Below, piece by piece: positions 1 through 64,000 of a stretch of DNA of 64,000 nt (the stretch's first letter is position 1; each line of letters starts with the position of its first letter). Location of the stretch: contig NC_020891.1 of assembly GCF_000355695.1 (NCBI RefSeq), forward strand, positions 992,001 through 1,056,000. The letters are read 5' to 3'. The position numbers and the translations under genes are program-made. The notes beneath the pieces are model-generated. The model saw only the letters and a program-made list of their open reading frames with translations. It was not told where the DNA came from and made no database searches. The stretch is from Clavibacter nebraskensis NCPPB 2581 (lineage in GTDB: Bacteria > Actinomycetota > Actinomycetes > Actinomycetales > Microbacteriaceae).

Positions 1-1069
1 GGCCGACCACGGCGAGGCGCTCGCGCGCGGCGGTGTCGGACAGCAGGCCGCCGATGGCCTCGGCGAGGCGCAGCGGGTAGCCGGCGGCGTCCTCGCGGGG
101 CACCACGACGCCCGCATCCGCCGCGACCTCGAGGAGGGCCGGCGCGTCCGAGTGCACGACGGGCGTGCCGAAGGACAGCGCCTCCACGACCGGCAGGCCG
201 AAGCCCTCCGAGAGGCTCGGGTGCACGAAGACCGTGGCGCGGTCGAGGGCGACGGCGAGGTCGGCGTCCGTGAGGGATCCGAGGCTCCGCACGCGCGACG
301 GGTCGATGCCCGCCTCGTCGGCCACCTGCGCGAGCTCGACGTCACCCCACGTGGCGGGGCCCACGATGAGGAGCGGCAGGTCGCCGGTCTCGGGCCGGGC
401 CAGCGCCTCCACGAGCGCCTGGACGCCCTTGCGCGGCTCGAGGCTCCCGACGGTGAGCAGGTAGTCGGCCGGCAGGTCGAGCTCGGCGGCACGGGTGGCG
501 GGATCCTCGGGCAGGGCGAGGCGCGGGCTCACGGCCCCGCCGATCACCCGCACCCGGTCGCCCAGGTCGACGTAGCGCGCCAGCTCCTCGGCCAGCGCGT
601 GCGAGGGCACCACGACGGCGTCGGCGTGCTTGCGCGCGCGCTTGGCCATGGCCTTCGTCCAGGAGACGGAGGCGCTCGTCATGCTCTCGGGGTGCGTCCA
701 CGCGTTGACGTCGTGGATGGTGGCGACGATCTGGTCGTTCGTGTTCACGCGGTCGTGGCGGCGCAGCGGCGCGAGGAGGCCGGGCGCGTGGACCATGCCG
801 GTCGTGCCGGGCGTCGGGAGGCCCAGCTGCCAGGCGCGGGAGAGCTCGCGACGGGGGAGCGGGACGCGCGTGATGCGCGCGAGGCCCGGCAGGCGCGCCT
901 CGAGGTCGGCCGTCTGCTCGGGCGTGATCGCGGAGACGACCCCCTCGACCTCGCACCCGCTGGGCGTCGCGGCGACGATCGCGCTCGTCAGGTCCTCGGC
1001 GTAGCGGCCGATGCCGCCGGGCGTCGGTCCGGTCAGCTGGTCGATAATCACGCGCAGCGTGGTGGTCAC
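1..1069 (-). CDS. GT4-family glycosyltransferase (C-terminus cut by window edge)
   Basis: The reading frame runs leftward from GTG at 1069 and leaves the window without a stop, giving about 356 residues. The N-terminus contains the glycine-rich LTGPTPGGIGRYAEDL loop typical of GT-B enzymes. The middle has LTVGSLEPRKGVQALVEAL, and HPSLSEGFGLPVVEAL carries the EX7E motif of retaining GT4 transferases. It probably transfers a nucleotide-activated sugar onto a lipid-linked glycan at the cytoplasmic membrane face. GGAGG lies 3 bases before the GTG, which is tight but is the best start visible. A TACGAT hexamer about 45 bases upstream may be its promoter. Being next to wzt/wzm and the rml genes suggests a role in a rhamnose-containing wall glycan. 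Donor and acceptor cannot be read from the sequence. Confidence 0.85.
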   Translation of the reverse strand, partial: MTTTLRVIIDQLTGPTPGGIGRYAEDLTSAIVAATPSGCEVEGVVSAITPEQTADLEARLPGLARITRVPLPRRELSRAWQLGLPTPGTTGMVHAPGLLAPLRRHDRVNTNDQIVATIHDVNAWTHPESMTSASVSWTKAMAKRARKHADAVVVPSHALAEELARYVDLGDRVRVIGGAVSPRLALPEDPATRAAELDLPADYLLTVGSLEPRKGVQALVEALARPETGDLPLLIVGPATWGDVELAQVADEAGIDPSRVRSLGSLTDADLAVALDRATVFVHPSLSEGFGLPVVEALSFGTPVVHSDAPALLEVAADAGVVVPREDAAGYPLRLAEAIGGLLSDTAARERLAVVG

Positions 1070-1112
1070 GGTCCTCCATCGCGCGGGTGTCGGGTCGGCC
1101 CGCGGGAGGACC

Positions 1113-1118
1113 ATCGTA
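1113..1118 (-). promoter_or_regulatory. putative -10 hexamer for the GT4 gene
   Basis: TACGAT on the minus strand fits the actinobacterial TANNNT -10 consensus and would give a leader of about 37 bases including the GGAGG site. No convincing -35 is visible. Confidence 0.3.
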
Positions 1119-1163
1119 CCGGCGCGGCGCCCGGGAAACCGGGAGGGCGCGGCGCCGTCGGGC

Positions 1164-1910
1164 TCAGCTCCGGCGCATCCGCTCGACCGCGTCCCTGGAC
1201 GGGCCGTCGAACGCGACCTTCCCGGACTGGATGAGGATCCCGCGCTCGCAGAGGTCCGACACCATGTCGAGGTCGTGGCTCACGACGACCAGGGTCTTCC
1301 CCTGGTCGTGCAGCTCGCGGATCTTCGCGAGGCACTTGCGCTGGAACGGCTCGTCGCCCACCGAGAGGATCTCGTCCACCAGCAGGATGTCGACCTCGGT
1401 GTGGATCGCGACCGAGAACGCGAGCCGCAGGAACATGCCCGAGGAGTAGTGCTTGACCTCGGTGTCGATGAACTTCTCGATCTCGCTGAACTCGACGATC
1501 TGGTCGAAGCGCGCGTCGATCTCGTGCTGCTCCATGCCGAGGATCGCGGCGTTGAGGTAGATGTTCTCGCGGCCCGAGAGGTCGGGGTGGAAGCCCGCGC
1601 CCACCTCGATGAGGCCGGCGATGCGTCCGCGGGCTAGCACCTCGCCGCTGTCGGGCTGGTAGACGCCGGAGATGAGCTTGAGCAGCGTCGACTTTCCGGA
1701 TCCGTTGAAGCCCATGAGGGCCACGGACTCGCCGGGCCGGACGGAGAAACTGACGTCGTCGAGCGCGTCGAAGGTGGAGGCCAGCGGCTTCCGGCGGACG
1801 GCCGCGATGACCGTCTCCTTGATGGAGTGGGTGTGGCGGAGGAGGAACGACTTCCGCACGTTCTCGACGATGATGCGCGGGAGCGCGTCCGACTCAGAGG
1901 TCCTGGGCAA
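1164..1910 (-). CDS. wzt: Polysaccharide ABC exporter ATP-binding protein (Wzt-like)
   Basis: A 248-residue ABC ATPase that powers export of a lipid-linked polysaccharide across the cytoplasmic membrane with the Wzm-type permease encoded just upstream. Walker A is GFNGSGKS (about residues 67-74), the signature is YSSGM, Walker B is ILLVDEIL and the H-loop is SHD. The [11 protein letters not shown] segment before the Walker A region is typical of the Wzt/TagH/RfbE branch. It lacks the long C-terminal carbohydrate-binding domain found in O9a-type Wzt, so it resembles the short form used for wall galactan export in mycobacteria. Its ATG lies inside the permease gene (17-base overlap), implying translational coupling. 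Confidence 0.92.
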
Positions 1911-2763
1911 AGCGCCCCTCCAGCTTCTTGAAGACGAGCTGCCCGAGCAGGAGGCTCAGGAGCGAGACGCCGAGGGCGATGAACCCGTACACCCAGAGGT
2001 TCGGCGGCAGCTCGCCGGTGCCGCCCGTGGTCGGGTACCAGAACGCGGCGTGGAACAGCTCGACCGCCGCGGTGACGGGGTTGAGCTGGTAGATCACGAG
2101 CAGCCAGTCCGGCAGCACCTTCGCGACCTGCGCGTAGGGGTAGAGCACGGGCGAGGCCCACACGACCACCATGACGATGAGCTCGACGAAGTTCTGCGAG
2201 TCGCGGAAGGAGACGTTCGCGGCGCCGAACAGCATGCCGAGGCCGATGGCCAGCGTGCCGATGATGGCGACCGCGAGGAAGATCCCGAGCACCTGCACCG
2301 GCGTGGGCGCCCAGCCCACGAGGAGACAGACGACGAGCAGGATCACGAGCTGCGGCAGGAAGTTGACGAGCGCCACGAACGTGCTCGACACCGGGAACAG
2401 CTCCCGGGGCAGGTAGATCTTCTTGATCAGCGCCCCGTTGTCCACCAGCGACTTCGTGGAGTTGGAGAAGGCCTCCGTGTAGAAGTTGATGAGGATGATC
2501 CCGGAGAACAGGTAGACGGGGTAGTTCACCTGGTTGCGGTTCAGCTGCAGGAAGACGCCCATCGCCACGAAGAACACGGCGAACTGCGCCGCCGGCTTGA
2601 CGTACGACCAGAGCCAGCCGAGGACGGATCCGCGGTACCTGACCTGGACCTCCTTCTTCACGAGGAGGGAGAGGAGGTAGCGGCGGCGGTACACGTCCAG
2701 GAGCCCCGCGCCCGTGCCGGGCCTCGAGAACTCCCGGGACTGGGAACTCGTCATGCTCGACAC
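1894..2763 (-). CDS. wzm: Polysaccharide ABC exporter permease (Wzm-like, ABC-2 type)
   Basis: An ABC-2 type membrane protein of about 289 residues with roughly six hydrophobic helices. Near the N-terminus it has the amphipathic segment [25 protein letters not shown], diagnostic of the Wzm/TagG/RfbD family. It would form the channel that exports a polyprenyl-linked glycan. I chose GTG at 2763 because GAAGGG lies 9 bases before it; the in-frame ATG at 2754 has no Shine-Dalgarno and is the alternative (286 residues). The open frame continues upstream only as out-of-frame rmlD sequence. The overlap with wzt makes this a two-gene export operon. Confidence 0.9.
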
Positions 2764-2847
2764 GTGATGGTGCCCTTCGGACTGCGTGGGGCTCGCGCGG
2801 GGCGCGGAGCGGGATCGGCTCGGGTGTCCGGGATCGGACCGGACACG

Positions 2848-2853
2848 AGTGTA
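2848..2853 (-). promoter_or_regulatory. putative -10 hexamer for wzm-wzt
   Basis: TACACT on the minus strand lies between the rmlD stop and the wzm start and would give a leader of about 78 bases. It fits TANNNT; the -35 is not clear. It suggests wzm-wzt can be transcribed separately from rmlB-rmlD. Confidence 0.35.
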
Positions 2854-2857
2854 ACCG

Positions 2858-3712
2858 TCAGCGCGCCCGGAGGACGCCGTGCGCGGCGGCGTCGGACAGC
2901 GCCTCGCGCCAGTCGCGGAGCGGCGCGAGGCCCACGCGGGCCCAGGCGTCGTGCCCGAGCACCGAGTAGGCGGGCCGCGGGGCCGGCCGCACGAAGGACG
3001 CGCTGTCGGTGGGGCGCACGCGCTCGGGATCCAGGCCCGCCTCCGCGAAGACGGCCCGCGCGAGCTCGTACCAGGTCGCCTCGCCGGTGGCCGTGCCGTG
3101 GAAGACACCCGCGGGCGCCCCGGCGTCGACCAGCTCGACGATGCGCGCCGCGAGGTCGACCGTCCAGGTGGGCTGGCCGCGCTGGTCGTCGACCACGGAG
3201 ACCGTGTCGTGCGACGCGGCTAGCCGCAGCATCGTGGCGGGGAAGGACGGGCCGCCGGCGCCGTAGAGCCACGCGGTGCGCACGACGCTCGCGCCCTCCG
3301 GGTGGCCCTCGAGCACGAGCCGCTCGCCCTCGGCCTTGGTGCGGCCGTAGGCGGAGACGGGCGCGTGGGGCGCGTCCTCCGGGTAGGGCGAGGTGGCGGA
3401 TCCGTCGAAGACGTAGTCGGTGGACACGTGCACGATCCGCGCGCCCGCGTCGGCGGCCGCGCGCGCGAGCACGCCGGCGCCGGTCGCGTTGATCGCCCGG
3501 GCGGCGTCCTCGTGCTCCTCGGCCGCGTCGACCGCGGTGTACGCGGCGAGGTTGACGACCACGTCGTGACCGGCGACGGCGGCGCGGACGGCGGCCTCGT
3601 CGGTGATGTCGAGCTCGGCGCGCGCGGGCGCCGTCACGTCGTGCGCGGCGAGGGCCGGGAGGAGGTCCTGCCCGAGCATGCCGCGGCCGCCCGCGACGAG
3701 GATCCGGCTCAC
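2858..3712 (-). CDS. rmlD: dTDP-4-dehydrorhamnose reductase
   Basis: A 284-residue short-chain dehydrogenase that performs the last step of dTDP-L-rhamnose synthesis, NAD(P)H reduction of dTDP-4-dehydro-L-rhamnose. The N-terminus SRILVAGGRGMLGQDL has the Rossmann GxxGxxG loop. STDYVFDG and the catalytic YGRTKAEGE (YxxxK) are present, followed by the family motifs RTAWLYG and DQRGQPTWT. The start is GTG at 3712, whose bases form a GTGA overlap with the rmlB stop, so the two are translationally coupled. Length and motifs are complete. Confidence 0.95.
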   Translation of the reverse strand: MSRILVAGGRGMLGQDLLPALAAHDVTAPARAELDITDEAAVRAAVAGHDVVVNLAAYTAVDAAEEHEDAARAINATGAGVLARAAADAGARIVHVSTDYVFDGSATSPYPEDAPHAPVSAYGRTKAEGERLVLEGHPEGASVVRTAWLYGAGGPSFPATMLRLAASHDTVSVVDDQRGQPTWTVDLAARIVELVDAGAPAGVFHGTATGEATWYELARAVFAEAGLDPERVRPTDSASFVRPAPRPAYSVLGHDAWARVGLAPLRDWREALSDAAAHGVLRAR

Positions 3713-4698
3713 GCGGGCAGCTCGGCGCGCGCCTTCAGCGGCTCCCACCACGCGCGGTTGTCGCGGTACCACTGCACGACGTCGGCGAGGCCCTGCTCGA
3801 ATGGCACCTGCGGCGCGTAGCCGAGCTCGCGCTGGATCTTGGAGATGTCGACGGAGTAGCGGAGGTCGTGGCCCTTGCGGTCCTCGACGCGGTCGACGTA
3901 CGACCAGTCGCGGCCGGTGGCGTCGAGCAGCAGCTGCGTGAGCTCGCGGTTGGTGAGCTCGGTGCCGCCGCCGATGTTGTAGATCTCGCCGGGCGCGCCC
4001 TGCACGAGCACGAGGGCGATGCCGCGGCAGTGGTCGTCCACGTGCAGCCAGTCGCGGATGTTGAGGCCCTCGCCGTAGAGCGGCACGTGCTTGTCGTCGA
4101 TGAGGTTCGTGACGAAGAGCGGGATGACCTTCTCGGGGAAGTGGTACGGCCCGTAGTTGTTCGAGCAGCGCGTGATCGACACGTTGAGCCCGTGCGTGCG
4201 GTGGTACGAGCGGGCGAGCAGGTCGCTGCCGGCCTTCGACGCGGAGTAGGGGGAGTTGGGCTCGAGCGGCCGCTCCTCGTCCCACGACCCCTCGGCGATG
4301 GATCCGTAGACCTCGTCGGTGGAGACGTGCACGAAGCGCTTCAGGTCGTGGCGGAGGGCCGCGTCGAGGAGCTTCTGCGTGCCGAGCACGTTGGTCTCGA
4401 CGAAGATGCTCGCGTCGCGGACGGAACGGTCGACGTGGCTCTCGGCCGCGAAGTGCACGACCGCGTCGACCTGCGGGATCCACTCGTCGAGCACGGCGTC
4501 GTCGCGGATGTCGCCCCGGACGAACGTGTACCGCGGGGAGTCGCTGACGGGCGCGAGGTTCTCGAGGTTGCCCGAGTAGGTGAGGGCGTCGAGCACGACG
4601 ACGTCGGCGCCCTCGAGCCCGGCGTAGTCGTCTTGGAGCGCGTGGCGCACGAAGTTGGAGCCGATGAAGCCGGCGCCGCCGGTCACGAGGATCCTCAT
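3709..4698 (-). CDS. rmlB: dTDP-glucose 4,6-dehydratase
   Basis: A 329-residue extended SDR enzyme converting dTDP-glucose to dTDP-4-keto-6-deoxyglucose, step two of the rhamnose pathway. It has the NAD-binding TGGAGFIG (residues 6-13), FAAESHVDRS, the catalytic TDE (127-129) and YSASK (Y151/K155). TRCSNNYGPYHFPEK and the dTDP-binding NIRDWLHVDDH are also present. ATG at 4698 begins MRILVTGGAGFIG; the frame stays open upstream but that part is low-complexity shadow sequence. It is coupled to rmlD by a 4-base overlap. rmlC and rmlA lie on the opposite strand after a GtrA gene. Confidence 0.96.
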   Translation of the reverse strand: MRILVTGGAGFIGSNFVRHALQDDYAGLEGADVVVLDALTYSGNLENLAPVSDSPRYTFVRGDIRDDAVLDEWIPQVDAVVHFAAESHVDRSVRDASIFVETNVLGTQKLLDAALRHDLKRFVHVSTDEVYGSIAEGSWDEERPLEPNSPYSASKAGSDLLARSYHRTHGLNVSITRCSNNYGPYHFPEKVIPLFVTNLIDDKHVPLYGEGLNIRDWLHVDDHCRGIALVLVQGAPGEIYNIGGGTELTNRELTQLLLDATGRDWSYVDRVEDRKGHDLRYSVDISKIQRELGYAPQVPFEQGLADVVQWYRDNRAWWEPLKARAELPA

Positions 4699-4784
4699 GG
4701 AGATGTGTCCTGTCGTCGAGACGCCGGGCGGGTGGGCCGACGTCGGGGGAGAGTCCGCTGCTGTTCGGGGGCGGACCGCCTGCG

Positions 4785-4790
4785 AGTGTA
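4785..4790 (-). promoter_or_regulatory. putative -10 hexamer for rmlB-rmlD
   Basis: TACACT on the minus strand, identical to the hexamer upstream of wzm, lies about 90 bases before the rmlB ATG in the divergent gap with the GtrA gene. Confidence 0.35.
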
Positions 4791-4878
4791 CCGGCGACTG
4801 CCCCCGCGGCCACGTCCCCGTGCGGGGGAGGCGCGGGCCGCACGGCGGATCCCGGGGGTGAGCGGGCAGGATGCGGGG

Positions 4879-5331
4879 ATGGCCGCCTCCCGCATCCGCG
4901 CGCTCCTCCGCGACGAGCGCGTGGCGTTCCTCCTGGTCGGCGGCTTCAACACCGCCTTCGCGTTCCTCCTCTTCGCGGGGCTCGCCGCCACCGCGGGCCG
5001 GGCGCTCGACGCGGCGGGGCTCCCGGTGCTCGGGTCGCTCGTGCCGCTCGCCGGGAGCTACGCCGTGGCCGTGCTCGTGGCGTTCGCCCTGTACCGGCGG
5101 CTCGTGTTCCGCGTCCGCGGCCACGTGCTGCGCGACCTCGCGCGCTTCGTGTCGGTGTACGCCGTGTCCATCACGCTCAACGCCGTCTCGCTGCCGCTGC
5201 TCGTCGCGACGGGCGTCCCGCGTCTCATGGCCCAGGCGCTCATCGTGGTGGTGATCACGCTCATCAGCTACGTCGGGCACCGCTGGTTCTCGTTCCGCCG
5301 GCCCCCCGACGAGGGCCGGGCCGGCCGCTGA
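4879..5331 (+). CDS. GtrA family membrane protein
   Basis: A 150-residue protein with about four transmembrane helices. It carries the GtrA signature DERVAFLLVGGFNTAFAF near the N-terminus and GHRWFSFRRP near the C-terminus. GtrA proteins are thought to flip or hold polyprenyl-phosphate sugars for surface glycan decoration. It starts at ATG 4879 and sits between divergent rmlB and rmlC. A paralogue (19563-20033) shares the N-terminal DERVAFLLVGGFNT and the C-terminal GH-FSFRRP motifs. The substrate is unknown. Confidence 0.85.
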   Translation: MAASRIRALLRDERVAFLLVGGFNTAFAFLLFAGLAATAGRALDAAGLPVLGSLVPLAGSYAVAVLVAFALYRRLVFRVRGHVLRDLARFVSVYAVSITLNAVSLPLLVATGVPRLMAQALIVVVITLISYVGHRWFSFRRPPDEGRAGR

Positions 5332-5343
5332 CCGGCCCGTTGC

Positions 5344-5349
5344 TAGACT
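5344..5349 (+). promoter_or_regulatory. -10 hexamer of a probably leaderless rmlC transcript
   Basis: TAGACT ends 7 bases before the rmlC GTG, so transcription would begin at or next to the start codon. No Shine-Dalgarno precedes the GTG. Confidence 0.45.
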
Positions 5350-5356
5350 GCGACCC

Positions 5357-5962
5357 GTGCAGATCCGAGAGCTCGCCGTGCCCGACGGCTACGAGATCAC
5401 CCCCGTCCAGCGCGCCGACGACCGGGGCGTGTTCCTCGAGTGGTACCGGTTCGACGAGCTCGAGCGCGTCGTGGGCCACCGGCTCGACCTGCGCCAGGCC
5501 AACATGAGCGTCTCGAAGCGCGGCGTCGTCCGCGGCGTGCACTTCGCCGACGTGCCGCGCGGCCAGGCCAAGTACGTGAAGGCCGTCTCCGGCGCCGTGC
5601 TCGACTTCGTCATCGACATCCGCGTCGGATCCCCGACCTTCGGGCAGTGGGACAGCGTGCGGCTGGACACCGAGACCCACAAGGCCGTCTACATCTCCGA
5701 GGGGCTCGGCCACTGCTTCGTCGCGCTGACCGACGACGCGGCCGTCACCTACCTCGTGAGCGACGTCTACAACCCGGGCGCCGAGCACGGGATCGACCCG
5801 CTCGACCCCGAGGTCGGACTCGTCTTCCCCGAGGAGGCGGGCGAGCCGCTCCTCTCCCCGAAGGACCTCGAGGCCCCGACGCTCGCCGAGGCGGCGGCCG
5901 CCGGGCTCCTCCCCACCTGGTCGGACATGCGCGCCTTCCACGACTCCCAGAAAGCGAGCTGA
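5357..5962 (+). CDS. rmlC: dTDP-4-dehydrorhamnose 3,5-epimerase
   Basis: A 201-residue cupin-fold epimerase that inverts C3 and C5 of the 4-keto sugar to give dTDP-4-dehydro-L-rhamnose. The core RGVHFADVPRGQAKYVKAVSGAVLDFVIDIRVGSPTFG matches the RmlC RGxH...K...D pattern, including the active-site His in GVVRGVHF. VYISEGLGHCFVAL and TYLVSDVYNP follow. The start is GTG at 5357 (translated as Met), directly after a TAGACT -10 box. rmlA follows 3 bases after the stop, so rmlC-rmlA form an operon. Confidence 0.95.
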   Translation: MQIRELAVPDGYEITPVQRADDRGVFLEWYRFDELERVVGHRLDLRQANMSVSKRGVVRGVHFADVPRGQAKYVKAVSGAVLDFVIDIRVGSPTFGQWDSVRLDTETHKAVYISEGLGHCFVALTDDAAVTYLVSDVYNPGAEHGIDPLDPEVGLVFPEEAGEPLLSPKDLEAPTLAEAAAAGLLPTWSDMRAFHDSQKAS

Positions 5963-5965
5963 CCC

Positions 5966-6829
5966 ATGAAGGGCATCATCCTGGCCGGCGGCTCCGGCAC
6001 CCGGCTCTGGCCGATCACGAAGGGCATCAGCAAGCAGCTAATGCCGATCTACGACAAGCCGATGATCTACTACCCCCTGTCGACCCTGATGATGGCGGAC
6101 ATCCGCGAGGTGCTCATCATCACGACGCCCGAGTACAACGACCAGTTCCGGGCCCTGCTCGGCGACGGCTCGCACCTCGGCATGCGCATCGAGTACGCGG
6201 TGCAGCCCTCGCCCGACGGCCTCGCGCAGGCCTTCGTCATCGGCGAGGAGTTCATCGGCGACGACTCGGTCGCGCTCGTCCTCGGCGACAACATCTTCCA
6301 CGGGGCCGGCCTCGGCACGAGCCTCCGGAGGAACACCGAGGTCGACGGCGCGCTGATCTTCGCGTACCACGTGGCCGATCCCACGGCCTACGGCGTGGTC
6401 GAGTTCGACGAGGACTTCACGGCCGTGTCCATCGAGGAGAAGCCCGCGGCGCCCAAGAGCGCGTACGCGGTGCCCGGCCTCTACTTCTTCGACAACGACG
6501 TGGTCGAGATCGCGAAGGGCATCGAGCCCAGCGAACGCGGCGAGCTCGAGATCACCGCCGTCAACGACCACTACCTCCAGGCCGGGCGCCTCCACGTGCA
6601 GGTGCTGGACCGCGGCACCGCGTGGCTCGACACCGGCACGTTCGAGAGCATGATGCAGGCCTCCGAGTACGTGAAGGTCATCGAGGACCGTCAGGGCTTC
6701 AAGATCGGCTGCATCGAGGAGATCGCGTACCGCGCCGGCTGGATCGACCGCGACGCGCTCGAGGAGCTCGCGCGTCCGCTCATCAAGAGCGGCTACGGGC
6801 GCTACCTCGTCGCGCTGCTCGAGGCGTAG
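5966..6829 (+). CDS. rmlA: Glucose-1-phosphate thymidylyltransferase
   Basis: A 287-residue nucleotidyltransferase making dTDP-glucose from dTTP and glucose-1-phosphate, the entry step of the rhamnose pathway. The N-terminal signature [30 protein letters not shown] contains the nucleotide-binding loop and catalytic Arg/Lys. VLGDNIFHG and EEKP motifs and [14 protein letters not shown] near residue 220 are also present. The length is standard for the short RmlA class. It is the second gene of the rmlC-rmlA operon. With rmlB and rmlD on the other strand the pathway is complete in this window. Confidence 0.96.
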
Positions 6830-6857
6830 CGCCGCGGCCCGGCTGACCTGGCCGGCG

Positions 6858-7835
6858 TCAGCGGGCGGTGAGCTCGCCGGACTGCAGGCCGGAGACGAGG
6901 GCCTGCGCCGTGATGTGGATCCCGGCGGGCAGCGGCATCGTGTCGCGCTCGTCGAGGTCCGGCCACACGACGCTCTCGAGGCGCAGGTCGACCGCCTGGT
7001 AGCCCGCGAGGGGCGACAGGCCGAGCATCACGTGCGGCCGCGCCTTGCCGAGGGCCGTGAAGTGCCCGAGCAGCGCGCTGATGGTGACGGGCTGGCCGGA
7101 CGCCAGGATCTTGACGACGTGGGCGTCCGCCGGCCGCTGCAGGAGGCGCGCGGTCGCGTCGCGCACGAGGCCGGCGCAGTCGTCGGCGTAGAGGTAGTCG
7201 CGCACCGTCTCGAGCGGCACGTAGATCGACGCCGGCGTGGGGGAGAGGTTGGCGCGGGCCAGCTGCGTGATGAGGCCCTGCGGCTTGCCTACGGCCTGGC
7301 GCGGACCGTACAGGTTCGCGATGCGCCCGATCAGCGTGCGCACGCCGGCGCGCTCGCCGAACGCGCGCACGAGGCCCTCCGCGCGGAGCTTCGCCTCCCC
7401 GTAGGGCGCGAGCGGCCGGGGCTCCGTGTCCTCCGTGAAGGGCGGCTGGGCGGCTCCCGCGTACACGCCGCCCGCGGACGACGAGTAGAACAGCGCGCCG
7501 CCCGGGGCCGGGGCGGTCGCGGCGGCCCGGGCGATCTCGTCGAGCACCGCCTCGAGCTGCCCGAGCTCGTGGTCCAGCTGCGCGCGCGTGCTGCCGGTGA
7601 CCGCGGCGCCCGCGCACCACATGACGGCCCAGCTTCCGGCGGCGCGGCCCGCCTCGAGGAGCCGCTCCGCCTCGGTGCGCGCGGCCGCCCGCATCACGGA
7701 CTCGTCCGTGGTCGACCAGGGCAGCGGCCGGGCGGCGACGGGAGCCCACCGGGGATCCGCCGTCATGGCGTCGAGCAGCGACGCGCCGAGGAGGCCGCGC
7801 GCGCCGATGATCCAGACGGGGACGGCGGACGTCAT
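6858..7835 (-). CDS. NAD-dependent epimerase/dehydratase family protein
   Basis: A 325-residue extended SDR protein. The N-terminus VWIIGARGLLGASLL is a GxxGxxG Rossmann loop. FYSSSAGGVYAG and YGEAK supply the Ser/Tyr/Lys catalytic set, followed by GRIANLYGPRQ and DYLYADD. It probably modifies a nucleotide sugar used in the neighbouring glycan genes, but the substrate cannot be inferred. ATG at 7835 overlaps the TGA of the upstream glycosyltransferase in an ATGA junction. It ends convergently with rmlA. Confidence 0.8.
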   Translation of the reverse strand: MTSAVPVWIIGARGLLGASLLDAMTADPRWAPVAARPLPWSTTDESVMRAAARTEAERLLEAGRAAGSWAVMWCAGAAVTGSTRAQLDHELGQLEAVLDEIARAAATAPAPGGALFYSSSAGGVYAGAAQPPFTEDTEPRPLAPYGEAKLRAEGLVRAFGERAGVRTLIGRIANLYGPRQAVGKPQGLITQLARANLSPTPASIYVPLETVRDYLYADDCAGLVRDATARLLQRPADAHVVKILASGQPVTISALLGHFTALGKARPHVMLGLSPLAGYQAVDLRLESVVWPDLDERDTMPLPAGIHITAQALVSGLQSGELTAR

Positions 7836-8863
7836 ACGTGCCCGCGCGGCGGACGCCCGTGCGGGCCGTCCAGGGGGTCGCGCACGATCAGGTACGCGGG
7901 CCGGCCCTGCGCCATGCCGACCGAGACGCCGATGTACTCGGCGATGATCCCGAGGGAGAACAGGATGATGCCGCTCGACGCGAGGATCGTGACGATGGTC
8001 GACGCCCAGCCGGCGGGCACCGAGTTGTCGGTGAGGCGGCTGACGACGATGACGATCACGAAGATCAGCGCGACGACGAGGAATAGGGCCCCGAGCACGC
8101 TCACGGCCCGGAGGCCCCGCGTGCCGCTGGAGAGCACCATGCGCCAGAAGTGCGAGAACAGGCGGCGGGGCGAGTAGCCGGACTGGCGCTCGCCCTCGTC
8201 GCGGAGGGTGATGTCGCACGTCGAGATGCGGTTCGCGACCCAGCCGAGCGCGATGTCGAGGTACACGCCCGACCCCGCGTACGCCGCGACGCTCCGGCCG
8301 ACGGAGCCGAGCACGAGCCGGTAGCTCTGGAACTGCTCGGCGTCCTGGTCGGAGGACATCGCGTTGAGGGCGACCTTCGCGCCGCGCGACGCGATGTTCC
8401 GCAGGAACCCGTGCGACGGCGTGTTCGTCGGCTTCGCGTAGACGACCGAGGCGAGGTCGCGCATGGCCACGTCGAGCATGTCGGGGATGAAGCCCGGGTC
8501 GTGCTGGCCGTCCTCGTCGAGGGTGACGATCCAGTCGCCGCCTGACGACGCCATGCCCGCGAGCGTCGCGGCGTGCTGCCCGAAGTTGCGGCTCAGCCAG
8601 ATGGGCCGGACGAAGGGGTGCAGGCGCTTGAGCTCGCGGAGGACGCGGGGGGATCCGTCGCGTCCGTTGTCGAAGACGAGGAGCACCTCGGTCACGGCGT
8701 AGCTGTGGCCGTCGCGCGTGATCTGCGGGACGGTGAAGGGCTGGATCTCGGCGATCAGCGCCTCGAGCGTCAGCTCCCCCTGGTACACGGGGATGACGAC
8801 GGAGACGGAGTGGTCGGGGGGCAGCACGTCGGCCCCGGCGTCCCGCGACTCGACGGCGCTCAC
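7832..8863 (-). CDS. GT2 glycosyltransferase with two C-terminal membrane helices (polyprenyl-phosphate sugar synthase type)
   Basis: A 343-residue GT-A enzyme of the DPM1/GtrB type. The N-terminus has VSVVIPVYQGELTLEALIAEI, then FDNGRDGSP, NFGQHAATLAGM and the DEDGQHDPGFIPDML motif that binds metal and nucleotide sugar. The C-terminus has two hydrophobic helices (about residues 250-280 and 285-310), typical of enzymes that load a sugar onto undecaprenyl phosphate. That would fit the two GtrA proteins in the window. GTG at 8863 overlaps the upstream stop (GTGA) and the downstream gene starts at its stop, so three genes here are coupled. Confidence 0.87.
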   Translation of the reverse strand: MSAVESRDAGADVLPPDHSVSVVIPVYQGELTLEALIAEIQPFTVPQITRDGHSYAVTEVLLVFDNGRDGSPRVLRELKRLHPFVRPIWLSRNFGQHAATLAGMASSGGDWIVTLDEDGQHDPGFIPDMLDVAMRDLASVVYAKPTNTPSHGFLRNIASRGAKVALNAMSSDQDAEQFQSYRLVLGSVGRSVAAYAGSGVYLDIALGWVANRISTCDITLRDEGERQSGYSPRRLFSHFWRMVLSSGTRGLRAVSVLGALFLVVALIFVIVIVVSRLTDNSVPAGWASTIVTILASSGIILFSLGIIAEYIGVSVGMAQGRPAYLIVRDPLDGPHGRPPRGHV

Positions 8864-9714
8864 GCGGCGCTCCCGGCCGAGCGCGACATGCGCCGTCCGA
8901 GGTAGAGGTAAACGAGCCGGCGGGAGAGCGCCTTGGCCCGGGCCATCATGTCGCCGAGCCGGACGTCCGCGCGGGAGACGACGCCGGGGTGCGCCTCGAG
9001 CACCCAGCGGTGGAACCCGGCGGCGGCGCTGGCCTGCTCGCCCGCGAGGCGCACGCTCCACTGCGAGTCGGAGATGCGGAAGCCCGCGAGGGCCTTCGGT
9101 CCGACGGACGCGAAGTCGCCGCGGAGCAGCACCTTCGCGTACGTGGTCTCGTCGATGAGGTAGGGCCAGCGGGAGTCCCACCAGCCCACGGCCTCGAGGT
9201 CGGCCCGGCGCATGAGCACGCAGCCCGGCTCGCCGAAGATGTTGGTGCCCGAGCGGATGGTGCGGCGGACGGCCGCGGCGCCCGTGATGGCGATGCGGGA
9301 TCCGGAGACGCCGTGGTCGCGCACCACCGGACGGCTGTCGGCGTCGACGATGTCGCGCGGGCTGGCGACGAGGACGACCGACGGCGACGCGTCGAGCTCG
9401 GCCACCTGGCGCTCGAGGATGGTGGGGTAGAGGAGGTCGTCGCCGCAGACCAGCTTGATCAGATCGCCCCGTGCCTCCTGGCTCACGCGGTTCCAGTTGC
9501 GGAGGGCGCCGCCGCCCGCGTCGGTGCGGAGCAGGCGGACGCGCGGCTCGTCGGCGTAGCGCTGCATCACGTCCCATGTGCCGTCGGTGGAGGAGTGGTC
9601 CGCGATCACGACCTCGAAGTCGGTGAACGTCTGCGCCAGCACGGAGTCCACCGTCTCCTGGAGGTAGTCGGCGTTGTTGTAGGCGGGGATGACGATCGAG
9701 ACGCGTGGGGCCAC
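8860..9714 (-). CDS. GT2 family glycosyltransferase
   Basis: A 284-residue GT-A inverting transferase with the classical N-terminus VSIVIPAYNNADYLQETVDSVLAQTFTDFEVVIADHSSTDGTW. VCGDDLLYP supplies the DxD-like motif, and GEPGCVLMRRADLEAVGWWD matches the acceptor-side loop. It has no membrane helices and probably works at the inner membrane face. GTG at 9714 is preceded by GAAGGAGAG at a good distance, which rules out the longer open frame. It is the first gene of a coupled three-gene set with the next GT2 and the epimerase. Donor and linkage are unknown. Confidence 0.87.
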   Translation of the reverse strand: MAPRVSIVIPAYNNADYLQETVDSVLAQTFTDFEVVIADHSSTDGTWDVMQRYADEPRVRLLRTDAGGGALRNWNRVSQEARGDLIKLVCGDDLLYPTILERQVAELDASPSVVLVASPRDIVDADSRPVVRDHGVSGSRIAITGAAAVRRTIRSGTNIFGEPGCVLMRRADLEAVGWWDSRWPYLIDETTYAKVLLRGDFASVGPKALAGFRISDSQWSVRLAGEQASAAAGFHRWVLEAHPGVVSRADVRLGDMMARAKALSRRLVYLYLGRRMSRSAGSAA

Positions 9715-9918
9715 GTGGCTCTCCTTCGGCGAGGCAGGAGGGGACGCGCCCGGGTCGAGGCCCACCCGCTGCACGTCATCGTGCGACGTGCGACGGAGAC
9801 CGTAGGCGACCGCGGTGCGCGTGCGGACGGGGGCCATCCTCTCACGGCTCCCGCCCGCGACCCGGGAGGCGGCGGTGCGCACCGGGTGGTGCTCACGGGG
9901 CCGGGAGGACCCAGGCGT

Positions 9919-9924
9919 TAGGGT
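9919..9924 (+). promoter_or_regulatory. putative -10 hexamer for the 738-residue membrane protein
   Basis: TAGGGT lies about 60 bases before ATG 9987 in a 272-base divergent gap. The rest of that gap (9715-9986) shows no ORF or repeat I can support. Confidence 0.3.
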
Positions 9925-9986
9925 GAGTCCCGCCCGCGCCGAGCCAGCCGGTCCGGGCGGTACACGACGAACGGATTCCTCTCCCC

Positions 9987-12203
9987 ATGCGCAGCAAGCT
10001 CTTGTGGCCGACCGCCGCCGTCGCCGCCACGGTGGTCGGCGCGACCATCCCGATGCTCTTCTTCACGGGCTACTACTTCGTGAACGACACCGAGGCCGGG
10101 GCGTACGGCCAGTGGTTCGAGATCGGCCGACGCATCCTCGACGGCAACTGGTCCCTGCTCAACCCGACCGTGTGGCAGTCCGGCAACTACCAGGCCGAGG
10201 GCGCGTGGGGCATCTACAGCCCCTTCCTCTGGGCCGTCGGCCTCGGCTCGCAGCTCATGTCGAACGCCGCCCTGTACTCGACCATCGTCAAGCTGGTCTG
10301 CCTCGCCATCGCCTCCGCCGGCCTCTACGTGCTGGCCCGCGCCTACGGCGTGACCCGGCCCTGGTCCGCGGTCGTCGCCACCGCCGTGCCCCTGGCCGGC
10401 TTCACCCTCTACTTCGACGCCCCCTCGTGGGTCAACGGCCTCATGGCCTGGGCGTTCTGGCCGCTCGCCGTCGGCCTGTCCCGACGCGTCGTGCGCACCG
10501 GCGCGAACCCCGTCGGCGCGGTGCTCGCGGCCGTCACCGTGGTGGGGATCGGCTACGCCGCCGCCACGCTCATGCTGGCCGCGGCGCTCGGCGCGCTGCT
10601 CGTGGAGGCACTCATCCGCCGCCGCCGTCCCGAGGTGCTCCGGGCCCTCGGGCTCTCGGTCATCGCCGGGCTCTTCGCGGTCCTGGTCCACCTGCCCGGG
10701 GTGCTCACCTCGTCCGTGTCGGGGCGCTCCAACTCCATCGGCAACGACGGCTTCCTCACGGTCGACCTCAGCGACCTCGCCATCTCGGGGATGCCCATGG
10801 GCAGCCCGTTCATGGAGTACTACGTGGGGAACATCCCGGGCGCCCCCATCACCTACATCTCCTGGCTGCTCCCGCTGCTCGTCCTCATCGACTGGCGCCG
10901 GCTCTGGGCCCTGCTGCGCGGGCGGCCGTCCATCCTCATCATCGGCGTCGCCGCGATCGCGGGCGTGCTCGCCCCGTCGGAGATCGGGCCGCTCCGCTAC
11001 CCGGTGCGCGTCGTCCCGTACCTCACGGCCGTCATCCTCGTCGTCCTGGCGCTCGGCTTCTCGCGCAGCCTGCGCCGCGTCCTCACCCGCCGCCACCTCT
11101 ACGCCGCCTGGGCGATCGTCGCCGTCAACGGCGCGCTGCTCCTGACGCAGGATCCGCGGGCGCTCAAGCCGGCGATCGTGGCCGTCGCGCTCGTCGGCGT
11201 CCTCGTGCTCCTGGTCTACGGGCTCGCCGTCGGCTGGCGCCCGCGTCGCGGTCCCGCCGTCATCGGCCGCGTCGCCGACCGCGCCCGCGCGACGCGGCGG
11301 TCCCGGTCCGCGGCCATGGCCGTCGTCGCGATCGTGGGCACGGTCGCCCTCCTCGTGCCGCAGCACTACCGCTCGCCGAAGTCCCCGCTGGAGACGTACG
11401 ACCTCCCCGCGGACGTCAGCGCCTACAGCACGCAGCTCCCGCGCGCGGAGGGCGACATCCTCGTCGTCGGCTTCCCGCAGACCACCGACTACGCGGAGAC
11501 CCTCCTCGGCAACTCCTGGTACGTCACGGGCAAGCCGGTCCAGAACGCGTACTCCTCCGTCTACTACCCGGGCTACGGCAACAAGGTCTGCATGCAGTTC
11601 AACGGCCTCACCTGCGGCGCGCTGTACGAGCGCCTGTTCCAGCCCGTGAAGGGATCCGACACCGGGGTTGACCTGGTCGACCTCATCGGCGCGAGCACCG
11701 TTCAGGTCATCAAGGCCCAGCGGGGGAGCGACCCCGCGAAGACCGTGGCGCGCAGCGACTGGGAGGACGTCCCGGCTGGGTGGAGCGTCGTCGAGGACAC
11801 CCCCACCACGCGCACGATCGTCCGCGACACCCCGCTGAAGGGCGCGGGCGGCGTCGTGTGGACGTCGGACGGCACGCGGGTGACGCTGCTGCACGACGAC
11901 CCGATGGGATCCACCTTCCGCGTGGACGCCGCCCCGGCCGACGGCGGCACGGTCGCCATGGCCCTCATCCCCTGGCCGGGGTACCAGGTGTCGGGCGCCG
12001 AGCTGCGCGCGAAGCCGGTCGACGGCTTCCTGCTCGGCGTGGACGTCTCCGCGGCGGACGTGGGGAAGACCGTCACGGTGTCGTTCTGGAGCCCGGGCTG
12101 GCAGATGCAGGTCGCGTCCGCCGCCCTCGTGATCCTCCTCACGGCGGCATGGGCGATCGGCCGCCTCGTCGTGCGCCGCCGCCGCCGGGTGGCCGCACGA
12201 TGA
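9987..12203 (+). CDS. Large polytopic membrane protein with extracytoplasmic C-terminal domain (function unknown, GT-C-like)
   Basis: A 738-residue protein with about ten or more hydrophobic helices in the first 460 residues, then a soluble region of about 200 residues (starting near YRSPKSPLETYDLP), and a final helix before an Arg-rich tail. An early acidic loop (FVNDTEAGAYGQWFEIGRRIL) after the first helix resembles the arrangement in membrane GT-C glycosyltransferases, where an Asp/Glu in loop 1 is catalytic. It overlaps the following GlfT1-like gene by ATGA, so it belongs to the glycan operon. I do not recognise the family. YfhO-like or a GT-C using a polyprenyl-phosphate sugar are the main possibilities. 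Confidence 0.75.
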   Translation: MRSKLLWPTAAVAATVVGATIPMLFFTGYYFVNDTEAGAYGQWFEIGRRILDGNWSLLNPTVWQSGNYQAEGAWGIYSPFLWAVGLGSQLMSNAALYSTIVKLVCLAIASAGLYVLARAYGVTRPWSAVVATAVPLAGFTLYFDAPSWVNGLMAWAFWPLAVGLSRRVVRTGANPVGAVLAAVTVVGIGYAAATLMLAAALGALLVEALIRRRRPEVLRALGLSVIAGLFAVLVHLPGVLTSSVSGRSNSIGNDGFLTVDLSDLAISGMPMGSPFMEYYVGNIPGAPITYISWLLPLLVLIDWRRLWALLRGRPSILIIGVAAIAGVLAPSEIGPLRYPVRVVPYLTAVILVVLALGFSRSLRRVLTRRHLYAAWAIVAVNGALLLTQDPRALKPAIVAVALVGVLVLLVYGLAVGWRPRRGPAVIGRVADRARATRRSRSAAMAVVAIVGTVALLVPQHYRSPKSPLETYDLPADVSAYSTQLPRAEGDILVVGFPQTTDYAETLLGNSWYVTGKPVQNAYSSVYYPGYGNKVCMQFNGLTCGALYERLFQPVKGSDTGVDLVDLIGASTVQVIKAQRGSDPAKTVARSDWEDVPAGWSVVEDTPTTRTIVRDTPLKGAGGVVWTSDGTRVTLLHDDPMGSTFRVDAAPADGGTVAMALIPWPGYQVSGAELRAKPVDGFLLGVDVSAADVGKTVTVSFWSPGWQMQVASAALVILLTAAWAIGRLVVRRRRRVAAR

Positions 12204-13162
12204 GCGGGCTGCGGCCGCGCGTCGTCGCGGTCGTCGTCGCCTGGAACCGCCGGGAGCTCGTCGTCGAGACCCTCGCGGCGCTGGCCGCGCAGACGGTGCC
12301 GCTGCACGAGGTGGTCGTCATCGACAACGCCTCGACGGACGGGTCGGCCGACGTCATCCGCGCGCGCTTCCCGGAGGTAGCGCTCACGACGCTGCCGACG
12401 AACACCGGGGGCGCCGGCGGGTTCACCGCGGGCATCGAGCGCGCGATCTCGGTCCACGACGCCGAGCTCGTGTGGCTGATGGACGACGACACCGTCCCGG
12501 ATCCCCCGGCGCTCGAGGAGCTGCTGCGCGCGCGCGCCGCCGCCCCGCGCGGCACGGTCGTCCTCGCATCCGCCGTGCGCTGGACGGACGGACGCCCGCA
12601 TCCCATGAACACGCCGCGCACGAGGCCGTCGGCGTCCCGGGCGAGCGTCGCGCGCGCCGCCCGGCGCGGCTGCACGCCCGTCCGCACGGCGTCCTTCGTG
12701 TCGATGATGGTCGAGGCCGACGCCATCCGCGCCCACGGCCTGCCGATGGCCGACTACTTCCTCTGGAACGACGACTTCGAGTACTCGGCGCGCCTCCTGC
12801 GCCGCGGACGCGGCTACCTCGTGCACGGGAGCACGGTGGAGCACCGCACCCGCACGTTCGGGTCGACGGACGTGGATCCCGGGGCCCGCTTCGTCTTCGA
12901 GGTGCGCAACAAGATCTGGATGCTGCGGCTCTCCCGCGCCCTCTCGCCCGCTGAGCGCGTGCTCTACGCGGGCGCGGCGCTCGTCGGCTGGGCGCGGACG
13001 ATCGCGCGCTCCGCGGACCGGCCGCTGCTGATCCGCGGCCTGGTGGACGGGATCCGCCAGGGACTGGGGAGCCGGCCCCGTCCGGCCGCGGAGGTCCTCG
13101 CCGGCCTCGGCGGCATCACCGAGGGCGTCCGCCGCATCGAGGCGGGTGCCGGTCGCGCCTGA
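12200..13162 (+). CDS. GT2 glycosyltransferase, GlfT1-like (galactofuranosyl/rhamnosyl transferase family)
   Basis: A 320-residue GT2 enzyme. The N-terminus VVAVVVAWNRRELVVETLAALAAQT and IDNASTDGS are followed by NTGGAGGFTAGIERA, a glycine-rich motif characteristic of the WbbL/GlfT1 group. WLMDDDTVP supplies the DDD metal site and FLWNDDFEYSARLLRRG the catalytic acidic segment. In mycobacteria GlfT1 adds the first galactofuranoses to the rhamnosyl linker. Proximity to glf and a GlfT2-like gene supports a similar role here, but this is by analogy. ATG at 12200 overlaps the previous stop. Confidence 0.82.
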   Translation: MSGLRPRVVAVVVAWNRRELVVETLAALAAQTVPLHEVVVIDNASTDGSADVIRARFPEVALTTLPTNTGGAGGFTAGIERAISVHDAELVWLMDDDTVPDPPALEELLRARAAAPRGTVVLASAVRWTDGRPHPMNTPRTRPSASRASVARAARRGCTPVRTASFVSMMVEADAIRAHGLPMADYFLWNDDFEYSARLLRRGRGYLVHGSTVEHRTRTFGSTDVDPGARFVFEVRNKIWMLRLSRALSPAERVLYAGAALVGWARTIARSADRPLLIRGLVDGIRQGLGSRPRPAAEVLAGLGGITEGVRRIEAGAGRA

Positions 13163-13230
13163 GCGCTCCCGCGCCGGACGGCGCGGCCGCCGGGCCGCAC
13201 AGCCGCCGGGATCCGCAGCCGGGCTCCCGG

Positions 13231-13236
13231 TAGACT
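13231..13236 (+). promoter_or_regulatory. putative -10 hexamer upstream of the GT2 gene at 13327
   Basis: TAGACT in GGTAGACTC, the same hexamer as before rmlC, would leave a leader of about 84 bases ending in GGAGG next to the GTG. Confidence 0.35.
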
Positions 13237-13326
13237 CTGGTGCTCGACGCGCCCCGGCCCGCCCGGCCGCCCGTCCGGCACCGACGGCCCCGCTGCGCAC
13301 GCAGCACGGAACATGATGGAGGACCC

Positions 13327-15405
<2,079 letters not shown>

Positions 15406-15406
<1 letters not shown>

Positions 15407-17424
15407 TGGCGGCCGCCGGCGAGGGGGCTCCCGTGGAGCTCGACCTCATCCAGCGCGTCATCCTGCCGTCCGAGCACGACCCGGACATCGTCCCGCTGTA
15501 CGTCGACGCGGACTACTGGACGAGCATCCCGGTGGCGCCCGAGAAGCGCCGGCGCTCGCCGCTGCGCGTGGTCGACTCGGACACGCACAACGCCGTCGTC
15601 CGCCTCAGCGACATGGGCATCATCAGCGCCATCCGCGGCGACCGCGGCTTCCAGGTGCCCCACCGCAGGAAGGTGTCGTTCGGCACCTACTTCAACGCGT
15701 TCCCCGCCTCCTACTGGCGCGCGAGCACCACGCTCGACGGCGTCGTGCTCGATGTGGAGACCCGCGGCGAGGGACAGGTCATCGTCTACCGCTCGAACGC
15801 GCGCGGCGTGATCCAGAAGGTCGACGGCGCCGCGGTGTCCGGCTCCGCCACCTCCCGCTTCGAGCTCCCGTTCACGTACTTCGCCGACGGCGGCTGGTAC
15901 TGGTTCGACCTGATGGGCGAGGAGGCCGACTTCGCGCTCGTCGAGGCCGGCTGGTACGCGCCGGAGGGATCCGCCCCCACGGCGGGTGCCGCGGGATCCG
16001 TCAGCATCGCCATCACCACGCTCAACCGCGCCGAGTACTGCGTGAAGCTCCTCACCGACATCGGCGAGAAGCCGGACGTGGCCGCGCTCCTCGACCACGT
16101 CTACGTCACCGACCAGGGCACCCAGAAGGTCGCGGACCAGCCGGCGTTCCCGCGCGCGCAGGAGCTGCTCGGCGAAAAGCTCCGCGTCATCGACCAGGCC
16201 AACCTCGGCGGATCGGGCGGCTTCTCGCGCGGCATGTACGAGACGCTCAAGGAGGGCGCGAGCGACTACGTCCTCGTCATGGACGACGACATCACGCTCG
16301 AGCCCGAGAGCATCCGCCGTGCCGTGAAGTTCGCGGACTACGCGCGGACACCCACGATCGTCGGCGGCCACATGTTCGACATGTACGACAAGAGCAAGCT
16401 CCACGCGTACGCCGAGGGCTTCGACATGTGGAACTTCATGTGGGGTCCCGTCACGCCCACACGCCACGACTTCAGCGCGTCGAACCTCCGCCAGACCCGG
16501 TGGATGCACCGCCGCGTCGACGCCGAGTACAACGGCTGGTGGATGTGCCTCATCCCCGTCTCCACGATCGAGCAGGTCGGCTTGTCGCTGCCCGTGTTCA
16601 TCAAGTGGGACGACGCCGAGTACGCGCTGCGGGCGAAGGAGATCGGCGTGCCGACCGTCACGCTCCCGGGGGCCGCCGTCTGGCACGTGTCCTGGGTCGA
16701 CAAGGACGACTCGCAGGACTGGCAGGCGTTCTTCCACGCGCGCAACCGCCTCGTCGCGGCGCTGCTGCACTCGCCCTACGAGCGCGGCGGCCGGTTCCTC
16801 ACGGCCAACCTCGCCACGGACGTCCGCCACCTGGTGTCGATGCAGTACTTCGCGCTCGCCGCCCGTCACGAGGCGTACCGGAACATCCTCCGCGGGCCGC
16901 GCGGCCTGCACGAGGACATGGTGACGCGCCTCGCCCGCACGCGCGAGCTGGCGCAGGGCTTCACGGACGGCGTCCCCATCAAGGACCGCGCCGCGCTGCC
17001 CGAGATCGTCGCGCCGGACAAGCCGCAGCGTCGACGCGGGGGAGGCGCCCCCTCGGGCATCTCCCGCCTCGTCTGGCTCGCCCGGACGGTGGCGCGCCAC
17101 GCGTTCGCCCCGCTCAGCCAGGCGGCGACGCGTGGGCCGGAGGCGCACCTCGCGTTCGAGGACGCCCGCTGGTGGGTCGTCCCCTCGTTCGACAGCGTCC
17201 TCGTCTCCAACGCGGAGGGGTCGGCGGCGCTCCTGCACCGTCGCGATCCCGTGCTCTTCCGCCGCATGCTGTGGACGAGCATGGTGCTCCGCTGGCGCAT
17301 CCTCGCCCGCTGGCCGCAGCTCAAGGCCGCCTACCGCGCGGCCCTGCCCACGGTCACGAGCCCGGAGACCTGGGCCCGCACGTTCGGCGTCGACCAGCCG
17401 CCGGCCGGCCGCCGGAAGAGGTAG
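15406..17424 (+). CDS. glfT2: Galactofuranosyltransferase, GlfT2-like
   Basis: A 672-residue protein built like mycobacterial GlfT2 (about 637 residues). It has an N-terminal beta-sandwich domain (to about residue 195), then a GT-A domain starting VSIAITTLNRAEYCVKLL, and a C-terminal helical part. Catalytic motifs are visible: MDDDI (D293-D295), NGWWMCLIP, WDDAEY (401-406) and VWHVSW (H427). GlfT2 polymerises alternating beta-1,5/1,6 galactofuranose on a decaprenyl linker. The start at ATG 15406 overlaps the glf stop by one base and is preceded by GAAGGA. The galactan product in this organism is inferred, not shown. Confidence 0.92.
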
Positions 17425-17458
17425 CCCGCCGCGGATCCATCGTCCGCTGAGCGCCGAG

Positions 17459-17498
17459 GGGCGTCCGATCCGCACCACGGTGCGGCGGACGCCCTTTT
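17459..17498 (+). terminator. Rho-independent terminator after the GlfT2-like gene
   Basis: A perfect 9-base outer stem (GGGCGTCCG with CGGACGCCC) continues after a 2-base bulge into CCGCAC/GTGCGG with a CACG loop, and is followed directly by TTTT. It ends the glf operon. Confidence 0.85.
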
Positions 17499-17502
17499 GT
17501 GT

Positions 17503-17520
17503 GTGAGAATCGCATCTCAC
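17503..17520. promoter_or_regulatory. inverted repeat, possible operator upstream of the secreted repeat protein
   Basis: GTGAGA-ATCGCA-TCTCAC, 6-base perfect arms, sits between the preceding terminator and the start of the secreted protein, about 50-65 bases before its ATG. It could be an operator or a small hairpin; no T-tract follows. Confidence 0.35.
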
Positions 17521-17569
17521 GGCACGGGGACGCAGGGGGACGCATTTGTTCAACAACGGGGTTGACACG

Positions 17570-19399
17570 ATGCGGCGCGCGCGCCGACGCTCACGGTTGA
17601 TCGCCTGCATGGCCGTCTGGGCCGTCGCGCTCGGGGTCGGGCTCGTCGGCACGGGCACCGTCGGCGGCTCGGCCGATCCCGCGCAGGCGGCGTCCGGCGC
17701 GGACTTCGACCCCGGCATGATCATCAGCGACGCCAAATTCTACGACGGCGACGCGATGTCGCAGGGGGACATCCAATCCTTCCTGCAGGCGCGCGTCCCG
17801 AGCTGCGCCTCCGGCTACGTGTGCCTCAAGGGCTACGTGCAGAGCACGCCCGCGCGGGCGGCCGACAGCCGCTGCTCGGACCTGCAGGCGTCGCGCCTCA
17901 GCGGTGCCGACATCGTCTACTGGGTCGGCCGCGCGTGCGGCGTCAGCCAGGCCGCCCTGCTCGTGCTCCTGGAGAAGGAGCAGGGGCTCGTCACCGACAG
18001 CACGCCCACCGACCGCCAGTTCCGCAGCGCCACGGGCTACGGCTGCCCGGACACCGCTGCGTGCGACTCCCTCTACTACGGCTTCTTCAACCAGGTCTAC
18101 AACGCGGCGCACCAGTTCAAGGTGTACCAGTCCACGCCGACGCGCTGGAACTACCAGGCCGGGCGCAGCAACCGCATCCTCTGGCACCCGAACGCCGACT
18201 GCGGATCCTCGCAGGTCACCATCCGGAACCAGGCCACCGCCGGCCTCTACATCTACACGCCGTACCAGCCCAACCCGGCCGCGCTCCAGAACCTCTACGG
18301 CACGGGCGACTCGTGCTCCTCGTACGGCAACCGCAACTTCTGGCGCCTCTACACCGACTGGTTCGGCAGCACGAGCGACGGACCCGTGTCCGCCTTCGTG
18401 AAGGTCGCGACCGACGACAGCGTCTACCTGGTCAGCGGCGGGCAGAAGCACCCGGTCACCGACTTCGCCGTCTACCAGACGCTCTCCGCGCTCGGCGGGA
18501 TCAGCACGGTCGGCCGCTCCTACCTCGACGCTCTGGCCACGGGCGTCCCCGCGTCCGAGCTCGTGCGCGACCCGTCCGACGGCACGATCAGCCTCGTGCA
18601 GGGCGACAGGCAGCACGCGTTCTCCTCCTGCGACCTGGTCGCGTCGTACGGCTATAGCTGCTCGGCCGCCGTGCCCCTGGATCCGGGGCAGCTCCGCGCA
18701 GTGCCGCAGGCCGGCGCCATGAGCGCGTTCTTCACGCTGCCCGGCGACGGCACGGCGTACCTCCTCGACAGCGGCGTCAAGTACCCGGTGTCCAGCTGGT
18801 CGGCGCTCGTCGCGCTCAACGGCGGCGCGTCCGCCTTCGTCGCGCAGATGCGGTCCCAGGTCGGCGACCGGTACTCCACGGGCCACGTGGCGCTGGAGCC
18901 CGGGACGCTCGTGAAGTCGGCGAGCAGCGCCGACGTCTACGTCGTCGACGGGCTGAACCGGAAGGTCGGCGTGCCCGACTTCGCCGTCACCCGGGAGCTC
19001 GGCCTCGGCCAGGCGTACAGCACCGTGACCCAGGGCACCCTCGACGGGTACGCCCGGTCCGCGGCGAACCTGTCGCTGCTGGTGCGCTGCGGCGGCACCT
19101 CGTACCTCGCCACCCAGGGCGGCATCGTCGCCCTGGCGAACCCCGGGTCGACGGGCCTCCCCGTGACGGACCTCCTGCCCACCACGTGCCGCGCCCTCGA
19201 CGCGACAGGGGGCACGGTGACCGGTCCGGTGCTCGTGAAGAGCGCGACCGACCCCAGCGTGTACGTGCTCCAGGGTGGCCAGGCCCGGCCGGTCTCGAGC
19301 TGGGCCAGGCTCGTCGCCCTCGCGGGCACGTCGTCGCCGACCATCACCACGATGGGCGCCGCGGCACTCGCCCGGATCCCGGTCGGCGCGGCCTACTGA
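17570..19399 (+). CDS. Secreted hemagglutinin-like protein with C-terminal four-fold repeats
   Basis: A protein of 609 residues from ATG 17570; an in-frame TTG at 17546 behind GGGGGA is an alternative start. MRRARRRSRL followed by a hydrophobic stretch and AQAASG forms a Sec signal peptide. Residues about 45-290 are Cys-containing (MIISDAKFYDG, GYVCLKGYV, VLLEKEQGLVTD, GYGCPDTAAC, FFNQVYNAAHQFK), a region found in actinobacterial secreted proteins often annotated hemagglutinin or wall-associated. The C-terminal half has degenerate repeats of about 75-85 residues with the core VYL(V/L)xxGxKxPV, near 18418, 18751, 18934 and 19255. Its position inside the glycan island suggests a wall-binding or wall-processing protein. 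No enzymatic motif is certain. Confidence 0.75.
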   Translation: MRRARRRSRLIACMAVWAVALGVGLVGTGTVGGSADPAQAASGADFDPGMIISDAKFYDGDAMSQGDIQSFLQARVPSCASGYVCLKGYVQSTPARAADSRCSDLQASRLSGADIVYWVGRACGVSQAALLVLLEKEQGLVTDSTPTDRQFRSATGYGCPDTAACDSLYYGFFNQVYNAAHQFKVYQSTPTRWNYQAGRSNRILWHPNADCGSSQVTIRNQATAGLYIYTPYQPNPAALQNLYGTGDSCSSYGNRNFWRLYTDWFGSTSDGPVSAFVKVATDDSVYLVSGGQKHPVTDFAVYQTLSALGGISTVGRSYLDALATGVPASELVRDPSDGTISLVQGDRQHAFSSCDLVASYGYSCSAAVPLDPGQLRAVPQAGAMSAFFTLPGDGTAYLLDSGVKYPVSSWSALVALNGGASAFVAQMRSQVGDRYSTGHVALEPGTLVKSASSADVYVVDGLNRKVGVPDFAVTRELGLGQAYSTVTQGTLDGYARSAANLSLLVRCGGTSYLATQGGIVALANPGSTGLPVTDLLPTTCRALDATGGTVTGPVLVKSATDPSVYVLQGGQARPVSSWARLVALAGTSSPTITTMGAAALARIPVGAAY

Positions 19400-19483
19400 T
19401 CCGCGCCCGGCCTCTCCGGCCCGCGGCGCGCCCCGGCGACGCAGCGGAGGGCGGGAGCGGCCGGGAGCGCAGGGTCCACCGGA

Positions 19484-19489
19484 TACAGT
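19484..19489 (+). promoter_or_regulatory. putative -10 hexamer for the second GtrA gene
   Basis: TACAGT within GGATACAGTG, about 75 bases before ATG 19563; the leader ends in GAGGAGAG. The gap 19400-19562 otherwise shows nothing. Confidence 0.35.
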
Positions 19490-19562
19490 GGGGCCGCACC
19501 GGACGACCACGGCGCGGCCCGCCGGCCGGCGCCTCGAGCGCCCGGCGCGGCGAGGAGAGCCC

Positions 19563-20033
19563 ATGGACCAGCACGCGCCCGACGTCGACGATCCCCGTCA
19601 GCCGACCCCGCTCCCGGGGATCCTGCTCCGGCTGATCAAGGACGAGCGCGTCGCGTTCCTGCTGGTCGGCGGCTTCAACACGGTGCTCGGCACGGCGTGG
19701 TTCGCGCTGCTCTACCTGCTGTGGGGCCACGCGATCCCGTACCCCGTCGTGCTCGTCATCGCCTGGGCGGTGCAGCTGCCGATCGCGTTCACGTTGCACC
19801 GCAAGCTCGTGTTCAAGGTGAGCGGCAACCTCCTGCCCGACTTCTCGCGCTACACGCTCGTGAACCTGGTGCCGCTGCTCGCCAACATGCTGCTGCTGCC
19901 GCTCGTGGTCGAGACCACGCCCCTGGAGCCGATCGTCGCGCAGATCCTCGTGACCATCGTGATCACCGTGGCGACCTACACGGGCCACAAGTTCTTCTCG
20001 TTCCGCCGGCCGCGCGACGAGGCGGTCCGCTGA
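19563..20033 (+). CDS. GtrA family membrane protein (second copy)
   Basis: A 156-residue, four-helix GtrA protein. It shares LIKDERVAFLLVGGFNT and GHKFFSFRRPRDE with the copy at 4879-5331. Conserved LHRKLVFKVSGNLLPDFSRYTLVNLVP lies in the central loop. ATG 19563 is preceded by GAGGAGAG at 4-5 bases. It is likely involved in moving or presenting polyprenyl-linked sugars for surface glycan modification. It ends 27 bases from a convergent O-antigen-ligase-like gene. Confidence 0.86.
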   Translation: MDQHAPDVDDPRQPTPLPGILLRLIKDERVAFLLVGGFNTVLGTAWFALLYLLWGHAIPYPVVLVIAWAVQLPIAFTLHRKLVFKVSGNLLPDFSRYTLVNLVPLLANMLLLPLVVETTPLEPIVAQILVTIVITVATYTGHKFFSFRRPRDEAVR

Positions 20034-20060
20034 TCCGGATTCCCGGCCGCGGCCCGTCCG

Positions 20061-21353
20061 TCATCCGGGCCGGTGCTGCTCCGGGAGCCCGTGCCGCCAG
20101 CTGCGGCCCTGCGCGGCCTTGACGGCGCAGATCACGAGCAGCACCCAGCCCCACTCGACGATCGTGACGCTCTCCGCGAGCGACGCGACCACGAGGACGA
20201 CGAGGACGAGGGCCGTCCAGACGTAGCCGACGCCGCGCTTGGTGGTCGCCAGCACCCAGGAGCGCCCGAGCGCCAGGGCGCAGAAGGCGGCGAACAGCAC
20301 GAGCCCGACCAGCCCCGCCTGCAGGTAGAGGTCGAGGTAGGCGTTGCGGCCGGTCTCCTGCGCACCCCGGCTGACCAGGTCGAGCGCCGTGTACGGGTAC
20401 GCGTCGCGGCGCCAGAACCCGACGAAGCCCCAGCCCTCGATGGTGTTGAGGTCGATGAGGCGCAGCATCTCCCGCCAGAGCGCCACGCGCTGCAGGTAGT
20501 CGGGCCGCGCCTGCAGCACCTGCAGCACGGGGGACCGGAACGCCACGACCAGCACCGCCGCCACCGCCGCGAGCACGAGGACCGCGCTGTTCGCGAGCGG
20601 ACGCGCCTGCCGTGCGAGGTGGCGGAGGCCGAGCAGCGCGAGGGCGGCGACGGCGAGCACGAGGAACGTGCCGAGGATCACCGACGACCGCGTGAGCGAT
20701 GCCACGAGGAGCGCGACGACCAGGGAGAAGACGCCGCGGCCGCGCGAGACGGACCGGGTCATGAGCTCGACCGCGAACGTCACCGCGGCGACGAGGGCCA
20801 CGATCCCGAGGGCGTTGCGCTCGCCGAGGAGCCCCTGGATCGGGCCGAGGCGCTCGAGGGCGCCGCGGATGCCGAGGAACGGGATGGGGCCGTCGATGAG
20901 GAGCCCCGCGAGCACCTCGAGGGCCAGGGACGACACGAGCACCAGCCGCAGCACGTCCCCGGCCGCGCGCACGATCTGGATCAGGTCGCGGACGACGCCC
21001 ACGTACACCGCGAGGAACGCGGACGCCGCGAGGTGGAGCACGCCGCCGACCGCGTCCGGCTGGTACGCCGCCCAGAGGAGCGTCGCGGCGCACCAGCCCA
21101 CCAGGACGAGCAGGGAGATCGGGAGGAGGCCCCGCCACTCCCAGTCGCCCCGCTTCGCCGCGAGGGATCCCGCGGCCATGGCCACCAGGGCCGTGACGAT
21201 CGCGACGAGCCCGGCCCAGCCCACGGTGGACCGGAGCGCGTGGGACAGGACGGCCGTGCCGAGGATGCAGTGGGTGAGCGCGGCCGAGAAGCGCGCCGAC
21301 CCGAGGAGGTCGGGCAGGCGCTCCGGAAGCGGGATCCGGGCGGGACGGGTCAT
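20061..21353 (-). CDS. O-antigen ligase/polymerase-like membrane protein (copy 1)
   Basis: A 430-residue protein with about 11-12 hydrophobic helices. It has the Wzy_C-type features IQGLLGERNALGIVALVAAV, then a large loop with LQARPDYLQRVALWREMLRLIDLNTIEGWGFVGFWR and YLDLYLQAGLVGLVLF. In Gram-positives such proteins polymerise or ligate lipid-linked glycans outside the membrane. The neighbouring upstream gene (21402-22847) is clearly a paralogue with the same GxxGNxN, WGWxGYW and AYLDxxLQxG motifs. A 48-base gap separates them, so they are probably co-transcribed. The substrate is unknown. Confidence 0.85.
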   Translation of the reverse strand: MTRPARIPLPERLPDLLGSARFSAALTHCILGTAVLSHALRSTVGWAGLVAIVTALVAMAAGSLAAKRGDWEWRGLLPISLLVLVGWCAATLLWAAYQPDAVGGVLHLAASAFLAVYVGVVRDLIQIVRAAGDVLRLVLVSSLALEVLAGLLIDGPIPFLGIRGALERLGPIQGLLGERNALGIVALVAAVTFAVELMTRSVSRGRGVFSLVVALLVASLTRSSVILGTFLVLAVAALALLGLRHLARQARPLANSAVLVLAAVAAVLVVAFRSPVLQVLQARPDYLQRVALWREMLRLIDLNTIEGWGFVGFWRRDAYPYTALDLVSRGAQETGRNAYLDLYLQAGLVGLVLFAAFCALALGRSWVLATTKRGVGYVWTALVLVVLVVASLAESVTIVEWGWVLLVICAVKAAQGRSWRHGLPEQHRPG

Positions 21354-21401
21354 GCGTCGGCCTTCACGGGCGATCGGCGGGGCACCGGGCGGCCGCGCGG
21401 A

Positions 21402-22847
21402 TCAGACGACGCGGGGGTCGGGGGCGCCGGACGCCGCCGACGCCGACGGGACGGCCGCGGGGGTCGGGGCGTCGACCGGGGGAGGCGACACGACCGCGGC
21501 GGCCCGCGGTGCCTCGGCCCGCACCGGACGGCGACGCGCCTCGTCGGGACCCGGGACGTCCTCGCGCGCGACCATGCTGGACCTCGTGGCGATCGCGATG
21601 ACGACGAGCAGCAGCCAGTTGCCCTCGTACAGCAGGCGGCTCTCCGCGAGGCTCTGCACGACCAGCGCGGTCATGAGCAGCAGCGGCGCGAGCGCGAGGG
21701 TGGAGTACGGCTCGACGCGGTCCCTGCGGTGCTGCGGTCGGTCGATGGCGGCCCACCAGGAGCGCACGTAGGTGGTCACGATGACGCAGGCGAAGGCGAG
21801 CAGCCCGATGGCCCCCACCTGCAGGAGGACGTCGAGGTACGCGTCGTGGGCCTGCAGGTACGTGACGCCGCTGCGGACGGCGAGCCCCTGGAACGGGTGC
21901 ACCCAGGGCGCCCAGTAGCCGATCCAGCCCCAGCCGACGACGGGGTGCTGCTGCGCGAGGCCGAGCACGGACTCCCAGATCTGGAACCGGCCCGTCAGGT
22001 CGGGGGAGCGGCCGAGGAGCTCGAACACCTCGGCGGTGCGCGTGGCGACGACGCCCGCGCCGACCACGGCCGCCACGGCGACGCCGCCCGCCAGCACGAG
22101 CCGCCCGCGGATGCCGACGCGTCGGGCGACGAGCGCGAGCGCGGCGACGACGCCGGTCATGAGGAGCGCGACGAGGACCGTTGAGCTGCCGGTGAGGGTC
22201 AGGGTGAGGAGGGCGACGAGGATCCAGAGCCCCGCGTCACGGCGGCGGACGGTGCGCGCGGCGTACTGCAGCGAGAAGACGATGAGGCCGAGCAGCGCCA
22301 CCATGGCGAGCAGGTTCGCGTTGCCGACGACGCCCTGGATCCGTCCGCCGCTGAGGAGCTCGCCGCGGGTCCACGCGAAGGCGGCCGGAGCGCGGGGCCC
22401 GTAGTCGGTGAAGAACGGCATGACCGGCCCGCGCACCACGACCGCGACGAACAGCTCGAAGGCGAGCGACAGCCCGAGGATGATCCGGAAGGCCCGGCCG
22501 AGCGCCTGCACGATCTCCGACCACGACAGCAGCACGACCAACGTCAGCGCCGCGATGGACGTCGACAGCTGGATGAGGACGCCGAGCGCCGACTCCGGCC
22601 GGTACTGCGACCACGCGATGGAGAGCACGGCGATCCCCGTGAACGCGAGCAGCGGGATCGGCAGCACGCGCACGCGCGGCAGGGGCCGCGAGCGGACGAG
22701 CAGGGTGACGCAGGTGACCAGCACGGCGAGCGCGATGGCGCCGAAGCCCCACCAGCTGAGGCTGTCGCGCCACATGTCACCGGCGAACGTGGTGACGAGG
22801 ACGAAGGTCGCGAAGCTCCGGAGGGCTCGGCGGCTGGCGGTGGGCAT
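21402..22847 (-). CDS. O-antigen ligase/polymerase-like membrane protein (copy 2)
   Basis: A 481-residue protein from ATG 22847, or 483 from ATG 22853 in the same frame. About 11 hydrophobic helices are followed by a cytoplasmic Pro/Ala-rich tail of about 65 residues. Ligase-family motifs are RIQGVVGNANLLAMVALLGL, SPDLTGRFQIWESVLGLAQQHPVVGWGWIGYW and AHDAYLDVLLQVGAIGLLAF. A TACCCT hexamer ends 7 bases before ATG 22847, so the second Met is favoured as a leaderless start. Frame upstream of 22853 is out-of-frame acyl-CoA dehydrogenase sequence. It is paired with the paralogue downstream. Confidence 0.85.
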   Translation of the reverse strand: MPTASRRALRSFATFVLVTTFAGDMWRDSLSWWGFGAIALAVLVTCVTLLVRSRPLPRVRVLPIPLLAFTGIAVLSIAWSQYRPESALGVLIQLSTSIAALTLVVLLSWSEIVQALGRAFRIILGLSLAFELFVAVVVRGPVMPFFTDYGPRAPAAFAWTRGELLSGGRIQGVVGNANLLAMVALLGLIVFSLQYAARTVRRRDAGLWILVALLTLTLTGSSTVLVALLMTGVVAALALVARRVGIRGRLVLAGGVAVAAVVGAGVVATRTAEVFELLGRSPDLTGRFQIWESVLGLAQQHPVVGWGWIGYWAPWVHPFQGLAVRSGVTYLQAHDAYLDVLLQVGAIGLLAFACVIVTTYVRSWWAAIDRPQHRRDRVEPYSTLALAPLLLMTALVVQSLAESRLLYEGNWLLLVVIAIATRSSMVAREDVPGPDEARRRPVRAEAPRAAAVVSPPPVDAPTPAAVPSASAASGAPDPRVV

Positions 22848-22854
22848 GCCCATC

Positions 22855-22860
22855 AGGGTA
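22855..22860 (-). promoter_or_regulatory. -10 hexamer for the ligase-like pair
   Basis: TACCCT on the minus strand is 7 bases before ATG 22847, fitting a leaderless start there. Confidence 0.35.
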
Positions 22861-22948
22861 TCCGGCCTCGAGGCCGCGTCCCGCCGCCCGGGCGGAGCGG
22901 GGGCGGCGGCGGCGCGATCGCCTGCGCGCCGCGCGCCCGCGCTGTCCA

Positions 22949-24127
22949 TCAGACGAACGCCGCGTGCCCCGTGATCGCGCGGCCGACGATCAGCGTGTTC
23001 ATCTCCCGGGTGCCCTCGTAGGAGTAGATGGCCTCGGCGTCGGCGAAGAAGCGCGCCACGTCGTAGTCGAGCACGATGCCGTTGCCGCCGAACGCCTCGC
23101 GGCACCAGGCGACGGTCTCGCGCATCCGGCTCGTGGCGTACGCCTTGGCCAGGGCCGAGTGCTCGTCGGACTGCGTGCCCTCGTCGACCATCTCGGACGC
23201 GCGCGTGGCCAGCCCGATGGACGCCGTGATGTTGCCGAGGCTGCGGACGAGGAGGTCCTGGATGAGCTGGTGGGCACCGAGCGGCTTGCCGAACTGCTGG
23301 CGCTCGCCCGTGTAGGCGACGGCGGCCTCGTACGCGCCGACGGAGATGCCGATGGCGGCCCACGCCACCTCGGCGCGCGTGAGGCGCAGCACCGCGGCGG
23401 TGTCCGCGAACGACGTGCCGTTCTGGAGGCGTTTCGCGTCCGGCACGATGACGCCGTCGAGCTCGATGTCCGCGTTCTGCACGATGCGCAGGGCCTGCTT
23501 GTCCTCGATCCGCGTCGCGCGGAAGCCGGGGGAGTCGTTCGGGACGAGGAAGCCCTTCACCTGGCCGTCGTCGGCGTCCTTGGCCCAGATGACGGTGACG
23601 TCGCTCACCGTGCCGTTGCCGATCCAGCGCTTGGATCCCGTGATGCTCCACTCGTCGCCGCGACGCGTGGCCACGGTGCGCAGGCCCCGGGCGGAGTCGG
23701 ATCCGCTCAGCGGCTCGGTGAGCCCGAACGAGCCGAGGATCTCCCCCGACGCGAAGCGCGGCAGCCACTCGGCGCGCTGCTCGGGGGATCCGGCGACGGC
23801 GACGCTGCCCATCACGAGCCCGCTCTGCATGCCGACGAGGGTCGCGATGCTCGCGTCGATGCGGCCGAGCTCCAGCGCCGCCCAGCCGCGGTGCACGGCC
23901 GAGTTTTCGAAGGGGCGCGTCTCGGGGTAGGGCATGCCGAAGATCCCGCGCTCGGCGAGGCCGGCGACCACGTGGCGGGGGAACTCGGCGCGGGCCCAGA
24001 GCCCGTTGACGTGGGGCCGGACCTCGGCCTCGAGGTAGGCGCGGAGGTCGGCGAGGGACTCCTTCTCCCGGTCGCCGAGGCGGGACTCGTAGCCGTAGAA
24101 GTCGCCGATGAGGGGGGTGAGGGACAC
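22949..24127 (-). CDS. Acyl-CoA dehydrogenase (glutaryl-CoA dehydrogenase-like)
   Basis: A 392-residue FAD acyl-CoA dehydrogenase. Visible are FGLTEPLSGSDSA (flavin/substrate loop), GSKRWIGNGTVSDV, the helical domain with TRAEVAWAAIGISVGAYEAAVAYTGERQQFGKPLGAHQLIQDLL, and AFGGNGI. The C-terminal SYEGTREMNTLIVGRAITG contains the catalytic Glu in YEGT. The R-EVAW and GTREM sequences are closest to glutaryl-CoA dehydrogenases, but substrate assignment is tentative. It sits between the glycan island and manA with no visible operon partner. The start at ATG 24127 gives the standard length. Confidence 0.92.
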   Translation of the reverse strand: MSLTPLIGDFYGYESRLGDREKESLADLRAYLEAEVRPHVNGLWARAEFPRHVVAGLAERGIFGMPYPETRPFENSAVHRGWAALELGRIDASIATLVGMQSGLVMGSVAVAGSPEQRAEWLPRFASGEILGSFGLTEPLSGSDSARGLRTVATRRGDEWSITGSKRWIGNGTVSDVTVIWAKDADDGQVKGFLVPNDSPGFRATRIEDKQALRIVQNADIELDGVIVPDAKRLQNGTSFADTAAVLRLTRAEVAWAAIGISVGAYEAAVAYTGERQQFGKPLGAHQLIQDLLVRSLGNITASIGLATRASEMVDEGTQSDEHSALAKAYATSRMRETVAWCREAFGGNGIVLDYDVARFFADAEAIYSYEGTREMNTLIVGRAITGHAAFV

Positions 24128-24292
24128 GATGCTCCGTTGCGGTTCGTCGGCGTCCTCGGGGACGGGCGCCTGCGGCCGAGCCTAGGTCGGAGTCCCGGCG
24201 GCGCCCGCATCGGTTGGTACTTTGGTCGCGTCCGCACCGGACGCGCCCGCTGGGGCGTTGTAGGTAGCCGCCAAGCCCGACAGGATCCCGAC

Positions 24293-25609
24293 GTGTTCAC
24301 TGCCATCGCCAACACCCCTCGCGACTACGCCTGGGGATCGACGACCGCCATCGCCGGGCTCCTCGGCCGCGAGCCGTCCGGCGGCCCGGAGGCGGAGCTG
24401 TGGCTCGGGGCGCACGACGGCTCGCCCACGCGCGTGGTCGACCCGTCGACGGTCGGCGGCGCCCGGACGCTGGCCGAGTGGATCCGCGCGGACCCCGCGA
24501 CCACCCTCGGCCCGCTCGCCTCCGGCCTCCGTCCGGGCGACGGCCCCGGCCTCCCGTTCCTCCTCAAGGTGCTCGCCGCCGACGGCCCGCTCTCGCTGCA
24601 GGCCCACCCGGACCTGCACCGCGCGCGCCGCGGCTTCCGCGACGAGGAGGAGCGCGGCATCCCGATCGACGCCCCGCACCGCAACTACAAGGACCCGCTG
24701 CACAAGCCCGAGCTGATCTTCGCGCTGAGCGACGAGTTCCACGCGCTCTGCGGCTTCCGCCCGCTCGCGGAGGTGCGGGACGTCTTCACGCTGCTGCTCA
24801 CCCTCGACGCGTCCGGGCCCGACTCCGACCCGGCCGTGATCCGCACCGTGCTGTCGCGCCTTACCGGCTCCGAGGCCGACGTGCTGCGCGACGTGTTCGC
24901 CCTCCTCATGGGCGGCGGATCCGAGGTGCGCCGCCTCATCGACCGTGTCACGCTGCTCGCGAGCCTCGCCTCCGACCGGCAGTGCCGCGAGTTCTCGACG
25001 GAGATGCGCACCGTGCGCGAGCTCGCCGCGGCGTACCCGGGGGATCCCGGCATCGTCACGTCGCTCCTCCTCAACCGCGTGACCCTCCGTCGCGGTGAGG
25101 CGCTCTACCTGCCCGCGGGCAACATCCACGCGTACCTGCAGGGGCTCGGGATCGAGCTGATGGCGGCGTCCGACAACGTGCTGCGCGGCGGCCTCACGCC
25201 CAAGCACGTGGACGTGCCCGAGCTCCTCGACGTGCTCGAGTTCCAGGCGCTGCCGGTCCCGTACCTCGCGCCCGAGCACGCCGCGCCGGGCGTCGACCTG
25301 TACCGGCCGGACGTGCCCGACTTCCTCCTCGCGCACCTCGTGCCGGCCACGCGCGACGCGGCCGACGGCGACGCGGGCGCGAGCGTCGTCGACGTCGACG
25401 GGCCCGCGATCGTGCTCGGCGCCGCGGGCGAGATGACGCTCCGAGGCGAAGTCTCGTCCGTCGTGATCCGCCGCGGCGACGCCGTCTTCGTCACGCCCGA
25501 CGAGGGCCGCCTCGTCGTCACGGGGGAGGGCGAGGCCTTCCTCGCGACGACCCCGGCACCCGCCGCCGACGCGGACGACGCGGACGACGCGGACGGCGCC
25601 GACGCGTGA
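24293..25609 (+). CDS. manA: Mannose-6-phosphate isomerase, class I
   Basis: A 438-residue zinc isomerase interconverting fructose-6-P and mannose-6-P, the entry to mannose donors. PRDYAWGS, LPFLLKVLAADGPLSLQAHPD, YKDPLHKPELIFAL, LYLPAGNIHAYLQG and SDNVLRGGLTPKHVDVPELL contain the zinc ligands (QxH, E, H) and the type I signature. GTG at 24293 follows AGGA by about 9 bases; the longer open frame upstream is antisense to the dehydrogenase. The C-terminus has a low-complexity Ala/Asp tail (ADADDADDADGADA). It probably works with the phosphomannomutase at 32541. Confidence 0.95.
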   Translation: MFTAIANTPRDYAWGSTTAIAGLLGREPSGGPEAELWLGAHDGSPTRVVDPSTVGGARTLAEWIRADPATTLGPLASGLRPGDGPGLPFLLKVLAADGPLSLQAHPDLHRARRGFRDEEERGIPIDAPHRNYKDPLHKPELIFALSDEFHALCGFRPLAEVRDVFTLLLTLDASGPDSDPAVIRTVLSRLTGSEADVLRDVFALLMGGGSEVRRLIDRVTLLASLASDRQCREFSTEMRTVRELAAAYPGDPGIVTSLLLNRVTLRRGEALYLPAGNIHAYLQGLGIELMAASDNVLRGGLTPKHVDVPELLDVLEFQALPVPYLAPEHAAPGVDLYRPDVPDFLLAHLVPATRDAADGDAGASVVDVDGPAIVLGAAGEMTLRGEVSSVVIRRGDAVFVTPDEGRLVVTGEGEAFLATTPAPAADADDADDADGADA

Positions 25610-25631
25610 CCGGCGGCCGGACGCCCGTCGC

Positions 25632-25637
25632 TAGGGT
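25632..25637 (+). promoter_or_regulatory. -10 hexamer of a probably leaderless galE transcript
   Basis: TAGGGT ends 6 bases before ATG 25644 and no Shine-Dalgarno lies between. Confidence 0.45.
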
Positions 25638-25643
25638 TGCCGC

Positions 25644-26612
25644 ATGACATGGTTGGTCACCGGCGGCGCCGGCTACATCGGTTCGCACATCGTCTCCGCG
25701 TTCGCGCGGGCGGGCATCGACACGGTCGTCCTCGACGACCTCTCGAGCGGGCACGCGTCGTTCGTGCCGGATGGCGTGCCGTTCCACCGCGGATCCGTGC
25801 TCGACCGCGAGCTGCTCGCCCGCGTCCTCGGCTCCGGCGACATCCGCGGCGTCGTGCACGTCGCCGGCTACAAGTACGCCGGCGTCTCCGTGCAGCGCCC
25901 GCTGCACACCTACGAGCAGAACGTGACCGCCACGGCCGTCCTGCTGGAGGAGATGCAGCGCGCGGGCGTCGACAGCATCGTGTTCTCCTCCTCCGCGGCC
26001 GTCTACGGGACCCCCGACGTCGACCTGGTCGACGAGCGGACCCCGAAGGCCCCCGAGTCCCCGTACGGCGAGTCCAAGCTCATCGGCGAGTGGCTGCTGC
26101 GCGATCAGGGCATCGCGGCGGGCCTGCGCCACGCGTCGCTCCGCTACTTCAACGTCGTGGGATCCGGCGAGGAGGGCTACTTCGACACCAGCCCGCACAA
26201 CCTCTTCCCGCTCGTCTTCGACGCGCTCCTCGACGGCCGCACGCCGCGGATCAACGGCGGGGACTACCCGACGCCCGACGGCACGTGCGTGCGCGACTAC
26301 ATCCACGTCGTCGACCTCGCCGCCTCGCACGTCGCGGCAGCCCGCCGCCTGGAGGCGCGCGAGCCGGTCGAGCCCGTGTACTGCCTCGGCAGCGGGGCGG
26401 GCGTGAGCGTCCGCGAGATCATGACGGCCATCGCCGAGGCCACGGGCATCGCCTTCGAGCCGGAGGTGCGCGATCGCCGCCCCGGCGACCCGGCCCGGAT
26501 CGTGGCCTCCGGCGAGCTCGCGGCGCGGGACATCGACTGGGCCATGCGGCACTCCCTGGACGACATGGTCCGGAGCGCCTGGGACGCCCGCCAGGCCGGC
26601 GCCGCGGCGTAG
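25644..26612 (+). CDS. galE: UDP-glucose 4-epimerase
   Basis: A 322-residue SDR enzyme with WLVTGGAGYIGSHIVSAFARAG (NAD loop), LDDLSSGHASFV, the catalytic FSSSAAVYG and YGESK, LRYFNVVGSG, NLFPLVFDALLDGRTPRINGGDYPTPDGTCVRDYIHVVDLA and LGSGAGVSVREI. These are hallmarks of GalE. It supplies UDP-galactose, the substrate of the glf mutase in the glycan island. It starts 34 bases after manA with its own leaderless-type promoter. Minor alternative: UDP-GlcNAc or UDP-xylose epimerase activity. Confidence 0.93.
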   Translation: MTWLVTGGAGYIGSHIVSAFARAGIDTVVLDDLSSGHASFVPDGVPFHRGSVLDRELLARVLGSGDIRGVVHVAGYKYAGVSVQRPLHTYEQNVTATAVLLEEMQRAGVDSIVFSSSAAVYGTPDVDLVDERTPKAPESPYGESKLIGEWLLRDQGIAAGLRHASLRYFNVVGSGEEGYFDTSPHNLFPLVFDALLDGRTPRINGGDYPTPDGTCVRDYIHVVDLAASHVAAARRLEAREPVEPVYCLGSGAGVSVREIMTAIAEATGIAFEPEVRDRRPGDPARIVASGELAARDIDWAMRHSLDDMVRSAWDARQAGAAA

Positions 26613-26640
26613 CGCCGACGGCGAGCGGTGGCGCGTCGCA

Positions 26641-26652
26641 ACCCTCGAGGGT
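26641..26652. repeat. 12-bp palindrome after galE
   Basis: ACCCTCGAGGGT is perfect, and AACCCTC at 26640 can also pair with GAGGGTT at 26658-26664. It may be a weak terminator for galE or an operator for whiB. Confidence 0.3.
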
Positions 26653-26677
26653 CGGCTGAGGGTTTAGCCTCTGCGGC

Positions 26678-26706
26678 TTGACGCGAGCGAGTTACACCGG
26701 TGTAAT
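26678..26706 (+). promoter_or_regulatory. strong sigma70-type promoter of whiB
   Basis: TTGACG at 26678-26683, a 17-base spacer and TGTAAT at 26701-26706 give the best consensus promoter in the window. Transcription would begin near 26713. Confidence 0.7.
26692..26705. promoter_or_regulatory. 14-bp perfect palindromic operator in the whiB promoter
   Basis: TTACACCGGTGTAA occupies the spacer and five bases of the -10 element. A bound dimer here would block RNA polymerase. The regulator is not identifiable from the sequence. Confidence 0.6.
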
Positions 26707-26761
26707 TATGGCGATGAGCTGGGGTCGGCCGGGCGCCGCGGCCGCGTGGGGAGATCGTGAC

Positions 26762-27079
26762 ATGGCACTACCTGATTACCACGCCGGAGTCCCCGACGAC
26801 TGGTTCGTCGACCCCGTGCGACTCGGGGTCCCAGGCGTCCGCACCGTCGACGACGGCAACCCGCTCGCCTGGCAGGCCGACTCGCTCTGCGCGCAGACCG
26901 ACCCCGAGGCGTTCTTCCCTGAGAAGGGCGGCTCCACCCGCGATGCCAAGAAGATCTGCGGATCGTGCGAGGTGCGCAGCGAGTGCCTCGAGTACGCGCT
27001 CGAGAACGACGAGCGCTTCGGCATCTGGGGCGGCCTCTCCGAGCGCGAGCGCCGCAAGCTCCGCAAGCGCGCCGTCTGA
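26762..27079 (+). CDS. whiB2: WhiB-family iron-sulfur transcriptional regulator (WhiB2/WhmD type)
   Basis: A 105-residue Wbl protein. Four cysteines, C43, C66, C69 and C75, follow the C-x22-C-x2-C-x5-C iron-sulfur pattern. GIWGGLSERERRKLRKRAV is the G(I/V)WGG turn and basic DNA-binding tail. QTDPEAFFPEKGGSTRDAKKIC is nearly identical to Streptomyces WhiB as I recall it. ATG 26762 has GGGGAGA 7 bases upstream. In-frame ATG 26714 lies exactly where a leaderless transcript from the TTGACG/TGTAAT promoter would start and would add 16 residues. WhiB controls septation and division genes in relatives. The promoter carries a 14-bp palindrome. Confidence 0.93.
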   Translation: MALPDYHAGVPDDWFVDPVRLGVPGVRTVDDGNPLAWQADSLCAQTDPEAFFPEKGGSTRDAKKICGSCEVRSECLEYALENDERFGIWGGLSERERRKLRKRAV

Positions 27080-27153
27080 CCCGGCCGCTCGCCACCCGGC
27101 CCCGGGCTTCCGGCGCGCCGTCCCGCTGCGGCGGATCCCCACCGCGCACCACG

Positions 27154-27159
27154 TAGGGT
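27154..27159 (+). promoter_or_regulatory. putative -10 hexamer for the 1031-residue GT2 gene
   Basis: TAGGGT lies 10 bases before ATG 27170, giving at most a few bases of leader. Confidence 0.35.
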
Positions 27160-27169
27160 CTCCCCTGTC

Positions 27170-30100
27170 ATGCAGCCACGAGTAACCGCGATCCTCGTCG
27201 CCCACGAGGGCGCGCCGTTCCTCGACCGGACCCTCCAGGCGCTCGCCGCGCAGACCCGGCGGCCGGACCAGGTGGTCGCCGTCGACCTCGGCTCGCGCGA
27301 CGGATCCGCCGCCCTGCTCGCGGCGTCCGACCCCGCCCGCATGGTCCAGGCCCCCGCCCGCATGACCTTCGGGCAGGCCGTCGACCAGGCCGTCCGCGTG
27401 ATCCCCGCGCCCGAGGGCGACCACGAGCTGCTCTGGCTGCTCTCCGCCGACAACGCGCCCGCGCCCGACGCGCTCGAGCGCCTGCTCGCCGCCGTCGAGG
27501 CCTCGCCGAGCGTCGCGGTCGCCGGCCCGAAGGCGATGGAGTGGGACCACCCCGGCTACATCCACGAGATGGGGACCACGCTCACCACGCTCGGCGCGGC
27601 CGTGCCCGTCGTGGACGTCGAGCTCGACCAGGCGCAGTACGACGAGATGAGCGACGTCCTCGGCGTCGCCGCAGGCGGCATGCTCGTGCGCCACCGCCTC
27701 TGGGACGAACTCGGCGGCTTCGACGACGCGCTGCCCGTCATCGACGACGCGCTCGACCTCTGCGTCCGGGCCCGCCTCGCCGGCCACCGCGTCGTGGTCG
27801 TCCCCGCCGCGTGCGTCGCCTCCGCGGGCGACGCCGCCCCCGGCACGGCCTTCCTCGGCAAGCGCACGCCGCGCCGTCGCCGCCGTCGCCTGCGCCGCCA
27901 GGCCCAGCTGCACCGCCGCCTCGCCTACGCGCCGCCCGCCGCCGTCCCGTTCCACTGGCTCTCGCTGGTGCCGCTGGCGCTCCTGCGCGCGCTCCTGCAG
28001 ATGCTCCGCAAGCGGCCGACCGCCGCACCCGGCGAGATCGGCGCGGCCGTGCGCGTCGCCGTGGCGCCCGGACGGATCCGCGCCAGCCGCCGCCGGCTCG
28101 CCGCGACCCGGACGGCGCCGTGGTCGAGCATCGCGTCGCTGCGGCAGCCGCTCGCGGTCGGCCGTCGACGGCGGTCGCTGGCCCGCGAGCAGTACCGCGT
28201 CGAGCACATGGGCGTCTCCGACGGCGTGGAATTCCTCGCGACGGGCGGCGGCTGGACCGTGCTCGCGGCGCTCGTCCTCTCCGCCGTGATGTGGCTGCCG
28301 CGGCTCACCGGCACCGCCCTCGTCGGCGGCCAGCTCCTGCCGCTCGGCCCGAGCGCCGGCGCGCTGTGGGCGCAGGTCGGCATCGGCGTGCGGGGATCGG
28401 GCGCGGGACCCGTCGCCCCCTCCGACCCGTTCGCCTACGTGCTGGCCGTGCTCGGCAGCGTCACGGCGTGGGAGCCGTCGCTCGCCGTCCTCGGGCTCTT
28501 CGTGGCCGCCCTGCCGCTCGCGGCCCTCGCCGCCTGGCTGTGCGCCGCGCAGCTCACCCGCAACGCCTGGCTGCGCGCGCTGGCCGCCCTCGTCTGGACC
28601 CTCGCGCCCACCCTGCTCATCGCGCTCGGCGAGGGCCGCCTGCCCGCCGTCCTCGCGCACCTGCTGCTCCCGTGGCTCGCGCTCGCGGTGCTGCGCGCGC
28701 CGCGCTCGTGGTCCGCGTCGGCCGTGGCCGGGATCCTGATGGCCGCCGTCGGCGCGTCCGCCCCCTCGCTCGTGCCCGCGGTGCTCGTGCTGTGGTTCGT
28801 CGCCGCGGTGCGCGCCGGGCGCCGCGCCGGCCGGCTCGTCACGATCCCCGTTCCGCTGGTCGCCCTCGTCGCGCCGCTCGTCGACTACCGCGTGATGCAG
28901 GGGCAGCCGCTCGCCCTGGCCGCCGACCCCGCGGTCCCCGCCGCGTTTACGCCCGCCGACGTGCCCGGCCTCGCGCTGGGCTTCCCGACCTCCGGCCTCG
29001 GCGGCTGGTCCGCGTTCGTCGACGGCCTGGGCGCGGGGCTGCCCGCCGCCGTCCCGATCATCGTCGTCGCGGTGCTGGTGGCGCCTCTCGTGCTGGGCGC
29101 GATCGCGGCGCTCTTCCTCCGCGGATCGCACCGCGCCGCCCTCGCGCTCGGCGTGACGGTGCTCGGGTTCGCGACCGCCGTGCTCGCCGCGCGCACCGTG
29201 GTGCAGTCGACCGGATCCGGCGTCGTCGCGGTCTGGCCGGGATCCGGCCTCAGCCTCCTCTGGCTCGGCCTCGCCGGGGCCCTCGTGCTGGCGTTCGCGA
29301 CGCTCGGCCGCCGCTCGGTCGCCCCGGGCGTGGTGGCCGCCGTGACCCTGGTCGTGCTCGCGCTGCCGCTCGTCTCCGCCGCCGTCGCCGGATCCACGGC
29401 GGTGCGCGCCACCACGGACACCTCGCTGCCCGGCCTCGTGGTCGCGGAGGCCGCGACGGATCCCGCGGTCGGCACGCTCGTCCTCCGCGCCGCGGACGAC
29501 GGCTCGCTCTCCGCCGACGTCGAGCGCGGCGCCGGCCGCACGCTCGAGCAGGTCTCCACGGTCGACTCCACCATCGGGTCGCTGACCGACACGCAGACCC
29601 GCGTCGCCGAGCTCGCGGGCAACGTCTCCTCCCGCTCCGGGCTCGACGCCACGGAGGACCTGCGGCGGCTCGGCATCAGCTACGTGCTCCTCGAGACGCC
29701 CGCGCGCGACGCGGAGGCCGCCGTGCACGACCGCGCCCGCGCGGCCCTCGACGACGACCCCGTGTTCACGGCCGTCGGGCAGACCGAGGCCGGGCTGCTC
29801 TGGCGCTTCGTGGGCAGCGACGACCTCGTCGCCCAGGTCGCCGGTCCCGGCAACCTCGACGACCCGGGGCGGGCGGGCGTGCTCGCCGCGCAGGCGCTCG
29901 TGTTCGCGCTCACCCTGCTCCTGGCGATCCCCACCGGCGGCCTCGCCGCGCGGAGCCGCCCGCTGCCGGCCTATCGCGAGCCCGTCGTCGCGCCCGACGC
30001 GCGCCCGGCGGATGCCGAGGAGCCGCGGCCCGCGCACGACGACCGCGGCACGCCCGCGTACATCGACGAGCCGACGGGGGATGCCGGGGAGGCCGCCTCG

Positions 30101-30265
30101 TTCGGCGACATCCGCCAGGCGGGGGAGCGCCGCGCCGGCGACGACGGGGTGGCCGACGACGTCGCTCCCGCCACCGCCGCCATCGACGATGATGACCGCG
30201 ACCGCGACCGCGACCGCGCCGCCGCCGACGACGACGACCGCAGGAGGACAGATGGCCAGGCGTGA
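27170..30265 (+). CDS. Very large GT2 glycosyltransferase with polytopic membrane domain
   Basis: A 1031-residue two-part protein. Residues 1-230 are a GT2-type domain: TAILVAHEGAPFLDRTLQALAAQTRRPDQVVAVDLGSRDGS and a degenerate acidic motif WLLSADNAPAP. GMLVRHRLWDELGGFDDALPVIDDALDLCVR follows. After a basic linker come about 12 hydrophobic helices (from about residue 360 to 700), an extracytoplasmic domain and a final helix near 910. The C-terminal 70 residues are low complexity, ending in Asp/Arg repeats. It heads the conserved block with the DUF5719 protein, whose start lies inside its 3' end. A role in wall polysaccharide synthesis is likely; the donor is unknown. Confidence 0.85.
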   Translation: MQPRVTAILVAHEGAPFLDRTLQALAAQTRRPDQVVAVDLGSRDGSAALLAASDPARMVQAPARMTFGQAVDQAVRVIPAPEGDHELLWLLSADNAPAPDALERLLAAVEASPSVAVAGPKAMEWDHPGYIHEMGTTLTTLGAAVPVVDVELDQAQYDEMSDVLGVAAGGMLVRHRLWDELGGFDDALPVIDDALDLCVRARLAGHRVVVVPAACVASAGDAAPGTAFLGKRTPRRRRRRLRRQAQLHRRLAYAPPAAVPFHWLSLVPLALLRALLQMLRKRPTAAPGEIGAAVRVAVAPGRIRASRRRLAATRTAPWSSIASLRQPLAVGRRRRSLAREQYRVEHMGVSDGVEFLATGGGWTVLAALVLSAVMWLPRLTGTALVGGQLLPLGPSAGALWAQVGIGVRGSGAGPVAPSDPFAYVLAVLGSVTAWEPSLAVLGLFVAALPLAALAAWLCAAQLTRNAWLRALAALVWTLAPTLLIALGEGRLPAVLAHLLLPWLALAVLRAPRSWSASAVAGILMAAVGASAPSLVPAVLVLWFVAAVRAGRRAGRLVTIPVPLVALVAPLVDYRVMQGQPLALAADPAVPAAFTPADVPGLALGFPTSGLGGWSAFVDGLGAGLPAAVPIIVVAVLVAPLVLGAIAALFLRGSHRAALALGVTVLGFATAVLAARTVVQSTGSGVVAVWPGSGLSLLWLGLAGALVLAFATLGRRSVAPGVVAAVTLVVLALPLVSAAVAGSTAVRATTDTSLPGLVVAEAATDPAVGTLVLRAADDGSLSADVERGAGRTLEQVSTVDSTIGSLTDTQTRVAELAGNVSSRSGLDATEDLRRLGISYVLLETPARDAEAAVHDRARAALDDDPVFTAVGQTEAGLLWRFVGSDDLVAQVAGPGNLDDPGRAGVLAAQALVFALTLLLAIPTGGLAARSRPLPAYREPVVAPDARPADAEEPRPAHDDRGTPAYIDEPTGDAGEAASFGDIRQAGERRAGDDGVADDVAPATAAIDDDDRDRDRDRAAADDDDRRRTDGQA

Positions 30266-31769
30266 CGCCGTGCGCATCGCGACGCGCGTGACCACCGGGA
30301 TCGTCGGCGTCGCCGTGCTCGGGGTCGTCGTGACGGGCGCGCTCCTCCTCCCGCCGGCCTCCGGCGACGCGAGCGCCCCCTCGGTGCTCGTGACCCCCGT
30401 CGCGACCGACCAGCTGCGCGTCTGCCCCGGCGCTCTCCTCCGCCCGCCCGCGGCGGCCGCCGCGTCCTCGACCACCGCGGTCGCCGCCGGCAGCGCCGCC
30501 GTGACGAGCGGATCCGCGACGACCGGGGCGACCGGCGCCGCCCCCGGCGTCCGCACCTCGCGCCTGCAGGCCCCCGAGGTGCAGGGGGCGGCGTCGAGCG
30601 CGCCGTCCGTCCTCGCGGTCGTGGGAGCCGTCGACGACGCGCCCACCGACCTCGCGGGCGCGGCGTCCGAGATCGTGACCGAGGCCGACCTCGCGGGGCT
30701 CGCCGCCACGTCGTGCTCCGAGGCGACCGCCGACGCGTGGCTCGTGGGCGGCGCGACGACCACCGGCCGCACCACCTTCGTCGTGCTCGACAATCCGTCC
30801 GGCGTCTCCTCCACCGTCGACCTCGCCATCACGGGCGAGGACGGGGCCGTCAGCGCACCCGGTGCGAGCGGGATCTCCGTCCCGGCCGGCGGCCGCCGCG
30901 TGCTCAGCCTCGCGGGGCTCGCCCCCGACCTCTCCTCCCCGGCCGTGCACGTCCAGAGCCGCGGCGGCCAGGTCGTCGCCCGGCTCGAGCAGAGCACGGT
31001 CCGCGGGCTCCTCGCGGGCGGCGTCGACTGGATCGGCCCGGCCGCCGCCCCGGCCACCGCGCTCACCATGACCGGCCTCCGCATCGACTCCCAGGCGGCG
31101 CTCGTCGCGCCGGTCGATGGCGCGGACGCGCCCGCCGCCGCCGAGGGCGGATCCGCGCTCGGAGCCGGCTCCGACCCCGGGACCGACCCCGACCGCGGGA
31201 CGGGCGTGCGCATCGTGGTCCCCGGGTCTGACGACGCCGACGTCAGCGTGAGCGTCGCCCCCGAGGAGGGCACCGACGGCACGGGCACGACCTTCACGGT
31301 GCAGGCCGACGCGGGCCGCACGATCGACGTGCCGGTCGCCGACCTCCCCGACGGCCGCTACTCCGTGACCGTGCAGAGCTCGGTCCCGGTCACGGCGGCC
31401 GTGCGCAGCGTGTCCGGCGCGGCCGAGAGCGGCGCGACCGACTTCGCCTGGCTGCCGTCGGCCGAGGCGCTCACGCGCGACGCGCTCGTCTCCGTGCCCG
31501 CGGGTCCGGCGCCGCTCCTGCACCTGCGCAACGCCGGCGACCAGGCGGTCGCCGTCACGGCGCGGCCGACCGACGGCTCCGCGGCCGTGTCGCTCGACGT
31601 GCCCGCGGGGTCCGAGGTGTCGGCCGCCGTTGAGGCCGGGCGCACCTACCTGCTCGAGGGGGTGGCCGGCCTCACGGCCACCGTGACGCTCGCCGAGCCC
31701 GGGCGATCCGCCGCTCTGCCCGTGGTGCCGGTGCTGCCGGCCGCCGACCCCCTGCGCGTCCACCCCTGA
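30252..31769 (+). CDS. DUF5719 family membrane-anchored secreted protein
   Basis: A 505-residue protein. An N-terminal hydrophobic helix (about residues 12-35) anchors a long extracytoplasmic part rich in Ala, Ser and Thr with repeated beta-strand patterns (TTFVVLDNPSGVSSTVDLAITGEDG, LLHLRNAGDQAVAVTARPTDGSA). ATG 30252 follows AGGAGGA and overlaps the end of the large GT2 gene by 14 bases, so the two are coupled. This pair is conserved next to whiB2 and manB in actinobacteria, as far as I recall. No catalytic motif is visible; it may be an accessory to the glycosyltransferase. Confidence 0.78.
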   Translation: MARRDAVRIATRVTTGIVGVAVLGVVVTGALLLPPASGDASAPSVLVTPVATDQLRVCPGALLRPPAAAAASSTTAVAAGSAAVTSGSATTGATGAAPGVRTSRLQAPEVQGAASSAPSVLAVVGAVDDAPTDLAGAASEIVTEADLAGLAATSCSEATADAWLVGGATTTGRTTFVVLDNPSGVSSTVDLAITGEDGAVSAPGASGISVPAGGRRVLSLAGLAPDLSSPAVHVQSRGGQVVARLEQSTVRGLLAGGVDWIGPAAAPATALTMTGLRIDSQAALVAPVDGADAPAAAEGGSALGAGSDPGTDPDRGTGVRIVVPGSDDADVSVSVAPEEGTDGTGTTFTVQADAGRTIDVPVADLPDGRYSVTVQSSVPVTAAVRSVSGAAESGATDFAWLPSAEALTRDALVSVPAGPAPLLHLRNAGDQAVAVTARPTDGSAAVSLDVPAGSEVSAAVEAGRTYLLEGVAGLTATVTLAEPGRSAALPVVPVLPAADPLRVHP

Positions 31770-31782
31770 GGCCGGGCGTCCG

Positions 31783-31807
31783 GTCCGCCGCGCGCGGCGC
31801 GGCGGAC
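31783..31807. terminator. bidirectional hairpin between convergent genes
   Basis: 11-base perfect arms (GTCCGCCGCGC / GCGCGGCGGAC) with a 3-base loop lie between the DUF5719 stop and the metallopeptidase-family stop. No T-tract. Confidence 0.55.
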
Positions 31808-31833
31808 GCCTGACGCCCGTTCGGGATCCGCCC

Positions 31834-32277
31834 CTAGTGCGGGTCGTACCTGTCGGGGGCGAGCTCCCACGGGTCCTTGCCGATCAGCTCGGCGACCGCG
31901 CGGTAGACGCAGCCCTCCACGAGCGCGCGCTGGTGGTACTCGTCGTCCTCGTGCAGGTGCGCGAGGCGCTCGATGGGAAGCCGGTAGAAGATGACGCGGC
32001 GCTCGTCGGCGAGGACGCTCCAGCGGTCGATGCCGTCCCGCTCGCTGTTCTCGGCGGGCAGCGCGGCCACCTCGAACGAGACGCGGTCGAGCTCGTCGGG
32101 CCAGAGGCCGCGGAGGTACTCGGCGGCGGACGCGATGGTCTCGTCGAAGACGTCGGCGCGCGTGCGCAGCACCGGCAGCTCCGGCCCGGTGACGGGGGAG
32201 CGGAGGCCGCGGCCGTGCCGATCCCGCCAGGAGCCCCGGATGGAGACGTGACCTCCCCGGCGGCGCGATCGTGGCAT
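31834..32277 (-). CDS. Metallopeptidase-family (zincin-like) protein lacking HExxH
   Basis: A 147-residue protein: a basic N-terminus (MPRSRRRGG), then FDETIASAAEYLRGLWPDELDRVSFEVAALP and RRVIFYRLPIERLA. These match the small acidic zincin-like family found next to DUF3499 in actinobacteria. The place where relatives carry HExxH reads LVEGCVYRAVAELIG, so the zinc site appears lost. A TACGAT hexamer ends 6 bases before ATG 32277, suggesting a leaderless transcript. It is divergent from DUF3499 with a 45-base gap. The function is unknown. Confidence 0.75.
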   Translation of the reverse strand: MPRSRRRGGHVSIRGSWRDRHGRGLRSPVTGPELPVLRTRADVFDETIASAAEYLRGLWPDELDRVSFEVAALPAENSERDGIDRWSVLADERRVIFYRLPIERLAHLHEDDEYHQRALVEGCVYRAVAELIGKDPWELAPDRYDPH

Positions 32278-32283
32278 GCCCCC

Positions 32284-32289
32284 ATCGTA
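32284..32289 (-). promoter_or_regulatory. -10 hexamer of the metallopeptidase-family gene
   Basis: TACGAT on the minus strand is 6 bases before ATG 32277. Confidence 0.4.
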
Positions 32290-32307
32290 CGGCCACGGGG
32301 TCGGCGG

Positions 32308-32313
32308 TAGTGT
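32308..32313 (+). promoter_or_regulatory. putative -10 hexamer of the DUF3499 gene
   Basis: TAGTGT is 9 bases before ATG 32323, in the 45-base divergent gap. Confidence 0.35.
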
Positions 32314-32322
32314 GGGGCCGAC

Positions 32323-32544
32323 ATGACGAACAGGCCCTGCTCCCGCGTCGGCTGCACCGGCGGCGCCACGACCACCCTCACCTACGTCTACGCGGACTCC
32401 ATGGCCGTCCTCGGCCCCCTCAGCCACGACTCCGAGCCGCACAGCTACGACCTCTGCGACCGTCACGCGGCCCGGCTCTCGGCCCCGCAGGGCTGGCAGA
32501 TCGTGCGGCACGGCGTGCTCGGTGAGGTAGGTTTCGGAGCATGA
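32323..32544 (+). CDS. DUF3499 family small protein
   Basis: A 73-residue protein. CSRVGC near the N-terminus and CDRHA near residue 47 give a C-x4-C...C-x2-H arrangement that could bind zinc. YVYADSMAVLGPLS and PHSYDLCDRHAARLSAPQGW are the family's conserved segments. It is the Rv3259-type protein seen beside manB and whiB2 in actinobacteria (from memory). The stop overlaps the ATG of the phosphomannomutase by 4 bases (ATGA), so they are co-translated. The role is unknown. Confidence 0.82.
   Translation: MTNRPCSRVGCTGGATTTLTYVYADSMAVLGPLSHDSEPHSYDLCDRHAARLSAPQGWQIVRHGVLGEVGFGA
32528..32533 (+). promoter_or_regulatory. possible internal -10 hexamer for the phosphomannomutase gene
   Basis: TAGGTT inside the DUF3499 3' end is 7 bases before ATG 32541. 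Confidence 0.3.
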
Positions 32545-33968
32545 CGACGACTGCCGCCGAGACGCTGACCGCCATCGTGAAGACCTACGACGTGCGAGGT
32601 CTCGTCGGGAGCCAGCTCACCGAGGAGCTGGTCACCGCCCTGGGCGCCGGCTTCGTCGACGAGCTCGGCGCCGCCGGGAGCGAGATCGTCGTGGGCCACG
32701 ACATGCGCGACTCCTCGCCGTCCTTCGCCCGGGCGTTCGCCCGTGGGGCCACGGCACGCGGCGGGAACGTGCTCCTCATCGGCCTCTGCTCCACGGACGA
32801 GACCTACTTCGCCTCCGGATCCCTCGACGCCCCGGCGGTCATGTTCACCGCGAGCCACAACCCGGCCACGTACAACGGCCTCAAGTTCTCCCGCGCGGGC
32901 GCCCAGGGCATCAGCCTCGACACGGGCCTCGCCGCCATCCGCGACCGCGCCATCGGGTTCCTGTCGGACGGCGTCGCACCCGTCGAGCCCGCGGGCGAGG
33001 TGCGCGAGCGCGACGTGCTCGCCGACTACGCGGGCTACCTGCGCCGGCTGGTCGACCTCTCCGCGATCCGCCCGCTGCGCGTCGTCGTCGACGCGGGCAA
33101 CGGCATGGGCGGCATGACCGTCCCCGCCGTGCTCGGCACCGCGGCGGGGCTCCCCGAGCTGCCCATCGAGATCATCCCGCTGTACTTCGAGCTCGACGGC
33201 ACCTTCCCGAACCACGAGGCGAACCCGCTCGAGCCCGGCAACCTGGTCGACCTGCAGAAGGCCGTCGTCGAGCACGGCGCCGACCTCGGCCTCGCCTTCG
33301 ACGGCGACGCGGACCGCTGCTTCGTGGTCGACGAGAAGGGCCAGGCGGTCACGCCCAGCGCCGTCGCCGCCATCGTCGCGCTCCGCGAGATCTCGCGCGT
33401 GAAGGCGCAGTCGCCGGATGAGGACGTCACGGTCCTGCACAACCTCATCACCTCGCGCATCGTGCCCGAGACCATCGAGGCGGCGGGGGCCACGGCCGTC
33501 CGCACGCGCGTCGGCCACTCGCTCATCAAGGACCAGATGGCCGCCACGGGCGCCGTCTTCGGCGGCGAGCACTCCGCGCACTACTACTTCCGCGACTTCT
33601 GGGGCGCCGACAACGGCATGCTCGCCGCCATGCACCTGCTCGCCGAGTTCGGCCAGACCGACGGCCTCATGTCCGACCTCTCGGCGCGCTACACGCCGTA
33701 CGCGCTCTCGGGCGAGATCAACAGCACGGTCGACGACGTGCCCGCCGCCTACGAGCGCATCGTCGAGGCCTTCCGCGGCCGCGGCGAGTTCGACGAGCTC
33801 GACGGCCTCACGGTCGACGGCCCGGTCGGCGACGACGGATCCTTCTGGTGGTTCAGCGTGCGGCCCTCGAACACCGAGCCGCTGCTGCGCCTCAACGTCG
33901 AGGCGTCGACCGAGGCGGAGATGGCCGCCCTCCGCGACGAGCTCCTGGGGTTGATCCGCGGGGCCTGA
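32541..33968 (+). CDS. manB: Phosphomannomutase/phosphoglucomutase
   Basis: A 475-residue alpha-D-phosphohexomutase. TASHNP with the phosphorylated Ser105, DGDADR at 254-259 (magnesium loop), GGEHSAHYYFRDFWGADNGMLAA (sugar-binding loop) and RPSNTEPLLRLNVEA (phosphate-binding loop) are all intact. It converts mannose-6-P to mannose-1-P, or glucose-6-P to glucose-1-P, feeding GDP-mannose and the dTDP-glucose made by RmlA. It works downstream of manA. The sugar-loop motif GEHSAHYYF is of the PMM/PGM bifunctional type. Confidence 0.94.
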   Translation: MTTTAAETLTAIVKTYDVRGLVGSQLTEELVTALGAGFVDELGAAGSEIVVGHDMRDSSPSFARAFARGATARGGNVLLIGLCSTDETYFASGSLDAPAVMFTASHNPATYNGLKFSRAGAQGISLDTGLAAIRDRAIGFLSDGVAPVEPAGEVRERDVLADYAGYLRRLVDLSAIRPLRVVVDAGNGMGGMTVPAVLGTAAGLPELPIEIIPLYFELDGTFPNHEANPLEPGNLVDLQKAVVEHGADLGLAFDGDADRCFVVDEKGQAVTPSAVAAIVALREISRVKAQSPDEDVTVLHNLITSRIVPETIEAAGATAVRTRVGHSLIKDQMAATGAVFGGEHSAHYYFRDFWGADNGMLAAMHLLAEFGQTDGLMSDLSARYTPYALSGEINSTVDDVPAAYERIVEAFRGRGEFDELDGLTVDGPVGDDGSFWWFSVRPSNTEPLLRLNVEASTEAEMAALRDELLGLIRGA

Positions 33969-33990
33969 TCCCGCGACCCGCACCGCATCC

Positions 33991-34022
33991 GACGCCGCGT
34001 CCCTCCTCGAGGGCGCGGCGTC
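33991..34022 (+). terminator. hairpin terminator after manB
   Basis: GACGCCGCG pairs with CGCGGCGTC, enclosing a second perfect stem CCCTC/GAGGG. Strong GC hairpin without a long T-tract. Confidence 0.7.
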
Positions 34023-34066
34023 GTCGTGTGCGGGCCTCCGCGTCATACCCTCGGGGGTTTTGCTAG

Positions 34067-34083
34067 GTACCCCCAGGGGGTAC
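34067..34083. promoter_or_regulatory. CsoR-type copper operator
   Basis: GTACCCCCAGGGGGTAC is a perfect 17-bp palindrome around a central A, of the CsoR operator class (G/C-tract palindrome flanked by TAC/GTA). It overlaps a TAGGTA -10-like hexamer, 28 bases before the csoR ATG. A related half site TACCCTCGGGGG lies at 34046-34057. Confidence 0.8.
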
Positions 34084-34110
34084 CATGGGCGGGAACGGGA
34101 GGTGGCCGTC

Positions 34111-34392
34111 ATGGTCGGGTACAGCGAGGGCAAGGACGACATCCTCAAGCGGCTGCGGCGCGCGGAGGGCCAGGTGCGCGGGATCGAGCGCATGGTCGAG
34201 TCCGACACCTACTGCATCGACGTGCTCACGCAGGTCTCGGCCGTCACGCGCGCCATGGAGACCGTCGCGCTGAAGCTGCTCGACGACCACCTCGCCCACT
34301 GCCTCGCGGAGGCCGCGCGCGAGGGCGGCCAGGTCGCGGACGACAAGGTGCGCGAGGCCTCCGCGGCCATCGCGCGGCTCGTCCGGTCCTGA
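34111..34392 (+). CDS. csoR: Copper-sensing transcriptional repressor CsoR
   Basis: A 93-residue all-helical repressor. It has the CsoR/RcnR signature DDILKRLRRAEGQVRGIERMVESD and the copper ligands C35, H60 and C64 in the W-X-Y pattern known from M. tuberculosis CsoR. ATG 34111 follows GGGAGG by about 8 bases; an upstream in-frame start would run through the operator. It should repress the csoR-copZ-copA operon by binding the 17-bp palindrome and release when Cu(I) binds. Confidence 0.94.
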   Translation: MVGYSEGKDDILKRLRRAEGQVRGIERMVESDTYCIDVLTQVSAVTRAMETVALKLLDDHLAHCLAEAAREGGQVADDKVREASAAIARLVRS

Positions 34393-34447
34393 TCCGCCCG
34401 CGCCCCGCCCGCGCCCCATCGACATCGCACGACACGAAGGAGACCCC

Positions 34448-34663
34448 ATGACCACCACGACCTTCCCCGTCACCGGCATGACCTGCGCGCACTGCGTCGC
34501 GAGCGTCACCGAGGAGGTCGGCGAGCTGCCCGGCGTCTCCTCCGTCGCCGTCGACCTCGTCGTGGGCGGCGACTCCACCGTCACCGTGGAGAGCGACGGG
34601 CCGCTCGACCCGGAGGCCGTGCGCGCCGCGGTCGACGAGGCCGGGTACGTCGCGGGGCTCTGA
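34448..34663 (+). CDS. copZ: Copper chaperone, heavy-metal-associated domain (CopZ-like)
   Basis: A 71-residue HMA domain with FPVTGMTCAHCVASVTEEV, the MTCAHC Cu(I) site at residues 11-16, and the ferredoxin-like beta-alpha-beta pattern. AAGGAGA precedes ATG 34448. The stop is 1 base before the copA GTG. It probably shuttles Cu(I) to CopA and CsoR. Confidence 0.92.
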   Translation: MTTTTFPVTGMTCAHCVASVTEEVGELPGVSSVAVDLVVGGDSTVTVESDGPLDPEAVRAAVDEAGYVAGL

Positions 34664-34664
34664 G

Positions 34665-37094
34665 GTGACCGACACCGCATCCGGATCCGCGCCCGTCGCG
34701 GGCCCCGTCGCCGCCCTGCCCGAGGAGGGCGTCGTGCTCACGCGCGTCGACCTCGACGTGCAGGGCATGACGTGCGCGTCGTGCGCGATGCGGATCGAGC
34801 GGAAGCTCGGCCGGATGCCCGGGGTCGAGGCGTCCGTCAACTACGCCACCCATCGGGCGCGCGTGCAGCTGCCCGCGGGCACGAGCGTCGAGGACGCGAT
34901 CCGCACCATCGAGCGGACGGGCTACCGCGCGTCCGAGCGCGCCGGGTGGGGGAGCGGGGCGGGAGATGACGCGTCCGCGCCCGTCGCGTCCCGACCGGGG
35001 GAGCCCGCGCCCGTAGCGGTCGCGGCTCCCCGCGTCCGACCCGACGCGCCCGACGCCGGCGGTTCGTATCCCGCATCCGCGCCGTCGCCCACGCCCGGCC
35101 CGGCAGCGCCCGCCGCCCGCCGCCCCGACGCGGACGAGCTCGCGCTCCGGCAGCGGCTCCTGGTCTCCGCGGTCCTCACCGTCCCCGTCTTCCTCATGGC
35201 GATGATCCCCGCGCTCCAGTTCGACGACTGGCAGTGGCTGTCCCTCGCGCTCGCCGCGCCCGTCGCCGTCTGGGGCGCGTGGCCGTTCCACCGGTCCGCC
35301 GCCGTCAGCGCGCGCCACGGCGGCGTCGGCATGGACACGCTCGTCAGCATCGGCGTCGCGGCCGCCTTCCTCTGGTCCCTCTACGCGCTCTTCCTCGGCG
35401 ACGCGGGCGAGCCCGGCATGCGCATGACCATGAGCCTCGTCGGCGAGCCCGGCGGCGGATCCGGCGACGTGTACCTCGAGGTCGCCTCGGCCGTCACGGT
35501 GTTCCTCCTCGGCGGCCGCTACCTGGAGGCCCGGGCCGCGCGCGCGTCCGGCGCCGCCCTCGCCGCGCTCCTCGACCTCGCCGCCAAGGACGTGGCCGTG
35601 GTCCGCGACGGCGTGGAGACGCGGATCCCCATCCGCGACCTGCGCGTCGGCGCGGAGTTCGTCGTGCGGCCGGGCGAGCGCATCGCCACCGACGGCGTGG
35701 TCGTCGACGGGTCCAGCGCCGTCGACCGCTCCCTGCTCACCGGCGAGTCCCTTCCCGTGGAGGTCGGCCCCGGCGACGACGTCACGGGCGCGACCCTCAG
35801 CGCCGGCGGACGCCTCGTCGTGCGCGCCACGCGCGTGGGCGAGGAGACCCGGCTCGCCCGCATGGCCGCGCTCGTGGAGGAGGCGCAGACCGGGAAGGCC
35901 CGGATCCAGCGCCTCGCCGACCGCGTCTCCGCCGTCTTCGTGCCCGTCGTGCTCGTGCTCGCCGTCGGTACGCTCGTCGGCTGGCTGCTGCTCGGCTTCC
36001 CCGCGGAGGCCGCCTTCACCGCCGCCGTGGCGACGCTCATCATCGCCTGCCCGTGCGCCCTCGGGCTCGCGACGCCGACCGCGCTCCTCGTGGGCACGGG
36101 CCGCGGCGCGCAGCTCGGGATCCTCATCACCGGCCCCGAGGTGCTCGAGTCCACCCGCCGGATCGACACCGTGCTGCTCGACAAGACCGGCACGGTCACG
36201 ACGGGCGTCATGTCGCTCGTGTCCGCCGTCCCCGCGGCGGGCGTCGACTCCGACGAGCTCGTGCGCGTCGCCGCCGCCCTCGAGGCGCGGTCGGAGCACC
36301 CGGTCGCGCGCGCCGTCGTCGAGGCCGCGGGCGGCGGATCCCTCCCTCCCGTGGAGGGCTTCGTCGCCACCGCGGGCCTCGGCGTCCACGGTGTCGTCGA
36401 CGGACGCGCGGTCGCGGTCGGGCGCCCCTCGTGGCTCGCGGAGCAGTGGGCCGCCGAGCCCGACGCGGCGCTCGCCCAGGCGTCGCGGGACGCCGAGGCG
36501 GATGGATCCACCGTCGTCGCGGTCGCGTGGGACGGCGCCGTCCGCGGGACCCTCGCCGTCGCCGACACCGTCAAGCCCACGAGCGCCGAGGCCGTCCGCC
36601 GCATGCGTGCGCTGGGCCTCCGTCCCGTCCTCCTCACGGGCGACGCGGCGGGCGCCGCGCACCGCGTCGCCGCGGAGGTCGGCATCGACGAGGTCATCGC
36701 GGGCGTGCTCCCCGAGGGCAAGCTCGACGCCGTGCGTCGCCTGCAGGCCGAGGGCCGCGTGGTCGCGATGGTCGGCGACGGCGTGAACGACGCCGCCGCC
36801 CTCGCGCAGGCCGACCTCGGGATCGCGATGGGCACGGGCACCGACGCGGCCATCGAGGCGGGCGACATCACGATCGTCCGCGGCGACCTCGTGCTCGTGG
36901 CCGACGCCGTGCGCCTCGCGCGGCGCACGCTCGGCACGATCCGCGGCAACCTGTTCTGGGCCTTCGCCTACAACGCGGCCGCGATCCCCGTGGCGATGCT
37001 CGGCCTCCTCAACCCGCTCGTCGCGGGCCTGGCCATGGCGCTCTCGTCGGTGTTCGTCGTCACGAACAGCCTGCGCCTGCGCTCCTTCCGCTAG
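34665..37094 (+). CDS. copA: Copper-exporting P1B-type ATPase
   Basis: An 809-residue Cu(I) efflux pump. A single N-terminal HMA domain ([16 protein letters not shown]) is followed by a Pro/Ala-rich linker of about 60 residues and eight transmembrane helices. The membrane CPC is at 462-464 (ACPCAL), DKTGTVTTG has the phosphorylated D506, and [13 protein letters not shown] contains the HP motif. [20 protein letters not shown] is the hinge, and [16 protein letters not shown] is the TM7 motif of Cu(I)-type pumps. It starts at GTG 34665, one base after copZ. It would be induced by copper through CsoR. Confidence 0.95.
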
Positions 37095-37102
37095 CAGGCG
37101 GG

Positions 37103-37129
37103 CGCCCGGCCGTCATCCACGGCCGGGCG
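37103..37129 (+). terminator. hairpin terminator after copA
   Basis: 10-base perfect stem CGCCCGGCCG / CGGCCGGGCG with a 7-base loop in the short gap to ahcY. No T-tract. Confidence 0.65.
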
Positions 37130-37144
37130 TCACGCGCCGGATGC

Positions 37145-37150
37145 GAGACT
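37145..37150 (+). promoter_or_regulatory. weak -10 hexamer for ahcY
   Basis: GAGACT lies 6 bases before ATG 37157, resembling the TAGACT boxes elsewhere in the window. A leaderless ahcY is possible but the first base is off consensus. Confidence 0.25.
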
Positions 37151-37156
37151 GGACGC

Positions 37157-38641
<1,485 letters not shown>

Positions 38642-38658
38642 TCCGCGACGCTCTCGCC

Positions 38659-38694
38659 GACGCCGCCCGCCCCTCCGCAGGGGCGGGCGGCGTC
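38659..38694 (+). terminator. strong hairpin terminator after ahcY
   Basis: 16-base perfect arms (GACGCCGCCCGCCCCT / AGGGGCGGGCGGCGTC) with a CCGC loop, 18 bases after the ahcY stop, between convergent genes. It may serve both strands. Confidence 0.75.
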
Positions 38695-38717
38695 GTCGCG
38701 TGGGGCGGGCGTCCCGC

Positions 38718-39587
38718 TCAGCCGGCCGTGGATCCGCGGCGCGCCGGGAACCCGTGCGGCAGCCCCGCGAGGATCGGCTCGAGCGACGCCATGCGGTCGC
38801 GCTCCCGCATCAGCGCCCGGTGCTCGCGCTCGCGGCGGACGGCGCCGACGGCCGTGACGAAGGACTCGGGATCCGTCGCCGGCAGGGGCGACACGTGCAC
38901 CGCGGCCTCGTCGGCGAGCCCCGCGGCGAGGCGCGCGCGGGACGCCGGCGTCATGGCCGCGCGCTGCGCGAGGAAGCGCGCGAGGCGGCGGGCGAGCGCG
39001 TCCGGCAGGCGGCCGACGTCCGCCTCGGACGCCCACGCGACGAGGTGCGGCGGCACGGGCGGCAGGGGAGCGGGGTAGGCGGGCACGCGCTCGTGCTGGG
39101 AGCGGGTGCCGGCAACGAGGTCGCCGAGGCGCTGGGCGCGGGGGCTCAGGAGGCCCACGAGCGCGGCGAGCCCGCCGAACGTGAGGTAGACCTCGAGGAT
39201 CCCGACGAGCGCCCGCGCGACCGCGTGCCGGAGGCCGATGCCGCCGCCGTCCGCCCGCACGATGCGCGCGCCGACGGCCCAGCGCCCGAGCGACCGGCCG
39301 CGCGACGCGACCTCGACCACGACGGGCATGACGACGATTGCCAGCACGACGGCGGCGATGGCGCACGCGGCGCTCGACGCGTCGTCGAGGAGGCCCGCCG
39401 CGGCGAGCCGGCCGACGAGGAGCACGAGCAGGAAGCCCACGACCAGGGAGGTGATCACGTCGATCGCGGCACCGGCGGCCCGCAGCACGAAGCCCGCAGG
39501 TCGGACGTCGAGGGCGACGGCCTCGCCGACCACGAGCGCGTCGGGACCGTCCGAGCGATCCGGGTCGTGCGCGTCGGCTGCCGCCAT
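38718..39587 (-). CDS. RDD family membrane protein
   Basis: A 289-residue protein. The N-terminal half holds the RDD domain: VRPAGFVLRAAGAAIDVITSLVVGFLLVLLV with the Arg/Asp pair, then about three helices and the motif GRSLGRWAVGARIVRADGG. The C-terminal 120 residues are soluble and Arg/Ala-rich. ATG 39587 is preferred over the TTG at 39599. It is divergent from the SpoIIM-like gene, with only 16 bases between start codons. RDD, SpoIIM, MoxR and DUF58 proteins often cluster, and the latter two occur at 45-47 kb here. The function is unknown. Confidence 0.82.
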   Translation of the reverse strand: MAAADAHDPDRSDGPDALVVGEAVALDVRPAGFVLRAAGAAIDVITSLVVGFLLVLLVGRLAAAGLLDDASSAACAIAAVVLAIVVMPVVVEVASRGRSLGRWAVGARIVRADGGGIGLRHAVARALVGILEVYLTFGGLAALVGLLSPRAQRLGDLVAGTRSQHERVPAYPAPLPPVPPHLVAWASEADVGRLPDALARRLARFLAQRAAMTPASRARLAAGLADEAAVHVSPLPATDPESFVTAVGAVRREREHRALMRERDRMASLEPILAGLPHGFPARRGSTAG

Positions 39588-39590
39588 GCA

Positions 39591-39596
39591 TATAGT
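39591..39596 (+). promoter_or_regulatory. -10 hexamer of a probably leaderless SpoIIM-like transcript
   Basis: TATAGT ends 7 bases before ATG 39604, inside a 16-base divergent gap; its -35 region would lie within the RDD coding sequence. Confidence 0.45.
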
Positions 39597-39603
39597 CAAG
39601 CAG

Positions 39604-40599
39604 ATGGACCTCGACGCCTACACCGCCGCCCACCGGGACGACTGGGACCGGCTCGCCCGCCTCGCGGGCCGGCGCCGGCTTACCGGACCGGATGCCGACG
39701 AGCTCGTCGACCGGTACCAGGCGGGCGCGGCCGAGCTGTCCGCGATCCAGGCGGCGGCCGGATCCACCGCGCAGGGCGACCGGCTCTCCGTCGCGCTCTC
39801 GCGGGCGCGCATGCGCTTCACCGGGCAGAGCACGAACGTCGCGGCGCGCATCCCGGTGTTCTTCGCCGTGGACCTGCCCGCGGCCCTGTACCGGATCCGC
39901 TGGATGACGCTCTCGGTCGCGCTCGTGACGGTGGCGATCGTCGCGCTCTACGCCACGTGGATCCTCCGCGACCCGTCGACGATCGCGAGCCTCGGCAGCG
40001 ACGCCGACCTGCGGAAGTACGTCGAGGACGACTTCATCGACTACTACAGCGAGAACCCGGCGGCCTCGTTCACGGGCCAGGTCTGGACGAACAACGCGTG
40101 GATCGCCGCGCAGTGCGTGGCGTTCGGCATCACGGGGCTGTGGGTGCCGTTCGTGATCCTGCAGAACGCGCAGGGCCTCGGCACGACGACCGCCGTGATG
40201 TTCTCCTACGGCGAGGGCGGTACGTTCTTCTCCTACATCCTCCCGCACGGCCTGCTGGAGCTGACGGCGATCTTCGTGGCCGCCGCCGCCGGCCTGCGCA
40301 TCTCGTGGGCGTGGATCGCGCCCGGTGCCCGCACCCGCGGCCAGGCGCTCTCCGAGGACGGGCGCGCGCTCATCACCGTGGCGATGGGGCTCGTGCTCGT
40401 GCTGCTGGTCTCCGGGATCATCGAGGGCTTCGTGACCCCGCAGCCGTGGCCCGTGCCGCTCAAGATCGCGATCGGCGCGGTCGCCCTCGGCGCGTTCCTC
40501 TTCTACATGGTCGTCGTGGGCGGCCGGGCCGTGCGCGCGGGCGCGACGGGCGACCTCGACGAGTTCGAGGCGGGCGGCCGGCGGATCGTCGCAGGCTGA
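39604..40599 (+). CDS. Stage II sporulation protein M-like (DUF95/SpoIIM) membrane protein
   Basis: A 331-residue protein with about five to six hydrophobic helices. The N-terminal soluble part is MDLDAYTAAHRDDWDRLARLAGRRRLTGPDADELVDRYQ. The conserved membrane segments include WTNNAWIAAQCVAFGITGLWVPFVILQNAQGLG and FFSYILPHGLLELTAIFVAAAAGLRI, which identify the SpoIIM/DUF95 family. In non-sporulating actinobacteria its role is unknown; it commonly accompanies RDD and MoxR genes. It is divergent from RDD and convergent with the GH3 gene. Confidence 0.86.
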   Translation: MDLDAYTAAHRDDWDRLARLAGRRRLTGPDADELVDRYQAGAAELSAIQAAAGSTAQGDRLSVALSRARMRFTGQSTNVAARIPVFFAVDLPAALYRIRWMTLSVALVTVAIVALYATWILRDPSTIASLGSDADLRKYVEDDFIDYYSENPAASFTGQVWTNNAWIAAQCVAFGITGLWVPFVILQNAQGLGTTTAVMFSYGEGGTFFSYILPHGLLELTAIFVAAAAGLRISWAWIAPGARTRGQALSEDGRALITVAMGLVLVLLVSGIIEGFVTPQPWPVPLKIAIGAVALGAFLFYMVVVGGRAVRAGATGDLDEFEAGGRRIVAG

Positions 40600-40650
40600 G
40601 CCCGCCTCGTCCGCCGCGCCGCCCGCCTCGCGGGTCGTCCGGGCAGCGGG

Positions 40651-43182
40651 TCAGGCCGCGGGATCCACCTCGGCCTCCAGCGGCGTCGCCACGACCGAGG
40701 TGCCCACGTGCAGGCGGAACGCGCCGGGCTCGCGCTGCCAGCCGCCGTCCCAGTGGGCGAAGGACCGCGCGCCGATCGCGACGTCGACCTCCGCGGACGC
40801 GCCGGCCTCGAGCTGCACGGCCGCGAAGCCCGCGAGCCAGCGGACCGGCCGGTCGACCGCGGATCCCGCGCGCGACAGGTAGGCCTGCACGACCTGCTTG
40901 CCGGCGCGGTCGCCCGTGTTCGTCACGGTGACGGTGGCGGTGATCCCGCCGGCACCGTCCTCGGCGACGCGCAGGTCGTCGATCGCGTGGGTCGTGTAGC
41001 CGAGGCCGTGGCCGAACGGGTACGCCGGGGTCGCGCCCGAGCGGAGCCAGGCGCGGTAGCCGACGTGGATCCCCTCGTCGTAGACCACCCTCCCGTCGAC
41101 CGGCGTCACCGAGCGCACGGGCACGTCCTCCTCGGTCGCGGGCCACGTCGTGGGGAGGCGTCCGCCGGGCTCGACGTCGCCGAACAGCACGTCGGCGAGG
41201 GCGCCGCCGAACTCCTGGCCGCCGAACCACGCGAGGACGAGCGCCTGCACGTCGTCGCGCCAGGGGAGGAGCACGGGGGATCCGGAGTTGACGACCACGA
41301 TCGTGCGGGGGTTCGCGGCGGCGACGCGGCGCACCAGCTCGTCCTGGCGGCCGGGGAGCGCGAGCGAGTCGCGGTCGAAGCCCTCGGACTCGACCTGCGC
41401 GTTGGTGCCGACGACGACGATCGCGACGTCCGCGCCGGTCGCCGCCTCCACGGCCTCGTCCAGCAGGCGCTCGGGCGCCGACTCGTCGGCCTCGATGCCC
41501 ATCGTGATCCCGAGGATCCCGGCGAGGCCGCCGGGCGCGCTGGTCAGCTCAAACTCGACCCTGAGGTCCACCGGCTGTCCCGTGGTCGCCTGCAGCGGCG
41601 CGGAGATGGAGGGCGGGGACAGGAGGCTCGCACCGAGGTCCATGCCCGCGGGCGCGGCGCCGTCCTCGCGGAGGAGGGCGCCGTCGGCGCAGACCCGGCC
41701 GCGACCCGTGGCGCTGAAGCCGGCGAGCACCTCGCCCGTGGTGGCGGGCGTCCACCGGGTCGTGATCCCGATGACGGCCGCCGTGCCCGTGGGCGCGTCG
41801 CCGCCGAAGTACATGAGCGTCGTCGCGCGCCGGTCCTCGGTGAACATCTCGCCGCCGTCCGCGTCGAGGAAGCGCACGAGGGCGCCGGGCTCGCCCGTGC
41901 GGGGGTTCCGGATCTCCGCGAGCGGCAGCTCCTGGATCCCCTTCTGCACGACCGCGCCGCGCGCGTACCGCACGTCCACGCCGTCGCCGAGGGCGTCGCG
42001 GATCCCGTCGAGCGGCGTCACCACATGCTCGGGGATGACGGTCGCGCTGCCTCCGCCCTGCGTGCGCGCCTCGACGGCGTTGTGGCCGATGACCGCCACG
42101 GAGCGGAGCGCGGAGGCGTCGAGCGGCAGGATCCCGCCCGCGTTGCGCACCAGCACGGTGCCGGCCGCGGCGCCCGTGCGCGCGAACGCGACGCCGTCCT
42201 CGACCGCGACGGGTGCGGGCGCGACGGCGTCGAAGCCCTCCAGCGCGCCGACGCGGGCGGCGAGTCGCAGCAGGCGGATCACCTTGCGGTCGATGTCGGA
42301 CTCCGGCACGCGGCCGTCGCGGACGGCGTCGAGGAGCACGTCGCCCCACGCGCCGACCGGGCCGGGCATCTCGAGGTCCTGCGAGGCGCGCGCGGCGTCC
42401 ACGCTGCGGACGCCCGTCCAGTCGCTCACCACGACTCCGTCGAAGCCCCACTCGGAGTTGAGCGGCGTCTCGAGCAGGTCGTTCTCGGTCGAGGTGGTGC
42501 CGTTGATCGAGTTGTACGAGCTCATCACGAGCCACGCGCGCGACTCGACGACGGCCTTCTCGAACGCGGCGAGGTACAGCTCGCGGAGCGCGCGCTCGGA
42601 CACGACGCTGTCGGCCGTGAAGCGGTCGGACTCGTACTCGTTGGCCACGTAGTGCTTGGGGGTCGCGCCGACGCCGTTCTCCTGCACGCCCGCCACGTAG
42701 GCGGCGGCGAGGTCGGCGGTGAGGAGCGGATCCTCGCTGAACGCCTCGAAGTGCCGGCCGCCGTAGGGCGAGCGGTGCAGGTTGATGGTCGGGCCGAGCA
42801 CGACGTCGACGCCCTTGCGGCGCGCCTCGACCGCGGAGGCGCGGCCGTAGCGGGCGGCGATCCCGGTGTCCCAGCTGGAGGAGAGCGCGGACGCCGACGG
42901 CAGGTTGAGCGACGGGGACCGCTCGTCCCAGACCTCGCCGCGCACGCCGCTGGGGCCGTCGGAGACGAGCATGCGGCGGAGGCCGATGCCCTCGACGGGC
43001 CATGTGGTCCAGAAGTCGCGGCCCGTGATCAGCTGCACCTTCTGCTCGAGCGTGAGGCGGGAGGCGAGCTCCTCGAGCGCGGTCACGTCGGGGTCGAGCG
43101 GGGTGGGGGTGTCGTGCGGGTCCATGGGTGCTCCTCGGGGGACGTCGGCGTCGGGTCGGTCCTGCTCGTGTGCGGCGCTCAT
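40651..43182 (-). CDS. Beta-glucosidase, glycoside hydrolase family 3 (PA14-containing)
   Basis: An 843-residue GH3 enzyme without a signal peptide, so probably cytoplasmic. The N-terminal TIM barrel has LVSDGPSGVR, GGRHFEAFSEDPLLTADLAAAYVAGVQ, KHYVANEYESDR and the nucleophile motif VVSDWTG. Then come the alpha/beta sandwich, an inserted PA14-like domain (about 400-560, MYFGGDAPTGTAAVIGITTRW) and a C-terminal fibronectin III-like domain (ATVTVTNTGDRAGKQVVQAYL). The start is uncertain: ATG 43182 forms an ATGA overlap with the MFS stop, while ATG 43125 has a better GAGGAG site. It hydrolyses imported plant-type beta-glucosides together with the MFS transporter, under TetR control. Confidence 0.93.
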   Translation of the reverse strand: MSAAHEQDRPDADVPRGAPMDPHDTPTPLDPDVTALEELASRLTLEQKVQLITGRDFWTTWPVEGIGLRRMLVSDGPSGVRGEVWDERSPSLNLPSASALSSSWDTGIAARYGRASAVEARRKGVDVVLGPTINLHRSPYGGRHFEAFSEDPLLTADLAAAYVAGVQENGVGATPKHYVANEYESDRFTADSVVSERALRELYLAAFEKAVVESRAWLVMSSYNSINGTTSTENDLLETPLNSEWGFDGVVVSDWTGVRSVDAARASQDLEMPGPVGAWGDVLLDAVRDGRVPESDIDRKVIRLLRLAARVGALEGFDAVAPAPVAVEDGVAFARTGAAAGTVLVRNAGGILPLDASALRSVAVIGHNAVEARTQGGGSATVIPEHVVTPLDGIRDALGDGVDVRYARGAVVQKGIQELPLAEIRNPRTGEPGALVRFLDADGGEMFTEDRRATTLMYFGGDAPTGTAAVIGITTRWTPATTGEVLAGFSATGRGRVCADGALLREDGAAPAGMDLGASLLSPPSISAPLQATTGQPVDLRVEFELTSAPGGLAGILGITMGIEADESAPERLLDEAVEAATGADVAIVVVGTNAQVESEGFDRDSLALPGRQDELVRRVAAANPRTIVVVNSGSPVLLPWRDDVQALVLAWFGGQEFGGALADVLFGDVEPGGRLPTTWPATEEDVPVRSVTPVDGRVVYDEGIHVGYRAWLRSGATPAYPFGHGLGYTTHAIDDLRVAEDGAGGITATVTVTNTGDRAGKQVVQAYLSRAGSAVDRPVRWLAGFAAVQLEAGASAEVDVAIGARSFAHWDGGWQREPGAFRLHVGTSVVATPLEAEVDPAA

Positions 43183-44459
43183 CGGACGCCCTTCACGCGG
43201 AACGCGGCGACCGCGCCGAGCAGGCCGGCCGCGGCGCCCGCGAGGAAGAGGCCCGGGTAGCCGGCGACCGCCACCACCCCGCTCGCGGCGGTCGGCACGA
43301 GCGACTGCGGGAGCGCCTGGGCGATGTTGACGACGCCCAGGTCCTTGCCGTTGTCGGCGTCGCTCGGCAGGACGTCGGTGATGAGCGCGAGGTCGACCGC
43401 GTAGAACGAGCCGATGCCCGCGCCGATCACGAGCTGCGCGACGTAGACGACGGCGAGGGTGGGCGCGAGGGCGAGGATCACGAGGCCCACGACCGCGACG
43501 AGCGCCGCGGCGGCCACGAACACCTTGCGGCGGCCGAGCCGGTCGCTCAGCCACCCGGCCACGAAGGTGGTGGAGACGACGCCGATCACGGTGAAGAGCG
43601 TCGCGACGAAGACGGCGTTCGCGACGTCGTCCTGCGCGACGCCGAGGTCGTCGATGAGGTAGAAGGCGAGGTAGTTCGTGGCCGTCACGGCACCGGCCGT
43701 GAGGAGGAAGCGCATGAGCCAGGCCCAGCCGAAGTCGGGGTTCCGGCGCGGGTCGAACACGAAGGACCCGAGCACCTCCCTCACGCCGAGGCGCGCGGTC
43801 GGCCGCTCGGTGAGCACGCGGTCGCGGAAGACGAGCGCGAAGGCGACGACGACGATCACGCCGATCGCGCCCGGCACGAGCACCTGCTGCGTCGTGGTCG
43901 TGAACAGCTGCACGATGAAGGTGCCGACCACGAGCGAGCCGTTCTGCGCGACGCCGACGGCGGCGGCGACCCGGCCGCGGTTGCGCGGGCGGGCGGAGTC
44001 GGCCATCACGGCGATGAGCGCGGCGATGGCGGCGTTGAAGCAGCCCCGCACGAGCATCCAGGCGCCCACGAGCGCGAGCACGGTGGTGGCCTGGGTGAGC
44101 AGGTACAGCGCGCCGTAGCCGAGCACGACGCCGCCGAAGATCCACGGGCGGCGCATGCCGAAGCGGCCGGGCGTGCGGTCGGAGAGGCGGCCGGCGAGCG
44201 GGTTCACCACGAGGGCGACGAGCGCGCCGAGGCCGAGCACGAGGCTGAGGGTGCCGGCGGTGCTGTCGGGCGCGACCTCCGCCACCTTGAGCGCGAGCGA
44301 CACGATGATGGGCGGCAGCAGGGCCACGAAGAGGCCGAGGAGCGCGATGGGCATCCCGATCTCGGCGCGGCGGGACCCGGGTGGGCGGGCCCCGTCCGGT
44401 GCCTGGCTGCGGGCGCGCGACGCACCCTCGGTCTGCTGGTCTCGGACTGCGTCGGCCAC
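43179..44459 (-). CDS. MFS transporter, probable sugar/glycoside importer
   Basis: A 426-residue, 12-helix major facilitator protein from GTG 44459, which follows GGAGG; the frame remains open to GTG 44513, which lacks a ribosome site. Motifs include NPLAGRLSDRTPGRFGMRRPWIFGG (the loop 2-3 MFS signature in the SUT/GPH-like style) and GWLSDRLGRRKVFV in the second half. It is coupled to the beta-glucosidase, so it probably brings in oligosaccharides or glycosides. A 20-bp inverted repeat lies just upstream, and a tetR gene is divergent. Confidence 0.87.
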   Translation of the reverse strand: MADAVRDQQTEGASRARSQAPDGARPPGSRRAEIGMPIALLGLFVALLPPIIVSLALKVAEVAPDSTAGTLSLVLGLGALVALVVNPLAGRLSDRTPGRFGMRRPWIFGGVVLGYGALYLLTQATTVLALVGAWMLVRGCFNAAIAALIAVMADSARPRNRGRVAAAVGVAQNGSLVVGTFIVQLFTTTTQQVLVPGAIGVIVVVAFALVFRDRVLTERPTARLGVREVLGSFVFDPRRNPDFGWAWLMRFLLTAGAVTATNYLAFYLIDDLGVAQDDVANAVFVATLFTVIGVVSTTFVAGWLSDRLGRRKVFVAAAALVAVVGLVILALAPTLAVVYVAQLVIGAGIGSFYAVDLALITDVLPSDADNGKDLGVVNIAQALPQSLVPTAASGVVAVAGYPGLFLAGAAAGLLGAVAAFRVKGVR

Positions 44460-44476
44460 TTCGCCTCCAGGTTCCC

Positions 44477-44496
44477 ATCCACCCTCATCGGTGGAT
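44477..44496. promoter_or_regulatory. inverted repeat upstream of the MFS gene
   Basis: ATCCACC-CTCATC-GGTGGAT, 7-base perfect arms, lies at the predicted transcript start of the MFS-GH3 operon. It is an operator candidate. Confidence 0.45.
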
Positions 44497-44503
44497 CGGC
44501 ACG

Positions 44504-44509
44504 ACGGTA
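44504..44509 (-). promoter_or_regulatory. putative -10 hexamer of the MFS-GH3 operon
   Basis: TACCGT on the minus strand, 45 bases before GTG 44459. The ACCT-AGGT repeat lies at its -35 position. Confidence 0.35.
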
Positions 44510-44522
44510 GCACGAAAAACCG

Positions 44523-44535
44523 ACCTGCGGTAGGT
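44523..44535. promoter_or_regulatory. candidate TetR operator between divergent tetR and MFS genes
   Basis: ACCTGCGGTAGGT has 4-base inverted arms around GCGGT. It overlaps the -35 zone of the MFS promoter and abuts the tetR -35-like TTGAGG at 44537-44542. Confidence 0.4.
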
Positions 44536-44557
44536 ATTGAGGGCCCTCCCGAATCGC

Positions 44558-44563
44558 TAGGGT
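44558..44563 (+). promoter_or_regulatory. -10 hexamer of a probably leaderless tetR transcript
   Basis: TAGGGT ends 6 bases before ATG 44570 and no Shine-Dalgarno is present. Confidence 0.45.
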
Positions 44564-44569
44564 CGATCC

Positions 44570-45205
44570 ATGGCAGTCGACGAGGGTCCGCGGCGGTACG
44601 CCAAGGGCGCCGCCCGGCGCCGCGAGATCCTCGAGGCGGCGCTGGCCCTCATCGCCGAGCGCGGCTACTCCGCGTCATCGCTGCAGGAGATCGCCGACGC
44701 CGTGGGCATCAGCAAGGCCGGCGTGCTGCACTACTTCGACTCGCGGGAGGCGCTCATCGCCGCCGTGCTCGAGGAGCGCGACGCCCACTCCGCCGCCGAC
44801 TACCGCCAGGCGGTGCCCGACGGGGATCCCGCGGACATGGTCGGCATGCTCCTCCGCGCGAGCTCGCACAACGCCGCGACGCCCGGCCTCGTCGCGCTGT
44901 ACTCGCGGCTCGTCGTGGACGCGGCCGGTGCCGAGCATCCCGCGCACGCGTACATCGCCGACCGCTACGCCCGCGTTGTCGGCGCGATGGCCGACCAGGT
45001 GCGCGCGCTCGACGTCGAGCTGCCCGGCGGAATGGATGCGGAGGCGTTCGCGCGCGTCGCGGTCGCGGTGAGCGACGGCCTGCAGCTGCAGTGGAGCTAC
45101 CGGCCCGAGATCGACATGCGCGACGCGCTCGAGCGGGCGATCCGCGCGCTCAGCGGCGGGGCGCTCCCCGTGCCGTCGGCGGATCCGGCCGCCGCGACCG
45201 CCTGA
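44570..45205 (+). CDS. TetR family transcriptional regulator
   Basis: A 211-residue repressor. The N-terminal HTH is typical: AARRREILEAALALIAERGYSASSLQEIADAVGISKAGVLHYFDSREALIAAVL. The rest is the helical ligand domain. It is divergent from the MFS/GH3 operon, with two inverted repeats in the 110-base gap, so it probably represses that operon and its own gene. The inducer may be a plant glycoside or its breakdown product (inference). Confidence 0.9.
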   Translation: MAVDEGPRRYAKGAARRREILEAALALIAERGYSASSLQEIADAVGISKAGVLHYFDSREALIAAVLEERDAHSAADYRQAVPDGDPADMVGMLLRASSHNAATPGLVALYSRLVVDAAGAEHPAHAYIADRYARVVGAMADQVRALDVELPGGMDAEAFARVAVAVSDGLQLQWSYRPEIDMRDALERAIRALSGGALPVPSADPAAATA

Positions 45206-45208
45206 CCG

Positions 45209-45256
45209 TCGGCCTCGGCCTCGGCCTCGGCCTCCGCCTCCGCCGCGGCCTCGGCG
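45209..45256. repeat. degenerate hexanucleotide tandem repeat between convergent genes
   Basis: Eight units of the TCGGCC type (four exact, then TCCGCC, TCCGCC, GCGGCC, TCGGCG) fill the gap between the tetR and DUF58 stops. A variable-number repeat is possible. Confidence 0.7.
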
Positions 45257-46564
45257 TCAGAGCCGCCCGGTCGCCTTCAGCCGGATGTAGCGGTCGGCCA
45301 GCGCGGGCGGCAGGTCCGCCGGCGCGCCCGTGACGACGTCCGCCCCGAGCCGGCGCACCGCGGCCTCCACGCGCGCGACGTCGAGGAGCGCGCGCTCGGC
45401 GGCGGCCGCGCGGTAGACGGCGGCGCGGCCTGAGCGGTCGGCGGCGCGCTCGGCGAGGCCGGGATCCACCACCGCGGCCACGAGCACGTGGTGCGTGCGC
45501 GTCAGCTGCGGCAGCGCCTGCAGGAGCGCGCGCGTGCTGCCGGGGGAGTCGATGGCGGTGAGCAGCACCACGAGCGAGCGCTGCGACACGATGCGGCGCA
45601 CGAGCGCGGGCACGGCCGTCCAGTCGGTCTCGAGGAGCTCCGGGTCCACGGGCGCGAGGGCGTCGACCATGCGCGAGACCACGTCCCCGCCGGATCCGGC
45701 CCGCACGCGCGCGCGGACGCGGCGGTCGTGCGCCACCATGTCCACCCGGTCGCCCGAGCGCGTGGCGAGCGCCGCGAGCAGCAGCGACGCCTCGAACGCG
45801 GTGTCGAGGCGCGTCTCGTCCCGGATCCGGCCCGCGGCCGTGCGGCCCGTGTCGAGCACGAGCACCACGCGCCGGTCGCGCTCGGGCCGCCAGGTGCGGA
45901 CGACCACGTCCTGGCGCCGGGCGGTCGCACGCCAGTCGATGGAGCGCACGTCGTCGCCGCGCACGTAGTCGCGCAGGCTGTCGAACTCGGTGCCCTGGCC
46001 GCGCACCATGAGGGCGGTCCGGCCGTCGAGCTCGCGCATCCGGGCGAGGCGCGAGGGCAGGTGGCGGCGCGAGCGGAACGGCGGCAGCACGCGCACGGCG
46101 CCGGGGGAGAGGAGCGTCGCCTGGCGCGCGGCGAGGCCGAGCGGGCCGGCCGAGCGGATCGTCACGCGCTCGGTGCGGCGCTCGCCGCGACGGGTCGGCG
46201 TGAGGGAGAGGCGGATCGCGCGGCGCTCGCCGGCGGGGATCCGCACCCGGTCGCGCGTGGAGGACGCGCCCGCGGACGGCTGCCAGGCGTCGCGCACCAC
46301 GCCGCGCAGGGTGCGGGATCCGCGGTTCGTCACGAGCAGCACGCTCTCGCCCGCCTCGTCGAGGCGGATCCGCGCGGGCAGCACGCGCTCGAGCGCCACG
46401 GCCCGCGGGCTCGCGGCGAGGGCGAGGTCCGTCGCCACCAGCAGGGCGACCAGGAGGATCCACCCCGCGAGGAGCGCGTAGGCCGCGTCCGACCCGTCGC
46501 CGAGCGCGACGAGCGGCGCGATCCCCAGGAGGAGGAGCGCGACCGTGCGTCCGGTGAGGGCCAT
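45257..46564 (-). CDS. DUF58 domain-containing protein
   Basis: A 435-residue protein with two hydrophobic N-terminal helices, then a beta-rich region and the DUF58 core GTEFDSLRDYVRGDDVRSIDWRATARRQDVVVRTWRPERDRRVVLVLDTGRT, which begins a vWA-like domain. DUF58 proteins partner MoxR AAA ATPases. It starts at ATG 46564, 14 bases after the MoxR stop, as the last gene of a five-gene operon. The function is unproven, possibly envelope-protein or complex maturation. Confidence 0.88.
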   Translation of the reverse strand: MALTGRTVALLLLGIAPLVALGDGSDAAYALLAGWILLVALLVATDLALAASPRAVALERVLPARIRLDEAGESVLLVTNRGSRTLRGVVRDAWQPSAGASSTRDRVRIPAGERRAIRLSLTPTRRGERRTERVTIRSAGPLGLAARQATLLSPGAVRVLPPFRSRRHLPSRLARMRELDGRTALMVRGQGTEFDSLRDYVRGDDVRSIDWRATARRQDVVVRTWRPERDRRVVLVLDTGRTAAGRIRDETRLDTAFEASLLLAALATRSGDRVDMVAHDRRVRARVRAGSGGDVVSRMVDALAPVDPELLETDWTAVPALVRRIVSQRSLVVLLTAIDSPGSTRALLQALPQLTRTHHVLVAAVVDPGLAERAADRSGRAAVYRAAAAERALLDVARVEAAVRRLGADVVTGAPADLPPALADRYIRLKATGRL

Positions 46565-46578
46565 CTAGCGGCGCGCCA

Positions 46579-47528
<950 letters not shown>

Positions 47529-47532
<4 letters not shown>

Positions 47533-48773
47533 GGATCCATTCTCCTGGTCGGGTCGGCGGGGTCGGCGGCGCGGGCGACGCGGCGCTCGAGGGCGGCGAG
47601 GCGCCCGGCGAGGTCGACGAGGTCGCGGTCGGTGCGGGGGCGGTCGTCGAGGAGCAGGGCGCGGATGCCCGCGGGGTCCTCCTGGAGGGCGGCGGCGGAG
47701 GCGGCCACGACGTCGTCGACGGACGCGAGGCGGCCGAGTGCGAGCGTCGTGGCGATCCGGTCGACCGTGCCCACCCGCAGCGCGTCGAGGGCGTGGCCGC
47801 GCGCGTCCGCCCGCTGGTAGAGCCGGGCGCGGCCCTCCGCGGTCTCGTCGGCGCGCACCACGACGGGCAGCCGCTCCACCACGAGCGGGCCGAAGCGGCG
47901 GCCGCGCCACACGGCGGCGGCGAGGGCGGCGGCGCCCAGCAGCAGGATCGCCGGGGTCACCCACCCGGGCGTCAGCTCCCCGAGCGTGGGCGGCGCGTCT
48001 CCGGCGGCGTCGTCGGGCGACGGGGTGTACCAGACGAGCCGCCGCCGCTCGCCGAGCACGCCCAGGGCGAGGGCGGCGGATCCCTGCTCGGCGATGCGGT
48101 CGTTGGTGAGGATCGGATCCGCGCCGAGCACGGTCACGGTGCCGCCGGGCGCGAGCGTCGCCGGCACCCGGAGGAGCGCGAACGCGTCGCCGGTGTCGTC
48201 GGGGAAGCACGTGACGGCGTCCGCCGCGTCGTCGCCGAGGTAGCGGAACACGGGCGCGTCGTCCGGCACGGATCCCGCGGCCGTGGCGGCCGGCAGCGCG
48301 CACGCGGCGTCGAGCGCGCGGTCGGCGGACTCGGCCGCGCCGCCCGCCGCGACGTCGGGCGCGATGGCCTGCAGGGTCCGGAAGTCGGGCGCGAGCAGCA
48401 CCGTGCGGGTCGCGAGCCGGCCGACCTCCGCCAGTCGCTCGTCGTCGAGGCGGTCGGAGGTCACGCCGAGCACGAGCGTCGCGTCGTCGCCGTCCCCGAC
48501 GGCGACCCGCGCCTCCTCGAGCGTCGTCGCGAGCGTGACCTCGACGCCCTGCGCCTGGAGCACGCGGGCGAGCGCCTGCGTGCCGCCGGGCGCCGGGTTG
48601 TCGGGGGCCAGCGCGTCGCCCTGGCGCGCGACGCCGGAGACCGCGAGCGAGGCCACGGCGACGAGCATGGCGAGGGCGGCCAGCGCGATCCACGTGCCGG
48701 CCCGCTGCAGCGCCTGCCGCGGCGTCCGGGTCTCGGGCGTCGCGAGGTCGGCGGTCGGCGCGGGCGCGCTCAC
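47529..48773 (-). CDS. DUF4350 domain-containing membrane protein
   Basis: A 414-residue protein with an N-terminal helix (about 27-48), a soluble DUF4350 domain (DNPAPGGTQALARVLQAQGVEVTLATTLEEA, VLGADPILTNDRIAEQGSAALAL), a second helix near residue 270 and a C-terminal cytoplasmic helical part. The GTG 48773 start overlaps the DUF4129 stop. DUF4350 proteins accompany DUF4129-MoxR-DUF58 operons in actinobacteria; biochemical role unknown. Its only Cys residues lie in the extracytoplasmic part (ACALPAA, TCFPDD) and could form a disulfide. Confidence 0.85.
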
Positions 48774-49456
48774 CGCGGACCCGCGCCCACGGGCTCGTGC
48801 AGCACGGGGACGGCCGTGCGCAGGTCGCGGTCGAGGGCGGCGAGCCGGTCGAGCATCCCCTCGGTGCCGGGGCGGCCGAGGTAGCGGACGGCGTCGAAGT
48901 CGTCGGCCGCGACGACGAGGCGGGCGGCATGGGCCGGGTGCGCGGATCCCGCGCGCCGGGCGAACCCGCGGGCGGTGGTGCCCGGATCCACCGTCACGAT
49001 CGTGCGCTCGGCCTGTTCGCGCGCGATCGCCCGGAACAGGTCGGACGCGGCCGCCGCCAGGTCGCCCGCTCGGCGGGACGCCTCGGCCGCGCGGCGCAGC
49101 TCCTCGGCGGAGCGCCGGTCGTCGGATCCGAACAGCCCGGCGCCGCGCGCGGCCGCCCGCCTGCGGTCCCGGCGCGGCGCCCCGAACACGAGGAACGCCA
49201 CCACGACGACGACGAGCAGGAGCACCCCGATCACCACGGGCGCGAGGTCGGCGAGGCCGCCGCCCGCCCCGTCGAGGAGCCCGGCGATCCAGTCGCCCAC
49301 GGCCTGCGCCGCGAGGTCGAGCGCGTTCGGCCGGGCCGCCTCGTACTCGGGCTTCGCGAGCTCGTCGAGGAGGAGGCGGCGCGCGTCGTCGGCGTCGGGA
49401 TCGAGCGGCACCGCGGCCGCGCGCGCGGCCGCGGCGAGCAGGAGGGAGCCGGTCAC
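48770..49456 (-). CDS. DUF4129 domain-containing membrane protein
   Basis: A 228-residue protein. PLDPDADDARRLLLDELAKPEY at the N-terminus, a single strong transmembrane helix (VVIGVLLLVVVVVAFLVFG), then a cytoplasmic region ending in the DUF4129 core TARGFARRAG...FDAVRYLGRPGTEGMLDRLAALD. GTG 49456 overlaps the upstream stop by GTGA. In other bacteria DUF4129 is fused to transglutaminase-like proteins. No transglutaminase gene is present here, so this is the minimal version. Confidence 0.84.
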   Translation of the reverse strand: MTGSLLLAAAARAAAVPLDPDADDARRLLLDELAKPEYEAARPNALDLAAQAVGDWIAGLLDGAGGGLADLAPVVIGVLLLVVVVVAFLVFGAPRRDRRRAAARGAGLFGSDDRRSAEELRRAAEASRRAGDLAAAASDLFRAIAREQAERTIVTVDPGTTARGFARRAGSAHPAHAARLVVAADDFDAVRYLGRPGTEGMLDRLAALDRDLRTAVPVLHEPVGAGPR

Positions 49457-50649
49457 GCGCGTCCCGGGCCGGCTGCGCCCGCGGGCGCCTGGTACGGGTC
49501 CCGCGCGTCCGGCCCGGTGGCCGATGCCGCGCCCGCCGCGCGCTCCTGGGCGAAGCGCGCGAACTCGAGGTCGAGCCCCTCGCGCCGCATCCGCAGGTCG
49601 ATGTAGAGGATGGCCGCGTTCGCCGACGTGACGACCGCGCCGATGCTCCCCACCACCACGCTCACCACGACCGAGAGCAGCTGCGTGCCGAGGTAGAAGA
49701 CCGTCGAGGCGTCGAAGGTCTGGAATTCGAGCTCCCCGTTCGGGAAGAGCACGGTCTGCAGGATGGAGGTCAGCAGGGTCATCGGCACCGTCACGACGTT
49801 CGTGGCCGCGGAGACGATCACCGCGGTGAGCAGCAGGATCCCGAGCACGCGCCAGAACGACCCGATCGTGAGCGACCACGACCGGCGGGCCGCCGCGAGC
49901 GGCCGCAGCCGCTCGATCACGATGGCGCTCGGCACGAGGGCGAGCCGCGTCGAGACCCAGGCGGAGACGACCACGAGGCCCATCACGCCGAGCACGCCCA
50001 CGATGATCCCCACGGCGATGCCCGCGCCGCCGGCGAGCACCAGCAGCGTCACGATGCCCGCGAGCACCGCGAGGACGAGCGTCCACGCCGCCGTGAGGGA
50101 AAGGCTCCACAGCACGAGCGGCAGGATCCGCGGGCGGGCGAGCCGCCACAGCGCACGCATCCGCAGCCGCTCGCCGAGCGTGCCCCGCGCCACCTCGCTC
50201 GCGACGACGCCCTGCAGGAACGCCGACGCGACGATCGACAGCACGATGGTGACGAGGGCGGCGACGATGACCGCCGCCACGCCGCCGGCGATGAGCGGCC
50301 CCTGCTCCGCCTCGCGCGCGGAGAAGATGCGCGTGACGACGAAGCCGGTCACGCCGCTCACGATCACGAGGGTCACGATGCCGACGAGCCCCTGGATCAG
50401 CAGCGCGCTGCCGACCGTGGCGCCGGGATTCCGGCGCAGCGTCTGGAACGAGCCCGCGAGGATCGCACCGAGGCCCAGCGGCCGCAGCGGCAGCAGGCCG
50501 GGCTTCGGCGGCGGGGTCCAGCCGGGCGCGGCGCCCCAGCCGGGCGGCGGCGGGAAGCCCCCGCCGGGAGGAGCCGCGGGCGACCCGGGCGGGGGAGCCG
50601 CGGGCGAGCCGGGGGTCTGAGGGGCCTCCCAGCTCTGGTCGTCGGTCAC
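49453..50649 (-). CDS. Multi-pass membrane protein with Pro/Gly-rich N-terminus (GPDPase membrane-domain-like)
   Basis: A 398-residue protein. The N-terminal 60 residues are a Pro/Gly/Ala-rich cytoplasmic tail, followed by PLRPLGLGAILAGSFQTLRRNPGATVG and about six long hydrophobic helices. It ends in AILYIDLRMRREGLDLEFARF, a signature of the small membrane family related to the glycerophosphodiester phosphodiesterase membrane domain. GTG 50649 is preceded by GGGAGG. It is the first gene of the coupled five-gene operon through DUF58 and is divergent from mtrA. The function is unknown. Confidence 0.82.
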   Translation of the reverse strand: MTDDQSWEAPQTPGSPAAPPPGSPAAPPGGGFPPPPGWGAAPGWTPPPKPGLLPLRPLGLGAILAGSFQTLRRNPGATVGSALLIQGLVGIVTLVIVSGVTGFVVTRIFSAREAEQGPLIAGGVAAVIVAALVTIVLSIVASAFLQGVVASEVARGTLGERLRMRALWRLARPRILPLVLWSLSLTAAWTLVLAVLAGIVTLLVLAGGAGIAVGIIVGVLGVMGLVVVSAWVSTRLALVPSAIVIERLRPLAAARRSWSLTIGSFWRVLGILLLTAVIVSAATNVVTVPMTLLTSILQTVLFPNGELEFQTFDASTVFYLGTQLLSVVVSVVVGSIGAVVTSANAAILYIDLRMRREGLDLEFARFAQERAAGAASATGPDARDPYQAPAGAAGPGRA

Positions 50650-50725
50650 GCCCGCCAGCCTCCCACAGGCCGCGCGCGAAGTCCCGCGCCGGGCGGGCCC
50701 GGCCGATCCCCGCGCATGCACCGGC

Positions 50726-50731
50726 TAGCCT
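50726..50731 (+). promoter_or_regulatory. putative -10 hexamer of the mtrA operon
   Basis: TAGCCT lies 32 bases before ATG 50763 in a 113-base divergent gap; AGGGA within the leader is a possible ribosome site. Confidence 0.4.
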
Positions 50732-50762
50732 GGAGGCCTACGAGGACAGGGAACACCTTCAG

Positions 50763-51443
50763 ATGACAGCACGGATCCTGGTGGTCGACGACGACACCGC
50801 GCTCGCCGAGATGATCGGCATCGTCCTGCGCACCGAGGGGTTCGAGCCCTCCTTCTGCGGGGACGGCGGCCAGGCGCTCGCCGCGTTCCACGAGGCGAAG
50901 CCCGACCTGGTGCTGCTCGACCTCATGCTCCCCGGCCTCGACGGCATCCAGGTGTGCGACCTCATCCGCGCCGAGTCGGGCGTGCCCATCATCATGCTCA
51001 CCGCGAAGTCCGACACGGCCGACGTCGTCAAGGGCCTCGAGTCCGGCGCCGACGACTACATCGTCAAGCCCTTCAACCCGAAGGAGCTCGTCGCCCGCAT
51101 CCGCACGCGCCTGCGCCCCGCGGCCGCCGCGTCGCCCGGGCTCCTCCAGGTCGGCGACCTCGTCGTCGACGTCGAGGGCCACGAGGTGCGCCGCGGCGAG
51201 GAGCGGATCAACCTCACGCCCCTCGAGTTCGACCTCCTGCACGCGCTCGCCAGCCGCCCGCAGCAGGTGTTCACGCGCGAGATGCTCCTCGAGCAGGTTT
51301 GGGGCTACCAGTACAAGGCCGACACGCGCCTCGTCAACGTCCACGTGCAGCGACTGCGCGCGAAGGTCGAGGACGACCCGGACAACCCGCGCATCGTCAT
51401 GACCGTCCGCGGCGTCGGCTACCGCGCGGGGGCAGCGACCTAG
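50763..51443 (+). CDS. mtrA: DNA-binding response regulator MtrA
   Basis: A 226-residue OmpR-type regulator. The receiver domain has ILVVDDDTALAEMI, phosphoacceptor D53 in LVLLDLMLPGLDG, the switch Thr in MLTAKSD and Lys in VKPFNPKEL. The winged-helix domain includes RINLTPLEFDLLHALASRPQQVFTREMLLEQVWGYQYKADTRLVNVHVQRLRAKVEDDP. In actinobacteria MtrA controls cell-wall hydrolases, division and osmotic responses. It is followed 4 bases later by mtrB. Confidence 0.96.
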   Translation: MTARILVVDDDTALAEMIGIVLRTEGFEPSFCGDGGQALAAFHEAKPDLVLLDLMLPGLDGIQVCDLIRAESGVPIIMLTAKSDTADVVKGLESGADDYIVKPFNPKELVARIRTRLRPAAAASPGLLQVGDLVVDVEGHEVRRGEERINLTPLEFDLLHALASRPQQVFTREMLLEQVWGYQYKADTRLVNVHVQRLRAKVEDDPDNPRIVMTVRGVGYRAGAAT

Positions 51444-51447
51444 CCCC

Positions 51448-53065
<1,618 letters not shown>

Positions 53066-53082
<17 letters not shown>

Positions 53083-54781
53083 TCCCCGCCCGCGCCGCGC
53101 GTCCCGCGCGGCCGCCGTCGTGCTCGTCGCCGCCTGCGCCATCCTCCTCTCCGGCTGCGTCTCGATCCCGTCCGGCGGGCCCGTCTCCGAGGGCGACCCC
53201 GCCACCGTCACCGACGAGTCGGGCGTCAGCTACCAGCCGGACGGCCCGCAGGCGGGCGACGCCCCCGACGACGTCATCGCCGGCTTCGTCGACGCCGCCA
53301 CGAGCTCCGCCGACCAGTACGGCGTCGCGCGCCAGTTCCTCTCCTCCGACTTCGCGTCGCGCTGGGACCCGTTCGCGAGCGTCGTCGTCTGGGAGGGCCA
53401 GGCGAGCACCTCGGAGGAGGTCGACGGCACCTACAGCTACTCCGTCACGACCATCGCGACGGTCGACGGCCAGGGCCACTACCGCGAGGTCGGCAGCGAC
53501 CAGGAGACGCGCCTGTCCTTCCAGCTCGTGCAGGAGCGCGGCGAGTGGCGCATCGCGAAGGCGCCCGACGGCATCGCCCTGCGCTCCACCTACTTCCGCG
53601 AGATCTTCAGCGCGCACGCCCTCTACTTCTTCGACCCCACGTTCTCGTTCCTCGTGCCCGACCTCCGGTTCTTCGTCACGCGCGCGTCCCAGAGCGTCAG
53701 CACGCGCATCGTCAAGTCGCTCCTCCAGGGCCCGTCGCCGTGGCTGTCGCAGCCCGCGGTCGTCACGGCCTTCCCCGAGGGCACGCGGCTGGCGTCGTCG
53801 ACCGTCACGACCGCGGGCGGCACGCCGCAGGTGGACCTCTCGACCGAGGCGCGCGCCGCCGACGGCATCACGCAGCAGCGGATGAAGCTCCAGCTGCGGC
53901 AGAGCCTGTCCAACATCCCGTCCGTGCTCGACGTGCAGATGCTCGTCGACGGCACGCCCCTCACCGTGGCGGACTTCGGCGGCCGCGGCCCCGTCAAGGA
54001 CCCGCAGGCGGAGTCGCGCCCGCTCGTCCTCGCGCAGGGCGCGTTCGGCTACCTCGGCGGGGGAGAGGTGGCCCCGCTCGGCTTGCTCGGCACGCGCGTG
54101 ACGGCGCTCGGGGCCGACGCGGCGACCCTCAGCGCCGACGGCCAGCAGGCGGCGGTGCGCAACGCGTCCGGCGTCTGGTCGGTGGGTGACGGCGACCGCG
54201 ACGCCGTCCTCCTGGACACGCGTCCGGGCCTCGTCGCGCCGTCCCTCGACACGCAGGGCTACGTCTGGTCGACACCGGCGTCGGATCCTCGCGGGCTCGT
54301 CGCGTGGGGCCCCGACGGCGTCGGCCACCCCGTCGCCGTGAGCTGGACCGCCACGGGCCGTGTCGTCTCCCTCGAGGTCGCGCGCGACGGCGCCCGCGTC
54401 CTCGTCCAGCTCGAGACGGGCGCCGGGCCGCAGCTGCTCGTCGCCTCGATCGTGCGCGACAAGGGCGTCCCCACCGCCCTCACGACGACCCCGCTCGAGC
54501 TCCTCGCGTCGCCCGGCACCCCGTTGGACGCGACGTGGGTCGACGAACTCGACGTCGCCACCCTCACCCTCGCGCCCGACGGCGAGCGCCAGGTCGAGCT
54601 GCACCAGGTGGGCGGTCCGTCGAAGGACATGGGATCCGCGGCCGACGGCGTCTCCATCACCGGCGCCAACGACGAGAGCGGCCTGCGCGTCCTCACCAGC
54701 GCGGGCGCCCTGCTCACGCCGCGGGGCAGCACGTGGCAGCAGACCGCCACCGGCGTCTCCTTCGTGGCGACCAAGCGCTGA
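53066..54781 (+). CDS. lpqB: Lipoprotein LpqB (MtrAB accessory)
   Basis: A 571-residue lipoprotein. The signal peptide ends in the lipobox LLSGC (C31). A GerMN-like domain and a beta-propeller-like C-terminus follow (repeated LxxDxxxVWSTPASDPRGLVAWGPDG patterns). GTG 53066 is chosen because AGGAGG lies 6 bases before it; the in-frame ATG at 53060 abuts that site. It overlaps mtrB by 17 bases. In mycobacteria LpqB modulates MtrB signalling at the membrane. The operon order mtrA-mtrB-lpqB is conserved. Confidence 0.93.
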
Positions 54782-54842
54782 CCCCGTCCACGGATCCGCC
54801 GCGCCAGTCCTCCCCGCACCGGCCGCGTGCGATCCTCCGCGC

Positions 54843-55730
54843 GTGATCCCCGTGCCCGGGCCGCTCGCCCCGTCCTCCCGCATCCCGTCCGCGCTCCGCG
54901 CAGCCCTGCTCGACGCCCTCGCGGTCGTCGCCCCGGTGACCTGCGCCGGGTGCGGCGCCCCCGACCGCGCTGTGTGCTCGGCCTGCCGGGCCGCGATGCC
55001 CTGCCCGCCCCTCGTGCGACCCCTCGCGCTGCCCGCCGTCCCGTCGCCCCGGGGTCGCGTCCCGGCCCGCGTCGTGCCGGTCGGCTGCGGGAGCGCGTAC
55101 GCCCCGCCCTGGCCCGCGCTCCTGTCCGGCCTCAAGGAGGACGGCCGCACGGACGCCGCGCGGGCGATGGCGGCGACCCTGATCCGCGCCGTCCACGCTT
55201 CCGTCGCCGCCGCCGAGCGCGAGGCCGATCCCGCCGCCGCCCCCGCGTGGCCTCTCGACGTGATCCCCGTCCCCGCGCCCGCCGCCTCCCTCCGCCGTCG
55301 CGGCTACGCGCCCGTCGAGGTCCTGCTCGCCCGCGCCGGGATCGTGCCGCTGCGGGCGCCGGGCGTGCCCGGGCTGCGGCGCCACCCGCTCCGCTTCACC
55401 CGACGGCCGGCCGACCAGGCCGGCCTCGGGGTCGCCGCGCGCGCGGCCAACGTCGACGGCTGCCTCTCAGCGCGCATCGACCTCGCCGGCCGCCGGATCC
55501 TCGTGGTCGACGACGTCCTCACCACAGGAGCCACGCTCCGCGAGACCTGCCGCGCCGTCCGCGCCGCGGGCGGCGAGGTCGTCGCGTGCGCCGTGCTCAC
55601 GGCCGTGTCCGCCCGCACCCGCGGCGCAGCGCCACGCGCCCGACGACCGACCCGTCGCTCCCTGTGCATGTCCGATGCGCGCGCGGTCCACCCGCCGGAT
55701 GCCTCGCGCTGCGATGAGCCCGAGGTCTAG
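54843..55730 (+). CDS. comF: ComF family phosphoribosyltransferase-like protein
   Basis: A 295-residue protein. An N-terminal zinc ribbon (CAGCGAPDRAVCSAC) is followed by a PRTase fold with LKEDGRTDAA, DVIPVPAPAASLRRRGYAPVEVLLA and the PRPP loop RRILVVDDVLTTGAT (about 217-230). ComF-family proteins are linked to DNA uptake in competent bacteria, but in actinobacteria this lpqB-linked copy has no proven role. GTG 54843 lies 61 bases after lpqB. The hpf promoter hexamer overlaps its stop codon. Confidence 0.88.
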   Translation: MIPVPGPLAPSSRIPSALRAALLDALAVVAPVTCAGCGAPDRAVCSACRAAMPCPPLVRPLALPAVPSPRGRVPARVVPVGCGSAYAPPWPALLSGLKEDGRTDAARAMAATLIRAVHASVAAAEREADPAAAPAWPLDVIPVPAPAASLRRRGYAPVEVLLARAGIVPLRAPGVPGLRRHPLRFTRRPADQAGLGVAARAANVDGCLSARIDLAGRRILVVDDVLTTGATLRETCRAVRAAGGEVVACAVLTAVSARTRGAAPRARRPTRRSLCMSDARAVHPPDASRCDEPEV

Positions 55731-55733
55731 GCT
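55728..55733 (+). promoter_or_regulatory. putative -10 hexamer of hpf
   Basis: TAGGCT overlaps the comF stop codon and would give a leader of about 60 bases. Confidence 0.35.
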
Positions 55734-55800
55734 CGCCCGAAAGGCGTGAAAGTGATCGCCCTCTTCCAGCGGGCGACGCGTCATGATCTGGAGGTACGTC

Positions 55801-56496
55801 ATGGACATCAACATCACCGGCCGCAACGCGGAGATCACGGACCGATTCCGCGTGTACGCCACCGAGAAGGCCGACAAGATCGTCCAGCTCGCCGAGAAGT
55901 CCATCTCTCTCGACATCAAGGTCTCGCGGCACAGCGAGAAGTCCGGCGGATCCGCCGGGGACGACCGCGTGGAGATCACGCTCGTGGGCCCGGGCCCCGT
56001 CATCCGCGCCGAGAGCAGCGCCGCCGACAAGTTCGCCGCCTTCGACCTGGCCCTCGGGCGCATGCTCGAACGGCTGCGCCGTGCCAAGGACAAGAAGAAG
56101 ATCCACCGCGGCAACCACCGCCCCGTGTCCCTGCACGAGGCCGCCACCGAGGGCTTCGCCCAGATCGACCTCGACCCGGCGGACGCCGAGCTCATCGAGC
56201 GCGTCAACGGGAAGAGCGTCGCGCCCGTCGACCAGCCCGTCGACGAGGACGACTACTGCCCCGTGGTCATCCGCACCAAGGTATTCCCGTCGCAGTCCAT
56301 GACGGTCGACCAGGCCCTCGAGCACATGGAGCTCGTCGGCCACGACTTCTTCCTCTTCATCGACGCGGAGACCGACCGCCCGAGCGTCGTCTACCGCCGC
56401 AAGGGCTGGGACTACGGCGTCATCGGCCTGGCCGACGGCGAGCAGGAGCTGGCCGGCGCCGGCGCCGGCGCCGGATCGCGATCGCTGCGCCGCTGA
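55801..56496 (+). CDS. hpf: Long-form ribosome hibernation promoting factor
   Basis: A 231-residue protein that dimerises idle 70S ribosomes. The N-terminal S30AE domain is MDINITGRNAEITDRFRVYATEKADKIVQLAEKSISLDIKVSRH. A linker follows, and then the C-terminal dimerisation domain (VVIRTKVFPSQSMTVDQALEHMELVGHDFFLFIDAETDRPSVVYRRKGWDYGVI). GGAGGT lies 5 bases before ATG 55801, which decides against ATG 55783. The extreme C-terminus carries a GAGAGAG repeat. It is followed by a terminator and secA, the same order as in mycobacteria. Confidence 0.95.
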   Translation: MDINITGRNAEITDRFRVYATEKADKIVQLAEKSISLDIKVSRHSEKSGGSAGDDRVEITLVGPGPVIRAESSAADKFAAFDLALGRMLERLRRAKDKKKIHRGNHRPVSLHEAATEGFAQIDLDPADAELIERVNGKSVAPVDQPVDEDDYCPVVIRTKVFPSQSMTVDQALEHMELVGHDFFLFIDAETDRPSVVYRRKGWDYGVIGLADGEQELAGAGAGAGSRSLRR

Positions 56497-56510
56497 TCCC
56501 CCTCCTCCCA

Positions 56511-56544
56511 CGAGGCCCCGCACGCTCCCGCGTGCGGGGCCTCG
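56511..56544 (+). terminator. hairpin terminator after hpf
   Basis: 14-base perfect arms (CGAGGCCCCGCACG / CGTGCGGGGCCTCG) with a 6-base loop, 14 bases after the hpf stop. Confidence 0.75.
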
Positions 56545-56602
56545 TGCGTGAGACCGCGTCCCCGGATCAGGGCGTTCCCGGGAAGGGCACCGGACGAGCC
56601 GG

Positions 56603-56608
56603 TACTAT
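56603..56608 (+). promoter_or_regulatory. putative -10 hexamer of secA
   Basis: TACTAT, about 87 bases before ATG 56695. The leader 56609-56694 has no further element I can support beyond CAGGGAGA before the start. Confidence 0.4.
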
Positions 56609-56694
56609 GGCGAAGCTCGTCGGCGGCGACATCCGCGCGCCGTCACGGCGGTCGTCGTCATCCGGCGCCCGCCCATCTACGCAGGGAGACACCG

Positions 56695-59520
<2,826 letters not shown>

Positions 59521-59571
59521 GCCCTCCCCGGTCCGGCGGGTCACCCGTCGTCCCGGGGCCCGAGCGTCGAG

Positions 59572-59621
59572 CGCACGACGAAGGGCGCGTCTCCCGCGGG
59601 AGACGCGCCCTTCGTCGTGCG
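59572..59621. terminator. perfect 50-bp palindrome, bidirectional terminator between secA and the convergent gene
   Basis: Arms 59572-59596 and 59597-59621 are exact reverse complements with no spacer (25 bp each, starting CGCACGACGAAGGG). It starts 51 bases after the secA stop and ends 8 bases before the stop codon of the convergent Rv3235-like gene. No T-tract follows. Confidence 0.8.
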
Positions 59622-59629
59622 ACGGGTGG

Positions 59630-60217
59630 CTACAAGACGTTGATGGCCGTCGCGCGCCAGCGGCGGTCGAGGCCCTCGAGCCGGATGGCGACGGCGCGGG
59701 CGCGTGCCCGGCCGTGGACCACGATGACCGCCTCGATGACGCCGTCTCGAGGGGAGAACGACGTGACCGTGCCGATGGTGAACACCGGCCGGGTCACCGA
59801 CTGCCCCTTGGTGCGCCGGGCCCGGGCGCTGAGCACCACGCGCTTGAGCAGGTGGCGGTAGACGTCGTCGCTGACCCAGCGGGCGATCTGGTCGAGCTCC
59901 CGGGCTCCGGCGAGGATCTCGATGACGCAGCGGGTGAGGTTCTCGAGCAGCGGCCCCGACGGGGGCAGGTCCTGGCTGCTGCAGGGCTGGCGCCCGAAGA
60001 AGTCGTCGACGTCGAAGCGCTTGCGGACCGTTCCCCGCACCGTGGCGGTCGTCGAGGATTCGGTCGCGGAGGACGGACCGGCTGGGGCGCTCGTCGTCTG
60101 CGGAGGCGCTGCGGCGGGCTTCCGAGCACCGGACCGCCGGGTGGAGCCGCCCTCGGCGTCACCGGCGACGGTGCTCCGGCCGTCGGGGAGATCCTCCCGT
60201 GGCACTGCTTCACTCAT
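59630..60217 (-). CDS. Rv3235-family protein
   Basis: A 195-residue cytoplasmic protein. The first 65 residues are disordered (Ala/Pro/Ser/Thr-rich). The conserved part is FFGRQPCSSQDLPPSGPLLENLTRCVIEILAGARELDQIARWVSDDVYRHLLKRVVLSARAR and a C-terminal beta region (VIEAVIVVHGRARARAVAIRLEGLDRRWRATAINVL). The family is confined to actinobacteria near secA, from memory of M. tuberculosis Rv3235; its role is unknown. ATG 60217. Convergent with secA. Confidence 0.82.
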   Translation of the reverse strand: MSEAVPREDLPDGRSTVAGDAEGGSTRRSGARKPAAAPPQTTSAPAGPSSATESSTTATVRGTVRKRFDVDDFFGRQPCSSQDLPPSGPLLENLTRCVIEILAGARELDQIARWVSDDVYRHLLKRVVLSARARRTKGQSVTRPVFTIGTVTSFSPRDGVIEAVIVVHGRARARAVAIRLEGLDRRWRATAINVL

Positions 60218-60424
60218 GCGTCACTCCCATCCCGGTGCTCCCCCCGATCGGGGGGACCACGATGCCTGGTCAACTCTGACAGTGCGAGAGGCTCGGCGCA
60301 CGTCCAGGGCACAAGATGTGGAGAACTGAGAGCGGATCTCAAGGAAGGCACCCAAGGTGACCCGGATGTGCCAGCCGTCCCCGCCGCCGCGCCGCTCCCT
60401 CCGACCGCACAGGGCCGGCGACCG

Positions 60425-61030
60425 ATGAGGTGGGAGAACCTCTTCGACGACCTCGAGGGCCAGTGGGAGACGGCGCGGCTCGCTGAGGAGCGCGAGCAGC
60501 GCGACGAGGAGGAGCGCGTGCGCGTCGCGCGCACCGTCTTGCGGGACCGCCTGAGGGCGCTCACCTCGTCCGATCAGGCGCGACCGCTGCGCCTGTCGCT
60601 GTCGGACGGCACGTGGATCGACCTCCGCGCCAAGGTGCTCGGGCGCGATTGGATGTCGGGGGAGCTGACCGTCCCGGGCGATGCGCCGTCGCGCGAGGAA
60701 CGGGCGTGCATCCTCCCCCTCGCCTCCATCCACGCGCTCGCCCTGGATCGCGAGCAGGTGCGGTCGAGCCTCGCGCCGGTCTCCGAGCTCCCGCCCGAGC
60801 GCGGCATCGTCGATCGGATCGGGCTGCCGTTCGTCCTCCGCGACCTCTGCCGACGTCGCGCGCATGTCGAGATGCGGCTCCGGGACACCGTGGTCGGGGG
60901 CACGCTGGATCGCGTCGCCCGCGACCACGTCGACGTCGCCGTCCACGAGGCGGGGAGCCCCCGCCGGGAGTCGGCCGTATCGGGGTACCGGCTGGTGCCT
61001 CTGGCGGGAATCGTCCTCGTCCGGGTCTGA
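60425..61030 (+). CDS. Hypothetical protein
   Basis: A 201-residue protein I cannot place in a named family. The N-terminus is a strongly charged helix (MRWENLFDDLEGQWETARLAEEREQRDEEERVRVARTVLRDRL). The rest is beta-rich (PLRLSLSDGTWIDLRAKVLGRDWMSGELTVPG, ...HVEMRLRDTVVGGTLDRVARDHVDVAVHE) and may form a small barrel. It has no signal peptide or helices. ATG 60425 is at the first residue of the charged helix, with weak ribosome-site evidence. It is divergent from the Rv3235-like gene across a 207-base gap. Codon usage matches its neighbours. Confidence 0.7.
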   Translation: MRWENLFDDLEGQWETARLAEEREQRDEEERVRVARTVLRDRLRALTSSDQARPLRLSLSDGTWIDLRAKVLGRDWMSGELTVPGDAPSREERACILPLASIHALALDREQVRSSLAPVSELPPERGIVDRIGLPFVLRDLCRRRAHVEMRLRDTVVGGTLDRVARDHVDVAVHEAGSPRRESAVSGYRLVPLAGIVLVRV

Positions 61031-61099
61031 TCGTCACCGCCGCGGCAGCATGTGGACAACGCACGACGCCCGCGCGCGCCGTCCCCGACATTGACCGGC

Positions 61100-61738
61100 A
61101 TGCCTGCGACCCCTCGTCCCGCGCGTCCGGCGCGCCGCCCCGTCTGGTTGGATCCCCGCTTCATCGTGGGGCTGGTCCTGGTCCTCGTGTCGACGGGTGG
61201 GGTGGTGGCGCTCCTGCGCTCCGCGGACTCGTCGGTGGTCGTCATGTCCGCGGGATCCGCCCTGGACGCGGGGACCACGGTCCACGCCTCCGACCTCGTG
61301 CCCGTGCGCGTGCGCATCGACGGCGCGGCCGACCTCTACGTCTCCCCGGAGTCCGCCGACGGGCTCGTCGTCACGCGCTTCGTGGGAGCCGGTGAGCTCG
61401 TCCCGCGGTCGTCCGTCTCCTCGGCGGACGCACGCACCACCGCATCGGTCGTCATCCCCACGTCTGCGGGCGCCGACCACCTCGTCGCACCGGGCAACGT
61501 GGTCGACATCTGGGCGGCCGCGGCGAAGGGCTCGGGCACGAACGCCTACGACGCGCCACGGGTCATCGTCTCCGGGGCCACCGTCACCCAGGTCATCCGA
61601 CCCGAGGGCTTCGTCGCGGATCAGGACCACACGCAGGTGCAGCTGACCGTGCCGCGTGAGGACGTGGCCGCGGTCCTGTCCTCCACCGACGCGCGCGACC
61701 AGATGACGCTCGTGCCCGTCGGCGATGCGGGGGCCTGA
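61100..61738 (+). CDS. SAF-domain membrane-anchored protein
   Basis: A 212-residue protein. A Pro/Arg-rich N-terminus (MPATPRPARPARRPVWLDPR) precedes one transmembrane helix (FIVGLVLVLVSTGGVVALL). A SAF domain follows (SALDAGTTVHASDLVPVRVRID...FVGAGELVPRSSV). It resembles the CpaB/RcpC pilus assembly proteins. The next gene, starting 2 bases after its stop, is CpaE-like, so the pair looks like a remnant or specialised Cpa-type module without pilin or secretin genes in view. Confidence 0.8.
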   Translation: MPATPRPARPARRPVWLDPRFIVGLVLVLVSTGGVVALLRSADSSVVVMSAGSALDAGTTVHASDLVPVRVRIDGAADLYVSPESADGLVVTRFVGAGELVPRSSVSSADARTTASVVIPTSAGADHLVAPGNVVDIWAAAAKGSGTNAYDAPRVIVSGATVTQVIRPEGFVADQDHTQVQLTVPREDVAAVLSSTDARDQMTLVPVGDAGA

Positions 61739-61740
61739 GC

Positions 61741-63357
61741 GTGGCGTCCCTGATCCTCGCCCTCCCGCCGCGCGTGGAGGACGCGCTCCTCCGCGACGTC
61801 GTCGAGGCGGGTCACACGGTCCTCGCCCGCGTCACGGGCGCGGCCGAGGTGATCTCCGCGGTCCGGGCGACGACGGTCGATCCCCTGCACCTGGTCATCG
61901 CGGCGTCGCCGACGACGCTCGATCGGGACGTGCTCGCGGCGCTCGACGAACGGGGCGCGCGAGCGGTGGCGGTGGCGTCGAGCGAGGCCGACCGTCGCAA
62001 CGCGCAGTCGCTCGGACACCACGAGGTCGTGGACGAAGCGGCCAGCTGGCGCGAGATCGAGGAGCTGCTGCTCTCGGCGCGCCCGCTCGGGGTGCCCGGC
62101 GCGACGGTGGCGGGCGTCCGTCGTGCGAACGCCGTCGCCGCGCACCTGGAGATCGGCCCTCCCGAGCATGTCGGCTCGGGCGACGCACCCGATCGGGCCC
62201 GTCTCGACGGCGCCGGGACCCGACGGCCGGCGCGTGACCCCGATGCCGGCGCGGACCCGCTCGGCGGCCGGGACGGAGCCGGCGGCTCCTCGCGCTCCCG
62301 CGAGAGCCCGCGCACGCATCCGGCGAGGGACCGGCGAGGTCGACCGCTGCGCGAACGTCTCGGGCTCGTCCGACGCCCGCGCGTGCCGGCTCCGGTCCGC
62401 CCCGAGCGGGATCGAGACGCCGTCGCCGACGTCGACGACGTCGACGGCCGAGGGGAGCCGGTCGGCCGGGTGATCGCCGTCTGGGGTCCGCAGGGAGCCC
62501 CGGGGCGCACCGCGACGGCGCTGGCCGTCGCCGGCGAGGTCGCGGCGGCAGGTCGATCAGCCGTGCTGGTCGACGCCGACGTCCACGGCGGCACGGTGGC
62601 TGCCACCCTCGGTCTGCTCGACGAGGCGCCGGGCTTCGCCGCCGCCTGCCGCCTCGCCGCGGCCGACAGCCTCACGGTGGAGGAGCTGGAGCGGATCGCG
62701 CAGCACCACCCGTCCACGCGTGCCCCGGGGTTCTCGGTCCTCACCGGCATCTCGCGCCCGGACAGGTGGCCCGAGCTCGCCGAGGGCCGGGTCTCCGCCG
62801 TGCTGCAGGCATGCCGGGGCTGGCGCGACTACACCGTGGTCGACGCCTCGTTCAACCTGGAGGACGACGAGGAGATCTCGAGCGACATGTTCGCGCCCCG
62901 CCGCAACGCGGCCACGCACGCGGTGCTGCGCGGCGCCGACCACGTCGTCGCCGTCGTCTCGGCCGACACGGTCGGTCTGTCGCGCTTCTTCCGCGCGTAC
63001 GTGCAGCTCCTCGAGATCGTGGACCCCTCGCGCGTCTCCGTGCTCGTCAACCGGGTCCGCCCCAGCGCAGGCGGCTGGGACGCCGCCAGCCAGGTACGAC
63101 GCACCCTCTTCCGTTTCGGGAGCGTGGAGGCGGCGGCGTACGTCCCCGAGGACCGGGAGTCCCTCGACGCCGCGGTGCTGGCCGGCGCGACGCTCCGCGA
63201 CATCGCGCCGCGGTCGCCCGCGCTCGTCGAGTGGTCGCGCTTCACCCGCACCACGCTCCTGCCTCCCGAGGACGCGCCGCGGCGGGTGCGTCGTGCGGCC
63301 GCGTCCCGGCGTCGAGGCGGCGATCCGGCGGGGGAGGTGCCCGCCCCGCCCGCATAG
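61741..63357 (+). CDS. CpaE/MinD-like P-loop protein with altered Walker A
   Basis: A 538-residue protein. Residues 1-125 resemble a receiver-like domain (LILALPPRVEDALLRDVVEAGHTVLARVTGAAEVISAV). A disordered Arg/Pro/Asp-rich linker runs from about 140 to 240. The C-terminal part is a MinD/ParA-type fold (VLVDADVHGGTVAATLGLLDEAPGFAAA, YTVVDASFN, DHVVAVVSADTVGLSRFF, VLVNRVRP). The P-loop at 249-257 reads GPQGAPGRT, lacking both lysines of the deviant Walker A, so ATP hydrolysis is doubtful. It starts at GTG 61741, coupled to the SAF gene. Confidence 0.82.
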   Translation: MASLILALPPRVEDALLRDVVEAGHTVLARVTGAAEVISAVRATTVDPLHLVIAASPTTLDRDVLAALDERGARAVAVASSEADRRNAQSLGHHEVVDEAASWREIEELLLSARPLGVPGATVAGVRRANAVAAHLEIGPPEHVGSGDAPDRARLDGAGTRRPARDPDAGADPLGGRDGAGGSSRSRESPRTHPARDRRGRPLRERLGLVRRPRVPAPVRPERDRDAVADVDDVDGRGEPVGRVIAVWGPQGAPGRTATALAVAGEVAAAGRSAVLVDADVHGGTVAATLGLLDEAPGFAAACRLAAADSLTVEELERIAQHHPSTRAPGFSVLTGISRPDRWPELAEGRVSAVLQACRGWRDYTVVDASFNLEDDEEISSDMFAPRRNAATHAVLRGADHVVAVVSADTVGLSRFFRAYVQLLEIVDPSRVSVLVNRVRPSAGGWDAASQVRRTLFRFGSVEAAAYVPEDRESLDAAVLAGATLRDIAPRSPALVEWSRFTRTTLLPPEDAPRRVRRAAASRRRGGDPAGEVPAPPA

Positions 63358-63360
63358 GCT
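63355..63360 (+). promoter_or_regulatory. -10 hexamer of a probably leaderless pdtaS transcript
   Basis: TAGGCT overlaps the preceding stop codon and ends 6 bases before GTG 63367. Confidence 0.45.
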
Positions 63361-63366
63361 GTAGCC

Positions 63367-64000
63367 GTGTCCACGCTCAGCGATCTCGTGCATGCCCAGG
63401 GTCTGTCCTCCGACGCGGACGTCGAGTGGCTGCACCTCCTCGTCGGCGACTGGCAGCTCCTCGCCGATCTCGCGTTCGCGGACATCGTGCTGTGGGTCCC
63501 CACCGTGAGCGGCAGCTTCGTCGCGGTCGCGCACGCCCGACCGTCGAGCTCGGCCACGCTGTTCTACCGCGACTTCGTCGGCCAGCCGATCAAGGCGGAG
63601 TGGCGCAAGCAGGTCACCGACGCGCACGAGACCGCGCGCATCATCGACTCGTCCGCGCCGGACTGGTACGAGGAGACCCCGACCCGCGTGCGGGCCGTGC
63701 CGGTGCTGCGTCGGCTGGCCCAGGGCAGCCCCGAGGTCACGGACACCCCCATCGCCGTGATCACGCGCCACACCAACCTCAGCGAGACGCGGACGCCGAG
63801 CCGCCAGGAGCTGACCTTCAACGAGTGCGCCAACGACCTCTTCGCGATGATCGCCGACGGCGACTTCCCCGACCTGGGCTCGCCGACCGGGCCCCGGCGG
63901 GGGGCGCCTCGCGCGTCCGACGGACTGCTGCGTCTCGACGTGGACGGCATCACGACCTTCGCGAGCCCCAACGCCCTGAGCGCCTTCAACCGCATGGGCT
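63367..64000 (+). CDS. pdtaS: Sensor histidine kinase PdtaS (5' part only)
   Basis: The first 211 residues of a kinase that runs out of the window. The N-terminal GAF domain reads WLHLLVGDWQLLADLAFADIVLWVPTVSG and later VITRHTNLS and ELTFNECANDLFAMIADGDFPDLG. The beginning of a PAS domain follows (GLLRLDVDGITTFASPNALSAFNRMG). These match mycobacterial PdtaS (Rv3220c) as I recall it, a soluble HisKA_2-type kinase signalling to the RNA-binding antiterminator PdtaR. GTG 63367 is placed 6 bases after a TAGGCT -10 box. The catalytic part is outside the window. Confidence 0.88.
   Translation, partial: MSTLSDLVHAQGLSSDADVEWLHLLVGDWQLLADLAFADIVLWVPTVSGSFVAVAHARPSSSATLFYRDFVGQPIKAEWRKQVTDAHETARIIDSSAPDWYEETPTRVRAVPVLRRLAQGSPEVTDTPIAVITRHTNLSETRTPSRQELTFNECANDLFAMIADGDFPDLGSPTGPRRGAPRASDGLLRLDVDGITTFASPNALSAFNRMG

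What the first reader, a model, noticed from the sequence alone, without database searches (positions are those of the whole stretch)
12200..17424. Complete galactofuranan module (GlfT1-like, Glf, GlfT2-like) plus short Wzm/Wzt exporter in an apparently non-mycolic actinobacterium
Seen: UDP-galactopyranose mutase is coupled by a 1-base overlap to a 672-residue enzyme with the GlfT2 motifs MDDDI, WDDAEY and VWHVSW. A GlfT1-like enzyme with NTGGAGGFTAG lies 2 genes upstream, the full rhamnose pathway and an exporter without the Wzt C-terminal domain lie in the same island, and galE is at 25.6 kb. Known: in mycobacteria these proteins make and export the galactan of arabinogalactan on a rhamnosyl linker. 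Inference: this organism builds a galactofuranan-type wall glycan by the same logic, without arabinan or mycolate genes in view.
Basis: partly seen in the sequence, partly recalled or inferred. Interest (0 to 1): 0.7.

Follow-up and report, generated by a model that had tools for sequence, protein, structure and literature searches.

The report
Wall galactan locus with swappable decorations
A plant-associated bacterium without a mycobacterial outer membrane carries the genes for a mycobacterium-like galactofuranose wall chain, and comparison with its close relatives suggests that the genes that decorate the chain outside the cell are swapped between strains, in one relative for arabinan genes of the kind targeted by a tuberculosis drug.

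Summary
Glf, a clear GlfT2-family enzyme, rhamnose genes and a short Wzm/Wzt exporter are present. The genome belongs to Clavibacter, a non-mycolic genus; Emb and AftA models find nothing in it. The 'GlfT1' is a separate GlfT-like subfamily below the GlfT1 cut-off. GlfT2 outside mycolic bacteria is not rare: 55 of 394 sampled class genomes, besides 36 in two high-scoring families; the usual unit is glf-glfT2-wzm-wzt. New here: (1) the island lies in the block that holds LCP, rmlD and a wbbL-like gene in two mycolic-type genomes. (2) Within the genus (five genomes compared) the core genes are kept but the outside-decoration genes differ: a diverged YfhO-like allele in the window, an added GT-A/GT-C pair in three relatives, and in a fourth (G109) a cassette with an Emb arabinosyltransferase and a decaprenyl-phosphate phosphoribosyltransferase. 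I read it as a galactofuranan chassis with exchangeable extracellular decoration. Function is inferred; no chemistry was tested.

The parts
2..1114 (-). GT4 glycosyltransferase (runs off the window), beside the LCP gene that lies outside the window at genome 990560-991909
   Evidence: Pfam GT4 domains; LCP PF03816 98 bits at genome 991112-991669 and its ORF
1164..1907 (-). Wzt, short ABC ATPase of the exporter, no C-terminal glycan-binding domain found
   Evidence: ABC_tran; NF050108 168 bits against cut-off 400, two teichoic-export models 182.4 against 538 and 174.5 against 320; homologues beside glfT2
1894..2754 (-). Wzm, ABC-2 permease of the exporter
   Evidence: PF01061 74.9 bits; NF050109 61.2 against cut-off 380
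2858..3709 (-). rmlD
   Evidence: TIGR01214 284 bits, cut-off 224
3709..4698 (-). rmlB
   Evidence: TIGR01181 447 bits, cut-off 365
4879..5331 (+). GtrA family membrane protein 1, kept in G109 (78%)
   Evidence: PF04138 55.8 bits
5360..5962 (+). rmlC-like
   Evidence: TIGR01221 145.7 bits, just under cut-off 155.75
5966..6829 (+). rmlA; its end is the left limit of the exchanged block
   Evidence: TIGR01207 470 bits; alignment with G109 stops at 6812
6858..7835 (-). SDR sugar epimerase/dehydratase-like, not found in the fetched G109 locus
   Evidence: PF01370 81.4 bits
7832..8860 (-). polyprenyl-phosphate-sugar synthase-like GT2 (PgfS/ArnC type) with C-terminal membrane helices
   Evidence: PgfS 92.5 and ArnC 87.9 bits, both below cut-off; hydropathy
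8860..9711 (-). GT2 without membrane helices
   Evidence: PF00535 96.7 bits; hydropathy
9987..12203 (+). 738-aa polytopic protein, distantly YfhO-like (GT-C type by inference), overlaps the start of the GlfT1-like gene by 4 bases
   Evidence: no Pfam hit itself; homologue L120 (28% identical) passes YfhO PF09586 at 43.7 bits, cut-off 28.5; hydropathy; 62-63% identity to three congeners that are 91-92% identical to each other
12200..13162 (+). GlfT1-like GT2, separate subfamily
   Evidence: 77.9 bits to NF050113; motif; tree; profile comparison
13330..14175 (+). GT2 partner, in one reading frame with the GlfT1-like part in L098 and L073
14243..15406 (+). Glf, UDP-galactopyranose mutase, the only PF03275 match in the genome
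   Evidence: TIGR00031 348.5 bits
15406..17424 (+). GlfT2-family galactofuranan polymerase
17570..19399 (+). secreted protein of 609 aa, conserved N-terminal part, variable part behind
19563..20033 (+). GtrA family membrane protein 2, not found in the fetched G109 locus
   Evidence: PF04138 70.2 bits; (the G109 hit is at the place of GtrA 1)
20061..22847 (-). two O-antigen-ligase-like proteins (20061-21353 and 21402-22847); right flank of the exchanged block
   Evidence: PF04932 35 and 59.6 bits, cut-off 31.7; alignment with G109 resumes at 20079
22949..24124 (-). acyl-CoA dehydrogenase, a weak (29-31%) counterpart of one in the mycolic-type LCP block
25644..26612 (+). galE
   Evidence: TIGR01179 311.6 bits, cut-off 262.3

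Best explanation
The island makes, exports, decorates and very likely ligates a galactofuranose wall glycan. Proposed working: GalE and Glf supply UDP-Galf; a WecA-type enzyme starts the chain on polyprenyl phosphate; one or more of the GT2 enzymes (GlfT1-like plus its partner) prime it; GlfT2 polymerises it in the cytoplasm; the short Wzm/Wzt carries it across; an LCP enzyme coded next to the exporter joins it to peptidoglycan. [quoted passage not shown] The core genes are kept within the genus (diverged in G109) and the decoration part is exchanged: in G109 the corresponding block carries an Emb arabinosyltransferase and a decaprenyl-phosphate phosphoribosyltransferase. Shown: genes, families, motifs, synteny, block exchange. 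Inferred: every enzymatic step, the sugars, the acceptor, the order of steps, and the linker.
For: GlfT2 domains and aligned catalytic motifs; single Glf overlapping glfT2; Glf directly upstream of glfT2 in 74 of 80 named loci and Wzm directly downstream in 66 of 80, the window Wzm and Wzt being 71% and 79-80% identical to the pair directly downstream of glfT2 in two Cryobacterium loci; LCP gene next to the exporter genes and a block shared with the LCP-rmlD-wbbL region of G482 and G324 (synteny of Lcp1 in mycobacteria and C. glutamicum reported in PMC4981717, passages seen); WecA homologue; GlfT1-like and partner in one frame in 2 loci; YfhO link through L120; genus comparison: YfhO-like gene 62-63% where most neighbours are 87-99%, a two-gene cassette between GlfT1-like and its partner in 3 of 4 relatives, an Emb block in the fourth with limits at window 6812 and 20079; Emb 173.5 bits to solved EmbA; UbiA-type protein 390.5 bits against cut-off 207 for decaprenyl-phosphate phosphoribosyltransferase and 260 bits to solved 8j8j.
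Against: GlfT1-like fails the GlfT1 equivalog (77.9 against 330) and sits in a clade apart from mycolic-type GlfT1. No convincing WbbL. Wzm and Wzt fail the galactan-exporter equivalogs, and two teichoic-export models score slightly higher for Wzt (182.4 and 174.5 against 168; none passes). The exporter is not beside glfT2 in Clavibacter. The 738-aa protein has no Pfam hit itself, its alignment found no solved structure, and no fold could be computed. The genome has 4 LCP genes, so which one acts here is a guess from position. In G324 neither WhiB nor phosphomannomutase appeared in the 40 kb compared. Two other NCBIfam models named decaprenyl-phosphate phosphoribosyltransferase are not passed by the G109 protein (326.8 of 474, 159 of 234), and no NCBIfam model matched its Emb protein. 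No chemistry for Clavibacter walls was found in the library.
Confidence: 0.66

Rival explanations
1. The island makes an ordinary galactofuranan-containing capsule or exopolysaccharide that is not joined to peptidoglycan.
For: Two O-antigen-ligase-like genes flank the exchanged block; variable glycosyltransferase content inside conserved flanks is usual for capsule loci (general knowledge); no linker rhamnosyltransferase identified.
Against: LCP gene directly beside the GT4 and exporter genes, and the block shared with the LCP and rmlD genes of mycolic-type genomes; GlfT2 with an ABC exporter is the layout of wall galactan (pathway in PMC10951656, passages seen).
Confidence: 0.2
2. The exporter serves a teichoic-type polymer or a rhamnan, and Glf/GlfT2 make a separate glycan.
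For: Wzt scores 182.4 and 174.5 bits to teichoic-export models and 168 to the galactan ATPase model, all under cut-off; exporter and rml genes lie together, about 12 kb from glfT2; PMC6106888 (passages seen) states that Microbacteriaceae usually seem to use teichoic acid. Teichoic acid genes were not searched for here.
Against: Homologous Wzm and Wzt follow glfT2 directly in 66 of 80 named loci, 14 of 23 genus labels.
Confidence: 0.12
3. The decoration genes (7832-12203, GtrA proteins) modify another polymer, such as a lipoglycan, and are only neighbours of the galactan genes.
For: YfhO/GtrA systems act on LTA and WTA elsewhere (PMC8035078, passages seen); a relative of the 738-aa protein lies near glfT2 in only 9 of 80 loci.
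Against: Overlap of the YfhO-like and GlfT1-like genes; the block exchange places Emb, which in mycobacteria builds the arabinan carried by galactan (recalled), in the corresponding block of G109.
Confidence: 0.25

Closest known systems
Mycobacterial and corynebacterial arabinogalactan core pathway (Glf, GlfT1, GlfT2, Wzm-Wzt, Lcp1)
   Same: Glf-GlfT2 pair, three-domain GlfT2, short Wzt, rml genes, LCP gene in the LCP-rmlD block
   Different: GlfT1 replaced by another subfamily with a partner GT2; no clear WbbL; no AftA or Emb match in this genome; one island instead of two loci (two loci as in G482 and G324); YfhO-like decoration
glf-glfT2-wzm-wzt unit of Arthrobacter, Kocuria, Rothia and relatives (found here in named genomes)
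   Same: homologous Glf, GlfT2, Wzm, Wzt
   Different: in the window the exporter lies at the far end of the island next to the LCP gene; more glycosyltransferases and a decoration set
Multi-component transmembrane glycosylation systems (CsbB-GtcA-YfhO type)
   Same: membrane GT2, GtrA-type proteins, a YfhO-like polytopic protein in one island
   Different: sequence link to YfhO only through the homologue L120; acceptor and sugar unknown
EmbA/B/C and decaprenyl-phosphate phosphoribosyltransferase (in congener G109, not in the window)
   Same: all three Emb Pfam domains, shared DDGY and TPxKWxHHFG motifs; UbiA-type protein over one equivalog cut-off of that name
   Different: outside mycolic bacteria, 25-29% identical to the mycolic-type Emb compared, next to a 478-aa membrane protein and a GT4

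Membership tests
GlfT2 | Glft2_N, GT-A and GlfT2 domain 3 together | tested here: met
   116.1, 69.3 and 129.5 bits, all over cut-off
GlfT2 | DDD, WDD and WH motifs in register with solved GlfT2 | tested here: met
   aligned to 4fix; invariant in the 16 sequences aligned
GlfT2 | alternating beta-1,5 and beta-1,6 Galf polymerisation | not testable with these tools
   needs an enzyme assay
GlfT1 | NCBIfam equivalog NF050113 | tested here: not met
   77.9 bits, cut-off 330
GlfT1 | groups with mycolic-type GlfT1 in a tree | tested here: not met
   own clade of 12 rows at 96/97; the two mycolic-type GlfT1 group with a Nocardioides protein at 97/92
GlfT1 | NxGG[AS]GG and DDD signature, closer to GlfT1 than to WbbL | tested here: met
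   profile comparison 99.4% against 97.9% probability
Galactan exporter Wzm-Wzt | equivalogs NF050108 and NF050109 | tested here: not met
   168 of 400 and 61.2 of 380 bits
Galactan exporter Wzm-Wzt | genetic linkage of homologues to glfT2 | tested here: met
   66 of 80 named loci directly downstream; in the window itself about 12 kb away
Arabinogalactan pathway (this genome) | Emb and AftA arabinosyltransferases | tested here: not met
   no match to PF04602 or PF12250, C. glutamicum control rings; the same PF04602 model does detect the G109 protein at 221.8 bits
Arabinogalactan pathway (this genome) | WecA and WbbL for the linker | tested here: inconclusive
   WecA homologue, 113.8 bits of cut-off 326; WbbL search gives three weak hits
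Arabinogalactan pathway (this genome) | LCP gene in the LCP-rmlD block | tested here: met
Arabinogalactan pathway (this genome) | mycolate synthesis genes | not tested
   non-mycolic status rests on the genus (recalled)
Multi-component transmembrane glycosylation | GT-A with membrane helices, GtrA protein, GT-C-type protein | tested here: inconclusive
   GT-C fold could not be modelled
Emb arabinosyltransferase (G109) | PF17689, PF04602, PF14896 | tested here: met
   36.1, 221.8 and 89.4 bits, cut-offs 25 each; no NCBIfam model matched

The most novel reading that the evidence does not exclude
A galactofuranan chain with its exporter and LCP ligase is an old, shared wall chassis of actinobacteria, and what is hung on it outside the cell depends on exchangeable GT-C cassettes. 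Mycobacterial arabinogalactan would be one glycotype of this chassis; in Clavibacter the same locus switches between YfhO-type decoration and an arabinan cassette, so that a non-mycolic member of the Microbacteriaceae would make an arabinogalactan-like polymer.
Probability: 0.4. Interest if true: 0.82.

Novelty: new variant of a known kind. Interest (0 to 1): 0.62.

Why it matters
Arabinogalactan is usually discussed as a hallmark of mycolic bacteria, and its arabinan synthesis is a tuberculosis drug target (both recalled). If the galactan is a general actinobacterial chassis with swappable decorations, its evolution, the choice of side sugars and the carriers that flip them can be studied in non-mycolic genera, where such mutants may be viable. 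The cassette of Emb, phosphoribosyltransferase, a 478-aa membrane protein and a GT4, found in a Clavibacter genome and in Quadrisphaera, is also a lead on how polyprenyl-phosphate-arabinose crosses the membrane.

Tried and rejected
Rejected: chance match (profile scores). Rejected: contamination as the source of the Emb block; G109 is one contig, 99% complete, 1% contamination, and the flanks on both sides align with the window at 90.1% and 87.9% of bases. Rejected: calling the window enzyme GlfT1 outright. Rejected: the claim that GlfT2 outside mycolic bacteria is itself surprising.

Led nowhere: structure prediction of the 738-aa protein; solved-structure search with its alignment; solved-structure search with the 478-aa protein of G109, no meaningful hit; WbbL search, weak hits only. 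Literature: searches returned no paper; in the listings (20 of 41 shown; 12 of 417 shown), 74 and 75 no title or start of abstract dealt with wall galactan of Clavibacter or its genes; passages of PMC6801904 and PMC6106888 gave none either. The library is open-access only; chemical work in subscription journals is not held. An ORF first taken for WecA was in the wrong frame and was replaced by the right one.

In one search no Glf passed the coverage filter in L054, L091, L099, L107 and L114; Glf was not directly upstream in L091, L099, L102, L107, L114 and L122. L122 was dropped from the GlfT2 tree because the start I gave yielded a short protein. Alignment A1 holds the window and 15 of the 29 other family loci. 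WbbL and own_788k join on long branches in the GT2 tree. L046 covers only part of the island, and the fetched pieces of G034 and G166 do not reach the LCP gene. The names mycolic-type, WbbL and GlfT1 for genes of G482 and G324 come from position, similarity and Emb hits in the same loci, not from a taxonomic name.
Full report
WHAT IS THERE. The window is positions 992001-1056000 of a 3,063,596-base single-contig genome, 73.7% GC in the window. Among named relatives of its GlfT2 is Clavibacter michiganensis subsp. tessellarius at 92% identity, and a genome of the same genus label (G166) is 95% identical, so I place it in Clavibacter. PMC6106888 lists a 3.06 Mb genome for C. michiganensis nebraskensis (passage seen), which fits in size; the species is not proven. 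The described genes are at the stated places, with the one-base overlap of glf and glfT2. Family scores put Glf and GlfT2 beyond doubt, and the DDD, WDD and WH motifs align with solved GlfT2 4fix. There is one Glf and one Glft2_N match in the genome.

WHAT IS LESS CERTAIN. The GlfT1-like enzyme reaches 77.9 bits against a cut-off of 330. It carries the NxGG[AS]GG and DDD signature of GlfT1 and GlfT2, which the two mycolic-type WbbL proteins lack. Its profile is nearer to GlfT1 than to WbbL (99.4 against 97.9% probability), but its clade of 12 is separate from mycolic-type GlfT1, which groups with a Nocardioides protein. It stands in one reading frame with the next GT2 in Kineococcus L098 and Actinomyces L073, so the two probably work together. 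Wzm and Wzt fail the galactan-exporter equivalogs. A mycolic-type WbbL finds three weak hits in the genome (28-30% identity). A WecA homologue, under the WecA model's cut-off, lies between tsaC and the ATP-synthase genes.

HOW COMMON. In the family, 46 of 199 sampled genomes have Glft2_N; in the class, 91 of 394. By best score these fall in two groups: 36 genomes in two families at 191-224 bits (mycolic type, by inference; G482 and G324 belong to the larger family) and 55 genomes at 45-135 bits. In a tree of 41 GlfT2 proteins the 8 mycolic-type ones are one side of a branch at 100/100. In the 80 best named loci of 579 relatives, Glf lies directly upstream in 74 and Wzm directly downstream in 66. 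Of these loci 38 are Arthrobacter, so the numbers are not independent; by genus label they are 20 and 14 of 23. Having this pathway outside mycolic bacteria is therefore not unusual in the class.

THE SETTING. Just outside the window lie birA, a PH-domain protein, GtrA, purK, purE and an LCP gene (named from sequence start and from matches), followed by the GT4, Wzt, Wzm and rmlD of the window. In mycolic-type genome G482 the same block holds birA, PH, GtrA, an acyl-CoA dehydrogenase, LCP, rmlD, a wbbL-like GT2, WhiB and phosphomannomutase; G324 has birA, PH, GtrA, purK, purE, the dehydrogenase, LCP, rmlD and the wbbL-like GT2, but no WhiB or phosphomannomutase match in the 40 kb compared. Identities range from about 25% (LCP) to 80% over 66 residues (WhiB); the dehydrogenase is only 29-31%. 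[quoted passage not shown] smegmatis, M. leprae and C. glutamicum (passages). So the Clavibacter galactan genes sit in the block that holds ligase and linker genes in mycolic bacteria.

THE EXCHANGED PART. Where covered, most proteins of G034, G166 and L046 are 87-99% identical to the window; lower are the secreted protein (80-82%), one ligase-like protein (84-92%) and, far lower, the 738-aa protein: 62-63% to the window, while the three are 91-92% identical to each other. The same three carry, between the GlfT1-like gene and its partner, two genes not found in the window: a 340-341-aa GT2 and a 617-672-aa protein. G109 differs more. Its alignment with the window breaks off at 6812, at the end of rmlA, and resumes at 20079; in between only the GlfT1-like gene (75.3% of bases), the stretch from its partner to GlfT2 (80.8%) and part of the secreted protein (67.6%) align. 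The SDR, the polyprenyl-phosphate GT2, the next GT2, the 738-aa protein and the second GtrA were not found in the 35 kb fetched. Instead G109 has a 1068-aa protein with all three Emb domains (PF04602 221.8 bits; 173.5 bits to solved EmbA; DDGY and TPxKWxHHFG shared with the mycolic-type Emb), a 478-aa membrane protein, a GT4, a decaprenyl-phosphate phosphoribosyltransferase (390.5 bits, cut-off 207, though two other models of that name are not passed; 260 bits to solved 8j8j) and a histidine-phosphatase-like protein. Quadrisphaera L092 has Emb (33% identical to that of G109), the 478-aa protein (37%) and the phosphoribosyltransferase (53%; 419.8 bits) beside glf-glfT2-wzm-wzt, and a GT4 that starts like that of G109. 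Of the 80 named loci Emb was seen in two, L092 and L095, which are close kin.

INTERPRETATION. The island looks like a galactofuranan chassis (synthesis, export, ligation) plus a decoration set of polyprenyl-phosphate-sugar synthase, GtrA and a YfhO-like GT-C-type protein, as in known multi-component transmembrane glycosylation (PMC8035078, passages). The 738-aa protein itself has no Pfam match; the link to YfhO runs through its homologue L120, whose best-scoring stretch is short, and its membrane layout is from hydropathy only. The exchange within one genus, with an Emb cassette in the corresponding block of G109, is the strongest argument that the decoration acts on the galactan. No step has been tested chemically. 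The mycobacterial steps used for comparison are as given in PMC10951656 (passages) and PMC7831098 (passages and one section).

VERDICT. Observation confirmed; interpretation partly supported. A new variant of a known kind: the galactan part is not unusual for the class; the exchangeable decoration and the Emb cassette in a non-mycolic congener are the parts a specialist would not expect. That arabinogalactan without mycolates occurs in some Pseudonocardiaceae is recalled, not looked up, and lowers the surprise somewhat.

Noticed in passing
L187:1412-9011 (G109 genome 978412-986011): Cassette of Emb, a 478-aa membrane protein without Pfam match, GT4, decaprenyl-phosphate phosphoribosyltransferase and a histidine phosphatase in a Clavibacter genome; the 478-aa protein recurs with Emb in Quadrisphaera L092 and may be a carrier-lipid flippase (guess from position).
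   Followed up: partly
17570-19399: Secreted 609-aa protein: N-terminal part about 55% identical to the counterpart in G109 while the part behind does not align, as if matched to the glycan; a KEQGL motif there recalls lysozyme-like domains (recalled, untested).
   Followed up: partly
27170-30265: 1031-aa protein with an N-terminal GT2 and a long polytopic part, next to WhiB; relatives lie near glfT2 in Microbacterium L107, L114 and L122.
   Followed up: no
L098:5460-7457, L073:160-2076: GlfT1-like and partner GT2 joined in one reading frame.
   Followed up: yes
L057: Contig labelled Sphaerisporangium whose GlfT2 groups with a Brachybacterium MAG protein near Micrococcaceae; perhaps mislabelled.
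   Followed up: no
G229, G303, G313, G406, G458, G552: Second, lower-scoring Glft2_N matches (61-79 bits, two in G406) in genomes of the mycolic-type family.
   Followed up: no
L111 (Nocardioides caldifontis): A protein grouping with mycolic-type GlfT1 stands upstream of glf-glfT2-wzm-wzt, with an LCP gene close by.
   Followed up: partly
PMC6106888: The paper says that Microbacteriaceae usually seem to use teichoic acid (passage); the GlfT2 distribution found here (46 of 199 family genomes) suggests galactan for a part of them.
   Followed up: partly
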